Virus record (IMG/VR): IMGVR_UViG_3300025880_000012
Span: 1 to 64,000 of that record
DNA length: 64,000 bases
Direction: 5' to 3' (one strand)
Source of the DNA: a virus
Shown here piece by piece: positions 1 to 64,000 of the stretch (its first letter is position 1; every line of letters starts with the position of its first letter). Below the pieces are notes generated by a model, which saw only the letters and a program-made list of their open reading frames with translations, did no database searches and was not told where the DNA came from. Made by a program: the position numbers and the translations under genes.

Positions 1-157
1 CAAGAATGAAATCATCTTCTGCTCTAACTACTACGTCAGAGCAAATTCCGCCTTCGTAGTAACCCTTGCCTGTATCGAATGAGCAAAAAACATTTACAAC
101 GTTAGAGTCGACGTAATCGACTTGATCAATTTTTAAGTTATCTATTGTTAAGTTCAT
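1..157 (-). CDS. Hypothetical protein, 5' part only
   Basis: A leftward reading frame starts at an ATG whose complement lies at 155-157 and stays open for 52 codons to the window edge. The visible protein begins MNLTIDNLKIDQVDYVDS and contains two Cys residues and several acidic residues. I do not recognise the family. The frame is continuously open and begins just inside a long intergenic region, so it is divergent from the gene at 475. That arrangement makes it likely to be real. The C-terminus and total length are outside the window. Confidence 0.6.
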   Translation of the reverse strand, partial: MNLTIDNLKIDQVDYVDSNVVNVFCSFDTGKGYYEGGICSDVVVRAEDDFIL

Positions 158-266
158 ATATACAAGGTAAGGCAAAAAAGAGCTGACGTCAAACTTATTG
201 GCGTTTATTTTAAAGAAAGTTATTCACAAAACACCCACCCTATTAGTTAGAAAAATACGAATAAAC

Positions 267-297
267 TTGACACAGATAGCCCGGGGGGTGGTATATA
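267..297 (+). promoter_or_regulatory. Sigma-70-like promoter candidate
   Basis: TTGACA at 267-272 is the exact bacterial -35 consensus, and a TATATA at 292-297 could serve as the -10 element. The 19-base spacer is longer than the ideal 17, so activity is uncertain. It would transcribe rightward toward the small genes from 475. It is unlike the GTGTA motif found in front of most other units. Confidence 0.4.
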
Positions 298-456
298 TCA
301 ATATCCCCTATAAATTCAAATCAATTCAAATTATATGTATAAAAAAAACAACCCACCCCATTAATGAGAAATAAATTAAATTCAATTAATTAAGGGAATT
401 AGAAAAAGCAAAAAAAATCCGAACCCATGTTATTTCTGGGGGTTGGCGGCGAAATC

Positions 457-474
457 AGTGTATTTATTAGTACA
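457..474 (+). promoter_or_regulatory. GTGTA start-proximal motif
   Basis: AGTGTATTTATTAGTACA ends directly at the ATG at 475. It matches the motif found 15-18 nt before many starts in this window. Its position is the main reason to prefer the ATG at 475 over the upstream ATG at 427. Confidence 0.5.
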
Positions 475-717
475 ATGAACTCAATTATATCAGTGTGTGA
501 AGAATACAGCGACAATGTATGGTATTCTGAATTTGATGAGTATTCTATGCCTACAAAAATAGCAATAGAAATTGAAAAAAAGTACAAATTTAACTTTTTA
601 AAAACCGTACTCCGACATGGGTACATATTAGGTGGCATGCGAAGAAAAGATGAGAATTATTCTATTCTTCAATTAGAAAAGTCAGAAAAGCCAATAATAT
701 TGTCTGATTTGATATAA
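475..717 (+). CDS. Hypothetical small acidic protein
   Basis: An 80-residue protein beginning MNSIISVCEEYSDNVWY. The frame is open from an ATG at 427, but I chose the ATG at 475 because the GTGTA motif lies immediately before it, with the same spacing as in front of phoH and other genes. The upstream 16 codons would also read through an unusually G-rich stretch. No domain is recognised, and no membrane segment or signal peptide is visible. It sits first in a short rightward group with the next small gene and a J-domain gene, so it may be a small regulatory or host-interaction protein; that is a guess from position. Confidence 0.55.
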   Translation: MNSIISVCEEYSDNVWYSEFDEYSMPTKIAIEIEKKYKFNFLKTVLRHGYILGGMRRKDENYSILQLEKSEKPIILSDLI

Positions 718-729
718 ATTAAATTTAAA

Positions 730-936
730 ATGAGCGAGAGAGAATGCGCTGAAGGTTCGGCGCACAATACACAATTATGTTGGGTACATACTAAATGGGG
801 CAGGCATCAAGCTAGGGTATTAATGGAAACAATACAAACAGAAGGTCATTATGTTATTGTACAAATGATAAACAATGCTTTTGAATTAGAAGAGTCACTA
901 AAGGTATTTACAATAGATCAAATAGAATATATTTAA
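730..936 (+). CDS. Hypothetical small protein
   Basis: A 68-residue frame starting 12 bases after the preceding stop. The second half (VIVQMINNAFELEESLKVFTI) looks like a small beta-alpha fold with a regular hydrophobic pattern. The first 25 residues are less protein-like, so a later start is possible. There is no clear ribosome site and no GTGTA motif, so translation would depend on the gene before it. The family is not recognised. Its position between a motif-led small gene and a J-domain gene supports it being coding. Confidence 0.45.
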   Translation: MSERECAEGSAHNTQLCWVHTKWGRHQARVLMETIQTEGHYVIVQMINNAFELEESLKVFTIDQIEYI

Positions 937-968
937 AATAAATTTCGGGGCATTATAATAATATACAT

Positions 969-1511
969 ATGTCTACATACAAAAAGAATAGATACTACAA
1001 ACTAAGAAGAGAATGGAAAGAAAGTAAAGAAGAATACAATAATATTAATGAATTATACAAAGGAATTGAAAAACAATTTATAATTAATATAATTAAATTT
1101 TGCGAAGATCACAAATTGGCGAATCCATTTACCGAATCGTCTCCTGAAGCTCAAAATGTTGGCGGCGATGTAATTTCTTCTTCTTTTAAATCACTATATC
1201 GAAAGATAGCAGTACGTACCCATCCAGACAAAAACAAAAACAAACCAAATGCGCGCGACATATATGAATCAGCAACTATAGCCAAGAAAGAAGGAAATTT
1301 ACAGGAGCTTCTCGACGCTGGTAAAAAGGTAGACATTAAATTAAAAGCAAATGAATTAAACTTAGACGAATTAGATCTACTTGAATCTAATGTAAATGAA
1401 TTAAAAATTAAAATAAACAAAATTAAAAATAGTTATCCTTGGGTTTGGTTTCATTCTAATCCAAGTAAAAGAAATATGATTTTTTATAATTTTATTGAAT
1501 CTTCATCTTAA
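969..1511 (+). CDS. J-domain protein (DnaJ-like), paralogue A
   Basis: A 180-residue protein with a J-domain core. Around residues 73-110, FKSLYRKIAVRTHPDK carries the invariant HPD tripeptide (85-87), which in the J-domain family stimulates the ATPase of Hsp70/DnaK. About 70 charged helical residues precede it, and a coiled segment follows (130-160). There are no zinc-binding CxxCxGxG repeats, so it is not a full DnaJ. It is paralogous to the protein at 36651-37307: both have an F-I-x-x-I/M helix ending in Cys and a PF motif before the J core, and both end in an aromatic W-x-W/Y segment. A role in recruiting host DnaK to virion assembly or replication is inferred. Confidence 0.8.
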   Translation: MSTYKKNRYYKLRREWKESKEEYNNINELYKGIEKQFIINIIKFCEDHKLANPFTESSPEAQNVGGDVISSSFKSLYRKIAVRTHPDKNKNKPNARDIYESATIAKKEGNLQELLDAGKKVDIKLKANELNLDELDLLESNVNELKIKINKIKNSYPWVWFHSNPSKRNMIFYNFIESSS

Positions 1512-1593
1512 TATAATGAAATGTAATAAAAATACGAATTCTGAAATTTTGAGGAATTTCGTGTTGAAAACTTCTACTACTTTACTATAATAT

Positions 1594-1610
1594 AGTGTAT
1601 AACTTACTAC
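1594..1610 (+). promoter_or_regulatory. GTGTA start-proximal motif
   Basis: AGTGTATAACTTACTAC lies directly before the phoH ATG. No Shine-Dalgarno sequence is visible. The TATAAC inside it would place a transcription start at or next to the ATG. The preceding 99-bp gap also contains a weak GAAATT/AATTTC inverted repeat near 1541-1558. Confidence 0.6.
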
Positions 1611-2312
1611 ATGCCAAAGAAAAAAACTGACTTACAAATCGGGCAGTTTAAATCAAAGATTGTTGTTAAAAATATTGGTTTAACTGAAAAGCAAAAGTCG
1701 CTTGTGCGATTAGGGCTAGATGACAATAACAAAGTAATATTTATTACTGGACCAGCAGGTTCAACTAAAACATTTATGGCTGTTTATTGTGCTCTTAAAA
1801 AATTAAAACAAAATGATGAGTTGGATCTAATGTATGTTAGGACCGTCATCGAGAGTGCTGATAAAGGGCTTGGAGCTCTACCAGGAGATATAGATGAAAA
1901 GTTTAACCCTTATATGGCTCCACTGGATGATAAATTAAGGGAATTACTACCTTCTGGGACAGGAATTAGGCAGGAGTTAATTCAAAGCAAAAGAGCTCAG
2001 GCTATGCCTGTTAATTTCTTAAGAGGAGCTAGTTGGAACAATAAGATTGTTATTGCTGATGAAGCTCAAAACTTCACACGCCAAGAACTAACAACTTTAA
2101 TGACTAGGTTAGGAGAAACTAGCCAATTATTTATTTGTGGAGATTACATGCAGAGCGATATCAATGGAAAAAGCGGATTCAAGGGTATGTTTGACTTGTT
2201 TGACGATCAAGAAAGTGTAGAAAGAGGAATTCACTGTTTTTCATTTGGTATTGAAGATATCAAGAGAAGTCAAATCTTAAAATACATTATTAAGAAAATC
2301 AATAAAAAATAG
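1611..2312 (+). CDS. phoH: PhoH-family P-loop ATPase
   Basis: A 233-residue PhoH-like ATPase. The Walker A loop is GPAGSTKT (about residues 46-53), in which the usual Gly before Lys is Thr. The Walker B strand is IVIADEAQNFT, and a RTVIESADKGLGALPG segment and a sensor-like ICGDYMQSD follow, all characteristic of the family. Phage PhoH proteins are common in aquatic phages. Their role is not settled; RNA metabolism has been suggested, and regulation by phosphate is known for the E. coli protein only. The length is normal for a phage PhoH without extra RNA-binding domains. It opens the long rightward region and is preceded by a GTGTA motif; the next gene starts 15 bases after its stop. Confidence 0.92.
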   Translation: MPKKKTDLQIGQFKSKIVVKNIGLTEKQKSLVRLGLDDNNKVIFITGPAGSTKTFMAVYCALKKLKQNDELDLMYVRTVIESADKGLGALPGDIDEKFNPYMAPLDDKLRELLPSGTGIRQELIQSKRAQAMPVNFLRGASWNNKIVIADEAQNFTRQELTTLMTRLGETSQLFICGDYMQSDINGKSGFKGMFDLFDDQESVERGIHCFSFGIEDIKRSQILKYIIKKINKK

Positions 2313-2327
2313 TGTAACCACTATATC
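2311..2327 (+). promoter_or_regulatory. GTGTA start-proximal motif
   Basis: AGTGTAACCACTATATC begins inside the phoH stop codon and ends at the ATG of the fibre gene at 2328. Same spacing (17 nt) as in front of phoH. Confidence 0.55.
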
Positions 2328-3674
2328 ATGGCAAAAATATTTTTTAACGACAAACAATCAGGAGATAGTCTTACGGCGACCAATGTTAACGACATTAAGG
2401 ACGTAATCAATACAAACGCTGATCAATTAGAGTCGGACATATCTAGCTTACACTTGCAAGATAGTGCAAGCAGTTCATCCACTACAGCAGAATCTATAAG
2501 TAATGGAACTGTTAGTGGTTATTACGACAATAACGATCAATTTAGGTACAATCACCATATCATTCCAGAATCTAATGCTAATTTTGACATTGGTAATGCA
2601 GAATATAAAGTTAGACATTTATTTTTGTCAGATAATTCTTTATGGGTTGGAGATAATAACAAAATTACCATTGGTGCAGATGGAAGTATTAATAATGCAC
2701 GTATAGATAGAAACATAGTACCACCATACATTCAAACACTGCTTGACGACAATGCAGAAGAGATCTATGAATCAATCAAGGCTCCTAACGGCATTCAGGA
2801 ATTCGCACTGGTTTCAGCTATTTCTCCTGAAATGTACTTAAAGTATGCTCAACAATACAATAATGATGTAACTATTGACGACATTTATCCACCAGAAGGA
2901 ACAGCTAATTACGACAAAACTCAATGGAGTGTTAATGCGAGCATGATTCCATTTAAGAAAACAAATGCACTTAAAATCTCAAGTTACACACCATCATCAC
3001 CAGCTAGTAATACTATATATTTCGAATTAGACTTGGATAAAAGCTCTAGTTTTTATCTGGAGTTAAACGACAACACAAAACACCAAATACATTTTAAAAT
3101 TAAGGCATTAAATATAACAGAAAATTATGATTTTAATATTCATTTAAAACCTACAAACAATTTTACCAATTTCACACAAACTCCAACAGTTCGTTTTAGT
3201 TTAGGTGATAGCAGTTCATACAATATAAAACATTATGAGAAATTAACTTCAGATAGTTTAGATGTAAATGGAGATCCAGATTACCTTGCCGCAACAGATT
3301 TAATGATTGATGCAAAAATCTTTTTCGTTTCTACATCAAGCGGAACGATAGTAATGAACGAACCTGAAGTCAGTAATGGATTCACAGATGCATATGACTC
3401 TAATGGAAATAAATATCGAGCTGGAGGAATGGAAAATTATAACTTATGGGGCGCAAACCCACCCACCGCACCAATATACGCATACGATAATAACGGAATA
3501 ATTAGCTTTGTTGATGCAATGACCTTTAGTCCTATCGATTTATCTAATATTACAATTAATAATGTTGACCCTGAAGGTTATGTAACTTCTTTTGATTACT
3601 CAGTGACAGAAAAAAGAGTTAATTCTATACTAAACTTTAATAGTTTTGGTAGCGAAGTTAATAAATATTGGTAG
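2328..3674 (+). CDS. Tail fibre or appendage protein
   Basis: A 448-residue structural protein. The N-terminus MAKIFFNDKQSGDSL resembles the MAKIFSTEK starts of the minus-strand proteins at 37377 and 38418. It also has one copy of their coiled unit (QLESDISSLHLQDSA, about 33-47). Around residues 84-120, NFDIGNAEYKVRHLFLSDNS followed by a glycine-rich strand is the iG-x-x-xYK-F/V-R-x-L-L/Y-L-S-x-x-S pattern seen in many phage fibres. The rest is beta-rich with many Ser, Asn and Thr. It probably belongs to the same adhesion apparatus as the other fibre genes. Receptor and enzymatic activity cannot be read from the sequence. Confidence 0.7.
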   Translation: MAKIFFNDKQSGDSLTATNVNDIKDVINTNADQLESDISSLHLQDSASSSSTTAESISNGTVSGYYDNNDQFRYNHHIIPESNANFDIGNAEYKVRHLFLSDNSLWVGDNNKITIGADGSINNARIDRNIVPPYIQTLLDDNAEEIYESIKAPNGIQEFALVSAISPEMYLKYAQQYNNDVTIDDIYPPEGTANYDKTQWSVNASMIPFKKTNALKISSYTPSSPASNTIYFELDLDKSSSFYLELNDNTKHQIHFKIKALNITENYDFNIHLKPTNNFTNFTQTPTVRFSLGDSSSYNIKHYEKLTSDSLDVNGDPDYLAATDLMIDAKIFFVSTSSGTIVMNEPEVSNGFTDAYDSNGNKYRAGGMENYNLWGANPPTAPIYAYDNNGIISFVDAMTFSPIDLSNITINNVDPEGYVTSFDYSVTEKRVNSILNFNSFGSEVNKYW

Positions 3675-4219
3675 TGGTTTTATCGAAAAAATATAATTTT
3701 TTAATATTAAACCCAGCAAAAACTGCCACAAAGGCCGTATTTACATATTATCAGTCAATTAATCAATCCGAGCAATATAAGCTAGGTTGGCATAGCGATG
3801 TAAATCACACAATACGGCAGTCTCAAAAATACAAGATAAACCTCAAAAACATTAAAAAATATTGTTTCATTAGGGGTCCGATAGATAGAGCAATATCTAT
3901 GTTTCATATGACTTATCAATATTACAGCCTAAGTGACCGAAAAAGTAAATTTAAGAACAGCCTGATGAGCGATAATATGTTGCCAATGGAAAAGTATTAC
4001 AAACACAATAACGAAATTTGGGCTGATGAGATTTTTAAATTCGAAGATCTAAAAAATAGCATAAAATTAATCAATCAAGCTCACAATATAGATTTGCCAG
4101 AATTCCAAGTAAGATCATCAGATTATGATGTGAATTATAAAGAATGGCTGGATGTTGAAACCATAAATTATATATGTGATAGAGAAAAAGAAACTTTCAA
4201 ACTAATCAATTCAATTTAA
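3674..4219 (+). CDS. Sulfotransferase-like protein
   Basis: A protein of about 181 residues. I place the start at the GTG at 3674, which overlaps the preceding TAG by one base; a TTG at 3668 is the alternative. The N-terminal NFLILNPAKTATKAVF fits the 5'-phosphosulfate binding loop of PAPS-dependent sulfotransferases. YCFIRGPIDRAISMFH fits the 3'-phosphate binding motif (R-x-P-x-x-R-x-x-S). A Trp-His pair (WHSD) follows the first motif, as in carbohydrate sulfotransferases. It is shorter than typical family members (about 250-300). Located between a fibre gene and lysis genes, it may sulfate a glycan on the virion or host. That target is inferred. Confidence 0.65.
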   Translation: MVLSKKYNFLILNPAKTATKAVFTYYQSINQSEQYKLGWHSDVNHTIRQSQKYKINLKNIKKYCFIRGPIDRAISMFHMTYQYYSLSDRKSKFKNSLMSDNMLPMEKYYKHNNEIWADEIFKFEDLKNSIKLINQAHNIDLPEFQVRSSDYDVNYKEWLDVETINYICDREKETFKLINSI

Positions 4220-4233
4220 GTGTATAACATTAT
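4219..4233 (+). promoter_or_regulatory. GTGTA start-proximal motif
   Basis: AGTGTATAACATTAT starts at the last base of the preceding stop codon and ends at the ATG at 4234. It is one of the clearest matches, with TATAAC five bases before the start codon. Confidence 0.6.
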
Positions 4234-4668
4234 ATGTTTGGGAGTATAATGAATACAGTTATTGGCGCGGGTATTAAAGTCGGAGCTAATTTAATTAACT
4301 TTTGGTTAGAGCAAAAAAAACAAGACCAAATGCTACTTGCGGCCCGAGATAATGAAATGTTAAAAGCTCTCATTGAAAACCAAAACAAAAGGGCTGATGA
4401 TCCGTTTGTGAAAGTAACAAGGCGTATATTATTTATGAGCATTACATTTACTATGTGTTTTTTAATGATATATTACGCAATGAATCCACATATTACATAT
4501 GATGTTTTAATGCCAAAAGGTGATAACTCAAAATATGGATTATTTGCTTGGGTATTTGGAGGTGAAAGTTGGACTCAAGTGGAACTTACAGGAGGATTAA
4601 TGTTGGCTTCATTTATGGATTTATGCTTTATGGTTATAGGTTTTTATGCAATTCCATCTAAAAAATGA
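4234..4668 (+). CDS. Holin-like membrane protein
   Basis: A 144-residue protein. It has an amphipathic N-terminal helix (about 1-25), a charged linker (27-60) and two strong hydrophobic segments near 67-86 and 118-139, separated by a polar loop containing GESWTQVELTGG. Size, topology and position directly before a small lipoprotein fit a phage holin or related inner-membrane protein. No endolysin is visible in this window, so a complete lysis cassette is not proven. The next gene overlaps its last four bases (ATGA), indicating translational coupling. It could also be a structural membrane-associated protein, since similar two-segment proteins occur near tail genes. Confidence 0.5.
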   Translation: MFGSIMNTVIGAGIKVGANLINFWLEQKKQDQMLLAARDNEMLKALIENQNKRADDPFVKVTRRILFMSITFTMCFLMIYYAMNPHITYDVLMPKGDNSKYGLFAWVFGGESWTQVELTGGLMLASFMDLCFMVIGFYAIPSKK

Positions 4669-4964
4669 ATAAATTTATAATATATTTATTTTCGTTATTA
4701 TTAACTCTAGGATGTGTTAATAAGTTAAGTGTAAAAAATAAGAACAAACCCGTTTCAACAGAAATTGTATCTTTTGATGTAGTAGATATTGATGAAGATG
4801 GAGCAATTTCAGAAAAAGAATTTAATCGAGCAAAAACAAATAGCTCAATCAATTATAAGGATCCAATGTGGTCAATGTATAGCATCATAGGAATGGTTGG
4901 AGGGTTATTGGTTTTATCGAGCATATTACAATTTAAAAGGAAAAATAAAGATGTCAGAAATTAA
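4665..4964 (+). CDS. EF-hand lipoprotein with C-terminal membrane segment (u-spanin-like)
   Basis: A 99-residue protein. The N-terminus is a lipoprotein signal ending LTLGC (Cys17). Residues 41-52, DIDEDGAISEKE, form a complete canonical EF-hand calcium loop (D-x-D-x-D-G-x-I-S-x-x-E). Residues 71-89 are a hydrophobic segment followed by KRKNK, which would place the C-terminus in the cytoplasm. A lipobox plus C-terminal membrane helix is the layout of unimolecular spanins, which fuse inner and outer membranes at lysis. The periplasmic part here is only about 50 residues, short for that role. It overlaps the holin-like gene by four bases. The calcium site is seen in sequence; the spanin role is inferred. 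Confidence 0.55.
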   Translation: MNKFIIYLFSLLLTLGCVNKLSVKNKNKPVSTEIVSFDVVDIDEDGAISEKEFNRAKTNSSINYKDPMWSMYSIIGMVGGLLVLSSILQFKRKNKDVRN

Positions 4965-5340
4965 TTTAAAAATAGGAGATACATCAGTATTAGATGTAAC
5001 AGTTTATAGGAATGATGAACCTTTAGACTTAAAAGATTATTTGGTTTTATTTACAGTCAAGAAACCATTTTTTGGATCGATTGGAATGAATAATCCAGAT
5101 GACACAAAAGCTATATTAACCAAAAATAGTGATATTGATAGTTCTGGAGGAATAGAGAAATATGGATTGGGGAATGTGAGAATAATTTTAGGAAGTTTAG
5201 ACACCAAGAATATAATCGATGGAGCTTACGAATATGATCTACAAATTTCAAAACCAGCAGAACAAGACACTGTAATTACAGTGGATTCTGGTAATATAAA
5301 TTTTTCAAAAGAGATCACGACACGTAATGCTCCGCTATGA
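4951..5340 (+). CDS. BppU-like N-terminal domain protein, possible baseplate/fibre component
   Basis: A 129-residue protein. I chose the ATG at 4951 rather than the ATG at 4897, because AAAAGG lies a little before it and the upstream codons merely overlap the preceding gene. The sequence LKIGDTSVLDVTVYRNDEPLDL, a later GLGNVRIILG and GAYEYDLQI fit the Ig-like fold of BppU N-terminal domains, which attach fibres or act as upper baseplate proteins in Gram-positive phages. The match is by pattern only. It overlaps the previous gene by 14 bases and the next by four, so it is co-translated with both. It may attach fibres to the tail. Confidence 0.5.
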   Translation: MSEINLKIGDTSVLDVTVYRNDEPLDLKDYLVLFTVKKPFFGSIGMNNPDDTKAILTKNSDIDSSGGIEKYGLGNVRIILGSLDTKNIIDGAYEYDLQISKPAEQDTVITVDSGNINFSKEITTRNAPL

Positions 5341-5639
5341 CCACTTGCAAATATTCAGTCAAATTAAATAGTGTAAAAACTATATTTTGCGACAGTAACT
5401 TTATATCCAATGAATTGGGTGAAAAAATTGTATTTGATAATATGGAATTCAATTTCAAACAACATGATTATATTGTGGATCAAGAATTATTAGGTTGCGA
5501 AGTTTCTGATAAATCTGAATATCATGCGACAATTAATCAAATAATAACCAATAAAAATAAAGACATAAATAATGCTAGCGAAGTTTATTCTGCAACATTT
5601 AATAAAAATGTGTATAGTGCTACTATTAAATGCGGTTAA
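5337..5639 (+). CDS. Hypothetical protein
   Basis: A 100-residue protein overlapping the BppU-like gene by four bases (ATGA). It contains five Cys residues spread along the chain, including one three residues from the N-terminal Thr pair and one second from the C-terminus. The last third is Asn- and Thr-rich with two YSAT-F/I-N/K repeats (EVYSATFNKNVYSATIK). No family recognised. Coupled translation with its neighbour suggests a small structural partner. Confidence 0.55.
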   Translation: MTTCKYSVKLNSVKTIFCDSNFISNELGEKIVFDNMEFNFKQHDYIVDQELLGCEVSDKSEYHATINQIITNKNKDINNASEVYSATFNKNVYSATIKCG

Positions 5640-5642
5640 TTA

Positions 5643-5658
5643 AGTGTAATATAATATA
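5643..5658 (+). promoter_or_regulatory. GTGTA start-proximal motif
   Basis: AGTGTAATATAATATA follows the preceding stop and ends at the ATG at 5659. No Shine-Dalgarno sequence is visible. Confidence 0.55.
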
Positions 5659-6411
5659 ATGCCTACAAAACGTCCAGATCAATTACCAGAAGGAGAAGAT
5701 TTCGACTTTGATGATATCTTGATGGTTGAGAAAGATCCTGATTCACCGGATCGTAAATTATATAAAACTACATTACGTGAATTAATGGAAGCAGCTCTAA
5801 AAATTGACTCAGAAAGAATGGGCAGTAATGCAATTGTAGGCACTCAATCGCAATTTGATTGGTTGATAGAGCAAATGAACAAAATTCAAGAAAGCAATAT
5901 CACTAATGTTGACAGTTACGAAAACTACGATTCACCCACCAAGGAACTTGAAGAATCTTATGTAACTCCAACTCCGACCCCTACACCCAGCATAACCCCA
6001 ACAGTCTCAGCGACACCAGCAGACCCCAATCAACCCAAACCAAGTCCCTCGGTAACTCCAACTCCTACAGCTACACCTCGACCTGCTACCATATCTCGAC
6101 AAATTACTATAGAAGGTCGACAAAATGTGATTATACCTTTACCTGAGGAGCATAAACCAGAAAAATATGGTTACAACACTTGGTCTATAAAAGCTGGGCA
6201 GGATACAGACAATATTTATTTTAATTATTTTGGAGTATTTCCTGATTTATTTAGACCTAGCGCAATTGGCGAAAAATTAATGTCTTTCATTCAAATTGAT
6301 CAAGGTTTTTTTAGAGCTGAAGTTGGATTAATAGATTCTATTGGTAATTTAAATAGTACTCAAGGCTTAACTAGTGGCAGCGACATTACATTTACAATAA
6401 TTTATTCATAA
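5659..6411 (+). CDS. Structural protein with Pro/Thr-rich linker
   Basis: A 250-residue protein in three parts. Residues 1-90 are acidic and start MPTKRPDQLPEGEDFDFDDI, a form often seen at virion attachment ends of fibres. Residues about 108-150 are a Pro/Thr/Ser linker of TPTPSITPT type. Residues 155-250 form a beta-rich C-terminal domain with an initial RQITIEGRQNVIIPLP strand. The same kind of Pro/Thr linker is present in the genes at 20488 and 44568. The following gene starts two bases after its stop. It is probably a small fibre or adaptor between tail and adhesins. Confidence 0.6.
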   Translation: MPTKRPDQLPEGEDFDFDDILMVEKDPDSPDRKLYKTTLRELMEAALKIDSERMGSNAIVGTQSQFDWLIEQMNKIQESNITNVDSYENYDSPTKELEESYVTPTPTPTPSITPTVSATPADPNQPKPSPSVTPTPTATPRPATISRQITIEGRQNVIIPLPEEHKPEKYGYNTWSIKAGQDTDNIYFNYFGVFPDLFRPSAIGEKLMSFIQIDQGFFRAEVGLIDSIGNLNSTQGLTSGSDITFTIIYS

Positions 6412-6412
6412 A

Positions 6413-9400
6413 ATGCCAAATGTAGAAGATAGTGATCAAAGTAAGGAAAATGCATTTTTCTTGGTCAAAGATGTTAGCAAAACACTTATTGGTGGAAAAG
6501 ATGCTGATGGAAATCCTCAAGCTTATTTCGATACATCGGATGTAGGAGTTATACAATCTACAGCCTTATTGCAAAAACTAAATAACTCTGAATTCGTATT
6601 GGGTAGCGAAGGGGAAGTTAATCAAACATGGTTTACATTTTTGCAGCAGGGATCAAAAGTTTACAGTATGGGAGGCAATTCTACCCCAAGTACAGTAACG
6701 ATAACATGGAATAATAGCTCAAACTTAGAATCGGATATTGAAAAATGTAGAGATTTAGAGGTTAATTGGGCCCAATCTGTTTTAGATCAATGGGATACTG
6801 TTGTAACTAGCCCCGGTCCCCCACCATTCTTTAAGCCAATCAATACTAATTTTGGGCAAAAAGTTTTTAATAGTGGGGAGGTGAAAAATGACTTATTATC
6901 AGCTGACCCCTCAATTTCTAGCATAACAAGTAAGGATACTTTGAAATCTTATCTTGAAGATATTATTTCTGGCGCCAACAATCATTCAGTTAAACCAGGC
7001 TCAAGAGGCAGATCCACCATTCCAATTGTTGAGTATTTTAAATTTTACAATTCATCTACTGGCGAAAAATTTGAAAACCCAGGTACTGTTGATGATTTAA
7101 TGACATTAATCAACTCAATTTATGGTAATACAGAATCAGAACAAATTCAAGCCCAAAGAGATAATTTAAGTAATTTTAGTAGTCTTGGAGAAGCTGTTTT
7201 AGCATTTCAGAATTCGACTGAATATTCAGTTGGGCCGTTTGTTCAGGGTGAAGAAAGAATTACTGGGTACCAAAATATTAACACAGAGGAAGCTGTCTCT
7301 GAGATACCAGAAGGTGAAGATATAGCTAATTTTACACCATTAACAGAGATTATTTCAATACTTGACAACTTTAAAAAACAATTTAGTAAATATACTGATT
7401 TAGGAGCTCCAGAACATTTGTTCTCTGGGGTAATGATTAATAATTATTTAATTGAAAACCAAACAATATCCGGTTTAGCTGATACCCCTTCAGGCAATAT
7501 CAGTGGCATGTTATTGGTGAGTGATGGTAGTGGTTTCGATTATGTTAGTCATACATTAACCGGCTTAAGCGATACTCCTACTGGGTATTTGTCAGGCTAT
7601 TATTTGCGTTCTCATGCTAGTGGGTTTGAATATATATCACCAGAAGATTTTGGTGAAAGTATTGACTACTTTACTGGATTAAGTGACACACCGAGCGGGT
7701 ATGTTAGTCATTCTGGTCATTATCTGATAGTAAATGACGGTGAAAGTGGTATACATTTTACAGGTATTGAAAAAATCGCACAAGATTTAACGAATCATGG
7801 TTTTGTTGGGGGCGAAGGGTCAAATCACTTTACAGGACTACAAGATACACCTAGCGATTATAATAGCGGTCACTATTTGCGATCCACTGACAATGGTATA
7901 GAGTATGCTGAACCATCTGAACTGGGGCAAGATATACTCACTAATACTACTGGGTTGGCTAGTGGATATTTACGTATTGATGATGACGGCACAGGTATCG
8001 TTATTGTTGACCGTGAAACTTTTAAAGACGAAATTGATCTACAAGCCGACTTTACAGGACTACAAGATACACCTAGCGATTATAGCGAAGGAGACTACCT
8101 TCGTTCAACCTCAAACGGACTAGAGTACGTTACTACTAGTGGTTTAGCTCAAGATATTGGTGATGAAATCGTTAACAATATAGTGACTGGAGATTTATTG
8201 GGATTCACGGGTCTAAATGATACACCTACAGGTTACGAAACAGGTAAATTTGTACGAGTAAATTCCGCTGGAGATGCGGTAGAGTATTCAGACATTTCGT
8301 TTTTAAACGATGTTATTGATGCACCCGAAAGTCAATTAGTTAGCGGATTTCTGCAGCTCGATAAAGACGGAAAATTAGTTTGGTCTCCAGCAACTACTGA
8401 TGGAGATGTTAGTTTTACCATTACTGGGGCGACACATTTTACTGGCCTACTGGATACACCAAATGCTTATGATAACGGTAAGTTTTTAGCATTTGATGCA
8501 TTTAAAAATCAAATCACAGGCGTGGAGTTAAAACTAGCATCAAGTTTTTACGGGCCTGCAGATGTGATTAACGACCCTAATGATTTAGCTAAGGTAGGAG
8601 ATAAAAAAATATTAGAATACCATAAAACTCAAGAACATGGGTATGAAATCAAATGGGTTGATCAAATTACTGAAATTACAACCTTTACTGGCCTTAACGA
8701 TACTCCAACAAATTACCAAGAAGGTAAATACTTACGTTCTACCGCAGACGGTTTAGAGTATGTTGATATCACAGGTTTAGCTGAAGAAGTATCCGCAGAG
8801 ATCGATTTTCCTGAAGGAGCGACTGGATTCACTGGGTTACATGATACACCAGCAGATTACCAAGAAGGTAAATACTTACGTTCTACCGCAGACGGTTTAG
8901 AGTATGTTGATATCACAGGTTTAGCTGAAGAAGTATCCGCAGAGATCGATTTTCCTGAAGGAGCGACTGGATTTACTGGGTTACATGATACACCAGCAGA
9001 TTACCAAGAAGGTAAATACTTACGTTCTACCGCAGACGGTTTAGAGTATGTTGATATTACAGGTTTAGCTGAAGAAGTATCCTCAGAGATCGATTTTCCT
9101 GAAGGAGCGACTGCATTCACTGGGTTACATGATACACCAGCAGATTACAAAAACTACGAAGATAGATATTTTGTCGTTTCTAGCGGTGATTCCTTAAGCT
9201 ATGAACAAGTTAAATTTTTAGAAAATGTTAAAGATGCTCCAAATGTCAATAACGTTCCTAGTGATGGTACAGGATACTTGCAATTAGTTCAAGAATCAAA
9301 CGAGTGGATTTTAAAATGGGCTCCAGGAACTATCGAGGGTGATATCACTCAAAACTTTCAGGGCACAGAATATTTTACAGGTTTAGAAGATACTCCAACA

Positions 9401-11302
9401 GATTATCAGGAGGGTAAATATTTACGTTCTACCGCAAACGGTTTAGAGTACATTGATATCACAGGTTTAGCTGAAGAGGTATCCTCAGAGATCGATTTTC
9501 CTGAAGGAGTAACTAGATTTACTGGGTTACATGATACACCCATCAACTATAATAATGGTGCTTATTTAAGGTCGACAACTAATGGTTTAGAGTATGCTGG
9601 AATTGAGCCCACTAAATATAACTCAATTAATGATTTGCCAGCTCAAGCCGCAAATCATGACGGAGAAGTGGTTAGAGTAGGTTGTGATTTATATTTATCT
9701 TGCGATGGTGTTTGGAAAAAGTTCAAACAAGAAACGAGTGAAGTTATTGACGACCCTAATGATATCTTTCCTGAATGTGTAGAAACGACAGCAGAAGCTT
9801 TACAGTATCAGCAATATTTTGATGAAGTTATGGCTGCAGGAAATAGTTCTAGTTTTATAGATGGTTTAAACGGAACTTCTGAAAATAGCGATTTAAAATC
9901 TGTTTGCTTATTTAAAAAAGATCTTTATAACTCTGTATCCTGGGGTCAGTCATCCTGGCAAACTAGAGGTTTCTCTAGTATGGGTAACTTTGGAATAGGA
10001 AAAGAGCACGATAGTAATTGTAGTCCTAAATTTAAAAAAGGTAGCGATCAATTGTTTTTTATAATTGATACTCGCATCAGCAGCAGCACTGTAGATACAA
10101 TGGATTTAATTGTGGGAAAAATTAATGATTCATTTCAATACGAGAAAGTGTGGAGTAAAAGAGTAAATAATGAGGGATATAATGGAGTTGCAGATATTAC
10201 TGATGATTTTAAGCATATTGTATATTCCCAAAATAGAGTCAGTTCAACTACTGTATACGATATACATGTATTGGATAACAACGAAACTACTGGCGGTTAC
10301 GAACAAAATAGACCGCCAATCACAATAGAGCTAGCTCAGTCTTTATACAATATAACCCCTTTAAATTCTAATTCAAATTTAGGTATCCTACCATTCAGAA
10401 TATCACAAGATGGAAAAAGAGTATTTGTTATGTTAGGTCATGGAACTGCTACCAACACTAGTTTAAGGTTATTTATTTTTGAATGGAATGGTACAGATTG
10501 GGTTTTGCCTTATGTAATGGATATGCCTACACCCAAAGATGGAGCTGTAACAATGATAACATCATGGATACACTCATTTCTTTTGAATGAAGATGAAAGT
10601 GTAATTTACTTAATTGGAGGCAGGATACAGACAAGTTCAAAATCTGGAGGAGTATTTAGAATAAATTATGAAAATGTATCTATCGGTCCACAAATAGGTC
10701 AAAACTTCTGGAACCATTCATCTAATGGCGTTATGTCAATGAATAATTTAGGTAATATTATTACATCTAGAGACGAGAATAGTTCAGATCCCAACTATAT
10801 ATGGAAGTATAATGAAAATTCTGGAATTTGGGATAGAATTGCAAGCATTAAATCGACATACCTAAGTATGTCTAGGAACGGAAAATTTTTCTTCGATAAA
10901 ACTGGTTTTACTGGAAAAGTTTATTACTATAATGAAAGCACAAACTCATTGATTCAAATAGCTCAAAATTTATCGACAAGTAATACTGGAAACAATGCTG
11001 CAATTTCTGATTCTGGGCAATCAATTGCTTATCCCAATAACACTGCAACTATTGCATTATCTCAAATTCCAGAAGTAGAAGGAGATATTTACAATAATTC
11101 TGTCGTTATTGAAGAGTCTAACTATAAGTGGGGACTTTTTGAAGGGAATACCAATATTAACCTTAGTGGCTCAATAGATACAAATTGTACATTTACTGAA
11201 TGGCAAACCTCTGACGTTAATCTAACTGACTCAAGTAACATTAATACCACCGCAAACATTAATAAAAGTGCATCCATTACAGGTGTATTTAATTGTGGAT
11301 AA
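6413..11302 (+). CDS. Giant repeat-containing tail fibre protein
   Basis: A 1629-residue fibre. Residues 1-350 are a unique N-terminal part. Residues about 350-1070 contain over ten copies of an FTGL-x-DTP-x-x-Y strand unit, including three nearly identical 48-residue copies encoded at 8684-9115. Near 1095-1110, GCDLYLSCDGVWKKF is the Cys module shared with the five following genes. Residues about 1180-1560 are beta-propeller-like, with recurring S-x-DG/NG strands such as ISQDGKRVFVML. The last 70 residues, ending SITGVFNCG, resemble the divergent InlB B-repeat domain. It is the longest member of the fibre family and probably the ancestral or main receptor-binding fibre. Confidence 0.75.
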   Translation: MPNVEDSDQSKENAFFLVKDVSKTLIGGKDADGNPQAYFDTSDVGVIQSTALLQKLNNSEFVLGSEGEVNQTWFTFLQQGSKVYSMGGNSTPSTVTITWNNSSNLESDIEKCRDLEVNWAQSVLDQWDTVVTSPGPPPFFKPINTNFGQKVFNSGEVKNDLLSADPSISSITSKDTLKSYLEDIISGANNHSVKPGSRGRSTIPIVEYFKFYNSSTGEKFENPGTVDDLMTLINSIYGNTESEQIQAQRDNLSNFSSLGEAVLAFQNSTEYSVGPFVQGEERITGYQNINTEEAVSEIPEGEDIANFTPLTEIISILDNFKKQFSKYTDLGAPEHLFSGVMINNYLIENQTISGLADTPSGNISGMLLVSDGSGFDYVSHTLTGLSDTPTGYLSGYYLRSHASGFEYISPEDFGESIDYFTGLSDTPSGYVSHSGHYLIVNDGESGIHFTGIEKIAQDLTNHGFVGGEGSNHFTGLQDTPSDYNSGHYLRSTDNGIEYAEPSELGQDILTNTTGLASGYLRIDDDGTGIVIVDRETFKDEIDLQADFTGLQDTPSDYSEGDYLRSTSNGLEYVTTSGLAQDIGDEIVNNIVTGDLLGFTGLNDTPTGYETGKFVRVNSAGDAVEYSDISFLNDVIDAPESQLVSGFLQLDKDGKLVWSPATTDGDVSFTITGATHFTGLLDTPNAYDNGKFLAFDAFKNQITGVELKLASSFYGPADVINDPNDLAKVGDKKILEYHKTQEHGYEIKWVDQITEITTFTGLNDTPTNYQEGKYLRSTADGLEYVDITGLAEEVSAEIDFPEGATGFTGLHDTPADYQEGKYLRSTADGLEYVDITGLAEEVSAEIDFPEGATGFTGLHDTPADYQEGKYLRSTADGLEYVDITGLAEEVSSEIDFPEGATAFTGLHDTPADYKNYEDRYFVVSSGDSLSYEQVKFLENVKDAPNVNNVPSDGTGYLQLVQESNEWILKWAPGTIEGDITQNFQGTEYFTGLEDTPTDYQEGKYLRSTANGLEYIDITGLAEEVSSEIDFPEGVTRFTGLHDTPINYNNGAYLRSTTNGLEYAGIEPTKYNSINDLPAQAANHDGEVVRVGCDLYLSCDGVWKKFKQETSEVIDDPNDIFPECVETTAEALQYQQYFDEVMAAGNSSSFIDGLNGTSENSDLKSVCLFKKDLYNSVSWGQSSWQTRGFSSMGNFGIGKEHDSNCSPKFKKGSDQLFFIIDTRISSSTVDTMDLIVGKINDSFQYEKVWSKRVNNEGYNGVADITDDFKHIVYSQNRVSSTTVYDIHVLDNNETTGGYEQNRPPITIELAQSLYNITPLNSNSNLGILPFRISQDGKRVFVMLGHGTATNTSLRLFIFEWNGTDWVLPYVMDMPTPKDGAVTMITSWIHSFLLNEDESVIYLIGGRIQTSSKSGGVFRINYENVSIGPQIGQNFWNHSSNGVMSMNNLGNIITSRDENSSDPNYIWKYNENSGIWDRIASIKSTYLSMSRNGKFFFDKTGFTGKVYYYNESTNSLIQIAQNLSTSNTGNNAAISDSGQSIAYPNNTATIALSQIPEVEGDIYNNSVVIEESNYKWGLFEGNTNINLSGSIDTNCTFTEWQTSDVNLTDSSNINTTANINKSASITGVFNCG
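8684..9115 (+). repeat. 144-bp tandem repeat, three near-identical copies
   Basis: Three consecutive units start at 8684, 8828 and 8972. Each encodes 48 residues beginning FTGL-x-DTP and ending FPEGAT. They are almost identical at DNA level, so recent expansion or ongoing copy-number change is likely. A fourth unit at 9116 matches only at its start, and a further related unit begins near 9373. Confidence 0.9.
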
Positions 11303-11304
11303 TT

Positions 11305-13437
11305 ATGAGTAATAACTTACAGCATGTATTGAATCAAGCTTTCTCTGGAATGGGAGATGCTGTTAGAGCAAAACTATATATAACAGGTTTAAATGACACC
11401 CCAACAGGCTACCTTGGACACAGTGGCGATTACCTTGTAGTCAATGACGGTGAAACTGGCATACATTTCACAGGCATAGAAAAAATCGCGGCTGACCTTA
11501 CAGATTATGGATTTATAGGCGGAGATGGAATTACTGGATTTACTGGACTAAAAGATACTCCTACAGGTTACCAAGACCATAGTGGTGATTATCTTGTAGT
11601 AAACGACAACGAAAGCGGCATACATTTCACAGGTATCGAAAAGATCGCGGCTGATTTAGTAGATTATGGATTTGCTGGAGGTGGGGGGTCGACTAATTTT
11701 ACTGGGCTTCAAGACACTCCGAACAATTATAGTGATGGTAGTTATTTAAAATCCACAGCTAACGGTCTAGAGTATGCTGGAATTGTTCCCACTTCTTACT
11801 CAGATGTTTTGAGTTTGCCCAGCAATCCCAATCAGCACGAAGGAGAAGTTGTAAAAGTTGGGTGCGATATTTATCTATCCTGCAACGGAGAATGGCAAAA
11901 GTTAGATACATCAAGCCAAGACGACGTTCCATCATCTTATCCAGCCTGTGTTACCACGACTGAAGAAATGGTAGAGTATGATAAGTATGAGCAAGAAGTT
12001 TCAGATGAATTATCAGAACAAGAATTAATAAATAGCATTAATGGAATCGAAGCGAATACGGACATTAATAATGTTTGTTTATTCACAAAAGATATTTATG
12101 ACGATATTATTCTAGATGAAAATGCAACCTGGCAAAATAGGGGTGATATTGGCAATATTATTGAGCGGCGGTATTCATGGACTAGAGTAAGTGAGGATGG
12201 AACTAAATTTGCTCATGATAGCTCTATAGTTATTGGATCATCCTCATCGAAAAGAAAAACTTATCTATATTTCACCGTGTCAACCTTAAATAAACAAACT
12301 CAAACAATCACCAATAGTCAAACATTTAAAAATGCGAATAGCTTCATTTATATTACTCACAATTTTCAGTGGATTGTCGCAGTAAATTACATTAATGGTG
12401 AAGGAACAGCTTACGATGATACTGGAGGCTTAGACCCACATAGAATTGAAATTCATAAACTAAATACTGCATCCAATATTTATGAATTGCATGAAATTTT
12501 TGATACACCCGAATCACTAAATATAGATTGGATCGGAAGTGACGAGGCCATAATTTCAGAAGACGGTAATCAACTCTTAATTGCTTCGACCGCTTTAGGT
12601 TTAAACAAATTGTACAACTTCGTAAGAAATGGAAATTCATGGGAGCATCTCAATACATTTAGTATACCCGCTATCCCTTCGATAAGACAAATCAATAAAG
12701 ATTTAACTAAAATAGCTATTTATTCGAACAACACAAAGTTATTTGGATTATATAATATTAATTATGAAACTAGTGTTTTAGAAAATATTATAAGTTTGAC
12801 CACTCCTACTGACGGGAGAAAAGACTTAGTTAATGAAAATTTCGACACAGTTCTTCAAACCAAGCACCACGCCGGAAGTGTTTATTGGTATTCTGTATAT
12901 AAATATGATGAAACAAGTAATAGTTTTAAGATAACTAACACTGGAAACCCAAGCGTAGTAGATAAAGACGGGATTAATGCTATTCATCCTACTTATCTTG
13001 ACCTAAATCAAAATAGTATGTCTGAAGATGGAAACATAATAACTCTACCTGGAGTAGGTGTTTACTATTATAATAGCTCAAACGATACTTGGAATTTAAT
13101 GGGGAATAATATTAATACCAATATAAATTTAATGAGCTCAGATGGATCAATTATAGGAACCGAGGATGGTATTGTTAGAGAGATTTACTTTACTCAAGTT
13201 CCTCGCACAAACACTAGCCTTTATAACAATTCAGTACACATTGAAGAATCAACGTACAAGTGGGGGATTTTTAATGGTGACCAGTCGATTAATATCACAG
13301 CATCAGAAAGTGCTGGTTGCACGTTCAGCGAGTGGACAACTGCTGATATTTCTATACTTGGAAACATTAACAGCAATCAAACAACGGCATTAATAAGTCA
13401 AGATACATCAATAACAGGTGTATTTAACTGCGGATAA
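11305..13437 (+). CDS. Receptor-binding fibre paralogue 1 (beta-propeller type)
   Basis: A 710-residue protein. The ATG at 11305 lies two bases after the preceding stop; the in-frame TTG four codons upstream lies inside that stop region and is not favoured. A 30-residue helical N-terminus is followed by two copies of the shared cassette (DTPTGY, SGDYLVVNDGE, GIHFTGIEKIAADL). Next come one FTGL-x-DTP unit, the Cys module GCDIYLSCNGEWQKL, a helical VCLF segment, a beta-propeller-like region (about 290-640) with strands such as ISEDGNQLLIA, and an InlB-repeat-like C-terminus ending SITGVFNCG. It is likely one arm of a multi-fibre adhesion complex. Confidence 0.7.
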   Translation: MSNNLQHVLNQAFSGMGDAVRAKLYITGLNDTPTGYLGHSGDYLVVNDGETGIHFTGIEKIAADLTDYGFIGGDGITGFTGLKDTPTGYQDHSGDYLVVNDNESGIHFTGIEKIAADLVDYGFAGGGGSTNFTGLQDTPNNYSDGSYLKSTANGLEYAGIVPTSYSDVLSLPSNPNQHEGEVVKVGCDIYLSCNGEWQKLDTSSQDDVPSSYPACVTTTEEMVEYDKYEQEVSDELSEQELINSINGIEANTDINNVCLFTKDIYDDIILDENATWQNRGDIGNIIERRYSWTRVSEDGTKFAHDSSIVIGSSSSKRKTYLYFTVSTLNKQTQTITNSQTFKNANSFIYITHNFQWIVAVNYINGEGTAYDDTGGLDPHRIEIHKLNTASNIYELHEIFDTPESLNIDWIGSDEAIISEDGNQLLIASTALGLNKLYNFVRNGNSWEHLNTFSIPAIPSIRQINKDLTKIAIYSNNTKLFGLYNINYETSVLENIISLTTPTDGRKDLVNENFDTVLQTKHHAGSVYWYSVYKYDETSNSFKITNTGNPSVVDKDGINAIHPTYLDLNQNSMSEDGNIITLPGVGVYYYNSSNDTWNLMGNNINTNINLMSSDGSIIGTEDGIVREIYFTQVPRTNTSLYNNSVHIEESTYKWGIFNGDQSINITASESAGCTFSEWTTADISILGNINSNQTTALISQDTSITGVFNCG
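11395..11514 (+). repeat. Shared fibre cassette, copy in paralogue 1
   Basis: A 120-bp segment from GACACCCCAACAGG to GATTATGGATTT, nearly identical in six consecutive fibre genes. It encodes the N-terminal module shared by all of them. A second, more diverged copy follows within this gene at about 11557-11673. Confidence 0.85.
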
Positions 13438-13439
13438 TT

Positions 13440-15584
13440 ATGAGTATACAAGATAGGTTAAACTCAGCTAAGTTGATTGGGCAAACAATTGACCAAAGAT
13501 TATATATTACTGGCTTACACGACACCCCAACAGGCTATCTCGGCCACAGCGGAGATTATCTCGTAGTAAACGATGGTGAAAGCGGCGTACATTTCACAGG
13601 TATCGAAAAGATCGCGGCTGATTTAGTAGATTATGGATTTACTGGAGAAAGCTCAACGATACCGAGTTACACAGATCTTCCAGATGTCACAGAAAACGAT
13701 GGTAAAATAGTAGCCTCTGGATGCGATCTTTATCATTCATGCAATGGAACATGGAATAAAATCGGTGGTGAATCGATACCTCCACCAGCCGAAGCTCCAG
13801 GATGTGTAACGAATCTCGAAGAATATAACCAATACCAAGAGTACAAAGATGATTTTTTAGCGGATAATCTAGGTAACACATTTGATCAAATGTTAAACTC
13901 GAATAATGATATTAGCAATCTAATCTTTGATGTCTGTTTGTTTCCTGAATCAAACCTAGAGAACGAAAGAAATACGGTAGTTATTGATGAAACTACTTAC
14001 AAGTGGGGAATGTTTGCGGGCCCGCAAACAATAAACCTTTCTGCAGAGGGATATTCTGACGGTCAAGGAAACGATTGTGTATTTAGCGAGTGGACGAGTA
14101 GCAATGCAAATTTTGGAGATTCTAGTAGTGCGAATACTACTGTTTTTGTGGATACTGATTTGTCGATCACTGGAAGTTTTGAGTGTTTGATTGCTCCTAG
14201 TCAACCAAGTTGTGATCGAGTAGTTTTACACCTTCAACCAACTGCTGGAGAAACTATCACCGACAAGAGTAGCGACGAACATGCGATCACTGTGGTTGGC
14301 GATACAACAGTAGACAACACCAAAACATTGTTTGGTGAAGACACAATGCATTTTGATGGTAATGGAGATGGAGTGAGTGTTGGTGACACAAGCACATTCA
14401 AATTTTTACATGACGCTAGCACCGATTACACAGTTGAGTGTTGGGTAAATTTCTCAACACTCTCAGCCCTGGTTAATCCAATAATCGGAACTGCAGGGAA
14501 TAGCCATACAACTGGATTTAGCATTTATTATGCTGGTAGCAACAACGACAACAATGAATGGAGAGCGTTAATATGGAGAGGAAGTCAAGATGTACCAGTT
14601 GCTCGTGTAGATATTTCGGATGTACCAGAAACAAACAGATGGTATCATGTGGCTGCAGTACACACGAACAACACATTGTATTTTTATATTGATGGTGTTT
14701 TGGGTGGCTCAAGTTCTGGAGTAAATTATTCTAGCAACGATTGTTGGAGAGAATTGAGGGTGGGTAGCGCTGAAGCTGAAGCAGGTGATAATCGATATTC
14801 AGACTGCCAAATCCAAGACGTGCGCATCAGCAAAAAAGCAGTTTACACTGGCAACTTCACCCCGCCAACAAATTTGCTCGCTAACCTTTGCCCCGAACAA
14901 CCAAGTTGTGAAGATGTAGCTTTACATCTTCAACCTGACACAGGAGAAACTATCACTGATAAGAGTGGTAACGAGCATGTGATCACAACTGTTGGTGATA
15001 CAGTTGTAGACGACACTACCACACTATTTGGTGGCGACACAATCAATTTTGATGGTAACGGAGATTATTTGACGGTCAATCAAACCAGCACATTGAACCT
15101 GGGTGGTAATTTCACCATGGAAGGTTGGTTTTATATAAAAGATCAATGGGGTGTAAACGGTGTGAATTGCTTGGTATCACAATGGACTGACAATAGTGAA
15201 TGCGGTACAAATTGGTCATTAAATATCAGGCAGTCCACAAAGAACTTGGAGTTTGCTAGAAAAACAACTAGTTGTACATCAGGTGTAGTGTTGACCGGTG
15301 GATTTGAATACAACACGTGGACTCATGTGGCTGTGGTTGGCGAAACAACCGAGAACACCATCAAGATGTATGTGAACGGCGGGCAAGCACAACAGTCAAT
15401 AACAGACAAAGACACCCGGAGCGAAAATTTAACATATCCAATATACATAGGAACCAGAAAATTTGCGAACAATGGTGACCCAATGGACTTCGCTGGCCAT
15501 ATTCAAGACTTTCGTATCAGCAAACATGTGGTATACACAAGCAACTTCACCCCGCCAACAAATTTGTTAAACAACCCCTGTTAA
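13440..15584 (+). CDS. Receptor-binding fibre paralogue 2 (two LamG-like domains)
   Basis: A 714-residue protein whose ATG lies two bases after the previous stop, in the same TAATTATGAGT context as paralogue 1. The order is a short helical N-terminus, the shared cassette (about 28-67), the Cys module GCDLYHSCNGTWNKI (about 93-107), a VCLF segment, an InlB-repeat-like domain (about 180-250), and two LamG/concanavalin-like jellyroll domains (about 258-480 and 485-714). Each LamG domain has an FDGNGD strand, an E-x-W-V/F strand, a W-x-HVA-x-V strand and a closing VYT-x-NFTPPTNLL. LamG folds bind carbohydrates, so glycan recognition is likely. Confidence 0.78.
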   Translation: MSIQDRLNSAKLIGQTIDQRLYITGLHDTPTGYLGHSGDYLVVNDGESGVHFTGIEKIAADLVDYGFTGESSTIPSYTDLPDVTENDGKIVASGCDLYHSCNGTWNKIGGESIPPPAEAPGCVTNLEEYNQYQEYKDDFLADNLGNTFDQMLNSNNDISNLIFDVCLFPESNLENERNTVVIDETTYKWGMFAGPQTINLSAEGYSDGQGNDCVFSEWTSSNANFGDSSSANTTVFVDTDLSITGSFECLIAPSQPSCDRVVLHLQPTAGETITDKSSDEHAITVVGDTTVDNTKTLFGEDTMHFDGNGDGVSVGDTSTFKFLHDASTDYTVECWVNFSTLSALVNPIIGTAGNSHTTGFSIYYAGSNNDNNEWRALIWRGSQDVPVARVDISDVPETNRWYHVAAVHTNNTLYFYIDGVLGGSSSGVNYSSNDCWRELRVGSAEAEAGDNRYSDCQIQDVRISKKAVYTGNFTPPTNLLANLCPEQPSCEDVALHLQPDTGETITDKSGNEHVITTVGDTVVDDTTTLFGGDTINFDGNGDYLTVNQTSTLNLGGNFTMEGWFYIKDQWGVNGVNCLVSQWTDNSECGTNWSLNIRQSTKNLEFARKTTSCTSGVVLTGGFEYNTWTHVAVVGETTENTIKMYVNGGQAQQSITDKDTRSENLTYPIYIGTRKFANNGDPMDFAGHIQDFRISKHVVYTSNFTPPTNLLNNPC
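13521..13640 (+). repeat. Shared fibre cassette, copy in paralogue 2
   Basis: Second gene copy of the 120-bp cassette, with a few synonymous changes and GGCGTACAT in place of GGCATACAT. Confidence 0.85.
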
Positions 15585-15599
15585 AGTGTAATAAATATC
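15585..15599 (+). promoter_or_regulatory. GTGTA start-proximal motif
   Basis: AGTGTAATAAATATC directly before the ATG at 15600, overlapping the end of the preceding stop. The first 14 bases match the site before 19031, suggesting the two genes were duplicated together with their control site. Confidence 0.6.
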
Positions 15600-17582
15600 A
15601 TGTCAGAATCAACACAAAAAATGCTATCAGGAATAGCTGAGATGGCTAGATCGATACAAACTTATGTACCAACAGGGCTTTTTCAATTAAAAGACACCCC
15701 AACAGGCTACCAAGGACACAGTGGCGATTACCTTGTAGTCAATGACGGTGAAACTGGCATACATTTCACAGGTATCGAAAAGATAGCGGCTGACCTTACA
15801 GATTATGGATTTGGTGGTACCACTTTAAATATACCAAAATATACCACCTTGCCAGACCCAATAACTAACGATGGTAAAATTGTAGCTAGTAGTTGTGATT
15901 TATATTATTCTTGTGATGGTGAGTGGGAAAAAATAATTCAGTTTAGTGAAGATGTCATACCAGAAACATATCCAGTGTGCGTAAAAACACAATTAGAAAT
16001 GATAGAGTACGATGCCTACAAGGACGAAATAGCAAACCAGCAAATGGAGTCGGCATTTGTCGACTCTCTTAATGGAGAAAGTAACAGTTTGGAGGTAAGA
16101 AATGTATGTTTACTCAAAAAAGAACCCACTAGCTCTATAAGTATCAACCCAGACGAAGCTTGGAATGAGATTGCGTCATTTGAGATATCGAGGGCTCCAG
16201 TTGTGATGAATTATCAAAAAAATACATATATAATAAATGATGCTAAAGATAAATTCTTAATTCCATGGCTAAGAGTTCCAACTACTGATCAATATTCTGT
16301 AAGAATTGTCAATGAACAGGGAGAAACACTTTTTAATTTTTCTGGCTTTGGGCGTTATACTTTTGTTTCTATAACTTCTGACTTTAAATATATAGCTCAT
16401 ATGACAGAGATATCTAGCCAGAATAACGACAAAGAAATTAATTTATATAAATTCAATGAATCAAATAATTCATATGAATCCTATGGAAAAATAGAGCACA
16501 GTGTATTTACTGGCAATAGAGATGGATTTAGAATTAGTGAAAATGGTCAAAAAATAGCTTGCAGTGGATCCGGAAAAATTGGAATTTTTGAGGAAAATGG
16601 TGGTAACTGGGAACTTGTAAATGAAATGACATTTTCCCCCCATCTTCGTACAACTTCAAACATACCTCATATTTCATATAGTCCAGATTTAAGTAAATTT
16701 GTAATCGAAGCAAATATATTAGATACAGGTTCTGAGTATATGGAATTTGGGGGACTTAAATTCTATGAGATTGACTATGTTAATAATATAGTTAGTAAAT
16801 ATATGCAGATAGAATGGGATTCTAATGATTCAGTTACATCTTGGGTACTTAATGATAATTTCGACACTTTAGTTGTTATGAGAACTATTCCAGGCCAAGG
16901 GTCAACTCATCAGTTGGCGGACTATATATCTGTATACAAATATATTCAATCATCTAATTCTTGGGTGATAACCAATCAATCAAACTCTAACAGTTTATTT
17001 CAAGGTGTAGCAGGCAAACATACGATAAATTCTGAACCCCTTGCAATTACTGAGTATGCTTTATCCCCTAATGGAGATTTTATTGTTTTAAGTCTTGGAG
17101 AGTATGAAGACACTAGCTCGAGCTATAATGTACCTCAGGACGGCGAAACTATAACTTATTACTACGATAAAGATATTGACCAATGGATACAGTATGGTAT
17201 TGATCCAATTATTGGGTCTGCATCTCCATTAGCTATATCTAATGATGGATCTACCATAGTTAGTTCAAATCAAAAATATAATATCTCGAAGCAAGCACTA
17301 TATAGGTATTTTTTTATTAATAAAATGTTTTTTGATGAAAGCTCTTTGACATCGTTTAGTAGTAAGAGTTATAATAATAGTATTTTCATTGAAGAATCTA
17401 CATACAAATGGGGAATTTTTCTACCTGAAACGACAATTAATTTAAATGGCTCCATTGACCCAGATTGCTCATTTATTCAATGGCAATCTAGTGATGCTGT
17501 AATTAATCAACCCAATACGTTTAACACATCAGTTATTATCAATAACGATTCCTCAATTACAGGTGTATTTAATTGTACATAA
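15600..17582 (+). CDS. Receptor-binding fibre paralogue 3 (beta-propeller type)
   Basis: A 660-residue protein. It has an N-terminal helix and a YVPTGLFQLKDTPTGY lead shared almost exactly with the gene at 19031. The shared cassette, a SYSTTLPDP-type linker and the Cys module SCDLYYSCDGEWEKI follow. After a VCLL segment it has a long beta-propeller-like region (about 190-590; strands such as ISENGQKIACSG, LSPNGDFIVLS, ISNDGSTIVSS). It ends in an InlB-repeat-like domain closing SITGVFNCT. The propeller has the same architecture as in the genes at 6413 and 11305 but has diverged strongly, while the cassette has not, as expected for swapped or fast-evolving binding parts. Confidence 0.72.
   Translation: MSESTQKMLSGIAEMARSIQTYVPTGLFQLKDTPTGYQGHSGDYLVVNDGETGIHFTGIEKIAADLTDYGFGGTTLNIPKYTTLPDPITNDGKIVASSCDLYYSCDGEWEKIIQFSEDVIPETYPVCVKTQLEMIEYDAYKDEIANQQMESAFVDSLNGESNSLEVRNVCLLKKEPTSSISINPDEAWNEIASFEISRAPVVMNYQKNTYIINDAKDKFLIPWLRVPTTDQYSVRIVNEQGETLFNFSGFGRYTFVSITSDFKYIAHMTEISSQNNDKEINLYKFNESNNSYESYGKIEHSVFTGNRDGFRISENGQKIACSGSGKIGIFEENGGNWELVNEMTFSPHLRTTSNIPHISYSPDLSKFVIEANILDTGSEYMEFGGLKFYEIDYVNNIVSKYMQIEWDSNDSVTSWVLNDNFDTLVVMRTIPGQGSTHQLADYISVYKYIQSSNSWVITNQSNSNSLFQGVAGKHTINSEPLAITEYALSPNGDFIVLSLGEYEDTSSSYNVPQDGETITYYYDKDIDQWIQYGIDPIIGSASPLAISNDGSTIVSSNQKYNISKQALYRYFFINKMFFDESSLTSFSSKSYNNSIFIEESTYKWGIFLPETTINLNGSIDPDCSFIQWQSSDAVINQPNTFNTSVIINNDSSITGVFNCT
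15693..15812 (+). repeat. Shared fibre cassette, copy in paralogue 3
   Basis: Third gene copy of the 120-bp cassette, nearly identical to the copy at 11395 apart from CAAGG in place of CTTGG. Confidence 0.85.
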
Positions 17583-17584
17583 TA

Positions 17585-19015
17585 ATGAGTTACGACAAAG
17601 TTCAATTTATCTATAATGCATTCCAAAAAATGGGTGCAGCCATATCGACAAAACTTAACATAACTGGTTTAAACGATACCCCAACAGGCTACCAAGGACA
17701 CAGTGGAGATTACCTCATAGTTAACGATAACGAAAGCGGCATACATTTCACAGGTATCGAAAAAATCGCGGCTGATCTAACAGATTATGGATTTGGTGGA
17801 GGAAGTTCAACCATACCGAGTTACACAGATCTTCCAGATGTCACAGAAAACGATGGTAAAATTGTAGCTAGGGGTTGTGATTTATATTATAGTTGCGATG
17901 GCGAATGGAAAAAGATTGGTGCAGATTCTATACCTCCCCCAGAAGACGTACCAGGTTGCATAAGTAACCTTGAAGAATACAATGAATATCAAGAATATAA
18001 AGAGCGATTTTTGGCAGATAATATGGGGAGTGCTGCGGAATCTATTTTAAACAATGGAACAAAACTTTCTGATCTAGTCTTAGATGTATGCTTATTCCCA
18101 GAATCAAACCTAGAAAATGAAAAAAACACCGTAGTCATTGATGAAACCGAATACAAGTGGGGAATATTTGAGAGTCCGCAAACGATAAACCTTTCTGCAG
18201 TAGGATATTCTGATCAAATAGTTAGTTGTGTATTTAGAGAGTGGACGAGTAGCAATGTTACTTTTGAAGATTCTACCAGCGCAAATACTTCTGTTTTTGT
18301 GGATACAGATTCGTCAATCACTGGAAGTTTTGACTGTTTCTTTCCTCCTGGTCAACCGAGTTGTTCTGAAATTTTATTTCACCTTCAATCAAACAACGAT
18401 CAACCAATAGATAAATCAACACATCAAAGACCTATAGAAAATGCAAATAATGTCGTGTCATCTAACGATCAACAATTATTCGGAGGGTCAACTTTTGATT
18501 TTACTTCAGCGCAAGGAGCAATCGTAACTGAATTAGTTGACATATCATCTCCTGAAATAAATGGGTTTGAAGCTATAACCACTGAGGTTTGGATAAACTT
18601 AAATGATTTAGGTTTAAATCAGGGCTCGAGTCAAACCGTTTTTGAATTTGCTGGAATAGATCGATTAAGAATAAATGGCTCCACAAACAATCCGCGTCCG
18701 ATAGGGTCTTTATTTTGGGAAAGAGGAAACAAATCTCATTTCTTTCCTGCCGATATTTCACCTTTAAATATCAACCAATGGTATCATATTGCGGTTGTAT
18801 ATACTAAAAGCAATCAAACCCTTAAAGTCTATTTAGATGGAATACAAATTGCACTAATTGAACCTATAAGCTTTTTACTTCTTGATGGACATTGGAGAGT
18901 TGGTGGGCCTAGTGGATTCATAAAAGGATACTTGCAAGATTTTAGAGTTTCAAAGAAAGAAGTCTATACAAGCAACTTTACCCCACCAAATAGTTTATTA
19001 AGTAACCCCTGTTAA
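17585..19015 (+). CDS. Receptor-binding fibre paralogue 4 (LamG type)
   Basis: A 476-residue protein starting at the ATG at 17585, two bases after the previous stop; the in-frame TTG at 17573 is rejected. It has a short helix, the shared cassette, a STIPSYTDLPDVTENDGK linker identical in parts to paralogues 2 and 5, and the Cys module GCDLYYSCDGEWKKI. A VCLF segment, an InlB-repeat-like domain and a single LamG-like jellyroll (about 255-476) ending VYTSNFTPPNSLLSNPC follow. Compared with paralogue 2 it lacks one LamG domain. Carbohydrate binding is likely for the LamG part. Confidence 0.75.
   Translation: MSYDKVQFIYNAFQKMGAAISTKLNITGLNDTPTGYQGHSGDYLIVNDNESGIHFTGIEKIAADLTDYGFGGGSSTIPSYTDLPDVTENDGKIVARGCDLYYSCDGEWKKIGADSIPPPEDVPGCISNLEEYNEYQEYKERFLADNMGSAAESILNNGTKLSDLVLDVCLFPESNLENEKNTVVIDETEYKWGIFESPQTINLSAVGYSDQIVSCVFREWTSSNVTFEDSTSANTSVFVDTDSSITGSFDCFFPPGQPSCSEILFHLQSNNDQPIDKSTHQRPIENANNVVSSNDQQLFGGSTFDFTSAQGAIVTELVDISSPEINGFEAITTEVWINLNDLGLNQGSSQTVFEFAGIDRLRINGSTNNPRPIGSLFWERGNKSHFFPADISPLNINQWYHIAVVYTKSNQTLKVYLDGIQIALIEPISFLLLDGHWRVGGPSGFIKGYLQDFRVSKKEVYTSNFTPPNSLLSNPC
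17675..17794 (+). repeat. Shared fibre cassette, copy in paralogue 4
   Basis: Fourth gene copy of the 120-bp cassette; somewhat more diverged (GATACC start, AACGAAAGC inside). Confidence 0.85.
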
Positions 19016-19030
19016 AGTGTAATAAATATT
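19016..19030 (+). promoter_or_regulatory. GTGTA start-proximal motif
   Basis: AGTGTAATAAATATT directly before the ATG at 19031; differs from the site before 15600 only in the last base. Confidence 0.6.
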
Positions 19031-20488
19031 ATGTCATCAGCCAAACAAAGCTTATCAGGAATCGAAGATCTACTTTTCGCAGTAAAAGATTATGTGCCAA
19101 CAGGACTTTTTGAATTAAAAGATACCCCAACAGGCTACCTTGGACACAGTGGCGATTACCTTGTAGTCAATGACGGTGAAACTGGCATACATTTTACGGG
19201 TGTCGCAAAAATTGCTCAAGATCTTACAGATTATGGATTTGGTGGAGATGGAGGAAGTTCAACCATACCAAGCTACACAGACCTTCCAGATGTCACGGAA
19301 AACGATGGTAAAATAGTAGCATCTGGTTGTAATTTATATTATGCTTGCGAAGGAGAATGGAAGAAGGTGGGTGCAGATACTACAGCCCCTCCAGAGAACA
19401 TTGAAATACCTGATTGCATTTCAAATTTAGAAGAGTATAATCAATATCAAGATTATGTAGATAATGTAATAAATAGTAATATTGATATAGCTTTTGATAT
19501 TGGGTTTAGGAATTTAACTGTAGATAATTTTTTTAATAATGTTTGTCTTTTTGGAAACAATTTAAATGTGCCTGAAAATTTAAATTTAATTACTCAAGCA
19601 CCAAGCAGTACTCAAGCACCAAGCAGTACTCAAGCACCAAGCAGTACTCAAGCACCAAGCAGTAATGCTAACCACATAAATAATAAATACCCAGAAGCTG
19701 GTTCTTACGATGTTCTTTGGACAGGTGGAAGCATTAACAATAGTGCCGCTATATCTTATAACAGTTCATTGCCAACTATTACACATGGCACAGATAATCA
19801 AGGTAACAGCAACAATACGGTTGTTTTTTGGCAAAAAGCTGGGGGGCATATGGGGTGGGTTTTACCTGAACAATATACTTATGTAAAGACTGGGCAAAAG
19901 TTTCAAATATCAATGTGGGGCGGTGCAGATCGTGCAAGTGGCTCAAGGTGGTCAAAAGTTGGTCACTCATCGCATCCTTCATCATGGACAACTGATTACA
20001 TTTCAAGTGTGTCTTCCAATCAATCGGGGGAAATCACCATTGAGTATTCTTTTAATAAACTTGTAAATAGTTCAGCTCCGACATGGCATTACAATAATCT
20101 ATTGCTAGTAGCTGTATTTAATTATGGAACCGAGTACGCTTCGTGGTATAAACTAAGTTTTGGTACGTACCTTAATCAAAACCTATTGATTAACATGAGC
20201 GAGACAGCAGTTTTAGATCAACCTGTTTTTAATTCGCCTGCGAACACCCCAATACTCGCACCCGGCGAAACTTTGGGGTCAGTGCGAGTAACTGAATCAA
20301 ATTACAAGTGGGCATTAGTACCAAAAGATAACCCTACAGTAAACATACAGGCGGATCCAGGTAGGTGTCAGTTTGTTGGTTGGCAGACAAGCGATAATTC
20401 TATACTAGGTAATCCAAATGATGCATCCACAACCGCTTTAATTAACCAAGACACATCAATAACGGGTGTGTTTGATTGTACACCATAA
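19031..20488 (+). CDS. Receptor-binding fibre paralogue 5 (STQAPS-repeat type)
   Basis: A 485-residue protein with the YVPTGLFELKDTPTGY lead of paralogue 3, the shared cassette and the Cys module GCNLYYACEGEWKKV. A variable helical VCLF segment comes next. A Ser/Thr/Gln/Ala/Pro stretch made of four copies of TQAPSS (about 188-212) then acts as a flexible linker. It is followed by a beta-rich domain of about 170 residues unlike those of the neighbouring paralogues, with many Trp, Ser and Asn residues, and an InlB-repeat-like C-terminus. The central domain is not recognised and probably carries the binding specificity. Its stop overlaps the next ATG by one base. Confidence 0.72.
   Translation: MSSAKQSLSGIEDLLFAVKDYVPTGLFELKDTPTGYLGHSGDYLVVNDGETGIHFTGVAKIAQDLTDYGFGGDGGSSTIPSYTDLPDVTENDGKIVASGCNLYYACEGEWKKVGADTTAPPENIEIPDCISNLEEYNQYQDYVDNVINSNIDIAFDIGFRNLTVDNFFNNVCLFGNNLNVPENLNLITQAPSSTQAPSSTQAPSSTQAPSSNANHINNKYPEAGSYDVLWTGGSINNSAAISYNSSLPTITHGTDNQGNSNNTVVFWQKAGGHMGWVLPEQYTYVKTGQKFQISMWGGADRASGSRWSKVGHSSHPSSWTTDYISSVSSNQSGEITIEYSFNKLVNSSAPTWHYNNLLLVAVFNYGTEYASWYKLSFGTYLNQNLLINMSETAVLDQPVFNSPANTPILAPGETLGSVRVTESNYKWALVPKDNPTVNIQADPGRCQFVGWQTSDNSILGNPNDASTTALINQDTSITGVFDCTP
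19121..19240 (+). repeat. Shared fibre cassette, copy in paralogue 5
   Basis: Fifth gene copy of the 120-bp cassette; the 3' quarter has diverged (GTCGCAAAAATTGCTCAAG). Confidence 0.85.
19592..19663 (+). repeat. 18-bp tandem repeat, four perfect copies
   Basis: ACTCAAGCACCAAGCAGT repeated at 19592, 19610, 19628 and 19646. The copies are identical, so length variation by slippage is likely. It encodes the TQAPSS linker of paralogue 5. Confidence 0.95.
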
Positions 20489-23400
20489 TGAATAAGGCAA
20501 ACGATTTTCTGAACGGGATCAAGGGTATAGGTAAATATATCTCTGATAGATACTACTTAACTTTACTGAAGGACACCCCAACAGGCTACCAAGGTCACAG
20601 TGGAGATTACCTTGTAGTCAATGACGGTGAAACTGGCATACATTTTACTGGTATCGAAAAGATCGCAAGTGATCTTACAGATTATGGATTTCTTGATGGA
20701 GTTGGTGGTGGCGGCGGCGGAGGCGGATCTAATTCTTTTGGGATAATTGCGTCCAAAATGGACGGAATAAATTTTACAGGTGAACTGCCAGACATCATTT
20801 TTCAAAAAGATGAGAATGGCCTAGAGGCTGCTTTAATATTACATAATGTAAACAAAACTTTAAATAAAATACAATATGCAGCCAATACCGCAGGTACCAA
20901 TCGTATACTTCGTTTTGATAACTCAGCAACTGCGGGAAACATGACGAACAACGGAACTTGGACTCTAGGCAGCAATTCTCCTGGACCAGTTTCGGTTCAA
21001 CATTTTATTGATACGGATAAAGCGGCCTATCTGGGCGGCGGCGGTTCTTCAAGCTCTGGAGGTGGTTTTCAATCCAATCAAATCACCAAAGATAATTTCG
21101 CTGGAGACTTTGCATTACCAGATGCTCTATATGTGCCATTAATCAGAGCTGGTGAGCTACATTTACGACCATTTTATTTTAATGGTTTCTATGGTACTAC
21201 TGAAAATGCTTTTGCTTACATTCAGTATGAATGGATTATTGGACTGAATGAGAGATTTACGATTAATTTCTCGAACAATACCCATGGTGGTTTTGCCAAT
21301 ACCACAAATTTTGAATCAACCACCACAACATTCAATTTATCAACCATTCCATCCACAACAACTAACCAGCCAAGCATAAAAGAATTCATAGCCGATGATA
21401 GAGCTTTGTATTTTGGTGGCGGAGGCGGTTCAAGCAGCTCGACAACTTTTAACTCTCTGACAGATACCCCAACAGGATATCAAAGTGGATATTATTTACA
21501 AAGCGCCGAATCTGGCGTTGATTATGTATCAATTAGTGGGTTAGCTCAAGATCTTACAGATTATGGATTTCTTGATGGAGTTGGTGGCGGTGGTTCAAGT
21601 TCAACCATAAGTACCATCAATCAAATCCAAGATAACATAGATAACATACCACTTATTGGTAGCGGAGTGCAGATACCAGATGCAATTTTAGTAAAAGACG
21701 TAAATGCAACAACTATCAACGGGTATGACAATTTAATTCAGCTGGATTATCATGGTTGGTCACAAGGCTACGACGCTAATGGAAATAAAACTAGTGATAA
21801 TCAACATTTTTGGTATGAAACAAACAATAGTGTTGGCACAAGATGGTATATACGATTTGATCTTGTGGATGGATCTTACGAGCAACATAGCGAGGACCAA
21901 CGCGTCAAAAAAGAATACGGTTCAATACAAGAATACATATCCGGCGGCAGAGCTTTGTATTTTGGCGGAGGCGGAAGTAGCTCTACTGCTGGTGGAGGTT
22001 TTATTCATGCAGTATTCAATGGAAATGCTAATATTGTATCAAAATCAAGCGACTGGGATACTCATGTGAATAGTATTACATTTCCACAAGGTGGAACTTT
22101 CAATGGCTATGCTCGCATAAATTATAAAAATGCATTCACATCTTTGCCTAATGTGCAAGTAACTGCAGATCATATAGACTCAGCTACCATTCCTCATGTT
22201 TTTGGACAAGTCCAGGCTCAGCAATTAGATAGATGCGATATCGTTATTGGAGATTCCGATAATACACAAGCACAAGCGGGATTTTCCGTGACTATTTTCA
22301 GCGACGAAATAGCTGGCGGTGCAGGCGGAAGCACCACACCTCAATTTTCTAGAGCTAAAGTTTCATCAAGTTCAAGCATTAGTCATTTCGATGCATATGT
22401 CGATTTAGACGCTAACCAATTAGCAACTGATTCTCAAAATTGGATAAGCACACATGCAACTCTAAACACAGTCGGAATATTAGTACCAGAGGATGGTTTG
22501 TATGATATATCATTTAATATACGTCCAGTAGAATATAATAATACTAACTGGATGAATAATGTAAGCTTGCTTGGTACAAAATTACGAATCGTTAAGGCTG
22601 ACGGTACCAATGTATTGGTGCAAGAAACTACAGACTCGAAAAATACAGGCAATGGAACAACATTAAATAATCATTTATATCTTGACAATTTATCTCTGGA
22701 TCAAGGTGATTTTCTTTGTTTGAGTTGTAGAGTATACTCTAGCAATACAAGTCTGTCATGGGCAGTGGATGATAGGTTTAGCTTTTTATCTGTGTCAAAG
22801 TCTGTAGAGGGAGGCGGCGGTGGAGGCACAACAAACACTCAAGAATTAACCGAACAAATCTCTCAAACTATAGTCAATGACAATTTAATTGTATTAGACA
22901 CAGATTATTCATTTCAAACTAAATATTTAAATGGATCTATTTCTTCTGATAGTAATATTACAGATTTGGAATTTACAAATTTAACAATTGGAGATACTTA
23001 TCGATTGAGTTCTACGGTGTCTATTAATAGTGATGGTACTGCGGGCGATAAAATTAAAGTAAATTATTATCATGATGGAAATAAAATCGCCGCAGTTTAT
23101 AGCGATAATATTAGCCAATCAGTAAGTACGTCTGTGTTGTTTAATGCTACAAGTAATAGCTTATTAGTTTCTGGACAAAATTTAGATGCCAATAATTATA
23201 TAGAAGGAAATCCAAACGAAATAACTTTCACTCAGATAGAAAAAATTAGTAATAACATGGTCGCGCCAGAGATTATTGCTATCACCGATGGATCAACTCA
23301 AACATTTGATGGTGCCACAATGGCTGATAACAATTACATCAAAATAGAAGGCGAAAATGTTTCAGCTACTATAGAAATTGACGGAGATTCATTTGTTGTT

Positions 23401-24144
23401 GCTCAAAGTGGAGATCAAATGGTTTGGGATCAAGGAGGAACTGGAGAGACCGCTTTAAGCTTGGGAGACTCTATTAATGTAACACTTTCCAATGGTAGAG
23501 TTATAGAAATTAAATTCTATAGATCGGGCTCTTTATACTTTGCAATTAATAAAAAATCTGAGCCAGCAATCTCACAATGTATATCATCACCCGTTACAAT
23601 AACAGTCGAATCTGAATATGATAGTGAAACAAGTACTAGCACTTTTAATTATATAACTAGTGATTCAAGCGGTAATGGTGGTTTATTTGGATGCATTGAT
23701 GTTAATCGCGGAGAAACATTAACGATATTTGTTACCGGTGATGAACCAAACCTCTTATCTCATCCGCTTAAGATAACTAATTATAACGACTTAGGTCAAG
23801 CTATGGCTCCACTCTCTGGAGTAGTAAAAACAGATTTAACTGAGGGTACATATGAAGATCATACATACTCCTTAACATGGCAAGTGCCTTGCGATGAAGC
23901 AATTGACAAGTATCAATATCAGTGCGAAAATCATGCAGGTATGCGCGGTACTATCAATGTGTTAGGAGTATGCCCATCTCCCACTCCAACTCCAACAGCA
24001 ACAGTTACCCCGACACCAAGCATAACACCAACTATAACACCAACTATAACACCAACCCCTAGTGTTAGTGCAGGTTCTACGGGGGATTACTTTGACACAT
24101 TTAATTCAAATGAAGAAATGTTTTTACCGATTACTTTAGAATAA
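20488..24144 (+). CDS. Large receptor-binding fibre with cupredoxin-like C-terminal domain
   Basis: A 1218-residue protein starting at the ATG overlapping the previous stop. It carries the shared cassette but lacks the paired-Cys module of the other paralogues. Several beta domains follow, separated by Gly/Ser linkers (near 75-85, 183-195, 312-320, 490-500, 775). Near residues 1030-1160 lies a cupredoxin-like domain: SHPLKI supplies one His and QCENHAGMRGTINV gives the Cys-x-x-His-x-x-Met cluster of a type 1 copper site. A Pro/Thr linker and an acidic tail end the protein. Copper binding is inferred from these ligands; the domain may act purely as a fold. Confidence 0.7.
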   Translation: MNKANDFLNGIKGIGKYISDRYYLTLLKDTPTGYQGHSGDYLVVNDGETGIHFTGIEKIASDLTDYGFLDGVGGGGGGGGSNSFGIIASKMDGINFTGELPDIIFQKDENGLEAALILHNVNKTLNKIQYAANTAGTNRILRFDNSATAGNMTNNGTWTLGSNSPGPVSVQHFIDTDKAAYLGGGGSSSSGGGFQSNQITKDNFAGDFALPDALYVPLIRAGELHLRPFYFNGFYGTTENAFAYIQYEWIIGLNERFTINFSNNTHGGFANTTNFESTTTTFNLSTIPSTTTNQPSIKEFIADDRALYFGGGGGSSSSTTFNSLTDTPTGYQSGYYLQSAESGVDYVSISGLAQDLTDYGFLDGVGGGGSSSTISTINQIQDNIDNIPLIGSGVQIPDAILVKDVNATTINGYDNLIQLDYHGWSQGYDANGNKTSDNQHFWYETNNSVGTRWYIRFDLVDGSYEQHSEDQRVKKEYGSIQEYISGGRALYFGGGGSSSTAGGGFIHAVFNGNANIVSKSSDWDTHVNSITFPQGGTFNGYARINYKNAFTSLPNVQVTADHIDSATIPHVFGQVQAQQLDRCDIVIGDSDNTQAQAGFSVTIFSDEIAGGAGGSTTPQFSRAKVSSSSSISHFDAYVDLDANQLATDSQNWISTHATLNTVGILVPEDGLYDISFNIRPVEYNNTNWMNNVSLLGTKLRIVKADGTNVLVQETTDSKNTGNGTTLNNHLYLDNLSLDQGDFLCLSCRVYSSNTSLSWAVDDRFSFLSVSKSVEGGGGGGTTNTQELTEQISQTIVNDNLIVLDTDYSFQTKYLNGSISSDSNITDLEFTNLTIGDTYRLSSTVSINSDGTAGDKIKVNYYHDGNKIAAVYSDNISQSVSTSVLFNATSNSLLVSGQNLDANNYIEGNPNEITFTQIEKISNNMVAPEIIAITDGSTQTFDGATMADNNYIKIEGENVSATIEIDGDSFVVAQSGDQMVWDQGGTGETALSLGDSINVTLSNGRVIEIKFYRSGSLYFAINKKSEPAISQCISSPVTITVESEYDSETSTSTFNYITSDSSGNGGLFGCIDVNRGETLTIFVTGDEPNLLSHPLKITNYNDLGQAMAPLSGVVKTDLTEGTYEDHTYSLTWQVPCDEAIDKYQYQCENHAGMRGTINVLGVCPSPTPTPTATVTPTPSITPTITPTITPTPSVSAGSTGDYFDTFNSNEEMFLPITLE
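20572..20691 (+). repeat. Shared fibre cassette, copy in paralogue 6
   Basis: Sixth gene copy of the 120-bp cassette, here followed by a run of glycine codons (GGTGGTGGCGGCGG). The related LTDYGFLDGVGGGG end recurs again inside the gene near 21545-21595. Confidence 0.85.
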
Positions 24145-24146
24145 TT

Positions 24147-24161
24147 GGTGTATATTACTTC
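24147..24161 (+). promoter_or_regulatory. GTGTA start-proximal motif
   Basis: GGTGTATATTACTTC directly before the ATG at 24162. Almost the same sequence (GGTGTATATTATACTA) precedes the minus-strand gene starting at 44119. Confidence 0.6.
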
Positions 24162-24755
24162 ATGGATTGGTCTATTATATTATCATCTTGTATAGTTGCT
24201 GGAACTACAATAATCAGCATCTTTATTAAAGAGCTTGTTCAAGCTAAAAAAAATAAACAAAATGCCTGTGTTGTAAAATACACAAAGCAAAACGAAAACG
24301 TTCAAAAAGCACTAGATTTCACCAGAAACGAGACTGCTGCTGATCGAGCATACATATTTGAGTTTCATAACGGTGATCATTTTTACAGTGGAAACCACCA
24401 ACAGAAATTTAGCTGTACATATGAATCCTTGAATTCAGGAGTTAGCTCTGAGTCGATGAGGTTGCAAGATTTAAGAGTTAGCACATTTAATTCATTTATT
24501 AAAGATGTATTGGGTATTCATGGAGATAAATCTTTCACACTTGAGGATATTGAGGGTATTGATAGCCCATTATTACGCAATTGGCTAGAAGAACGTGGAG
24601 TACGATCTTCTTATGCATTCCCCATAGAAACATTAAATCATGGCGTAGTAGGAATTATATGTATAGACTTTACAAAAAAGAAAACAGAGATATACAAAAA
24701 AGATATTGATTTAATAGAGAATCAAGCAAAAATAATTAGCGGTTATTTAATTTAA
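24162..24755 (+). CDS. Membrane-anchored GAF-like domain protein
   Basis: A 197-residue protein. Residues about 5-22 form a single hydrophobic segment, followed by a Lys/Asn-rich stretch. Residues 45-197 fit a GAF-type sensory fold: a helix (NVQKALDFTRNETAADRAYI), a strand EFHNGDHF and an insert. A final VRSSYAFPIETLNHGVVGIICIDF strand pair follows, then a closing helix. The family binds small ligands in many signalling proteins. The phage version lacks any output domain. It stands between the fibre array and the packaging operon with its own GTGTA motif, so it seems to be independently expressed. A role in membrane sensing or host takeover is only a guess. Confidence 0.55.
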   Translation: MDWSIILSSCIVAGTTIISIFIKELVQAKKNKQNACVVKYTKQNENVQKALDFTRNETAADRAYIFEFHNGDHFYSGNHQQKFSCTYESLNSGVSSESMRLQDLRVSTFNSFIKDVLGIHGDKSFTLEDIEGIDSPLLRNWLEERGVRSSYAFPIETLNHGVVGIICIDFTKKKTEIYKKDIDLIENQAKIISGYLI

Positions 24756-24797
24756 TTTTAATTGGAATTAATGTAAATATGTTTTTACTATGATAGT

Positions 24798-25136
24798 ATG
24801 TTATCAACATATTGTCAACACTGTGGTGGAAAAAACGAATACACTATAACTAAACCTAAATTTTGTTCTAGCTGTGGAACTCCATTAGATCAAGGTTTAA
24901 GTCAGGCTAGAGGAGCTACACCATTAAAGCAAAAATCTTTGCGAGCGCAACCAATCCAAAAAGAAGTGCACGATGAAGACGGTACTGACATTTATGAAGT
25001 TCCTGATATATCAAATTTAGAGTATGAGATAGAAGTTTCTAACACCAACTTTACACTGGGCTCAATTATGCCTAGAGAGCTAGAGAAGAACGAACCAACC
25101 AGACGTAAAAGGGGTAGGCCTAGAAAAAATGGGTAG
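24798..25136 (+). CDS. Zinc-ribbon protein with AT-hook-like tail
   Basis: A 112-residue protein. The N-terminus has YCQHCGGKN and FCSSCGTPLD, two CxxC knuckles about 15 residues apart that form a zinc ribbon. The middle is acidic and disordered in appearance. The C-terminus TRRKRGRPRK is an AT-hook-like DNA-binding motif. It overlaps the sigma-like gene by eight bases, so the two are translated together. Zinc ribbon plus basic tail next to a sigma-like factor suggests a transcription partner, as with small phage co-activators; this is inference. It heads an overlapping operon through terminase. Confidence 0.6.
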   Translation: MLSTYCQHCGGKNEYTITKPKFCSSCGTPLDQGLSQARGATPLKQKSLRAQPIQKEVHDEDGTDIYEVPDISNLEYEIEVSNTNFTLGSIMPRELEKNEPTRRKRGRPRKNG

Positions 25137-25827
25137 ACCTAAAAAACTTATATTCGAAGATCAAATTGAAGTAATCAATCAAGAAATTCGTAAAAGAAAA
25201 AATAAGTGGTTTTTGGATTCTATGCCATGGATTTCTTTTGAAGATGTTGAGCAAATAATAAGAGTACATATTTATCAAAAATGGGATAAATGGGATCAAG
25301 AAAGAGAATTAAAGCCTTGGATAAATAAAATTATAAGTAATCAATTCAAAAATATTTTAAGGAATTATTATTTAAACTTTGCAAAACCATGTAGTAATTG
25401 CCCTTTTGATACATCTATTGGTGGAGAAAATTTATGTTCATTCACGAAGAGTGGATCGCAAGACAGTAGTTGCCCGCTGTATAAAAAATGGGAAAAAAGC
25501 AAAAAAAGCGCTCACGATGTTAAGATACCATTAAGGTTAGACGCTCAAGAGTATGAATCTAGTATTTTTTCGGTCAACTCGTTTAACGTGGATACAGCTA
25601 TAGTTAAAGTGCAAGAACACTTAAAGAACGAACTCTCCGAACGTCATTATAATATATATGTTATGTTATTCGTGGAAAATAGAAGTGAATCAGAAGTTGC
25701 CGAAAAACTAGGATACAAAACTAATGAGCAAGGCAGAAAGGCTGGTTACAAGCAAATCAAAAATATGCGAAAATTATTCAAAGAAAAAGTAATGAAAATT
25801 ATCAAAAACCAAGATATTGTGATATGA
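25129..25827 (+). CDS. Sigma-70-like RNA polymerase sigma factor with Cys insert
   Basis: A 232-residue protein with the layout of a small sigma factor. Residues about 35-82 (SFEDVEQIIRVHIYQKWDKW, then PWINKIISNQFKNILRN) fit sigma region 2. Residues about 165-225 (LSERHYNIYVMLFVENRS, EVAEKLGY, ending in a basic helix) fit the region 4 helix-turn-helix. Between them, Cys88, Cys91, Cys103 and Cys115 form a CxxC...C...C cluster that probably binds zinc and is not usual in sigma factors. A phage late-transcription role is likely, in line with the recurring GTGTA motif in this window. It overlaps both neighbouring genes. Confidence 0.65.
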   Translation: MGRPKKLIFEDQIEVINQEIRKRKNKWFLDSMPWISFEDVEQIIRVHIYQKWDKWDQERELKPWINKIISNQFKNILRNYYLNFAKPCSNCPFDTSIGGENLCSFTKSGSQDSSCPLYKKWEKSKKSAHDVKIPLRLDAQEYESSIFSVNSFNVDTAIVKVQEHLKNELSERHYNIYVMLFVENRSESEVAEKLGYKTNEQGRKAGYKQIKNMRKLFKEKVMKIIKNQDIVI

Positions 25828-26870
25828 AATTAACTGAAGAACATAAAAAGTTTATAGACGAAAATTTCCAAAGAATGCCAGATTTAATTGAATTGACTCG
25901 AGCAACATTTAAAGATGGAACAATTGATGGTAGGTCGAAGCAGGGAAGAGCGGTAAGAGCTTACCTTGCATCAAAGGAAATTAAATATAAAACATCTGAA
26001 CATGAAATAGTTAAACCAATTGTATTATCAGAAGAGCAGAAAAATTTCATTGAACAATATTCTCAAGATGGAATGAGTAGCTACCAAATTGCACAGCTAT
26101 TATTTCCTGATGATGAGGTCAAAAAATTGGGTAGAGAACAAAGGGCTGTAGGCAATTACCTAGAGGCAGTAAAAAAAAGAAAAAGAGAAGAAAATCGAGC
26201 CGCACGCAACAAATACGATGAACCTAAAAATATAGCTGAATGCTTAGAAAAGGTCAACCTATATACTGATGCAGGACTAAGAGAAGGAGAAATGAAAGCA
26301 ATGGAAAAAAAATCAATTGAATCTTTATTTCGTTTTTTAAAATCTCCAAGATTTACTCAGATTATAAGTAATTACCATAAAGAAGAAGATCAAGATTTAT
26401 TTGAAGCGGAATTTATTCGAGCTACTTGGGATAAGCCTGATTTAACTACTGATGAAGTTAATTTGTATGTAAATGTATGTGTTGATTATATAAACTTAAA
26501 AAATATATCTTCACACATGGAGAAGTTAAATAGAATGTTTGATGAAGCAGACGAACAGCAAGAGCTGACGGTAAGGTTATCGGAACTACTAAAAACCAAA
26601 AGTGAAGAGTATAACCAATGCGAAAAACGACAGGAGTCTTTAATACAAAGACTTGCTGGAGACAGATCAAAAAGGATATCCCAACGTCAAGATCAAAACG
26701 CATCAATACTTTCATTAGTCGAAAGCTTTCAAAACGAAGAAGAGCGAAAACTAATGGTAAAGATGGCAAACATGCAAAAGAAGGCCATCAAGGAAGAAGC
26801 TGATAATTTGGAATCTATGAATTCTTGGAAGTCAAGAATATTAGGCATATCTAAAAGCGATGTCATCTAG
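25824..26870 (+). CDS. DNA-binding-like protein, possible small terminase subunit
   Basis: A 348-residue protein with two related helical units at the N-terminus. Residues 1-55 contain LTEEHKKFIDENF and GRAVRAYLASK; residues 68-115 contain LSEEQKNFIEQYS, SSYQIAQLLF and REQRAVGNYLEAV. Each resembles a helix-turn-helix with a following basic stretch. The rest is helical and charged, with a coiled-coil near 225-300. It overlaps the genes on both sides (four and eleven bases) and lies one gene before terminase, the usual place for a small terminase subunit. There is no sequence motif that proves that role; it could instead be a transcription regulator paired with the sigma-like factor. Confidence 0.45.
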   Translation: MKLTEEHKKFIDENFQRMPDLIELTRATFKDGTIDGRSKQGRAVRAYLASKEIKYKTSEHEIVKPIVLSEEQKNFIEQYSQDGMSSYQIAQLLFPDDEVKKLGREQRAVGNYLEAVKKRKREENRAARNKYDEPKNIAECLEKVNLYTDAGLREGEMKAMEKKSIESLFRFLKSPRFTQIISNYHKEEDQDLFEAEFIRATWDKPDLTTDEVNLYVNVCVDYINLKNISSHMEKLNRMFDEADEQQELTVRLSELLKTKSEEYNQCEKRQESLIQRLAGDRSKRISQRQDQNASILSLVESFQNEEERKLMVKMANMQKKAIKEEADNLESMNSWKSRILGISKSDVI

Positions 26871-27792
26871 TTTTAAATGTCAAGTGTGTCACGAAGAGTT
26901 TGACACAGAAAAGGGGCTTCATATACACCTCAAGAAGCACAAGATGGATTTAGCTACTTACTATACTACATTTTATCCACGTAATAATTTATTAACAGGA
27001 AAACCATTACCTTTCAAAAAGAAAGATGATTACTTTAATAATGACTTTTCTACTCGCAGTCAATTAATAAAATGGTGCATGTCTCAAGATAAAGAGACGG
27101 CTGCAGAATACGCATTAAAGAAATTAAAACAAAGAATAGAATTAAAGGGTCTTAAGTACGCTCCAAACCATTTAGAGTTAAAGATCAACAAGTTGCCAGA
27201 CATAGATGTCTACAAATATGCTTTTGGTTCGTATGGAGCAGCATGTAAAGCGGCTGGAGTAAGACCGCTACATGGTAGTGCGATTGATGAAAACTTTTTT
27301 AAGGAAGATGAGCATTTTGAGAATTTGAAGATTTTTGTTGACACAAGAGAGCAAAAACCATTAACCTTTAATGTGTCTGAAGATCTAAAGTTAGACTTCG
27401 GAGATTATACGGTTGGGGGCGATGATTATAACTATACTTATGTAGATAGAAAATCTGATTCTGATTTTAAGGGCACCCTTTCGGGAGGTTTAGCTAGGTT
27501 CAAAAGAGAGCTTCAGAGAGTGCAAGATTTTGACTCATACTTATTTATAGTTGTGGAAAGCGATCTTAATAGGTTATATAAAAATAATGCTTTCGGCCCA
27601 CACAAATCAAATTTAGAATTCATATACCACAACATGAGATTAATATCTCACGAGTTTGCTGGAAGTTGTCAATTTGTTTTTACAGGTACTCGAACAAACT
27701 CTCAATCAGTCATCCCTAAGATTTTAACTTTAGGTAAGAAATTATGGGATGTTGATTTACAATATTATATAGATAAAAATGGCTTGGGATGA
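26860..27792 (+). CDS. C2H2 zinc finger-ERCC4 nuclease fusion
   Basis: A 310-residue protein. Residues 7-27 form a classical C2H2 finger (Cys7, Cys10, His23, His27). A linker (about 30-150) includes two segments, each with an A-x-K or Y-G-A-A-C-K-A-A-G pattern that may bind DNA. Residues about 157-280 fit the ERCC4/XPF nuclease fold: FVDTREQKPLTF, then LDFGDYTV, then the catalytic-type VDRKSDSDF and ARFKRELQRV, and a YLFIVVE strand. The family cuts branched or single/double-strand junction DNA. It overlaps terminase by 14 bases, so a role in genome processing during packaging, or in resolving branches, is likely. Confidence 0.75.
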   Translation: MSSSFKCQVCHEEFDTEKGLHIHLKKHKMDLATYYTTFYPRNNLLTGKPLPFKKKDDYFNNDFSTRSQLIKWCMSQDKETAAEYALKKLKQRIELKGLKYAPNHLELKINKLPDIDVYKYAFGSYGAACKAAGVRPLHGSAIDENFFKEDEHFENLKIFVDTREQKPLTFNVSEDLKLDFGDYTVGGDDYNYTYVDRKSDSDFKGTLSGGLARFKRELQRVQDFDSYLFIVVESDLNRLYKNNAFGPHKSNLEFIYHNMRLISHEFAGSCQFVFTGTRTNSQSVIPKILTLGKKLWDVDLQYYIDKNGLG

Positions 27793-29647
27793 AGGAAATC
27801 AAACTCGTCGACCTAAGGAAGACGTCAATCAAGAAATTCTTAATTTAGAAGGTTTCCTCGATGAAAATGAGGCAAAGCAAAATCTTTATAAATTCTTAAA
27901 AGATAATATTACCTTTACTACTAGTTTAGTAGGTGGAGTAGATTTATTTCCTTTTCAACACATGGCTATCAAAGCTATGTTTGAGACTGATTATTTCATG
28001 GGGGTATGGAGTCGTGGTATGAGTAAATCTTTTACTACTGGTGTATACGCTTTCCTTGATGCTATAATGCATCAGGGTGTTGAAATTGGAATATTGGCTG
28101 CATCATTTAGACAGTCAAAACAAATATTTAAAAAAATTGAAGACATCGCCGCAAAGCCTGAAGCTAGAATGCTAGCGAATTGTATAACTAAAAAATCAAA
28201 AAGCAATGATGAATGGTTAATGGAAATTGGGAGAAGTAGGATTAGAGCCTTGCCATTAGGAGATGGATCCAAGCTTCGGGGATTTAGGTTTCATAGAATT
28301 ATTATTGATGAGTTCCTATTGATGCCGGAAAGAATCTACAATGAAGTTATTGTCCCCTTTCTTTCTGTAGTAGAAAATCCAACTCAAAGAGAAGACTTGT
28401 ATAATTTAGAGACTAAGTTGATTGATCAAGGCAAAATGAAAGAGGAAGATAGATATGTATGGCCGAACAATAAATTAATTATGTTGTCTTCCGCTAGTTA
28501 CAAATTTGAATACATGTATAAGCTTTACAGTCAATTTGAAAACTTAATTCAAGGTAAAGATGTTGATCAAGATAAAGCTACTAGGTGTATCATGCAGTTT
28601 TCTTATGATTGTGCACCTAAGCAGCTTTACGACCAAAACCTCATAACTCAAGCTAAGGCTACAATGAGTCAGTCCCAGTTTGAGCGTGAGTTTGGAGCGT
28701 TATTTACAGATGACAGTTCTGGATACTTCAAAACGTCTAGAATGGCATCATGTACTATACAAGACGGAGAAGATCCTCATGTTGAAATTAAGGGTCAGCC
28801 TGAGGATGAATACATATTAGCTTTCGACCCATCTTGGTCAGAAAGTGAAAGTAGTGATGATTTTGCTATGCATGTATTAAAGTATCATAAAAGCACAGGC
28901 ACTTCAACATTAGTACATTCTTATGCAATGTCTGGAACTCCACTTCGAGAACATATTTTTTATTTTCATTATCTTATCAAAAACTTTAATATCATTGCTA
29001 TAGTTGGAGATTATAATGGAGGAGTTCAATTTATCAATGCAGTTAATGAGAGTGAGTTATTTAAAACTAGCAATATAAAAATAAAAGGTGTTGACGGCGA
29101 TTTCGATAAAATGGAAAATTATAAAGATGAATTAAGAACTGCGAAAATGCAGTACAATAAAAAAGATTATAAGTATTTATTCCTAAGAAAGCCTACATCT
29201 GATTGGATCAGAAAAGCTAATGAGTTATTGCAAGCAAATTTTGATCATAAACGTATTTGGTTTGGTTCTAGAGCGATTGATGAAGCTTACAATAAACAAA
29301 GAGCTAAAAAAATACCAATCAATAAATTAAAATTTCTTAGATTGTCTGAAGAAGAGTTAAAGCAAAGTGGTCAAGCAAAAATGATAGACTTTATAGAACA
29401 TCAATACGACATGATTAACATGACAAAAAATCAATGTGCATTAATTCAGATCACAACTTCACCTCAAGGAACGCAGACTTTTGGGTTACCTCCAGAGCTT
29501 AGAAGGCAGACTGGACCTGATAAAGCAAGGAAGGATTCGTACTCAGCCTTAGTTCTTGGGAGTTGGATGGTTAAGGTATTTCATGACATGAATAACTCCA
29601 AGGCTCAGCAAGCCCATTCTACATTTGCTCCAATGTTTATAAGTTAA
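27779..29647 (+). CDS. terL: Terminase large subunit
   Basis: A 622-residue packaging motor. The ATPase half shows the phage-type Walker A at WSRGMSKSF (about 79-87) and Walker B with acidic residues at RIIIDEFLLMPE (about 178-189). The RNase H-like nuclease half shows ILAFDPSWSES (first Asp, about 348), IAIVGDYNGG (second, about 417) and a late Asp in RKDSYSALVLG. The length is normal for the family. It would form the ATP-driven motor at the portal and cut concatemeric DNA. It ends the operon of overlapping genes that starts at 24798. The portal gene follows after 47 bases. Confidence 0.92.
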   Translation: MAWDEGNQTRRPKEDVNQEILNLEGFLDENEAKQNLYKFLKDNITFTTSLVGGVDLFPFQHMAIKAMFETDYFMGVWSRGMSKSFTTGVYAFLDAIMHQGVEIGILAASFRQSKQIFKKIEDIAAKPEARMLANCITKKSKSNDEWLMEIGRSRIRALPLGDGSKLRGFRFHRIIIDEFLLMPERIYNEVIVPFLSVVENPTQREDLYNLETKLIDQGKMKEEDRYVWPNNKLIMLSSASYKFEYMYKLYSQFENLIQGKDVDQDKATRCIMQFSYDCAPKQLYDQNLITQAKATMSQSQFEREFGALFTDDSSGYFKTSRMASCTIQDGEDPHVEIKGQPEDEYILAFDPSWSESESSDDFAMHVLKYHKSTGTSTLVHSYAMSGTPLREHIFYFHYLIKNFNIIAIVGDYNGGVQFINAVNESELFKTSNIKIKGVDGDFDKMENYKDELRTAKMQYNKKDYKYLFLRKPTSDWIRKANELLQANFDHKRIWFGSRAIDEAYNKQRAKKIPINKLKFLRLSEEELKQSGQAKMIDFIEHQYDMINMTKNQCALIQITTSPQGTQTFGLPPELRRQTGPDKARKDSYSALVLGSWMVKVFHDMNNSKAQQAHSTFAPMFIS

Positions 29648-29679
29648 CTTTTAACTTTTATAGACTTTTAGTTAGACTT

Positions 29680-29694
29680 TGTGTATTATGTATT
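29680..29694 (+). promoter_or_regulatory. GTGTA start-proximal motif
   Basis: TGTGTATTATGTATT directly before the GTG start of the portal gene. This supports the GTG at 29695, since no better ATG in frame lies nearby. Confidence 0.5.
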
Positions 29695-31767
29695 GTGAAA
29701 GAAAAAAGAAAGTATACAAAAAGATCTGATTATTGGAGCCAATTTTCAAAGCAGGATAAACCTATAGATGATATATTAAAATTGAATGAAGCTATAGGAA
29801 CATTACCAGAAACAGCTGGAGACAGTTTTTATGTTCAGTCTGCTGCGGCAAGCACTTCAAACAGAAGAGTTCAATATGGAGATCATACAACTTCTAGAAA
29901 AAATGCCATACACCACAACAATAAAGAAGATAAATATGTCAATATTAGGAATGGTATGCTTCCTTATGATTACTCTGGCGATGGAGTTAATGTTAGAGAT
30001 GCTATAGAGCTATGCCAAAAAGCTTATGCTAACATTTCAATTTTTAGAAATGCTATAGATATAATGGCTGAATTTTCTAATTCCCCTATATACCTTGAGG
30101 GTGAGAATGACCGATCCAAAAAGTTCATTGAGGGATGGATGAAAAAAATAGGCATATGGAAATTAAAAGATCAATATTTCAGAGAGTATTATAGATCAGG
30201 GAATATATTTTTTTATAGAGTAGATGGTAAGTTTTCCAACGAAGACTTAATGAAGATGAATTATGTATACGCATCTCAGACATTAAAACCTGGAGAGATA
30301 CCAGTTCGATACATGTTACTTAATCCTTATGACATTGTTGCAGATAAAGCTACCGCATTTCAAGATGGAATATATAAAAAAGTATTATCCGACTATGAGC
30401 TTGAAAAATTAAGAGAACCAAAAACAGAAGAAGATAAAAAAGTATTTGATTCATTAGACCCTGAAACAAAAAAGAAAATTAAAGATGGATCATTTACTCG
30501 TGATGGTTTAAAAATTAAATTAGATTCAGAAAAATTAATTTATTCATTTTATAAAAAACAAGATTATGAACCTTTTGCTGTTCCTTTTGGCTTTCCTGTA
30601 TTAGATGATATTAATTGGAAGTTAGAGTTAAAGAAGATTGATCAAGCTATATGTAGAACCGTAGAGAATGTAATACTTTTAATTACAATGGGAGCAGAGC
30701 CAGATAAAGGAGGAGTAAACCCAAACAATTTAAAAGCCATGCAAGAGCTATTTAAAAATGAGAGTGTTGGCAGAGCATTAATTGCAGATTACACAACTAA
30801 AGCTCAATTTGTTATTCCTGACCTTAATAAAGTTCTTGGTTCTGAAAAATACAAAATAGTAAATGAAGACATTAAAGAAGGTCTACAAAATATTATTGTG
30901 GGTAGTGAAAAGTTCTCAAACACACAAGTTAAAGCTGAAATATTCTTAGAGAGATTAAAAGAATCTCGTAATGCATTTTTAAATGATTTTTTACAGCCGC
31001 AAATTAAAGAGGTTTGTCAGAACATGGGATTAAAGTCTTATCCCACAGCTAAATTTGAAGAGATTGACATTAAAGATGAAGTTCAGTTTCATAGAGTTAT
31101 TACTAGATTGTTGGAAATTGGTATACTTACTCCAGAGCAAGGCATCAAATCCATGCAAACTGGACTGTATCCAAATCCACGCGAATTATCTCAAGTTCAA
31201 GAAAAGTATGTTGAGCAACGTGAAAAAGGTTATTACAATCCTTTGGTTGGTGGTATACCAATGATTGAAAGTGTTCAGTCTGAAAAAGATCGAGAAATTG
31301 CAGAAGAACAACTAGAAATCCAAAAAGAAGGCGCGCAGAACCAAAAACAAGCTGTTCAGCAAAAAAGTAAAGAAACACAAAATAAAACTAAAAAATCTCC
31401 TGGACGACCAAATGGAACAAATCAAATTCCATTACAAGCCGCAGATTATTATGGAAAAGATAATGTTCAACAAACAATATATGATATAGAAGATTTACAA
31501 TCTTATGCTATTGCTAATTTCCAAAAATATAAAAATTTAAAAGAATTGAATGACAACCATAAAGATTTAATTGTTAAGTTGTGCGAATCAGTTGTTTGCG
31601 CTAAAGAACAAAAGCAGTGGAAGCGTACATTATTGTCTTGCGTTAAGAACATCGATAATATTCAAAAGTTAGATGTTATGCCTGACATATTGGAGGTGTC
31701 CGCAAAGCATGAACTGTCCGATTACCCTTCAGCTATATTATATCATAGCAAAAATCACAAAAAATAG
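29695..31767 (+). CDS. Portal protein
   Basis: A 690-residue protein with the position and size of a large portal. It starts at GTG. After a basic N-terminus come GVNVRDAIELCQKAYANISI and NAIDIMAEFSNSPIYLEG, typical portal wing sequences. Further on, KKIDQAICRTVENVILLITMG and IVGSEKFSNTQVKAEIFLER fit the stem and crown helices. Residues about 540-585 are a Gln/Lys-rich linker with a GRPNG motif, and the C-terminal 110 residues are an extra helical domain. As the portal, it would form the dodecameric ring for DNA passage and bind terminase. Its neighbours terminase, protease and capsid genes fit. Confidence 0.85.
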   Translation: MKEKRKYTKRSDYWSQFSKQDKPIDDILKLNEAIGTLPETAGDSFYVQSAAASTSNRRVQYGDHTTSRKNAIHHNNKEDKYVNIRNGMLPYDYSGDGVNVRDAIELCQKAYANISIFRNAIDIMAEFSNSPIYLEGENDRSKKFIEGWMKKIGIWKLKDQYFREYYRSGNIFFYRVDGKFSNEDLMKMNYVYASQTLKPGEIPVRYMLLNPYDIVADKATAFQDGIYKKVLSDYELEKLREPKTEEDKKVFDSLDPETKKKIKDGSFTRDGLKIKLDSEKLIYSFYKKQDYEPFAVPFGFPVLDDINWKLELKKIDQAICRTVENVILLITMGAEPDKGGVNPNNLKAMQELFKNESVGRALIADYTTKAQFVIPDLNKVLGSEKYKIVNEDIKEGLQNIIVGSEKFSNTQVKAEIFLERLKESRNAFLNDFLQPQIKEVCQNMGLKSYPTAKFEEIDIKDEVQFHRVITRLLEIGILTPEQGIKSMQTGLYPNPRELSQVQEKYVEQREKGYYNPLVGGIPMIESVQSEKDREIAEEQLEIQKEGAQNQKQAVQQKSKETQNKTKKSPGRPNGTNQIPLQAADYYGKDNVQQTIYDIEDLQSYAIANFQKYKNLKELNDNHKDLIVKLCESVVCAKEQKQWKRTLLSCVKNIDNIQKLDVMPDILEVSAKHELSDYPSAILYHSKNHKK

Positions 31768-31781
31768 TGTACTTAAAATAG
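31766..31781 (+). promoter_or_regulatory. GTGTA start-proximal motif
   Basis: AGTGTACTTAAAATAG overlaps the portal stop and ends at the ATG at 31782. It marks the capsid group as its own transcription unit. Confidence 0.55.
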
Positions 31782-33311
31782 ATGAGCAAAAAATTTAAAT
31801 ACACTACAAATTTTTCAAATATAATTTTAGCGTCTGGAGATGTTGATTCGCCAGACCTTAATATCAGTAAAGCTTCACTTGAGTCATTAAAGGAAATCAT
31901 ACCGACAGATGTCGATCTTGAAAAAAATATGGATTTACTCGCTGTGGCATTTAATGGAGCAGTAGTTAATGCATTTAATAAGAACGGTGATGGAATTGAC
32001 TCTAAATCAGCGATAAACATTCTTGACCAATTTAAACATAAGCCAACTAATATTGAACATCAAAAGGAAAAGATAGTTGGACATATAGTTTCTGCAAGCT
32101 TTTCTAGCTTTATGGATAATGAGATTCTATCTTCGGAAGAAGTAGAGAATACAAACGAACCATTTAATATTGCTCTAGCTTCTCTTATATATAGAATGAT
32201 CAATCCTCAATTTGCAAATTTAGTCGAACAATCTGTAGATCCAGAAAGTGAGCTTTACCATAAAGTCTCAGCTAGTTGGGAAATTGGTTTTAATGATTTT
32301 GTATTGGCTGTTGGCAGTAATGACTTGAAAAACGCCGAAATTATCGATGATGAGAATATGATTGATGAGTTAAAAGGTAATTTAAAAGCTCTTGGTGGCG
32401 AAGGAAAGATGAAAGATGGCTCACCAATTCACCGATTAATTGTTGGAGAAATTTTTCCTCTCGGAATTGGCTTCACCTCGAATCCCGCCGCTAATGTAAA
32501 GGGATTAGTAGTTAGTTCAAAAACAGAACAAACACCAACTACAGAAAAAAAGGAAAAAAATATTTCACAAAACATCAATTCTGATGTAAATAACAAAAAA
32601 AGTATTATTATGGACAATAACGAAATTTTAAATAATCTAGTGTCAGCTCTTGAAGAAAAAGTTTCTGAAAAGAAATTCTCTGAAGAAGCAGTGGCTACTG
32701 TATCTAAAATTATTAATGACGCAATTCTTGAACGCAACGATTCGTTCGTACAAGAAAAAGAGCAACTTGAGACTGAAAAAGCTGAGTTAACTCAAGCCGC
32801 AGAAAAAACTGCAGCTGAAGTTAAGAAGCTTAGTGAAGAGCTTACAGTTGCTACTGACCGTGTTACAGAATTAGAGCAGCAGCATAAACAACAGGAGGCA
32901 GTTGCTCGTTTTGATGCGAGAATGTCCGTAATCGAAGATGCTTATGAGCTCGACGAAGATAGCCGTAGGGTTGTCGCTCACGAACTTAAAGATCTTGAAG
33001 AGTCTGAAGAAGCATTTGCAACTTTCCAAGAGAAATTGCAAGTTGTACTTAAACATCAGAACAAAGAATTTATCGCTAAGCAAGAAGAAGAATTTAATGC
33101 TAAGCTCGCTGAAGCAGTTGAAAAACGTTTGGCAGAACTTAAAAGCACTGATTCTTCAGAGGAAGAAGTTGTTGAAGAAGCAATGGACAAGGTGGAAGCC
33201 GAAGAAGAAGTTGTCGCTAACAACAATGCAGAATCCTCAGAGCAAGAAGTTTCCCTGAAGCAAAAATTTGAAAAAGCTTTCTCGGAAGACAATTTAACCA
33301 TAAACTACTAA
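31782..33311 (+). CDS. Prohead protease-scaffold fusion
   Basis: A 509-residue protein. Residues 1-245 fit a phage prohead serine protease: NIEHQKEKIVGHIVSA holds the likely catalytic His and SASWEIGFNDF the likely Ser. Residues about 277-509 form a long acidic coiled coil like a scaffolding protein, with heptads through 310-375 and an acidic C-terminus. An in-frame ATG at 32610 (residue 277), at the junction, could give a free scaffold by internal initiation, as in lambda C/Nu3. Arg codons shift from AGA toward CGT after this point, approaching the capsid gene's usage. Confidence 0.75.
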   Translation: MSKKFKYTTNFSNIILASGDVDSPDLNISKASLESLKEIIPTDVDLEKNMDLLAVAFNGAVVNAFNKNGDGIDSKSAINILDQFKHKPTNIEHQKEKIVGHIVSASFSSFMDNEILSSEEVENTNEPFNIALASLIYRMINPQFANLVEQSVDPESELYHKVSASWEIGFNDFVLAVGSNDLKNAEIIDDENMIDELKGNLKALGGEGKMKDGSPIHRLIVGEIFPLGIGFTSNPAANVKGLVVSSKTEQTPTTEKKEKNISQNINSDVNNKKSIIMDNNEILNNLVSALEEKVSEKKFSEEAVATVSKIINDAILERNDSFVQEKEQLETEKAELTQAAEKTAAEVKKLSEELTVATDRVTELEQQHKQQEAVARFDARMSVIEDAYELDEDSRRVVAHELKDLEESEEAFATFQEKLQVVLKHQNKEFIAKQEEEFNAKLAEAVEKRLAELKSTDSSEEEVVEEAMDKVEAEEEVVANNNAESSEQEVSLKQKFEKAFSEDNLTINY

Positions 33312-33316
33312 AATAT

Positions 33317-33322
33317 AAAGGA
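33317..33322 (+). promoter_or_regulatory. Ribosome binding site of decoration gene
   Basis: AAAGGA ten bases before the ATG at 33333. Most genes here lack such a site, so its presence marks a strongly translated gene. Confidence 0.7.
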
Positions 33323-33332
33323 ATAAAATAAA

Positions 33333-34040
33333 ATGGCTATTAGACTATTACCGTTTCGTGATTACGATGAACATGATGTCGTAAATCTCTTCAAAAGTGC
33401 TGGAACTCTCGAACAATTCATCGATCTTTCCCACGCTGACCGCCGCTCAACCGCTCAAGGTGATGCTGGTGTATTCGTGAAAGTTTCGAATGGCTCTCTT
33501 AATGCAGAGGGTACAAGTTGGGATCCAATTGATATCGACGCTCAAGCTGGAGCAACTTCTCTGCTTGGAAAAACAGATTATCCAAATGTTGCAAAGAATT
33601 TTTATCCAGAAGCGACACTGAGCTTTGCTCCTATCGCAACTGCCGAAGATGAATGTATTGGAATTACACTTCGTCAAACTGTTGCTCGTGATGAGCTTGG
33701 AGAAAACCTTCTTTACAATCAAATCAAGAAAGACGAACTTTTTGGAGTTCTTCCTGGTGAAGTTGTACCTGTTCTTTCGAAAGGTATGATTTCTATTACT
33801 TCTGATGCTTTTGAAGGTGGTACTGTTGGTACAGCTGGACAAGTTCTTATTGGAGCAGCTGACGGACAAGTTACAGCTGTAGCACGTACCGATGTTACAG
33901 TTGGTCAAAAAATCCTTGGAACCATTCTTGCAGCTGGTTATCGTGATGACGAAGCTGGAACTCTTGGTGGAACCAATGTATTTGGTAAAGCAGGATTAAT
34001 GAAAGGTGGCTACGCTATCGTAAAAATCGATTGCGCATAA
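33333..34040 (+). CDS. Capsid decoration/stabilisation-like protein
   Basis: A 235-residue protein between the scaffold and the major capsid protein, the usual place of head decoration proteins. It is rich in small residues, with beta-type segments such as GTAGQVLIGAADGQVTAVA and a Gly-rich C-terminus. No enzymatic motif is visible. Codon choice (CTT, CGT, CGC, ATC) and an AAAGGA ribosome site match the capsid gene and differ from most of the window, indicating very high expression. It may be a decoration protein on the capsid surface; the exact family is not recognised. Confidence 0.65.
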   Translation: MAIRLLPFRDYDEHDVVNLFKSAGTLEQFIDLSHADRRSTAQGDAGVFVKVSNGSLNAEGTSWDPIDIDAQAGATSLLGKTDYPNVAKNFYPEATLSFAPIATAEDECIGITLRQTVARDELGENLLYNQIKKDELFGVLPGEVVPVLSKGMISITSDAFEGGTVGTAGQVLIGAADGQVTAVARTDVTVGQKILGTILAAGYRDDEAGTLGGTNVFGKAGLMKGGYAIVKIDCA

Positions 34041-34052
34041 CATTTAATAAAG

Positions 34053-34057
34053 AAAGG
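34053..34057 (+). promoter_or_regulatory. Ribosome binding site of capsid gene
   Basis: AAAGG eleven bases before the ATG at 34069, the best-placed site for the most abundant virion protein. Confidence 0.65.
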
Positions 34058-34068
34058 TAAAATTTAAA

Positions 34069-35202
34069 ATGAAAATTACATTAAAAAGAACACCCGAACA
34101 AATTGAGCTCGTTAAAGCAATGGCTTCTAAAAACCGCGATGTCGCGTATGAAGCTCAAGTTGCATTAGCAGAATTTATTGGACCTGTATTGGCTAAGGTT
34201 ATCAACCAAGCTCCTACACTCAGTAACTTATTCTCAAATTTCGCATTTAGCGCTGATGAAAGCCCAAGTATCCCAATGGATCTTTACTATGACGTAACTG
34301 ATGAAGATTATGTCACTGTTTGGAGTCAAGCCGTACCTGGTGGCCTTCCTACTAACACAGTAACACCTATCGGTGGTGAAATGAAATTCACAACCTATCG
34401 TCTTGATAGTGCTATTGATTTCGATAAGCGTTATGCTCAACGCTCCCGTATGGATGTTATTAGTAAGTCTTTCTCTCGTATTGCTCAAGAAGTTCTTCTC
34501 AAGCAAGAACGTAATTCTGCCACTCTTCTTCTTGGAGCTTTGGCTGAGGCTAAAACAAAAGGACGCAACCATGTGATCAAAGCTGCCAACAGCGGACGTT
34601 TGATTCTTGACGATTTCAATCGTCTTCTTACACTTGGCAAACGCATCAATACTGCTTGGACTGGTGGTACACCTGAAGGTGGTATCGGAGGCCGTGGAGT
34701 AACTGATCTTATCGTTTCTCCAGAAGTTGTACAAGGTCTTCGCGAAATGGCTTACAACCCAATTAATACCAAGGGTAACAACACTGATATCGCTGCTACT
34801 GATAGTATGCGTGAAGCTGTATACTCTAACGGTGGAATTCCTGAATTCTATGGTATCAATATCATGGAGCTTCAAGAAATGGGTAAAGGTCAACGTTTCA
34901 ATACTTTGTTTTCTACCCTTGTCAACGATAAAGATAATGACATTGGCTTTAAAGGCGATGATCAAGATCCAGAAGGGTTCACATTTGGTGACACTAACGA
35001 TTCTGAAATCGTTATTGGTCTTGATAAGCGTGTTGAGTCTATGCTTCGTGCAGTTGCTACCGATTCTGAAACTGGTTCCGAGTTCTCCTTGGTTGCTGAT
35101 GATCAATACAGTGTTCGTCAATCCAAGATTGGATACTATGGTTCTATCGAAGAAGGTCGCATGATCCTCGACAACCGAGCCCTCTTTGGACTTGTAGTGT
35201 AA
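34069..35202 (+). CDS. Major capsid protein (HK97-fold type)
   Basis: A 377-residue protein with the size and location of an HK97-fold major capsid protein. An N-terminal helix (LVKAMASKNRDVAYEAQVAL) is followed by NLFSNFAFSADESPSIPM (E-loop region). The spine helix RIAQEVLLKQERNSATLLLG and TDLIVSPEVVQGLREMAY in the P/A-domain transition come next. A late IVIGLDKRVESMLRAV and a closing strand DNRALFGLVV complete it. There is no separate delta domain; the scaffold precedes in another gene. It uses mostly CGT/CGC for Arg and CTT for Leu, in contrast to AGA and TTA in neighbouring portal and terminase genes. A strong terminator follows. Confidence 0.88.
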   Translation: MKITLKRTPEQIELVKAMASKNRDVAYEAQVALAEFIGPVLAKVINQAPTLSNLFSNFAFSADESPSIPMDLYYDVTDEDYVTVWSQAVPGGLPTNTVTPIGGEMKFTTYRLDSAIDFDKRYAQRSRMDVISKSFSRIAQEVLLKQERNSATLLLGALAEAKTKGRNHVIKAANSGRLILDDFNRLLTLGKRINTAWTGGTPEGGIGGRGVTDLIVSPEVVQGLREMAYNPINTKGNNTDIAATDSMREAVYSNGGIPEFYGINIMELQEMGKGQRFNTLFSTLVNDKDNDIGFKGDDQDPEGFTFGDTNDSEIVIGLDKRVESMLRAVATDSETGSEFSLVADDQYSVRQSKIGYYGSIEEGRMILDNRALFGLVV

Positions 35203-35203
35203 G

Positions 35204-35220
35204 ATATTGTTCTACAATAT
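35204..35220 (+). repeat. Short inverted repeat after the capsid gene
   Basis: ATATTGT and ACAATAT flank a TCT loop, directly after the capsid stop codon. It could fold as a small hairpin protecting the mRNA end, upstream of the main terminator. Confidence 0.5.
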
Positions 35221-35228
35221 TCTTTATC

Positions 35229-35257
35229 AAAAAATCCACCTTTATGGTGGATTTTTT
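35229..35257 (+). terminator. Rho-independent terminator after capsid gene
   Basis: AAAAAATCCACC and GGTGGATTTTTT form a perfect 12-bp inverted repeat around a TTTAT loop; the second arm supplies the U-tract. It lies 27 bases after the capsid stop codon. By symmetry it could also act on the other strand. Confidence 0.9.
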
Positions 35258-35276
35258 GTTTATTAGAGTTATTATA

Positions 35277-35287
35277 TGTGTATAAAA
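35277..35287 (+). promoter_or_regulatory. GTGTATAAAA promoter-like motif after terminator
   Basis: TGTGTATAAAA lies 20 bases after the capsid terminator and 32 bases before the ATG at 35309. Unlike the other copies, it is not directly at the start codon, which favours a promoter over a ribosome-binding role for the motif. Confidence 0.55.
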
Positions 35288-35308
35288 CTTTAAATTATAG
35301 AAATTATT

Positions 35309-35710
35309 ATGGCCACAAACAAAAGAAAAACAACTAAAAAAACAACAACAAAGCCTTCAGCCAAAAAGAAACCAATGCAGTATGCAGATGGTAAAGTAGC
35401 TGATAATAGACAAGATCTAGCAAAAACTGTAGAAGAGTTAATGGGTGTCAAAAGCAGGGATCCATTCAAGTTGGCTAGTGGAGAACGTTTCGACGAAGCT
35501 GTAGCTAGTATGAGTTTATCACAACTTCAAGAAATTGCGGTTGAAGCTGGAGTGTTTCCATCTGGAACCAAAACTACATTAAAAAACAAATTAATGAAGG
35601 AGTATGAAAACCGTACTCATGGTAGGTATGGAGCGAGTACAAATAGTAAGCCAATTGTTGATCCAAAATCTCAAAGAGCTAAAGATATTCTTAGAATTAT
35701 AAACGAATAA
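35309..35710 (+). CDS. Basic protein with SAP-like motif
   Basis: A 133-residue protein. The first 25 residues are strongly basic (NKRKTTKKTTTK). Residues about 70-97 (MSLSQLQEIAVEAGVFPSGT followed by KTTLKNKL) fit a SAP/LEM-like helix-extended-helix that binds DNA in many proteins. It lies after capsid genes, where head-completion proteins are usual. Its stop overlaps the start of the next gene by one base. It may be a DNA-contacting head component. The SAP similarity is by pattern only. Confidence 0.5.
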   Translation: MATNKRKTTKKTTTKPSAKKKPMQYADGKVADNRQDLAKTVEELMGVKSRDPFKLASGERFDEAVASMSLSQLQEIAVEAGVFPSGTKTTLKNKLMKEYENRTHGRYGASTNSKPIVDPKSQRAKDILRIINE

Positions 35711-36654
35711 TGAATCAGTTGGGCGAGCTTGGATATCATATTTGGGATATTGAATTTGGAGATCATTCTACAGCTTTAGAAAGAGAGCGTAATGCTTTAT
35801 TAATTTCTGGGTATTTAGAAGCTAATATAGGTCAGTTAAATACATTAATTAACACTGACTTTTATGTTAATGAAGAGCAAGATTCAGTGGTCCCAGAACT
35901 AAAGTATGAAGAGAAAGCTATATTCACTCAATTATACTTGAAAGATTATATGAACAAGCAAGCTCGCAATATTTTAAGAAATGCAGCGAGTAGCTCTTCT
36001 TCTACAAATACTAGTAGCACGACCACTACTGATGGTGTAACAGACTGGATAGAGTTGAGAGAAGGTGATACCTCTATCCGAAGATCCGTCGCTACATCAA
36101 CCAGCAAGAATACATCAGCACAAATACTTCAAAAATCCGCAGCAGAAGCTAATCAACTATTAAAAGAGTTAGTTCATTCCTACAACATGTATGGATCAGT
36201 ACCATTACAAGTTGCTGGAATTGATGGTGGAGAAGTCGAGAGTACATATGTAAGATCTAGCGAACCAAACTTAACCAAAGAGCTTGATAAATTAAAAACT
36301 CAATTTAAGTTACTAAGTGAAGCATTCGTAAAAACTAACGAATCTACTCAAGAAGAGCTAAATAGTGTGAGGAATCAAATTACATCTCAAGCTATAGAAG
36401 GTTTTGCTAAAACTATACCTATACCCAAAGATAGCGAAGAATTATTTATTGATTGGTCTACAGAATTTTTTCCTCCATTTACTCCTACCGTACTAGCTAC
36501 TCTAAGAAGTTTAGATGCTGAAGATCCAATTGTTGCGTACAGAATTGAAGGTGGAGTATCTTTGGGAGGTGTGAGATTTGCATTTTCATCAAAAATACCT
36601 AGTCATTCATACGCTTTAGAAGTTGCGGCATTTATTATAGATAATACTAATTAA
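35710..36654 (+). CDS. Virion structural protein with shared C-terminal adhesin domain
   Basis: A 314-residue protein. The N-terminal 95 residues are helical with acidic clusters. Residues about 95-150 are a Ser/Thr-rich linker. A coiled helix (about 190-225) follows. The last 75 residues (FFPPFTPTVLATLRSLDAED, PIVAYRIEGG, IPSHSYALEV) are the same domain that ends the minus-strand proteins at 37377 and 38418. Because it shares that domain, it probably belongs to the head-tail junction or to attached fibres. It is the last rightward gene; its stop overlaps that of the convergent J-domain gene by four bases. Confidence 0.55.
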   Translation: MNQLGELGYHIWDIEFGDHSTALERERNALLISGYLEANIGQLNTLINTDFYVNEEQDSVVPELKYEEKAIFTQLYLKDYMNKQARNILRNAASSSSSTNTSSTTTTDGVTDWIELREGDTSIRRSVATSTSKNTSAQILQKSAAEANQLLKELVHSYNMYGSVPLQVAGIDGGEVESTYVRSSEPNLTKELDKLKTQFKLLSEAFVKTNESTQEELNSVRNQITSQAIEGFAKTIPIPKDSEELFIDWSTEFFPPFTPTVLATLRSLDAEDPIVAYRIEGGVSLGGVRFAFSSKIPSHSYALEVAAFIIDNTN

Positions 36655-37307
36655 CCAGCAATTTGTTCAAAAATATTAAGCTGGCTATCAGGATCAGCGT
36701 AGTACCATTTATACATTATATCTTTTTGTATGGTTGATATTTTGTCTTCCATTTTTTTAATTTCGCGCTCAATAGTTTCTAGTAGATCAGGATTAATTTC
36801 CTGAATGTCTATATCTAGATCAAGTGCTACTTTTAGTATTTTATTGAAATCGCCCGATAGTTTTCCAGAAGTTGCTTGCTGGTAGAGTTCGGCGCGCGAC
36901 TCTATTTCTTCTTCTGATAGCCCAGTCGTTTTATCGGGATGTGTTTGTTTCACTATTTCTCGATACAGTTCTTTTACTTGTTTTTTGTCTTTTAGTTTTT
37001 GCTTTTGTTGTTCTGGTTCTTTTTTAAATGGGGGCTCGATTCCTTTGCGCGAACAATAGTCAAACATTGTAGATATGAATGTTTGTTTGGCATGTTGGAA
37101 AATATCAGAAATTTCTTCGTATTCTATATTGAGATAAGATATTTTGTGTTTTAGTTTTTCAAATTTTTTTGCAAGAAGCTTGCGATATTCTTCTTCGTTA
37201 GCTTCGGTAGATAGATCGTCTTTATGTATGAACTTTTTGTTTTCTGGAATATACGCTCCAAGTTCATCTTTCTTGTGTTTTTTAAATAGATCTGTCCAGT
37301 CTTCCAT
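36651..37307 (-). CDS. J-domain protein, paralogue B
   Basis: A 218-residue protein. Residues about 110-150 include VKELYREIVKQTHPDKTTGL with the HPD tripeptide at 123-125. A coiled segment and the C-terminal KWYYADPDSQLNIFEQIAG follow. The N-terminal 100 residues are charged helices with an F-I-S-T-M-F-D-Y-C helix and a PPF motif. The same elements in the same order occur in the protein at 969-1511, so the two are paralogues. It lacks the Zn domain of DnaJ. Its own GTGTA motif follows the UUCG terminator at 37324-37351, so it is transcribed independently. A partner of host Hsp70 is likely. Confidence 0.8.
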   Translation of the reverse strand: MEDWTDLFKKHKKDELGAYIPENKKFIHKDDLSTEANEEEYRKLLAKKFEKLKHKISYLNIEYEEISDIFQHAKQTFISTMFDYCSRKGIEPPFKKEPEQQKQKLKDKKQVKELYREIVKQTHPDKTTGLSEEEIESRAELYQQATSGKLSGDFNKILKVALDLDIDIQEINPDLLETIEREIKKMEDKISTIQKDIMYKWYYADPDSQLNIFEQIAG

Positions 37308-37322
37308 GATGGTATTTACACA
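37308..37322 (-). promoter_or_regulatory. GTGTA start-proximal motif
   Basis: On the minus strand TGTGTAAATACCATC ends at the ATG of the J-domain gene and begins two bases after the terminator at 37324. A motif directly behind a terminator fits a promoter. Confidence 0.6.
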
Positions 37323-37323
37323 T

Positions 37324-37351
37324 AAAAAAGACGACCCCCGAAGGGGTCGTC
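37324..37351 (-). terminator. Rho-independent terminator with UUCG loop
   Basis: On the minus strand GACGACCCC and GGGGTCGTC pair over nine bases around a TTCG loop, followed by TTTTTT. The C(UUCG)G tetraloop gives high stability. It ends transcription of the leftward fibre unit just before the J-domain gene. Confidence 0.92.
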
Positions 37352-37376
37352 CAGGTTAAGGGTTAAGATTAATCGA

Positions 37377-38378
37377 TTATACAGATGCTAAAACATCAAT
37401 TTTATATCCTGTGGATGGAATTTCATCCGAGAACATAAATACTGCACTGCTTGTTGACGGATCTCCACTAAGTTGTACGCCAATGATAGGATCATCAGCA
37501 ACATAACTAGTAAGACTTCCTACAACTGCAGGAGCAGAAGCGAATCCAACACTACTATAATCAATAGTGACAGATATAGAGTTTTCACTTACATCTTCTT
37601 GAACAGCATATACATCGTTAGTGCTAACTAACAGCGCTAAGCTATCGATGTCATCTGCTACTGCGGTTTTGTTATCGCTGTCTTGAGTGTTCAAGCTTAA
37701 TACATCAGAATCTAGAACGGTAACATTACCAGCGTGTAGAGTTGACAAGCTATCGATGTTATCTGCTACTGCGGTTTTGTTATCGCTGTCTTGAGTATTC
37801 AAGCTTAATACATCAGAATCCAGAACGGTAACATTACCAGCGTGTAGAGTTGACAAGCTATCGATGTTATCTGCTACTGCGGTTTTGTTATCGCTGTCTT
37901 GAGTGTTCAAGCTAGATACATCAGAATCCAGAACGGTAACATTACCAGCATGTAGAGTTGACAAGCTATCGATGTCATCTGCTACTGCGGTTTTGTTATC
38001 GCTGTCTTGAGTGTTCAAGCTTAATACATCAGAATCCAGAACGGTAACATTACCAGCATGTAGAGTTGACAAGCTATCGATGTCATCTGCTACTGCGGTT
38101 TTGTTGGTGTTGTCTTGATTGTGTAAGCTTAGTACATCAGCATCAAGATTAGCATCATCGCCAGCGTGAAGAGTTGACAAACTAGTGATGTCAGTTTCTA
38201 CAGCGGTTTTGTTGGTGCTATCTTGAAGGTTTAAGCTAGACACATCAGATTCAATGCCTGCACGACTAATTAATACGTTGGAGCCATCTGTAATTTCAAA
38301 TGCTCCAGCTTCACTAGACTCAATGCGAACCTGATCGCCGTTGAGTGCCAATTTTTCGGTTGAGAATATTTTTGCCAT
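37377..38378 (-). CDS. Coiled-repeat fibre protein A
   Basis: A 333-residue fibre. The N-terminus MAKIFSTEKLALNGDQVRIE is shared with the next gene and resembles the start of the gene at 2328. Residues about 50-245 are tandem 18-residue units of two alternating types (NTQDSDNKTAVADDIDSL and STLHAGNVTVLDSDVLSL). Hydrophobic positions are spaced as in a trimeric coiled fibre. Residues 250-333 form the C-terminal beta domain with DPIIGVQLSGDPST and SDEIPSTGYKIDVLA, also found at 35710 and 38418. It probably forms a long thin appendage ending in a receptor-binding head. The terminator at 37324 follows. Confidence 0.7.
   Translation of the reverse strand: MAKIFSTEKLALNGDQVRIESSEAGAFEITDGSNVLISRAGIESDVSSLNLQDSTNKTAVETDITSLSTLHAGDDANLDADVLSLHNQDNTNKTAVADDIDSLSTLHAGNVTVLDSDVLSLNTQDSDNKTAVADDIDSLSTLHAGNVTVLDSDVSSLNTQDSDNKTAVADNIDSLSTLHAGNVTVLDSDVLSLNTQDSDNKTAVADNIDSLSTLHAGNVTVLDSDVLSLNTQDSDNKTAVADDIDSLALLVSTNDVYAVQEDVSENSISVTIDYSSVGFASAPAVVGSLTSYVADDPIIGVQLSGDPSTSSAVFMFSDEIPSTGYKIDVLASV
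37642..38130 (-). repeat. 108-bp tandem repeats in fibre A
   Basis: Units start on the + coordinate at 37642, 37750, 37858, 37966 and 38074, the last one partial. Copies differ by only a few bases, so recombination between them is expected. Each encodes two 18-residue coiled units. Confidence 0.88.
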
Positions 38379-38417
38379 ACCAATATTTATTTTAGGTTAG
38401 GAACCACATTCAACCAA

Positions 38418-39542
38418 TTAGATAGACGCCAATACGTCGAATGTATAATTATCCGAAGGAATTGAGTCAGAGAATACAAACGTTGCACTAGTTGTGCTAG
38501 GAGCCCCACTAAGTTGAGCACCAATGATAGGATCATTAGCTCCTGTGCTTCTGAGAGTTCCAACAACTGCAGGTGCACTAGTGAATCCAGCACTAGTGTA
38601 ATCTACAGTGATAGATGCGATACCAGCTTGCATTCCATCGGTAGATGTAAGATTGTCAGCATATACATCATTTGTACTAATGATTGCTGACAAGCTAGCG
38701 ATACTACTGTCAAGAGTACTTTTGTTAGTGGAATCTTGAGTGTCGAGACTTCCGACTTGACTATCAAGACTGCTAACATTTGTGCTTTCAACGGTAGCTA
38801 AACTAGCGATACTGCTGTCGAGAGAACTCAGGTTAGCGGAATCTTGAGTGTCGAGACTTCCGACTTGACTATCAAGGCTGCTAACGTTTGTGCTTTCAAC
38901 GGTAGCTAAACTAGCGATACTGCTGTCGAGAGAACTCAGGTTAGCGGAATCTTGAGTGTCGAGACTTCCGACTTGACTATCAAGACTGCTAACATTTGTG
39001 CTTTCAACGGTAGCTAAACTAGCGATGCTGCTATCAAGAGAGCTCAGGTTAGCGGAATCTTGAGTGTCGAGACTTCCGACTTGACTATCAAGGCTGCTAA
39101 CATTTGTGCTTTCAACGGTAGCTAAACTAGCGATGCTGCTATCAAGAGAACTCAGGTTAGCGGAATCTTGAGTGTCGAGACTTCCGACTTGACTATCAAG
39201 GCTGCTAACATTTGTGCTTTCAACAGAAGCTAAACTAGCGATACTGCTGTCGAGAGAACTCAGGTTAGCGGAATCTTGAGTGTCGAGACTTCCGACTTGA
39301 CTATCAAGGCTGCTAACATTTGTGCTTTCAACGGTAGCTAAACTAGCGATACTGCTGTCGAGAGAACTCAGGTTAGCGGAATCTTGAGTGTTCAAGCTTC
39401 CGATGTCAGATTCAATCGTAGCACGACTAATTAGTACATTGTCATTAGCGTCTGTAATTTCAAACGCTCCAGCTGTACTCGACTTAATGCGGATACTATC
39501 CTCATTAATTGATAATTTCTCGGTTGAGAATATCTTTGCCAT
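38418..39542 (-). CDS. Coiled-repeat fibre protein B
   Basis: A 374-residue paralogue of fibre A: same N-terminus (MAKIFSTEKLSINEDSIRIK) and same C-terminal domain (about 300-374; DPIIGAQLSGAPST, SDSIPSDNYTFDVLA). The middle has about 13 alternating 18-residue units (DTQDSANLSSLDSSIASL and ATVESTNVSSLDSQVGSL), nearly identical to each other and very rich in Ser and Thr. A CTGTACATAA variant of the start motif lies 15 bases before its ATG. The repeats give length to the fibre; Ser/Thr density makes them plausible targets for the glycosyltransferases encoded directly upstream. Confidence 0.7.
   Translation of the reverse strand: MAKIFSTEKLSINEDSIRIKSSTAGAFEITDANDNVLISRATIESDIGSLNTQDSANLSSLDSSIASLATVESTNVSSLDSQVGSLDTQDSANLSSLDSSIASLASVESTNVSSLDSQVGSLDTQDSANLSSLDSSIASLATVESTNVSSLDSQVGSLDTQDSANLSSLDSSIASLATVESTNVSSLDSQVGSLDTQDSANLSSLDSSIASLATVESTNVSSLDSQVGSLDTQDSANLSSLDSSIASLATVESTNVSSLDSQVGSLDTQDSTNKSTLDSSIASLSAIISTNDVYADNLTSTDGMQAGIASITVDYTSAGFTSAPAVVGTLRSTGANDPIIGAQLSGAPSTTSATFVFSDSIPSDNYTFDVLASI
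38695..39400 (-). repeat. 108-bp tandem repeats in fibre B
   Basis: Units recur every 108 bases from about 38695 (38803, 38911, 39019, 39127, 39235, 39343). Conservation is close to complete at DNA level, indicating recent expansion or gene conversion. Confidence 0.9.
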
Positions 39543-39588
39543 ACCTTTATGTACAGCTAATTATCTATTTTGTGAAATTTTTTTTTGA

Positions 39589-41985
39589 CTATTTTGAGCC
39601 CCAATACCGCATAAACACTGACTTTAAGCTATTTCCGTAAGCCATAAAGTGCATAATAAAAGTTTCATTATCAACAAACCTTGGATCGGTATTAAATTTA
39701 CTCATTGGGAATATTTTTCTATTATTTCCATGAGGGTCAGATCGTTTAAGGATATCACAAAACACTTCTTGATCTCCTCCGCTAGAATACAGTTCACTTT
39801 TATTTCCATGGAAATCTTTCCATTTTTTTATTAGGTTTTTTGTATACTTGTGATTTTTAAAAATTACAACTCCACTATTTAACATAGAATTATATCCAAT
39901 ATCCTCACAAGCAATTATTTTTTTAATTGGAACACACTCACTTAAAATATTTTCAAACTTTTGATTTGGGTTAAAAATGATAGTATCAGAATCCATCCAT
40001 ACAATTGTTTCGTGGTTATCGAAATGATTGAGGATAGCATGTGATTTAGACCAGTTTGGGTGAGATTCTTTATCTAGCCTGTCTCTATAAACGTGAAATG
40101 TATATCCTTGCTTGAAAGCATAATCGCGGATACTAATTTCGGATTCAATTGCGTATTCTGATATTTCAGGAGTATATAATGAAACGATACCTATTTTTTG
40201 TCCAGGGTTATAGCAAGTGTATTTCTCTTGAGGCACTTCTCTCTTTGGTAAATTTTTAGCTACAAAATCAAGAAAATTATATTTTTGAAATTTTTGCCAT
40301 TCATTTTTTAATTTAATGAATTCTTTTTGCTTAGATGTAACATCATCAAATGATCTGATAATGGGGTAAAAAATACTAAACTTCCTCCAAAATTCAGAAC
40401 CCAAACAATCACTATTCCAGGGTTTATCTTTTCCGATAAAATGTAATACTCCTTGAGTATGTTCCACTACACCATCCCTTTTTAATAAATGAACCCCATT
40501 TTCTTGGAGTGTAATGCAGTGCTCTAATTTAAAAAGGTTATTGGAGGCACCCTTCAGTTGATCAGGAACGAGTATATTTAATTCGTCGGGCAGTACATCA
40601 AAATTACATTTGCAGAATAGATTTATTACATCTTGATCTCCTCCAGTCGTTGGAATTTGATAATTATTTTGTCTTTTTTCGTTCAAGCAAAAATCTGTAA
40701 ATTTTTCTTTTCGAAGTCTTTCTAAATTTAAAACAATAACTCCACAATTCCCGAGCACTCGATCTCCAAAACTAAGTGGATTTTTATTCTCAGTCACGGT
40801 TCCTTTAGAACCGTTAAATGTTCGCCAGCCATTCTTAATCTCTGGCCTCAGCGCAATTCCAGAAATATCTGTTTTTATATTATCAAATGCACTTAAATTA
40901 ACATAAGGAATTGTATCTATATCAAAGTATATAACCCTATTAACGTCTTGAAGTATCTCCGGCATTTGTAATTTTAAATTTGCCGAGCTTGATATATGAC
41001 TTATAGATTTCCATGATTGATCGCACTCAATTATTAACTCTTTCTGCATGTATTTCTTGAAAGTGATATTGTGCTTGTTTACTAAAAATTGCTCTATAAA
41101 AGTTAAGTCAGATTCTTCTCCAGAATAAATAAAATGAATATTAATGTTATTATTTGTATTTTGTTGACACAATGCATTAATTGGATTTATTGCGTACTCT
41201 ATTAAATTAGAATCGCAACAAAAGCACACATCATAAGTAGAATTAGTTTCTTCAGTAAATTTATCTTCATCAAACCTAATATCGGAATTTTTATCTAATT
41301 CTATATTATCATTCTCTTCGTGTAACTGTCTAGCCATTAATGGATTAAGGTGAAATAATTTATTTGGCGCGGAGAATAATTTATTTTTATTTACAAAATT
41401 AATCATAAAGAAATCCAGGGCGCCATCAAATCCTCTTTGTTCAACCCATTGACACATTAAAGAGGCACATTGTTTCGATATAACGTAAGAGGAAGCATTC
41501 ATGTGCCAATAGTGATCATCCTTAATGAAGAAGTCTTGCTTTTTAATATTATTAAAATAATTATTGTATGGTTGTAACACTTTGTGATAACTAGGCTTAT
41601 TATATGGTTGACAGCCGCCGAGATATATCAAGGAGTAATCGCTAGGCATAGAGTGCGACCATACACTATTCCAGAATTTAGTAAAACCTTCCTCAAACAC
41701 TACATCATCTTCTAATATTAAATAATTATCTGCATTTTGATCTTCTACTAACTGCTTCCATAATCTATAATGACTAATTGCACATGCTATTTCTGATTTT
41801 TTCTTTTTTAAATATAAATCATCAGGAAATAGTTTTTTAATTTCCTCCGTGAGCTCTAGGGATTTAGAGTCAATAGCAGGAAACCTTTCTGTAAAAAATG
41901 GAGTATTTTTATATATATGATCTAACCGATCAGTTCGTCTATCGAGATTGATAAAAAAAGATTTAGATATTTTATTTAATTTCAC
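39589..41985 (-). CDS. Three-domain glycosyltransferase
   Basis: A 798-residue protein with three consecutive glycosyltransferase-like domains. Residues 1-230 fit family 25 (SFFINLDRRTDRL, then AISHYRLWKQL, LILEDDVVF). Residues about 250-530 fit family 8 (VCFCCDSNLIEYAINPINAL, VIYFDIDTIPYV with a DxD motif, and a GNCGVIVLNL strand). Residues about 575-798 fit a galactosyltransferase/MNN10-like domain (IVWMDSDTIIF with a DxD motif, NSGVVIFKNH, and a GGDQEVF segment). All three have acidic metal-binding motifs, so all may be active. It overlaps the next gene by four bases. It may build an oligosaccharide on fibres or on the host surface. Confidence 0.75.
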   Translation of the reverse strand: MKLNKISKSFFINLDRRTDRLDHIYKNTPFFTERFPAIDSKSLELTEEIKKLFPDDLYLKKKKSEIACAISHYRLWKQLVEDQNADNYLILEDDVVFEEGFTKFWNSVWSHSMPSDYSLIYLGGCQPYNKPSYHKVLQPYNNYFNNIKKQDFFIKDDHYWHMNASSYVISKQCASLMCQWVEQRGFDGALDFFMINFVNKNKLFSAPNKLFHLNPLMARQLHEENDNIELDKNSDIRFDEDKFTEETNSTYDVCFCCDSNLIEYAINPINALCQQNTNNNINIHFIYSGEESDLTFIEQFLVNKHNITFKKYMQKELIIECDQSWKSISHISSSANLKLQMPEILQDVNRVIYFDIDTIPYVNLSAFDNIKTDISGIALRPEIKNGWRTFNGSKGTVTENKNPLSFGDRVLGNCGVIVLNLERLRKEKFTDFCLNEKRQNNYQIPTTGGDQDVINLFCKCNFDVLPDELNILVPDQLKGASNNLFKLEHCITLQENGVHLLKRDGVVEHTQGVLHFIGKDKPWNSDCLGSEFWRKFSIFYPIIRSFDDVTSKQKEFIKLKNEWQKFQKYNFLDFVAKNLPKREVPQEKYTCYNPGQKIGIVSLYTPEISEYAIESEISIRDYAFKQGYTFHVYRDRLDKESHPNWSKSHAILNHFDNHETIVWMDSDTIIFNPNQKFENILSECVPIKKIIACEDIGYNSMLNSGVVIFKNHKYTKNLIKKWKDFHGNKSELYSSGGDQEVFCDILKRSDPHGNNRKIFPMSKFNTDPRFVDNETFIMHFMAYGNSLKSVFMRYWGSK

Positions 41986-43085
41986 TTATTCTCTAACAAC
42001 AATTGATATTGATTCAATATAGAAGTTTGATACGGACTGTATTTAGCGACAAACTCCCTACCTCTTTGTGTATATTCATCATGGACTTTTTCATGATTTA
42101 GTATTGCATTCTTTAACTGTTTAGCTCCCATATCCACATTAAAGTCAGGATAATAGTAACCTTCATTCATTAATGTTTTTGAGTTATGTACGAGAGGTAG
42201 CCCCATATAAAGAGCCTCAAAATGCGCATAATTTAAATCGTTATCATACTGATGAGAGACAATTGTTCCGCCGAATTTAGAAAAAGCATCTAGACTGCAC
42301 CAGCGATTATTAAAGAAAGTGAATTGTCCCCTGCTGACAATTTCATATCTTGACATATGAACCTTGAAAAAAGTATTCTCTCTAACTTTTTCTGTGCAAT
42401 AAATATTGACTTTTGACAATTCGTTAGGAAAGAGTGTTTCAAATTTTTGGGCAATACAAAAAGGAATCAGGAAATGCTTATTAACTAATGTATTCGATTC
42501 AAAGATTTGAACAGAATTTACTGTTTCAGGTTTAAAAAATGGGTCGCCCCCTCGCTTTTTTATCTCGTCAATTTTATCTTGAATAAAGTATGTGTCCCAC
42601 ACATATGGAGCAACTTTAACATTTTCATTATCATAATGAACCTTAACATACTCTGAACCAAAATCATGGTGAGGAGATACCCAAATCGCATCTAAAACTT
42701 TACCAATATCAGTCGAATTAGCTTCCACATTATCGTCTTCTGGAGGATGTAAGATTCCTCTCAAGTCAAACATTACCTTATTGCCTAATTGTAATAAAAA
42801 TATTTTTGAATTTTTTCTCCTTCTCTTTAATTCAATTAAGGTTTTAGTGTGAACTTCAAATCCAGCCAAAATAATAACATCAAAACTTTCAGATTGGTCG
42901 TTTACGACATCCGAAAGCATCATATATTTATGATTAAAATTTAATTTTCTGTTTGGTTTTTCTCTCGTTAAATAATAGACTTCGTGCCCCAATCTAAAAA
43001 ATATATCATAAATAAACTTAACATTCTGATTAAGTCCATTAGACCAAAAACTATTAGCTAGATTAAGAGTGATTCCAATTTTCAT
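41982..43085 (-). CDS. DUF2827-like glycosyltransferase A
   Basis: A 367-residue protein starting MKIGITLNLANSFWSNGLNQ. It fits the DUF2827 family, thought to be GT-B glycosyltransferases: NGLNQNVKFIYDIFFRLGHEVYYL at the N-terminus, DAIWVSPHHDFGSEYV in the middle. The C-terminal HFEALYMGLPLVHNS and GYYYPDFN give the nucleotide-sugar binding half. It is a paralogue of the following gene on the minus strand. Four-base overlaps (ATGA) on both sides show that the three glycosyltransferase genes are translated together. The product sugar is unknown. Confidence 0.65.
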   Translation of the reverse strand: MKIGITLNLANSFWSNGLNQNVKFIYDIFFRLGHEVYYLTREKPNRKLNFNHKYMMLSDVVNDQSESFDVIILAGFEVHTKTLIELKRRRKNSKIFLLQLGNKVMFDLRGILHPPEDDNVEANSTDIGKVLDAIWVSPHHDFGSEYVKVHYDNENVKVAPYVWDTYFIQDKIDEIKKRGGDPFFKPETVNSVQIFESNTLVNKHFLIPFCIAQKFETLFPNELSKVNIYCTEKVRENTFFKVHMSRYEIVSRGQFTFFNNRWCSLDAFSKFGGTIVSHQYDNDLNYAHFEALYMGLPLVHNSKTLMNEGYYYPDFNVDMGAKQLKNAILNHEKVHDEYTQRGREFVAKYSPYQTSILNQYQLLLENK

Positions 43086-44119
43086 GAAAGCAACTTTCTA
43101 TATTGCTCTCGAACACGGTCATTGTCAGGAGAAAATTTATGTAATACGTTTTTAGCTGCCGACCTATATGTATCTATATTGTCGTCGTGAAATTTTAAAG
43201 CTCTAATTAATTGTTCTGCGCCAGTATTAATATCATAACCAGGGTAAAAATAACCAACCTCTTTAATGTCAAAAGAATTATGTATGAGAGGTATATCTAA
43301 ATATAAAGCCTCAAGGTATACATAATTTAAAGAATTTAAAATTTGATGGGAAACGATAACATTAGATGTATCAAATATATCTTTCATTGAAATTCTATCG
43401 CCAAAAAATGATTTATTGTGCTTGACTATATCTAGTTTTGACATCAAACTTCTAAAGTATAACTTTTCTCTAAATTTAGCAGAACAATAAACTTGTAGAT
43501 TATGTATTAAGTGGGGTTCTTGTTTGTAGGTCGCCTCGACTAGATAGATAGGAATTAAACAATTTTTAGTCATGTTAAGATTGGGCTCCATGATGCCAAT
43601 GTTTTTGTCTTGACCGGGTTGATATCTTTGCGACGAATCCATGTATTTAGGGCTCCATATATAAGGAATATTGAAGACTTTTTGTGTATTGTAAAAAGTT
43701 TGTAAATACGGTATAGAAAAAGAATAATGAGGAGACACCCAAACTTCGTCAATATTATCTGTATTTAATGCAACTTTATCCGTCGAGTCACAAAACTCGA
43801 TATCAGTCATCAATCTATTACCATAATGCACATGAACATGCCTACATCTTGGATTTTTACTTTTTGCGATATCAATCGTTTCTTTTTTTAATAACGATCC
43901 AGTTTGTAATACATAATCAAATTCATAGTCACCAATTTCATGTTCCTCCATGATTAAAATATCCAAAGGAGGGTCGACACATTCTTCTACATCATGATTC
44001 ACGCAAATAGAAACATTATAACCCATATCCTTGAGCATCTCCGCCAAGAATACTATATTTTGATTTAATCCATTTACGAACAAACTTCTATTAAAAGTCG
44101 CAGTTAATAATATATTCAT
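43082..44119 (-). CDS. DUF2827-like glycosyltransferase B
   Basis: A 345-residue protein. The reading frame extends to a TTG at 44137, but I chose the ATG at 44119, because a GTGTA motif lies directly before it and the protein then starts MNILLTATFNRSLFVNGLNQ. It is a paralogue of the gene at 41982: both contain NGLNQN, EVWVSPH/AIWVSPH, HNLQVYCSAKFRE-like segments, IVSHQ, LEALYLDIPLIHNS and GYFYPGYD. The family is DUF2827, probably GT-B fold. It is the first gene of the glycosylation operon, which then runs through the three-domain enzyme. Confidence 0.65.
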   Translation of the reverse strand: MNILLTATFNRSLFVNGLNQNIVFLAEMLKDMGYNVSICVNHDVEECVDPPLDILIMEEHEIGDYEFDYVLQTGSLLKKETIDIAKSKNPRCRHVHVHYGNRLMTDIEFCDSTDKVALNTDNIDEVWVSPHYSFSIPYLQTFYNTQKVFNIPYIWSPKYMDSSQRYQPGQDKNIGIMEPNLNMTKNCLIPIYLVEATYKQEPHLIHNLQVYCSAKFREKLYFRSLMSKLDIVKHNKSFFGDRISMKDIFDTSNVIVSHQILNSLNYVYLEALYLDIPLIHNSFDIKEVGYFYPGYDINTGAEQLIRALKFHDDNIDTYRSAAKNVLHKFSPDNDRVREQYRKLLS

Positions 44120-44135
44120 TAGTATAATATACACC
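44120..44135 (-). promoter_or_regulatory. GTGTA start-proximal motif
   Basis: On the minus strand GGTGTATATTATACTA ends at the ATG of the DUF2827-like gene. Its first ten bases match the motif before 24162 on the other strand. Confidence 0.6.
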
Positions 44136-44158
44136 AATGAATGATGGGGGGAAATATT

Positions 44159-44560
44159 TTAGAAATTATTTATATCTTCTTGCTTTTGCCATTCGTTGAA
44201 TTTATGTTTTAATTCGAAATATTTATTTTGAACATATTGAAAGTAACCTAATTCGCTAAAATCACATTGATCTACCATTTTTTGCAATGTATGTTCGACT
44301 ACATTTAATATTGAAATTTTAGTTTGATGTCTAGATTCAAATGATTGAATGTTTGAATATATACCCTGAATGTGTTTTTTAATTAAATTAATATCATTGT
44401 TTAATTCTGGATGCTCCTTTTGAATAAATTTAGCAAATATCTGCAGAGACCCCTCTTCTAGTTCTGAAATATTACCAAGAAGTTCCTTTAAGAATTTTTG
44501 TTCTTGTAGATAAGTGAAGTATATATTTTTATGGGAAGTTTGATTTAACTCTTTAAACAT
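44159..44560 (-). CDS. Helical hypothetical protein
   Basis: A protein of about 133 residues. I place the start at the ATG at 44560; an in-frame TTG lies two codons upstream. It is almost wholly helical and charged (e.g. LKELLGNISELEEGSLQI, HTLQKMVDQCDFSELG), with no membrane segment or signal. It lies seven bases downstream of the fibre gene stop, so it may be translationally coupled. Small helical proteins after a fibre gene are often fibre-assembly chaperones, but this one has no recognised match, so the role is inferred from position only. Confidence 0.5.
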   Translation of the reverse strand: MFKELNQTSHKNIYFTYLQEQKFLKELLGNISELEEGSLQIFAKFIQKEHPELNNDINLIKKHIQGIYSNIQSFESRHQTKISILNVVEHTLQKMVDQCDFSELGYFQYVQNKYFELKHKFNEWQKQEDINNF

Positions 44561-44567
44561 AATCAAT

Positions 44568-47345
44568 TTAATTAGGAGTAACTGTAGGTGTTAAACTAGA
44601 GGTTGGCGTGATGCTGGTTGTTATTGATGGTGTAACTGTAGGTGTTAAACTAGAGGTTGGCGTGATACTGGTTGTTATTGATGGTGTAACTGTAGGTGTT
44701 AAACTAGAGGTTGGCGTGATGCTGGTTGTTATTGATGGTGTAACTGTAGGTGTTAAACTAGAGGTTGGCGTGATGCTGGTTGTTATTGATGGTGTAACTG
44801 TAGGTGTTAAACTAGAGGTTGGCGTGATGCTGGTTGTTATTGATGGTGTAACTGTAGGTGTTAAACTAGAGGTTGGCGTGATACTGGTTGTTATTGATGG
44901 TGTAACTGTAGGTGTAGGAGTAGGACTAGGACTAGGACTAGGACTTGGTTGAATCGATAAAACTTTTTTGTCTGTATCTGTAATCATTAAATCTAGAAAG
45001 TATCCAGATTGCGGGATAACATTTGAAAATTTAACATGGACCTGATTACTGGTTGGTACGGAATATATGCTGGCGGTAATAAAATTACTATCTATATTGG
45101 GAAGAATAATAGATGGATCAACGAAAGGAGAGCCAGTAAAATTTAAACTAGCATAATCAATAGATACATTATCCATTCCAGAGCTAAGAGGTAATCGAGA
45201 CGTATAAATCTTTTGAGAGTTTAACTGATCTAAAATATTATTGTAAGTATAATCTACGTAACTAACAGTTGACGCATGATCTTGAGAACCCGAATGGTCG
45301 TATAAAATAACCTTATGACCACTAGTTACATAAATATCGCTATCAAATGTTTTTTGGCCAAAAATAGTTTGAGTGGTATTAGTATTAACTAATTCATTTT
45401 CTAATAAATAATTTATGTCATTTACATTTCCTTCGATCACATCTTGGCGATGTACGTCTACATTTACAATAGAATCATTATTAAAATGAAATAACTCAAA
45501 AACTCCGGAGCCGGTCTGAAAAGCATTATAAGGTTCAAAATGATACATATAATACTGACCACTAATATAAGATCCTGAATAATCGTTTCCTTCAACATTG
45601 TAACGTTGATTTCTCTGAATGGTGTCGTCTGTATATAAAAGATGATTACCCAGGGTAGTCTCTCGATGAGGGTAGCTTTTGTATTCACTAAAAGAGAAGT
45701 TTGAGTTTATTGAAGAGCTAAAATTACCAGAAATAGGAACTGCTACACCTTTATGTCTCTCCCTAATTCCAACTATATTATGTACAAGATTTGAATTTTT
45801 AAGAGTATAAGAAATTGTGTCTTGAGGGGAAACTTCTACATTAAAATTAATGTTTAACTCAGGAGGTAAAACTTCACCTTCAATATTTCCAGATTCGTAA
45901 ATAATAGATTCATCTAATGCATTGACAAATTTAAAATCGTAATTAGCATAACCTGAGTAAGCTATTATACTATCTCCATGATAGTCAAGAAAGCTAGTAT
46001 CATTTTGGCCTGAGTAAATTAATTTGACTAACCCGGTATTTTCAATACTGGGTGAAGTTTCGAAAGAAAGTTCTGAGTAACCATGGAAGTAATCAAAAGT
46101 TAAATTTTTCTCAGATATGCTTGGTAGAGGTATTGTGATCTGGCGAGTTAAATAATCTTCAAGAGAATTCGATCCACTTTCATGCAATGCAATAGTAGAA
46201 TAAAATATATCATGTTCTCCAGTTCTATTATGGAAAAATTCAAATTCGAGGCTACTTAATGAATCAAGTGTTCCAGTAAAATAAGAGTGTTCTGAAAAAG
46301 CTAAAGATTTATCTGAGTCAATTGATATTAATCCATATGAACCTATATCATTCAAATTAGAAAAAGTAAAGTTATTATAAATATATTGATCGTCGCTAGA
46401 TAATGTAAAATTAGTTATATGATTTGACTGGCCAGCAGAGTCAATGCTAACTTGGTTTACATAGTATAAAGATTTATTATATGCATAATTTAGCCCACTG
46501 CCATTCCAATTATAGGGAGTTACTTCAAGAAAGCCAGATTGACCTGTGGGGTAATCTATATTGAATTTTTTTGTAGTTGATATGCCAGTAATGAAAGGGT
46601 TAGTATGATCAACATTATCGCTAACACTGTAGAGATAACCGGAAACATTGTTTAATGAAGTTGATAAAGAAATAGATAGATCCACATAGCCATCACTATA
46701 ACCCTCAAAACTGTGAGCACAACTTTCAATAAATGGAGGATAATTATTAAATTGAATAAATCCAGTAGTCGAATGATTGTGAACATCCTTCAGAATAAAT
46801 TCACCAGATATAAAGTGCTCAGAATAAATGTTCTCAAAATCAATTTCATTACCAAAAGATACTCCAGAAAACAAAGTTTGATCATTAGCAATAAAACGAT
46901 AATCAATCGACGTAAATAAAGGTTCTTCATTCAAGTTTTCAATAATTTCGCCATCTCTGACATTTTTAATGGATAGAGATATATTATTCAGTCTATTTAA
47001 GTAATCTATCTCACTGTAATAATATAATCCATTTTTATAAAAACTTACAGGAGAGTCATTAAAGTCAAAACCAACAAAGACATCGAAATTATTAAGTTCG
47101 CCGAAATTTGATACAGGCACAGACTTAATCTCACTAGAATAGTGTGCAGGGGTAATCAGAAAATCATCAATATAACCATAAACATTAACATACATACTAT
47201 CACCCTCAGACAAACCTGATCCAGTATAATAGTTATTATATGATGTTATATTTTGATATATAGAATCATTAAGGTAGCTTTGAATATTATACCTAGAGTA
47301 AGGTTCAGGGGGCCATGTGAAGCTAATATATCCAGTGGGTTCCAT
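44568..47345 (-). CDS. Tail tip fibre with Pro/Thr-repeat C-terminus
   Basis: A 925-residue fibre following the tail hub gene. Residues 1-600 are beta-rich with many Tyr, Ser and Asn and Ig- or fibronectin-like strand spacing. Residues about 650-720 contain a helical segment. Residues about 725-800 ([36 protein letters not shown]) are a distant version of the C-terminal adhesin domain of fibres A and B. A Pro/Ser/Thr tail follows: [12 protein letters not shown], then six 18-residue repeats of [18 protein letters not shown]. The tail resembles a mucin-like stalk. The hub protein ends without the usual receptor-binding C-terminus, so this gene probably supplies that function. Confidence 0.65.
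44581..44904 (-). repeat. 54-bp tandem repeat, six copies
   Basis: Units start at 44581, 44635, 44689, 44743, 44797 and 44851; they are nearly identical, differing at one A/G position. A partial seventh begins at 44905, followed by several 6-bp GGACTA-type units. They encode the Pro/Thr tail. Confidence 0.93.
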
Positions 47346-47360
47346 GATGATATTATAAAA

Positions 47361-50300
47361 CTATACTTCAATTAAATCAAATTTATCAGGATTGTATTCA
47401 ATTGCAATCACTTCAAACTTTAGGCCATTAATTTCTTTCAAATTTTTGATTTGATATTGCATTGGAGCAATTTCAGAATTGTTAACTTCTTTGATCATCC
47501 AGGTGAATCCAGGTCGAATACTGCTGTCAATTGCATTCTTCAAATTAATACTAAAAACAGAACTAGTAGATTGTACTTCATGATTTTCGAACTGTGGTGA
47601 TCTATCATCAGCCATTTCTCCTTCGTCTGTTAAACATTGAATAGATAAAGATTTCAACCCACTCGGCAGAGTAGAAACAGGGATGTCAATTTCGATTGTT
47701 TTTCTATTCGAGCTAATTTTTAATATTTTACCAGAAGATTGCTTAGGGAGTTTGTTATTATCAATTACATTAATAACATCGCCAATTCTTAAATAAGATG
47801 CAGGTAAACCAGTTTCAAACTGAATTATTTCTTTTTGCATGTGAGTCGTTAATACTTTGCTTCTAGCCAAACGCAGAGCTTCTCCTTTTCGAGTGATAGA
47901 AATACCAGCAAGTTTAACGTGCACATAACCTACTTCAGAGATACTTTCATTGTCTTCAAAGTACTCACTTTTCAACCTATACTCATCACGTTCATCTAGA
48001 TAATCTACCGTACAAGCCGAAAGTCTTTCTGTTTTAGGTGTACTCGAGTAACTAAAGCCAGATTCAGTGACATTTGAATTGTTGAATATCATAATGGGAT
48101 CTCTTTTTAAATCATCAGATATATAAATTTTCCCACCACTAAAGTTTAGTGTAGCATTATATAGATTTAGTAAACTTTTAATATACTCATAAGCTGGTTT
48201 TTGTTGGTCAATATATAGGTTGCACATAAACCTTCTTTCTTTATAAGTCCTACTTTCCAAAGTAGTTGTAACTGGTTCATCAGCTAATTTTGAAAAACGT
48301 AAAAAAGAAAACTCGTCAATATCTTCTTTCTTGATTCCATATTTACCTAATCCATAAATTGGATTAATTAATAAATCATATATAACCCATGCTGGGTTAC
48401 TAGTCCATTCTAGTGAATCTTTGAAGAAGTCAGTGTCATCAACATGAATTCCATATGTGCCAGTGCTTGCATCATAAAACGAAGGAATATTGACAAGTTT
48501 ACCTTTTACAACAAATTCTCTTTTAGGTATGTCTGGTAAGTCTTTAGAGTTAGTTCTCATTGCAAATAATGCTGTATTGGGATATGAGAAATACCCTCCT
48601 ATATATTCAGTTGCAGCAAATAATTCAGTATCCATCTTAAATCGAGCTTCCATTATTCCATATTGAACAGGGTCCATCTCCCTGGTAAGCCTATAAACTT
48701 TGATAACTCTTTTTTTAATATTTTTGGGATCACTTTTGTGATCTAATTCTGGGAAGTTTTTAATATATACATCTTTTATAAAGGGGGATGTTGAACATCC
48801 AGATGCAGTAAATGTATAGCTTTTCCAATTCTCGGGAGGATCTCCTTCTATACCGTATTCTATTTTGAACATTATTTTAGCAGGCCAAATTTCACCGCTG
48901 TTTTTAATTATGTTACCAACCTTAAAGCATAAAAAGCTAGGACAAGGAACTTTACTAGCTATAGCAAAGCCAAGTACTCCCCCAATTAACTGCAAGCCAA
49001 ATGCCATAAGTTCACCAGCAAATTCAGAAGTTTTAGATATCTTGCTAGCATGAGATAAACTTGGTGCATTAACTCCAAAACCAGGTCCACCAGTTACAGC
49101 TGTACCACAAGCGGGACCAGTGTTACCCGCATTCGTTTGAGCTTGAGGGTCAGGAGCTAAACCTCCAAGCATTTCGATTAACTTGCCAGTACCAATATAA
49201 CCCAAAATAGCTCCAATTATTGGCATTAAATTTAAGGTTACTATTTCTTCATCTCCTTCATAAATATAATGCAATTCATTAATTTTAAATGACAAAGCCA
49301 CCATAGATATATCAGGGTTAGAGACTGTATGAGTATAGTAGTAGTCGCGCTCCCCATGATTTCTAGGGCCATACAAAGGGTAGTTTATTACTTTAGTTTG
49401 TGCGGGCAGCCTAAATTCTTCATTTTCTAATAATGGTTTTTTAAGCTGTTCGGGTAATGCAGCTAACACTGTGCTGTTCAAATTATTAATGTCAGACATT
49501 TTACTTTGATTGCCATTTTGAAAGAAACCGCACGAAATATTAAAATCTAGTTTTGAAAAATTAAATCTTCCAGTATGATCTCTAATAGGTGTGTCATTGA
49601 GAAACACACTGTACGCCCAAGAAAAAGAATCAAGTTCAGTAGAAGTGTCAGCCGTAATAGAATTGGAAGTAATTCGAGTAGTAAATGAGAGGTCTATATC
49701 TTTATCTTCTATACCGTATCCGGAAGCAGTATGATTTGGGTCAATAGTTAACTTGGTTATTGCTCCATCTGAATTTGTAGATATAAAAAACCTAATTTCA
49801 CTAGACTCATCTTCAAATGGCAAATCATCAAAAAGATTACCAATCTCAAAATCCCTCGAAAAACCCATCCCTGGGCGTAGCATCTGAATTCTAGAGAGCT
49901 TGCCGAAATTATCACCTTTAAGAGAATCGGCGGAGATATTAAGAATGAGATCTTGCTTCATCATATTGCATCCTGGCCAAAGAAGGCGTGAGTCATTATT
50001 AGGAGCTGAATTGGAAAATGATAGATCGGATTCGTTAAAAAAACCTAATTGAGCATTTGCTCGGTATTTAGTCCTAGATGAAAACCCAGAAGAATAATTC
50101 AACTGCGCAGAAGTTACAGCTCCTATATTTGTGTCCTGAAATAGAACTCCATTTAATAAAGATAATTCTGACTGAGCCATAATTAAATGAACACATAATT
50201 CATCTTGATCATGAGTAATATCATTAAATGAAGCTAACTGGTAACCTGGGTCAACAACTTTAATTGAATCAATAGCACCCAGTTCATCAGTAAGAACCAG

Positions 50301-53300
50301 TGCTTTAAAGCAGCTTAATTCTAATTGTGAGAAGAAGCCAGATCTTCTAGTAGAAGCGTTTCTGTCAAATGCATTATTAAAATTACTATTAGTCCTCCAC
50401 CATGATTCCTGGGCGGATGTGCTGGTAAAATTTGGAGGAACTTTTTGTAGTTGCTCTGGAGACTTACCAGTCTTTGCAATAAATCCATATATATAAAATG
50501 CACTTTTAGGTTGATAGCCTCGATTAGATCCAGACCCAAGGGAAGATAAAGTGATGCTTTGTACTCCCATTAATTTATTGAAAACTTTAATTCTTGAACG
50601 ATTAAAAACTTGTTCTCCTTTTTTAGTGAAATAACCCGCACCTGCTGCACCACGTGTTGCACCTGTTATTCTTCCTGTAAAAAAACCAGAGTTACTTACA
50701 GCTATAGAGTTAATAGAAGTAGTATAGCGGCCTGAAGAATTTAGAGATATAAATTCAGGTGTAAAATCTATTCTAGCTTTACTAGAAGGTTCTGCGAGTT
50801 GATCGTTGTTTGATAGATCTTTTCTGTCTACAGATAAAGAAAATTTGCTTCGACCATTAACTATATTATTAGGCATAATGCCTTGAGCAACTTTTTGAGT
50901 AGCTCCTCTGGATAAATTCGGTCGCGATTGATTTCTAACATATGTTGCATAGTTACTATGAATATCGTCTGGAAAGACTTGTTTGAGATCTCCACTAGAA
51001 CTAAACTCAATGAGCACATCTTGATACTGATTACTGGAATCAATTTTCAATAAAATGCCGAAATCTTGATAAGAAGGACTATTGACTTTTACACTGTTTT
51101 GTTCGGATGAATTAGATAAATTAAAGGGAGCTGGGCGTTCATGAGTAAATGGGTGAATAGGTGTCCACATACCTTCGCCTTCATTTCCATTAGGATCCCA
51201 CACTGGGTTATCTGGTACATTGGTAATAAAAATTTTATCAATTCTTCCTAAATCTGATATAGCACAAAAACAATCTATTCGAGATAGGCAATATTGAGGT
51301 AGGGTTGTATCAGCAAAGCCTATATTATATAACCTAAAGACCATAACTTCAGCTCGGTAGAGTAAGTTATTATTATAAAAGCCACGGCTATATCTATCCA
51401 CATTAGCTCCAATACTAGAGAAAAAATCAGATGCATCAATATCAATAAACTCAATTACATCGTCATCTAGTAAAGTATGCTCTAAGGTATTGATGCCGTC
51501 ATCTATGATTGTTAAGTTGTCAAGTTTCCACGCATCGCGTTTATTATACATATATGCGGGAGAACCGTTAATTGCATTACTTAATGTGGAACCAACTCCT
51601 GGTATTATTTTGATCTGTCGAGGTGAATGGTTGGCTCCTTCGGCATCTTTAGTTGTAGTGATGGTTGCTCGCTCAAATGAAAAGTTTGGTTTATTTAATT
51701 GACTGCGAATAAGTTCTTGAGCTTTGTTTATAAAATCATTAGCAAACGATGCATTGCGTAAAAATAATGAAACGGGGGCAGTTTTATTTCCGAAGCCAAT
51801 ATTTGTAGTTGTTGATGTATTGCCAGGGTCATCAGTTAAGTTAAATGTATTATTTCCAGCGAACACACTAAAAGCATTAATTTTAGCAAATAAACCACCA
51901 ATTTGTTCGCCCGAGCTATCGAAGCCTCGTTGAGGATAATCAATCATGTAACTATATCGATTAGATAAAAAGCTAGTAGGTCTTGCATTATCTGGAGTAA
52001 AAATATCGCCAAAGCTATCAGTGAAATTAACAGCCGTATTATTTACATTCGAAAATCTATTAAAGCAATTACTATGAATATTTTCTCTCGTACCAAATAC
52101 AGTAGTAGTACTAATGGTGATTGTTTTTTGATAAAGTAATGCAGACAATGGAACTTCCAAAAAAACTACGGTACGCATTTTTTGTCGAGATAGAAATTGT
52201 CTAGTACAACGACGAGAGAAAAAAGAGCTAAAGTCTTGATGCCAGGTAGGTTCACTACTTAAATCACTGAAACTACCATTGAGGTTTTGTACCCTCCATT
52301 TAAGATCTCCAGTCCACAACACCATAGTAATAGTTATACTATTAATATCTGATGCAGTTAAAGAGTCCCCTCGAATATCAGCATAAGGTCGAAGCATACC
52401 CTTCAATTTACTAGAGGTAAATCTATTATCATTATTTAAAGAATCAATAATAAAATCAATATCATCATCCATGTAAGTTTGGAGGGCGGGGTCTGTGTGA
52501 GCAGAAACAGAGGTTGCAAATCCAAAATCCAAGCAGTAAGGTGCAGAAGACCTTTGTCTTTCTGCATTCGATATAGCTTCTTGTTCACGAAATTTAAAAT
52601 CTAAGTGAGGCGGAGAATTATCGGGAGTAATATTAATTCGAATATCCTCATCTATAGAGGAACTCAAAGAATTACCAAGGTTGATTAAGTTTTTAAACTC
52701 TTCACTATTAGACATAGATTCTATGTCTAGCTCTAATGGGTTTTCAGTTTCCACGCGTAACAATTGAGACCATTTGTGAAACCTTTCGACAGTTAAGCCA
52801 AAATCTCGACTGAATTGAGCTATTTCATTTGGTTCAGTGGGCATAGAATAAAAATTTTCTAAGTCAAAAACTGGAATGTGTTGATATACTGAATTTCCAT
52901 TTGTGTCTATAAAGTTAGAAGGTAGCCCAACATTAGAGCCTCCAGCCCAATTAGGGAATGATGAGCCATTACTTCTAAATTGATTTAAGGATAGAACTCC
53001 AAGATGAGGAATGCCTGCGACTAAAGGAGTCCTAATCGTAAAACCAGATTCTATTGCGCCTGAAGTCATTAAGAGAGAGCTTATACTGCTCGCAGGTATA
53101 CCCGGATTTGCTGTTAAAAATAGTTGCTTCGTTGTCTCCCAAGCATTAGATAACTGATGTACATAAAAACTGAAGTTAACTCTATTGTGAGCATAATATT
53201 TATCAATCATATTAAAGGTATCTGTTGAGTTGTTATGTTTATGCTCTAGTAATACATAAGTTTTTTCTTTTGATGTAATCGATGCAACTCCTAACGAAGC

Positions 53301-54821
53301 ACTATCAAGAACCAGATCAGGGTCTGCAGAAGGGTCTATAGAGCTTTCTGAGAAAGATGCATTTTCAACAGATAAAGGTTCATCAAATAAAATTTCTAAA
53401 TCCTGAGAATTATTGCTAGCAGGTTCATTACCTATAATTACATGATTATTGAGATTAGCAGGATAGGTAGATCCAGTCTCATTGATCCCAATGTCGAAAG
53501 AAGGATTATCTTTATTAATTTCAGATGTAGGTAGCAATTTGTTATGTTTTTTTGAAAAACTTATAGTTTTGAAATTTGCAGAATTATCAACAGATGATAA
53601 TAATTGAGCATTAGTGCTATAACCTAAGCATATTTCTCCATGATCATTAGAGAATGCGAGTGTAGTAGAATCAAAGCTAGAGTCTTTAGTTACTGGGAGA
53701 GCTAAACCAGCAATAGGTCCTTCAGATATAATATCTAAATTTCTATAAATACCTATTGATTCTAATTTAGTGTAATTTCCTCGAGAGCCAATTCTAGAGC
53801 GTGTAATTCTTGGGTCTTCGCTTGGGTTACCATCATCAACTAAAGCAAAACAAGACTCACTAGAAGATTGAGGCCTCAAAAAAGAATCTAGATCACCATC
53901 ATTAGGAAAGATGTAAGGTTTTGATCCATCATTACTACCATTATCGAGATAACTTTGAGTTGAACCATAAGTAGAAGCTTTTGATGAAGATGGTCCTAGA
54001 GATAATTTTCCTCCACCTTTAGATGGTTCAGAAGAATAATGGGAATTATAACTATCATTACCTTGATCAGATTTAAACATTTTTGCGGCAGCTCCAGCGA
54101 TGGAGTGTGACAATAGAGATCTCTTACTGGGATCATCAGGATTATTACTGGGTTTGATTATTTGATCATTAGATACTTCATCTGTATCTAGAATTGAAAA
54201 ATTATTAACGGTTGATAATTGATGAATGTTTTTATCAAAGTTAAAAGTTTTACTAGGATTATCGGTGAAAATATTAGCATTAATTTTTGGAGGTTTCAAA
54301 ATAGTAGCCGAGTCATAATCAAACTCAAAATTAGAAATGTTAGAATTAATTACTAAGCTACCAACTTTTAATTGACCGTAAATAATAGGAATGGGAATAC
54401 CTTGCTCAGTGCGATTTTCATTAGAAGAATATAGCCACGAATTGGTTGTAATAATTTCATACTCTTTACCACTTGATTTGACTGGGTTTAATTTATTGGC
54501 TAACTTTTGCATACCATAGCCCATCAATGCATTCATGGCGAAGCCCAGGATTGGGCCGCCAGCTTGACCTTCTAATTTAGGGTATACATGATAAGAGTTT
54601 TGATTTAAAATCAAATCAGAACAATAAGCATCTAAATGATTTTTTTTATCATCAATAAAAATGAAATTACCACCTTTATATATCTTATTAATAAAGTATT
54701 TTCTAAATTCAGGAAATTTACCAAAGCAGTACTCGAAAAAACTTCTTACACTATAACAATCTACATCAACTGTATGACCAATGTAACGAGCTAATTCCCC
54801 ATGAATAATAAATTTTTTCAT
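47361..54821 (-). CDS. Tail tip hub: gpI-gpJ fusion with giant insertion
   Basis: A 2486-residue protein. Residues 1-165 match lambda gpI: a ubiquitin-like start (FIIHGELARYIGHTVDVDCY), a Gly-rich helix pair near 85-110, and then GIPIPIIYGQLKVGSLVINS. Residues about 345-375 match the gpJ start (LDIISEGPIAGL). The next gpJ element, FLNDTPIRDHTGRFNFSKLD, appears only near residue 1740, so about 1,360 residues are inserted. From there, gpJ hub domains continue: EYIGGYFSYPNTALFA, SNPAWVIYDLLINPIYGLGK, EYIKSLLNLYNATLNFSGGK, and LRIGDVINVIDNN. It ends soon after the hub, lacking the gpJ receptor-binding tail. Two hydrophobic stretches lie near 1864-1876 and 1938-1955. Confidence 0.82.
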   Translation of the reverse strand: MKKFIIHGELARYIGHTVDVDCYSVRSFFEYCFGKFPEFRKYFINKIYKGGNFIFIDDKKNHLDAYCSDLILNQNSYHVYPKLEGQAGGPILGFAMNALMGYGMQKLANKLNPVKSSGKEYEIITTNSWLYSSNENRTEQGIPIPIIYGQLKVGSLVINSNISNFEFDYDSATILKPPKINANIFTDNPSKTFNFDKNIHQLSTVNNFSILDTDEVSNDQIIKPSNNPDDPSKRSLLSHSIAGAAAKMFKSDQGNDSYNSHYSSEPSKGGGKLSLGPSSSKASTYGSTQSYLDNGSNDGSKPYIFPNDGDLDSFLRPQSSSESCFALVDDGNPSEDPRITRSRIGSRGNYTKLESIGIYRNLDIISEGPIAGLALPVTKDSSFDSTTLAFSNDHGEICLGYSTNAQLLSSVDNSANFKTISFSKKHNKLLPTSEINKDNPSFDIGINETGSTYPANLNNHVIIGNEPASNNSQDLEILFDEPLSVENASFSESSIDPSADPDLVLDSASLGVASITSKEKTYVLLEHKHNNSTDTFNMIDKYYAHNRVNFSFYVHQLSNAWETTKQLFLTANPGIPASSISSLLMTSGAIESGFTIRTPLVAGIPHLGVLSLNQFRSNGSSFPNWAGGSNVGLPSNFIDTNGNSVYQHIPVFDLENFYSMPTEPNEIAQFSRDFGLTVERFHKWSQLLRVETENPLELDIESMSNSEEFKNLINLGNSLSSSIDEDIRINITPDNSPPHLDFKFREQEAISNAERQRSSAPYCLDFGFATSVSAHTDPALQTYMDDDIDFIIDSLNNDNRFTSSKLKGMLRPYADIRGDSLTASDINSITITMVLWTGDLKWRVQNLNGSFSDLSSEPTWHQDFSSFFSRRCTRQFLSRQKMRTVVFLEVPLSALLYQKTITISTTTVFGTRENIHSNCFNRFSNVNNTAVNFTDSFGDIFTPDNARPTSFLSNRYSYMIDYPQRGFDSSGEQIGGLFAKINAFSVFAGNNTFNLTDDPGNTSTTTNIGFGNKTAPVSLFLRNASFANDFINKAQELIRSQLNKPNFSFERATITTTKDAEGANHSPRQIKIIPGVGSTLSNAINGSPAYMYNKRDAWKLDNLTIIDDGINTLEHTLLDDDVIEFIDIDASDFFSSIGANVDRYSRGFYNNNLLYRAEVMVFRLYNIGFADTTLPQYCLSRIDCFCAISDLGRIDKIFITNVPDNPVWDPNGNEGEGMWTPIHPFTHERPAPFNLSNSSEQNSVKVNSPSYQDFGILLKIDSSNQYQDVLIEFSSSGDLKQVFPDDIHSNYATYVRNQSRPNLSRGATQKVAQGIMPNNIVNGRSKFSLSVDRKDLSNNDQLAEPSSKARIDFTPEFISLNSSGRYTTSINSIAVSNSGFFTGRITGATRGAAGAGYFTKKGEQVFNRSRIKVFNKLMGVQSITLSSLGSGSNRGYQPKSAFYIYGFIAKTGKSPEQLQKVPPNFTSTSAQESWWRTNSNFNNAFDRNASTRRSGFFSQLELSCFKALVLTDELGAIDSIKVVDPGYQLASFNDITHDQDELCVHLIMAQSELSLLNGVLFQDTNIGAVTSAQLNYSSGFSSRTKYRANAQLGFFNESDLSFSNSAPNNDSRLLWPGCNMMKQDLILNISADSLKGDNFGKLSRIQMLRPGMGFSRDFEIGNLFDDLPFEDESSEIRFFISTNSDGAITKLTIDPNHTASGYGIEDKDIDLSFTTRITSNSITADTSTELDSFSWAYSVFLNDTPIRDHTGRFNFSKLDFNISCGFFQNGNQSKMSDINNLNSTVLAALPEQLKKPLLENEEFRLPAQTKVINYPLYGPRNHGERDYYYTHTVSNPDISMVALSFKINELHYIYEGDEEIVTLNLMPIIGAILGYIGTGKLIEMLGGLAPDPQAQTNAGNTGPACGTAVTGGPGFGVNAPSLSHASKISKTSEFAGELMAFGLQLIGGVLGFAIASKVPCPSFLCFKVGNIIKNSGEIWPAKIMFKIEYGIEGDPPENWKSYTFTASGCSTSPFIKDVYIKNFPELDHKSDPKNIKKRVIKVYRLTREMDPVQYGIMEARFKMDTELFAATEYIGGYFSYPNTALFAMRTNSKDLPDIPKREFVVKGKLVNIPSFYDASTGTYGIHVDDTDFFKDSLEWTSNPAWVIYDLLINPIYGLGKYGIKKEDIDEFSFLRFSKLADEPVTTTLESRTYKERRFMCNLYIDQQKPAYEYIKSLLNLYNATLNFSGGKIYISDDLKRDPIMIFNNSNVTESGFSYSSTPKTERLSACTVDYLDERDEYRLKSEYFEDNESISEVGYVHVKLAGISITRKGEALRLARSKVLTTHMQKEIIQFETGLPASYLRIGDVINVIDNNKLPKQSSGKILKISSNRKTIEIDIPVSTLPSGLKSLSIQCLTDEGEMADDRSPQFENHEVQSTSSVFSINLKNAIDSSIRPGFTWMIKEVNNSEIAPMQYQIKNLKEINGLKFEVIAIEYNPDKFDLIEV

Positions 54822-55552
54822 AAATCCTTGTACCTATATACTTTATACACTTTATTTAAAAGTTCAGGGCTAATAAATTCAGAAATTGGGTATCCATAGA
54901 CTGGGTGATGAAAGACTAAACTATCGTCAACAATACCTATATGAGGATAAATAGAAACATTGGGCTGAAAAACTAATAAATCGCCATTCTGGACATTTTT
55001 AATAGAAGATTCGACGAAGTATTCATCGAGATGAAAAATAAGTTGATTTAATGAATTTGATTCATTTCTAGACCAATTAATATTATAACCCTGTAAATTG
55101 ATATTAAATTTATTCAAAAGATAATCTTTTACATATATAATACAATCTTGAAAGTAAGGAATAAACTGTCTACTTTTTAAATCTGTTGGCTCATAGTTAT
55201 TAGGGTAATATAAAAATCTATGGCGGTTACTGACATTAAAAATAAAAGAAGGTAAATTAAAAGAATTAGCTGACTCTATATCTAGCTCACTGGGATAATT
55301 ATCTTTTATATGACTATGAAAAAGAGAGACAACTAGATTTTCTGAATACATAGTGTAAAAAGATGGATCAGAACTCGTGAATGAATGTGGGTCAATTAAG
55401 TTTTCATTAGCTACTTTAGAAAAGCATAGGTTTGAATCTTGTGAATTTAAATAAAAAAAACCACATACTTCAGTATCGGGAGAAGATAAAGCATAACGAA
55501 AGCACTGTTGAAATGCTTGTTTATGCTGGCCAAGATCCAGGAAATCCTCCAA
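54818..55552 (-). CDS. gpK-like tail tip peptidase (JAMM + NlpC/P60)
   Basis: A 244-residue protein with the two-domain layout of lambda gpK. Residues 1-110 form a JAMM/Mov34 metalloprotease-like domain (glutamate in TEVCGFF; zinc ligands in FHSHIKDNYPSELD). The spacer between the second His and Ser is six residues, one less than the usual seven. Residues 110-244 form an NlpC/P60 cysteine peptidase: catalytic Cys in FQDCIIYVKDYL and His in YPHIGIVDDSL. The JAMM domain may cleave a tail protein and the NlpC/P60 domain may open peptidoglycan during entry. It overlaps the hub gene by four bases and the gpL-like gene by 32. Confidence 0.82.
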   Translation of the reverse strand: MEDFLDLGQHKQAFQQCFRYALSSPDTEVCGFFYLNSQDSNLCFSKVANENLIDPHSFTSSDPSFYTMYSENLVVSLFHSHIKDNYPSELDIESANSFNLPSFIFNVSNRHRFLYYPNNYEPTDLKSRQFIPYFQDCIIYVKDYLLNKFNINLQGYNINWSRNESNSLNQLIFHLDEYFVESSIKNVQNGDLLVFQPNVSIYPHIGIVDDSLVFHHPVYGYPISEFISPELLNKVYKVYRYKDL

Positions 55553-56414
55553 AAGGTAACCCTCTATTCAATTCTGTATTACTAAACCTAAGCCGACAAC
55601 CTTTTAAGTTTTTTGAACATGCATCTTTTACCCATTTTTTAGGGTGAGTAATCGGACTTTCTCCAGCTGTCGTGTTTGAGGTGCAAACGAAGATTTTTTT
55701 TTCAGCAGCACCATTATCTATAAAAACATAATCCCTAACGGCATATGTTCTGGTGTCTAAATAAGCTCCTTGATTATTGAGGTTTGTAAATTGATTAGTA
55801 TTATTTGATTCATCTGCAACAGGAGCACCACCGTAACCACATCCATGCTCACTCCTATATTTCCACTGACATACATTGTAAACTATTTTGCGAGCTGGAA
55901 TAAGTCCACCCTCCTTCTCAAAAGCGGAGACAAGCTCAAATTCAATGGTTTGAGTATTCTCTACATTTTTTTTGTTTATAATGTATGTCTCTTGAGGGTA
56001 AGAAGATTCATTACCAGAGCCAAAAGGGTTCACTCCATTAGGGAAATTAGATCCATCGAGAAAGCGCACAAAAGTTTTGATACGTACTATCTTAAAGCCA
56101 GTAAAATTATCAAAGTGATTCGAGCGTAAACTAAAATAGCTGTCAGAATTATCAAATCTTAATGTTGGTCGAGGTAAAGTTTCATCAACATAATCAAAAC
56201 CTGATGCAGACAAAGGTACATAAAGGTATTCATCTTTATTGCTTGAGGTGCCACCATAACGTATATTGTGTTTGTATCCGTTCTCTCCACCGTGAAATTT
56301 ATAAAAACCTATAGAACTACCATTTTTATCTTTTAACTCTAAATTATATAAGCTAATCGGAGTAGATGGATCTACATCCATAATCGCTTGCTTTATATCT
56401 TCATTGAAAGCCAT
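55521..56414 (-). CDS. gpL-like minor tail protein
   Basis: A 297-residue protein matching the lambda gpL family, whose C-terminal domain binds an iron-sulfur cluster. The N-terminal part includes the strand pattern PLSASGFDYVDETLPRPTLR. The Cys residues are in VCQWKYRSEHGCGYGG (two), KDACSKNLKGCRLRF (two) and FVCTSN (one). The first four fit the cluster ligands. It acts at the tail tip, next to the hub and gpK. Its gene overlaps gpK by 32 bases. There is no Shine-Dalgarno, but ATATAAT lies near the start. Confidence 0.82.
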   Translation of the reverse strand: MAFNEDIKQAIMDVDPSTPISLYNLELKDKNGSSIGFYKFHGGENGYKHNIRYGGTSSNKDEYLYVPLSASGFDYVDETLPRPTLRFDNSDSYFSLRSNHFDNFTGFKIVRIKTFVRFLDGSNFPNGVNPFGSGNESSYPQETYIINKKNVENTQTIEFELVSAFEKEGGLIPARKIVYNVCQWKYRSEHGCGYGGAPVADESNNTNQFTNLNNQGAYLDTRTYAVRDYVFIDNGAAEKKIFVCTSNTTAGESPITHPKKWVKDACSKNLKGCRLRFSNTELNRGLPFGGFPGSWPA

Positions 56415-56431
56415 GATATATTATATGCGAA

Positions 56432-57682
56432 TTAAGATAAACATTCTATAAATGTTACATTAATATTGTGATTATTATAATAATTGAAGGTATGTGTCCA
56501 TTCCGGGCAATAAAAATATAGTATTTTATTTTTATGATCTGAGTTATAATTAGGATTATTGTTAGATATGTAATCGCTATTTACATGGAAGGCAAATTTT
56601 TTGTAGCCTAAATGATGTTCTAGAAATAACAAGATACGCTTGGCTTCTATATTTGACCTATTGTTAAATTGAAGATTTAAATTGCATAAATTGGGATTAA
56701 AGCCATATTTTGTGTATCGTTGAGAAGTTTCATCAAGATTTGCATTTTTATATTTTGGAGAAAAATCTATTGTAGTGGAGTAACTAGGATTAAAATCGAA
56801 GATTTTATTATCTAAATACTCACTCGCAACCCTAGGGGCATAAGGATAGAAAGAGCATTCATTAGGGTTATCAATAAAAATTGAATGTCGGTGTTGATTG
56901 TTTTCAATTAAACCATCACTATAACTATAGCTTGAAGGGTGCTCGCTTGTGGATTGTATGCTGGCTATTGATGTCGAATTATTATTGATAGTTAATGAAG
57001 AATCATTTACTTTAAAAGATCTATATGTGTCTTTTTCATATAAATAGTTGCCCTTTTGTAAAGATATAGCAAGTCGCACATCATCCGTAGATGTATTTTT
57101 AACAGTAAAAATATGTTTTCCATCTTCAGTAGAATCTGAATGATGTCCATGCAAACTTGAAATGTCGCCAGGAATAGTCTCAATACAATTTAATTTATAT
57201 TCAGACATAAGTTGTCTAGATCGAGTAGTAAAAACATTCGGGTCAATAGAATCTAAGATTGTATTATTTACAGAAATAAATTCAGCTGAAACATCATTGA
57301 CATTAAAGTTATTAGTACTCGAAGAGTACCGCAAGCAATTAAAGTGATTTGTTTTATATGGATAAAATGGAGAGTATAAAAATGCATCTAAGCGTTTATT
57401 ATCAAATGTAGGTCTACCTTGACTATCATTAGTAGTTGATTGAGCTTCATATTGAAATTGATTTTCAATAAAAGAAATTAATTCTCTTGATTCAATATTA
57501 GTTAACTGAGGGAAATTTAAATTCAACTTCATAGTTAATGAATTAATACCTTTAGGTAAAACTTGTTTGAAGTTATTGGCAAAAGTTATAGACTCATTAA
57601 CAGAACTAAAAGATGCAGTACAACCAAAAGAAGGAAGGAGGTTTGGAAAACTAGAATTATTGCTTGGATTTTTTACATTCAT
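56432..57682 (-). CDS. gpM-like minor tail protein, duplicated domain
   Basis: A 416-residue protein located where lambda gpM lies. Two related parts are visible. Residues about 25-140 include NSLTMKLNLNFPQLTNIESR, FIENQF and YSPFYPYKTNHFNCLRY. Residues about 320-416 include CNLNLQFNNRSNIEAKRILL, FLEHHLGYKKF and FYCPEWTHTFNYYNNHNINV. Each fits the gpM pattern of a helix, a W/Y-P segment with a Cys, and a closing strand. The middle (about 180-310) is Ser/Asn-rich beta structure. Lambda gpM is only about 110 residues. So this appears to be a tandem duplication with an insert. It overlaps the next upstream gene by one base. Confidence 0.6.
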   Translation of the reverse strand: MNVKNPSNNSSFPNLLPSFGCTASFSSVNESITFANNFKQVLPKGINSLTMKLNLNFPQLTNIESRELISFIENQFQYEAQSTTNDSQGRPTFDNKRLDAFLYSPFYPYKTNHFNCLRYSSSTNNFNVNDVSAEFISVNNTILDSIDPNVFTTRSRQLMSEYKLNCIETIPGDISSLHGHHSDSTEDGKHIFTVKNTSTDDVRLAISLQKGNYLYEKDTYRSFKVNDSSLTINNNSTSIASIQSTSEHPSSYSYSDGLIENNQHRHSIFIDNPNECSFYPYAPRVASEYLDNKIFDFNPSYSTTIDFSPKYKNANLDETSQRYTKYGFNPNLCNLNLQFNNRSNIEAKRILLFLEHHLGYKKFAFHVNSDYISNNNPNYNSDHKNKILYFYCPEWTHTFNYYNNHNINVTFIECLS

Positions 57683-58875
57683 TATCGTAATGTTTGGGAT
57701 GCACTCATTGACCCAACCAAATAACCTTGAGAATCAACACTCAATGATTTGGAGGTAATTGGGCCAAAGCAGCTAAATGTTTGAATAAGGCCGTCAGAAT
57801 TGTCGGAAAAGTTATCATACTCTAAATCTTTTAGTAAGATTTTTAAATTTGCATGTTGGGATCCATTTTCTTCAGAAATAATCGATGGATCAAGGTGCTC
57901 ACCCTCAATACTAACATTGATAACTGTATTGGTATTAGAAACCCTTTTAGGAATATTCATGAGATTTCTTTCAGAATCTATATTGCTAGAATCAGGAACT
58001 TGAAATGTAGCTGATCGATTGGAGGATATAGAATAAGAGCATGAAATCGGGTGTTCCATATCAAATTCCGTAGTACCTACAATCTTACTATTCTGGCCAT
58101 GAGCAATGGATTTGTGGTTCCTGTAATGAAACTGAGCATCACTAAAATATGATTCAGTTAAACTAGTATCATGGTCGATCTGACCATATATATCAAAATT
58201 AGCAGTAGCTTGAGATAAAGAATTAGGAGCAAGAGAAAAAGATAGGTTGTTTAAGTAAGCTCTACTAAAAGAAAAATCGCCTAAATTACCATGAACATTA
58301 CGCTCGTTGATTGGAGGGTGATCATTAACATTAAACATTCCAGTTAAATTAAAAAAACTATTTAAATTAGATGAATTGAAATAAAAATTAACATCTAAAG
58401 ATCCAAATGCAGGGCCTGTCGGTATGCTTTTAAAAATTGGATCAATATATCCATTTTGTATACTCGTTTCAGGAAGGGAAGTATTATCTTTACAGTATAA
58501 TTCAACTACATAATTATGTCCATCTGGAAAAACATCATGCTTAAAAAATAACTTTTTATTATTAGGAAAAATAATAGGAGTATCTTTAGGTATTTTATGT
58601 ATTGATGAAGCTAAAGGTTTAGGAGGTCCATTAGTTGGGCCCAAAACAGCAGAATAAGTTCTATCGGGGAATAATGTAAATGAAGTATAGGATAGCTCTG
58701 TAGACGTAGAGTTCGATTCTTGTAGCCTACAAATTTGAATTAAGTTATCATTTAACTGTCGCGCAGTCTCTGTTGGCTGATTAACTGATAAATTTGCGCT
58801 TTCAGCTAACAAATACTCTGTTTGAGATCCATTTGATAAGCGAATTGGGACATCTTCGTATGGTATAAATTTCAT
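57682..58875 (-). CDS. Tail tube-like protein 2
   Basis: A 397-residue beta-rich protein between the gpM-like gene and the other tube-like protein. It has the segments NLSFSLAPNSLSQATANFDI YGQID and SCSYSISSNRSATFQV, which correspond in order and type to EYSLSAGIGQIPTANASIVV YGDIG and SSFDYSIRINREPIYKV in the protein at 58880. The two are therefore probably paralogues built on a tail-tube fold. Its extra N-terminal 150 residues are unlike the partner. It may be a tube-capping or distal tail protein; lambda has no exact equivalent at this position, between tape measure and gpM. The gene starts five bases after the stop of the upstream gene. Confidence 0.5.
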   Translation of the reverse strand: MKFIPYEDVPIRLSNGSQTEYLLAESANLSVNQPTETARQLNDNLIQICRLQESNSTSTELSYTSFTLFPDRTYSAVLGPTNGPPKPLASSIHKIPKDTPIIFPNNKKLFFKHDVFPDGHNYVVELYCKDNTSLPETSIQNGYIDPIFKSIPTGPAFGSLDVNFYFNSSNLNSFFNLTGMFNVNDHPPINERNVHGNLGDFSFSRAYLNNLSFSLAPNSLSQATANFDIYGQIDHDTSLTESYFSDAQFHYRNHKSIAHGQNSKIVGTTEFDMEHPISCSYSISSNRSATFQVPDSSNIDSERNLMNIPKRVSNTNTVINVSIEGEHLDPSIISEENGSQHANLKILLKDLEYDNFSDNSDGLIQTFSCFGPITSKSLSVDSQGYLVGSMSASQTLR

Positions 58876-58879
58876 TATT

Positions 58880-59692
58880 TTATATTCTATCCGATCTATT
58901 AATGTAACCTTTATAAGATAACTGCAATTTTAAGGATTCATTACTGCTACTTTGAATAGATTGACTTAACAGTCTGGCATTCTTGATTGTTATAGATTCA
59001 ATTAATTGGTCATTAATAGGGTTACTTAAGGAAATTTCAACATCCTTCATTATAGGGGATTCTAAGTAGCTTGAAATTTTAGGCACTTCGTAGTTGTCGA
59101 TATCAATACTAACATTTAATTCTTGATATATCGGGAAGTCCGTATGTACTTGAACGGGAAAAGGTTCACTAACTTTATAAATAGGTTCTCTATTGATACG
59201 TATAGAATAATCAAAGCTAGATACTCTATTAGTATTGAAGCCATGAACATCAAGAAGTATTGAGCCTTGGTTTGGTATTTGTATGGGTGGGTGAGCTAAA
59301 TTACCTTGATCTTTGAGGCCTTCACCAATATCTCCATAGACCACAATAGATGCATTAGCTGTGGGAATTTGACCAATACCTGCAGATAGAGAATATTCAG
59401 TTAAAAATCCACTCAAGAAACCAAAACTAGAATCTCCGTAATTAATGCTACCACTAATCGGTTGATCTCCAGTGTAATCAAGTAACTTTTCCTCACCAAT
59501 GTAATATTTAGAAATGTTAAAATTGCCAACTAAAGAACCTTGCCTTACAGGAAAAGTGTGACCTTTACCGATGATGTTAATGGGAGATTCATCAATACTA
59601 TAACCACCATCTATACTAACTACCCCCGACAATTGACACCCATCAAGAAAGAATTCCTGATCATAGTTAAAATGGGCATTTTTAAATGCCAC
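58880..59692 (-). CDS. Tail tube-like protein 1
   Basis: A 270-residue beta-rich protein, starting at GTG 59692 within the end of the tape-measure gene. A GGAGG ribosome site eight bases before that GTG supports it. The protein has an N-terminal strand set with GYSIDESPINIIGKG and TFPVRQGSLVGNF and the YSLSAGIGQIPTANASIVVY segment. It closes with LKLQLSYKGYI. The fold pattern and size fit a tail tube or distal tail protein. It follows the tape measure gene, whereas tube proteins normally precede it, so a distal-tail role is more likely than the main tube. Paralogue of the gene at 57682. Confidence 0.5.
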   Translation of the reverse strand: MAFKNAHFNYDQEFFLDGCQLSGVVSIDGGYSIDESPINIIGKGHTFPVRQGSLVGNFNISKYYIGEEKLLDYTGDQPISGSINYGDSSFGFLSGFLTEYSLSAGIGQIPTANASIVVYGDIGEGLKDQGNLAHPPIQIPNQGSILLDVHGFNTNRVSSFDYSIRINREPIYKVSEPFPVQVHTDFPIYQELNVSIDIDNYEVPKISSYLESPIMKDVEISLSNPINDQLIESITIKNARLLSQSIQSSSNESLKLQLSYKGYINRSDRI

Positions 59693-62600
59693 TCAGTACG
59701 CCTCCTATTTTTTGTTCTTGAGAAATAACATTAACGACTGCATCTTTGATTCGCGATGCAAATTCTTGCTCATTTGGGCCACCTCCTTCAGTAGATACAG
59801 ATCCGTTAGGTGAAACATTAATGTTAACAGTCACATTACTAGAATTAGTTTGGTTTTCACTTTGAGTATTTACAGTTTCAGTTTTTTTACTTTCAGGACT
59901 ATCTACTATACCACCCTGATTCATTTTAATAGTGTTTAATTTGTTGAAAAATCCTGGATACTTCTTTTCAACTTTCTGTACACTTGAAGCCTTAACAACA
60001 TATTCACCTTTATCAAGCATCACTGGCCCAACTTTGTCAATCCCACCAGGACCGTGAACCTTGCCACCTTTACTCATGTACATTGTTTTATTTTGGTGAG
60101 ACTGATCTCTAAAGTAGTTACTTTTATTGTCAAAAGAAGAATTTTGGTTTTGATAGCTAACATTATTTATGGGGCGAGATAAATTCATATTAGAATGACT
60201 ATTGATAGTATTGCGATTTATGGAAGATACATTATTAGAGCGATCACCATCTCTAGGCGCGGAGAAAGGGTTATTAGATTTAGGTAAGTTAGTAAAAGCT
60301 GATTGATTATTATAAGAACTCATAGAGTTGATCACACTTTGATTTCTGGAGTTACCAGCATAAGAATTGAATGATTGATTTGCATTGCTATTTTTGCTAT
60401 TGTGATAACGAGATTGTTTTGAATTATCTTCATGAGAATTAAAAACTGACCCTCCATTATTGAATTGAGAATATTTATTAATAGAATGACTGGAAACACT
60501 ACCGCCTTGATTAAAATTAGAGTAAGGGGATCTGCTGGAGTCAGTATTAAATACCGAGCCTCCCTGATTAAAATATGAGTGTGGATTATTAGAAGAATAA
60601 TTATTACTCACAGACCCTCCTTGGTTGAAGAAAGATTGACGGGAAGAATTTGAACGTGAATTAGACGTAGAGCCTCCCTGATTAAAATATGAGTGTGGAT
60701 TATTAGATGAGTAACTACTACTTACAGATCCCCCTTGATTAAAGAGAGATTGACGGGAATCGTTTGATTGCGAATCAATGACTGATCCACCTTGATTAAA
60801 GTATGAATACGGATTACTAGAGGAAGTGGTGTTTACTGAGCCTCCTCTATTGTAATATGAATAAGCTGATGAGCTAGGAGATGAATGACTAATTAGCCCT
60901 CCACTGTAATTGCCATCAACAACACTACATACACCTCCACTGCATTGTTGTAAACTAGACAGTTCGGATTGTAAGCCTTCCTTGGAAAAATTGTAATTTT
61001 TATATGTATCTTTATCTAATAAATACTGGATACTTTTAGTTTTCTTTGCATTGTCTACTGGTGTCAAGTCTTCATTTGACATTTTACTCAATGCATTAAG
61101 GTTGTCTGCAGCTTTGTCAGATTTATAAGCAGTAGTTACTTTATTAAAACCTTTTGAAAGCATGTTAGCTCCAAATGACATAGCTAGCCCAGTTGTTAAG
61201 TTTCCAAGCATTTGAGCTTTCTCTTGAACTTTTTGATTTTTTTTGTCAACATCATATTGATATTTTGCGAGAAGGTATTCACCGTATTGCTTTGAATAGT
61301 CATCTTTCTTGCGAAATCTAGCACTCATCATATTACCAGTAGGATCAATATCTAAAGCAGATTTAGTGTTTAGGCGTTGGTATGCCTTGGGTGCTTCGGG
61401 GCCACTATACTCTTCTGGTTCGCGATCTTCTTTATTGGCAAAAGATTGACCTACTAAAGTGCCGCCACCTTTAGCTATTTTCGTTAAGGCACTATCACTA
61501 CCTTTACTGGATAGAGCATTTTTAGTTTTGTCCCATGCTCTCGATACCCAACTACCCTGATTAAGCTTTAATACAGTGGAATCTAATTTATCAATTGATC
61601 CAGAAAGCCTATTAATTGGACTAGAATAATCAGCATTATCTGTTTCAAAAATAGAATTAGGTATAGCAGAATTTTCATCAGAATTTGATTGAGAGCTATT
61701 AGATTGCAATAAACTTTTAGCCATAAGTCCACCGTCGGACATTGGAGTCAAGATAGGCATTGGACCCGCACCCTCTGTAGATACATCAAACGACTCTTGG
61801 TTGGGCTGATTAAACAAGTCATCTAGGGAGCCACTTTCATTTATATTATCTAAGGCCGAAACTCCGAGTCGATCAACAATTTTCTTTTTAACGACATACT
61901 CACCAGAAGTCAACATGGAGGGAACTTTATTCGAGTTACCAACAGTACCACCCGATGCATAACCTTGTATTAAGCCACCTTGATATTTACCTCCAAAACC
62001 ATCCATTAAATCAAATATTCCGCTCGTGATTTGTTTGGCAGCTCGTTCTGTCAATGCATTACTTATTGAACTTGCGATACCGCCAGCAAACTGAAGAAAT
62101 GAATCGCTCATACTTTTTGTGCCATCACCCATATTTTTCACTAAATCTTTAAAGCCATTCTCAACAGCATCAAAGGTAGTATTAGCCATAGTTTCTCCAA
62201 ACTTTTCAAGAGCTAAATTGTTTTCTTTTATACGTTCTGTTATAGTATCTCTAAACAAAGTTTCTTTGCCAAGCTCGATGTTCATTTCTTTTTGCTTCTT
62301 GGCAATTTCTACATCGATCTCTGCCGTCTTAAGGGTGTTACCTTGGCTAGCATAAACTCCTTGCTTACCTTTTAATTCCTCCATATCAGCCGTCAAATTA
62401 GTTCTAACCGCTTCGTTTTCAGCTTCCCAACCAGTTAAACCCGTATTAGCTCCAGATTCAATGACGCGAGATTTGCCCTGTATGGTTTGCAATCTCTGGT
62501 CTGCCTCAGATGTTGAGAGGTCGGATTGCATTAATCCAATGTTTGCAAAATGACCTTCCGCTAATTTAACTCTGATGTCAGCAATAGTTTTTTCAAGATC

Positions 62601-64000
62601 TTGGCTTTCCTTAGTGATACTATTGAGACTTTCTTGCAAATGTACACCTGCTTCTCTGTCAGCTTTAAATTGTTCGGTTAGATTGCCTGATTCATTTATG
62701 AGTTGATCAAATTTTACTTTCGATTCGGCTTGAAATCCAGTCATACCCTGAAATGGAGACTCAGAATCAGTGATCACTTCACGTTTTTTGGATATCGCTT
62801 GAGATTCACCTTGCGTAGAAATGTTGTCTAATTCAATTTTCTCTAAGGCTTTTTTACCAAAATCATTGCTATCCAACCTTGCTCGAGCTTCAATTAAACT
62901 TTTAGAAAAATTTATAGACTCTTCCGTCATACTTCTTGAAGCTTCCGCTTCATATTTTTTAAATTGAATATTAGCTTTATGTTGATCGGTTAAATTATTG
63001 GTTTCAGTAATCAAATCTTCAGTAGCTCCTTTTGCCTGCACTTGAAATCCAGTTAATCCAACAAGTTCGTTTTGTATATCTGGTGAGCTTGTGCCGGAAA
63101 AGTCATCTCTTGTGATTTTTTTAAGCATGCCTTCTCTAGCTTGAGATTTACCTACAACATTACCATATTCCGTGATTGTGGATTGCTTGGCTTTTGTTGC
63201 AAAATCATTATCATCCAGTCTTTGCTGGAAATCGTTTACAGACTTAACCCAAGATCTACCTTCTTCGTCCATTGTATTTAAAGTTTCCTGCAAATGAACT
63301 CCAGCTGTTTTATCAGCTGCAAATTGTGCGGCAAGCTCTTTGCCGGCATTGGTAACCTCTGTAAGATTTAAATCTGCTTTACCTTCAAAAAATGTTTTTC
63401 CGGTATCTGGGTCGACTTCAAATTTTGTATTAGTCTCTGTGTTTGAATCTCGCATTTTTTTACCAAAGCCAGATCGCTCGTTGCGTATCCTTTCTTGTAT
63501 TGTTTGTGCGGCAAGCTCTTGTAATTTTGTATTTTTTTCTTCCGCTGCAATTCGAGCTCTTTGCTTTGCGAGAGCTTCAAGTTCGTTTGTGTATTCTTCG
63601 TCGAGAGTTACGGCTAAAGATTCTGTAAGTTTAGAGATGTAATCTGAGTTTTGTAAGTAACTTCTTTTAAACCCATTAACTTCTTTTGAAATTTGTCCAT
63701 TAATTATAACAGCATCAACTTCTTCTAACATAGCTTTATTTACTTCTTGCTGCATGCCTCCTTGAATAGCAAGAAATTTTTTCAATTCATTATATCTATC
63801 TACTCGCTGCCTAGCTGCACCTACCCCATTTTTATTAAGCTGAAATTCTTTACGTAATTGACCAAGATTGTTTTCTGCCATGGATTTTTCTTTATTCGCT
63901 ACCCTTAATTGTTCATCTTTAGATTGGTTAATGGATTCAAGTTTGCTATTTAAGCCTTCACTAGAAACAACATTCATTTCTTGAAGTTTAGATAACTGCT
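59682..64000 (-). CDS. Tape measure protein (partial)
   Basis: At least 1438 residues; the frame is open to the window's right edge, beyond the ATG at 63977, so the true start is outside. The first half is coiled helix with three units of about 104-114 residues, each carrying a TGFQ/TGWE segment and a KA-rich helix. Near residues 600-660, the DAVENGFKDLVKNMGDG and GGIASSISNALTERA stretch fits the lambda gpH C-terminal domain. Two SGEYVVKKK / DKGEYVVKAS motifs typical of tape measures follow. Between them are eight FNQGGSV repeats. It sets tail length and is probably ejected during infection. Confidence 0.88.
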   Translation of the reverse strand, partial: QLSKLQEMNVVSSEGLNSKLESINQSKDEQLRVANKEKSMAENNLGQLRKEFQLNKNGVGAARQRVDRYNELKKFLAIQGGMQQEVNKAMLEEVDAVIINGQISKEVNGFKRSYLQNSDYISKLTESLAVTLDEEYTNELEALAKQRARIAAEEKNTKLQELAAQTIQERIRNERSGFGKKMRDSNTETNTKFEVDPDTGKTFFEGKADLNLTEVTNAGKELAAQFAADKTAGVHLQETLNTMDEEGRSWVKSVNDFQQRLDDNDFATKAKQSTITEYGNVVGKSQAREGMLKKITRDDFSGTSSPDIQNELVGLTGFQVQAKGATEDLITETNNLTDQHKANIQFKKYEAEASRSMTEESINFSKSLIEARARLDSNDFGKKALEKIELDNISTQGESQAISKKREVITDSESPFQGMTGFQAESKVKFDQLINESGNLTEQFKADREAGVHLQESLNSITKESQDLEKTIADIRVKLAEGHFANIGLMQSDLSTSEADQRLQTIQGKSRVIESGANTGLTGWEAENEAVRTNLTADMEELKGKQGVYASQGNTLKTAEIDVEIAKKQKEMNIELGKETLFRDTITERIKENNLALEKFGETMANTTFDAVENGFKDLVKNMGDGTKSMSDSFLQFAGGIASSISNALTERAAKQITSGIFDLMDGFGGKYQGGLIQGYASGGTVGNSNKVPSMLTSGEYVVKKKIVDRLGVSALDNINESGSLDDLFNQPNQESFDVSTEGAGPMPILTPMSDGGLMAKSLLQSNSSQSNSDENSAIPNSIFETDNADYSSPINRLSGSIDKLDSTVLKLNQGSWVSRAWDKTKNALSSKGSDSALTKIAKGGGTLVGQSFANKEDREPEEYSGPEAPKAYQRLNTKSALDIDPTGNMMSARFRKKDDYSKQYGEYLLAKYQYDVDKKNQKVQEKAQMLGNLTTGLAMSFGANMLSKGFNKVTTAYKSDKAADNLNALSKMSNEDLTPVDNAKKTKSIQYLLDKDTYKNYNFSKEGLQSELSSLQQCSGGVCSVVDGNYSGGLISHSSPSSSAYSYYNRGGSVNTTSSSNPYSYFNQGGSVIDSQSNDSRQSLFNQGGSVSSSYSSNNPHSYFNQGGSTSNSRSNSSRQSFFNQGGSVSNNYSSNNPHSYFNQGGSVFNTDSSRSPYSNFNQGGSVSSHSINKYSQFNNGGSVFNSHEDNSKQSRYHNSKNSNANQSFNSYAGNSRNQSVINSMSSYNNQSAFTNLPKSNNPFSAPRDGDRSNNVSSINRNTINSHSNMNLSRPINNVSYQNQNSSFDNKSNYFRDQSHQNKTMYMSKGGKVHGPGGIDKVGPVMLDKGEYVVKASSVQKVEKKYPGFFNKLNTIKMNQGGIVDSPESKKTETVNTQSENQTNSSNVTVNINVSPNGSVSTEGGGPNEQEFASRIKDAVVNVISQEQKIGGVLSGI
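59701..59705 (-). promoter_or_regulatory. Ribosome binding site deciding the GTG start
   Basis: GGAGG on the minus strand lies eight bases before the GTG at 59692, inside the last codons of the tape measure gene. It is one of the few consensus Shine-Dalgarno sites in the window. Confidence 0.65.
60430..60870 (-). repeat. FNQGGSV repeat region of tape measure gene
   Basis: Eight imperfect units of about 19 residues, each containing F/Y-N-x-GGS-V/T, joined by Ser/Asn/Arg-rich spacers of two alternating kinds (NNPHSY and SSRQSL/F). DNA copies are similar but not identical. Confidence 0.85.

Follow-up and report, generated by a model that had tools for sequence, protein, structure and literature searches.

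A candidate unimolecular-spanin-like lipoprotein family of uncultured tailed phages with an EF-hand in about half of its members

The 64,000-nucleotide stretch of virus DNA analysed here (the window; part of the 76,927-base IMG/VR record IMGVR_UViG_3300025880_000012) encodes a 99-residue protein (P0001; 4665-4964, plus strand, ATG start) that, judged by its sequence, is a member of a widespread, fast-changing lipoprotein family in uncultured tailed phages. The protein carries an EF-hand loop that, on the residue pattern kept by its relatives, very likely binds calcium. There is about an even chance that it is a unimolecular-spanin-like (u-spanin-like) protein, in which the lipid anchor is joined by a second, C-terminal membrane anchor. 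Within u-spanin-like proteins an EF-hand-bearing variant would be new, albeit unproven; a literature search, mostly at title and abstract level, found no account of an EF-hand spanin or of a phage-encoded EF-hand lipoprotein. Of the steps of phage lysis, the one that spanins carry out is the least understood, and relatives with and without one calcium-binding element offer a ready natural comparison for studying such a tether, in a large phage group without a recognised endolysin or other spanin in the records searched here.

An earlier, sequence-only reading had described the ORF as combining a lipobox, a complete EF-hand loop and a C-terminal membrane helix, and re-reading of the sequence bore out this architecture. 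A signal peptide comprises residues 1-16 (4665-4712, plus strand, as are all features of the gene), with a hydropathy peak at residues 4-5 and a model helix at residues 2-15, and is followed by the lipid-attachment Cys17 (4713-4715), which is invariant across 41 aligned members and is the sole invariant column of that alignment (A1). Cys17 is preceded by a hydrophobic stretch. The last four lipobox letters, TLGC, depart at -3 and -2 from the consensus ([LVI][ASTVI][GAS]...) given in a section of PMC6139136. The relatives have lipobox ends such as LFGC, IVGC, LSSC and FSGC, and thus support for the lipobox comes from the family more than from the window copy. The EF-hand loop DIDEDGAISEKE (residues 41-52, 4785-4820) is flanked by model helices at residues 37-40 and 50-59. 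A hydropathy peak marks the C-terminal transmembrane (TM) helix at approximately residues 70-90 (4872-4934), within a predicted helix spanning residues 65-98, and the basic C-terminal tail (4935-4961), predicted to be cytosolic, has a net charge of +4 with the tail boundary set by script.

The window protein alone as a query retrieved no relative from 50,697 phage records (the one match, of 31 residues at E 5, was judged spurious), and exact peptide seeds derived from it found no relative in IMG/VR. The 144-residue protein encoded directly upstream, used as bait, recovered 133 related stretches in IMG/VR. In the best 80 of these 133, on which the family counts of the first scan rest, a small ORF containing a lipid-attachment Cys and a second, C-terminal hydrophobic segment started at the end of the bait gene at 63 loci, 27 with an EF loop and 36 without, and 17 loci had no adjacent ORF of this kind. 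One EF-hand lipoprotein with a second Cys in its sequence (L049) was assigned by hand. The filters demanded a TM segment, so that its presence in every family row, including the 63 of these best 80 loci that passed, is a selection effect. The upstream and lipoprotein genes overlap by 4 nucleotides in 62 of 64 adjacent pairs, the window included. Whole-record profile searches located a non-adjacent relative of like anatomy in 11 of the 17 other records (again within the best 80 of 133 loci), three with an EF loop (L106, L107, L108) and the others without (L109-L112, L114, L121, L122 and one in L133). Six of these 11 copies lie between the gene for a 105-residue protein and a gene taken as nrdB, and four others directly follow the gene for a large membrane protein. 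The same search yielded no convincing relative in the remaining six records (L008, L009, L048, L064, L065 and L067), which may be fragments.

With L101, distantly related to the upstream protein, as bait, a second scan turned up 80 loci. New lipoproteins with an EF loop were found at 17 of them and without at 3; a further 42 held a lipoprotein already known and 18 had no adjacent one, some of these loci being contigs already in the set. A scan seeded by the close relatives of the window returned five loci, namely the contigs of L002, L003, L004 and L076 and a new fragment, L140. Mean column identity is 28% for the lipoprotein (A1, 41 members) versus 83% for the upstream protein (43 members). 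Purifying selection on the lipoprotein is indicated by dN/dS values of 0.08-0.41 in 21 of 22 pairs, one pair being saturated; the values for the window gene are 0.24 against L002 and 0.41 against L003.

The topology of 64 distinct members was read from sequence patterns and hydropathy. None has Asp at +2 after the lipid Cys, the residue of a retention rule that was established for E. coli and need not apply to the host. The net charge of the C-terminal tail is positive in 56 members, zero in 7 and negative in 1, and 63 of the 64 lack a periplasmic Cys, the exception being L108, which has an ambiguous lipobox. With the lipid Cys and the C-terminal TM helix kept throughout, the spanin-like topology and the positive cytosolic end that had been proposed hold as anatomy. 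The main objection raised at the time, the short periplasmic segment, also holds, since this part measures 50 residues in the window protein compared with 84 in T1 gp11 (AY216660, same script). It weighs more heavily on the half of the family without an EF-hand, in which the periplasmic part ranges from 32 to 42 residues (median 38), as against 43-59 (median 51) in EF members (64 distinct proteins in all). A stretched chain extends by about 0.35 nm per residue. At this value, the stretched periplasmic part of the family would reach approximately 11-21 nm, and less with the EF-hand folded: 50 residues correspond to about 17 nm, 38 residues to about 13 nm, and 50 residues that include a folded EF-hand to about 12 nm. 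The similar reach of the EF and EF-less forms fits an EF-hand acting as an added folded module and not as a switch.

An EF loop is present in 42 of 80 distinct lipoproteins (30 by the strict pattern) and absent from 38; these counts, and the parsimony described below, leave out rows scored as 'none' that duplicate contigs already present. The search pattern specified positions 1, 3, 5, 8 and 12, with D allowed at 12, and in all 42 loops these positions are occupied by D, N/D, D/N/S/T, I/V/L and E, respectively. Position 9, which lies outside the pattern, has an oxygen-bearing side chain (S, D, T, E or N) in 42 of 42, and a Phe four residues before the loop (-4), likewise outside the pattern, is found in 41. 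The residue following the loop (+13) is hydrophobic (Y, F, V, I, L or A) in 38 and position 6 is Gly in 31; positions 2, 4, 7, 10 and 11 are variable. Glu at loop position 12 favours Ca2+ over Mg2+. The same 12-residue loop, with Phe at -4, Ile/Val at 8, Glu at 12 and a hydrophobic residue at +13, is found in calmodulin, sarcoplasmic calcium-binding protein and dockerins, from which the family differs in that its EF-hand is single where theirs are paired, and in that a phage protein of about 100 residues with two membrane anchors carries it.

It is very improbable that the loop represents a chance acidic match without calcium binding. Such a coincidence would accord with the score of the Pfam EF-hand family PF13202 on the window protein (E 2.7e-4, 20.7 bits), which falls under the curated cut-off of 25.9 bits, with the single EF-hand per chain, and with the lack of a loop in about half of the family. 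Against it, 42 distinct sequences retain the ligand positions together with position 9, Glu12 and, in 41, Phe(-4), amid positions that vary, and the controls rarely match. In 200,000 shuffles of the mature window protein the strict loop arose in 0.03% and the loose pattern in 1.5%; shuffling predicts 0.25 loops in the first 64 distinct members, where 29 were observed; and 1243 other ORFs at the family loci contained 0 strict and 28 loose loops. The claim of a complete EF-hand loop was borne out. The A1 profile gave 104 matches in the PDB at E up to 1 (best E 1.8e-4), and 58 of the best 60 of these 104 bear names that we take to denote EF-hand proteins, the others being 9hmf and 6fcg. The AlphaFold2 model computed from the 41-row alignment (pLDDT 78.1, pTM 0.43) has the short helix, the loop and the second helix followed by the long helix, that is, a helix-loop-helix and then the TM segment. 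A Foldseek search with this model produced no significant match; its PDB output was limited to three rows, dockerin and calmodulin complexes with E ~9. With one loop per chain, EF-hand pairing within the chain was not found, and a pair would take two chains.

The further proposal that the protein senses calcium and so controls membrane fusion is not supported, given the 38 members without an EF-hand and a site that would always be filled at millimolar calcium. Missing from about half of the family, the EF-hand is not essential to the function of the family, and as related phages manage without it, it would tune that function and not make it. Should the periplasm track a calcium-rich medium, the site would stay occupied throughout, and a sensor role is then unlikely. 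It is more likely that the EF-hand is loaded constitutively and has a structural or dimerising role. EF and EF-less members group by state on the tree built from the upstream protein, with 8 and 5 changes versus shuffled means of 23.0 and 25.5, and the well-supported branches force at least four and two changes of EF state. The clade of the window on this tree has seven members, all EF. Parsimony on the first tree favours an EF root when L101 is the outgroup (7 versus 9 steps) and gives a tie at the midpoint root; on a larger, poorly resolved tree EF is favoured by 10 versus 12 and 10 versus 11 steps. These results lean towards EF as the older state, with the qualification that the tree is that of the neighbour, to which the lipoprotein gene is not linked in every case.

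The upstream gene (4234-4668, plus strand) encodes a 144-residue protein with two predicted TM helices, corresponding to two hydrophobic segments in the hydropathy profile, and a long N-terminal helix; its AlphaFold2 model is poor (mean pLDDT 61.6). The sequence-only reading had placed the lipoprotein gene directly after a holin-like gene. The adjacency was confirmed, the two genes sharing a 4-nt ATGA overlap, and the holin identity was not: there was no meaningful Pfam match and, with E values of up to 1 admitted, none to a Pfam holin family, and the best PHROG matches were to unnamed families, with the 'holin' family phrog_3427 matched by 3 of 43 members at a best E of 0.063. Against the phage collection the protein gave three matches, all of them weak. 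A possible distant relative in MW202524 (28% identity, E 0.7) is annotated as a hypothetical protein, and the gene downstream of it encodes a membrane protein without lipoprotein anatomy. In view of the weak PHROG matches, the lack of a Pfam holin match and the uninformative MW202524 relative, the upstream protein may be termed holin-like in the loosest sense only. Directly before it lies a weakly sulfotransferase-like ORF (window 3668-4219; PF03567, E 9.9e-4, below cut-off), and several genes similar to this ORF occur at the loci of relatives. In L108 (L132:1336-1893), an EF-hand relative with the loop DLNQDGMLDTRE lies on the strand opposite to that of the holin-like gene, about 0.8 kb away and pointing at that gene; its charged C-terminal tail is unusually long.

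Sections of Kongari et al. 2018 (PMC6139136) define u-spanins by a lipobox and a C-terminal TM segment, list 58 of them, none with a periplasmic Cys, and report almost no mechanistic data for the class; the shortest combined length given there for a two-component spanin is 62 residues, against 50 for the periplasmic part of the window protein. An ISME J 2025 survey (PMC12596118), parts of which report 261,425 spanins in IMG/VR and the use of only u-spanins by the Bacteroidetes phages in its set, contains neither 'calcium' nor 'EF-hand' in its main text. Like T1 gp11, the prototype u-spanin, the family has an N-terminal lipobox (LSGC in T1 gp11), a C-terminal TM helix, a basic cytosolic tail and no periplasmic Cys. 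It differs in the EF-hand of half its members, in the shorter periplasmic part (32-59 versus 84 residues) and in a helical/EF-hand make-up in place of a β-rich one; the two lack sequence similarity, and BLASTP gave no match to T1 gp11. This anatomy, the synteny with its 4-nt overlap, the lack of Asp at +2 and the purifying selection all argue for a u-spanin-like identity. In the 76,927-base record, moreover, no lipobox ORF other than that of the window protein has a strong second hydrophobic segment. The short periplasmic part, the lack of a detected endolysin, the weak holin identity of the neighbour and the lack of a sequence match to known spanins argue against a u-spanin-like identity. So do the further small lipobox ORFs in one record (G006) and the position of the lipoprotein gene between nrd genes, away from the membrane gene, in some viruses; in contrast to known u-spanins, no holin-endolysin cassette was recognisable around the family gene. 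Two PHROG 'Rz-like spanin' families were considered as candidate matches and rejected: phrog_8971 matched weakly (E 0.032, residues 2-41 of the window protein), and phrog_812, matched by 6 of 41 members at a best E of 5.8e-4, was dropped as it also matched in 10 of 14 control genomes.

The anatomy may also be accommodated within a single membrane. In an inner-membrane hairpin, the lipid and the TM helix would both reside in the inner membrane and the protein would time or restrain the overlapping upstream protein in an antiholin-like manner. The translational overlap in 62 of 64 pairs fits such a partnership, a short periplasmic segment suffices for a one-membrane loop, and the +2 sorting rule of E. 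coli may fail in the host. We consider this arrangement rather unlikely, as the lipoprotein is retained in the 11 records in which the genes are apart, the 83% versus 28% column identities are unlike those of a tight pair, and the holin identity of the upstream protein rests on weak matches. The phage lipoproteins Cor and Llp, which have superinfection-exclusion or receptor-masking roles, provide a precedent for an unlikely alternative function, the exclusion of a second phage. The rapid divergence of the family fits an arms race, and 2 of 41 members hit the 'Cor superinfection exclusion protein' family phrog_1119 (best E 0.023). This hit is weak, however, the dN/dS values lie well under 1, and the known superinfection-exclusion lipoproteins have, to our knowledge, no C-terminal TM anchor.

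The protein may alternatively form the outer-membrane half of a two-component spanin, the inner half being encoded by an opposite-strand ORF about 2 kb upstream. ORFs of this i-spanin-like form contain 60-114 residues, with an N-terminal TM segment and a short coiled coil (e.g. L073:4930-5142, minus strand). They are present in 38 of 81 loci and, among loci with at least 5 kb of upstream sequence, in 33 of the 45 scored with an adjacent lipoprotein compared with 0 of the 17 scored without one. This alternative is nevertheless decidedly improbable, because the family retains its own TM helix, the coiled-coil ORF was not found in the record of the window by tblastn, and where present it sits on the opposite strand as part of another group of genes.

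For a u-spanin-like protein, the lipid end would be placed in the outer membrane, with the TM end remaining in the inner one, so that one chain would tether both. Once the cell wall is cut, the tethers may draw the two membranes towards each other and contribute to the failure of the outer one. The protein would thus link the inner and outer membranes as Rz/Rz1 do, although with one chain in place of two and with neither a coiled coil nor a disulfide-forming Cys. The EF-hand would bind Ca2+ and fold upon arrival in the periplasm, serving as an assembly or shape device rather than as a sensor. Lone EF-hands usually pair, and those of two lipoprotein chains may therefore dimerise, clasping the chains much as an intermolecular disulfide does in two-component spanins. 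We offer only tentatively the more specific proposal of a Ca2+-clasped u-spanin, in which EF-hand pairing dimerises the tethers, sets their length and replaces the disulfide, and in which lineages have repeatedly dropped the clasp. If it is true, Ca2+-dependent EF-hand pairing stands in for the disulfide of two-component spanins. Spanins are described in part of PMC6139136 as needed for lysis where millimolar divalent cations stabilise the outer membrane, a need that would suit a sea-water setting if these phages live there.

The window phage encodes a large terminase subunit (phrog_2), minor tail proteins (phrog_18 and phrog_30) and a PhoH-like protein, and the contigs of its relatives extend up to 200 kb. 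No endolysin was detected in 17 virus records (77-200 kb, 16 of them above 95 kb) with PF08291, PF01510, PF00959, PF01464 and PF01551; a search with PF05838 was set aside because its control was silent. The lysis enzyme of this phage group thus seems to be unrecognised by five Pfam families in these 17 records, and candidate lysis proteins close to the lipoprotein gene gave no informative family match. Two matches were obtained in GTDB, in a Halobacteriovorax MAG and a Flavobacteriaceae MAG. The former, L101 (PBIO01000004.1, 71,679 bases), is of the same size as the IMG/VR virus 2788500220_000008 and encodes a 100% identical upstream protein; it is probably a phage contig inside a bacterial bin, and given this match the Halobacteriovorax label is no proof of host. 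Record G010, from a relative of the phage (L090:13926-15215 and L090:15634-17868), encodes DUF1501 (E 2e-109) and PSCyt2/PSD1 proteins, an unusual phage cargo. Such proteins are typical of Planctomycetes/Verrucomicrobia and offer a host clue. Elsewhere in the window, seven consecutive large ORFs (6413-24144; 480-1629 residues) contain FTGLxDTPxxY repeats and are probably tail-fibre-like. The ORF at 969-1511 has a partial DnaJ-like match (PF00226, E 9.6e-5, below cut-off), and similar ORFs in the relatives carry a THPDK motif.
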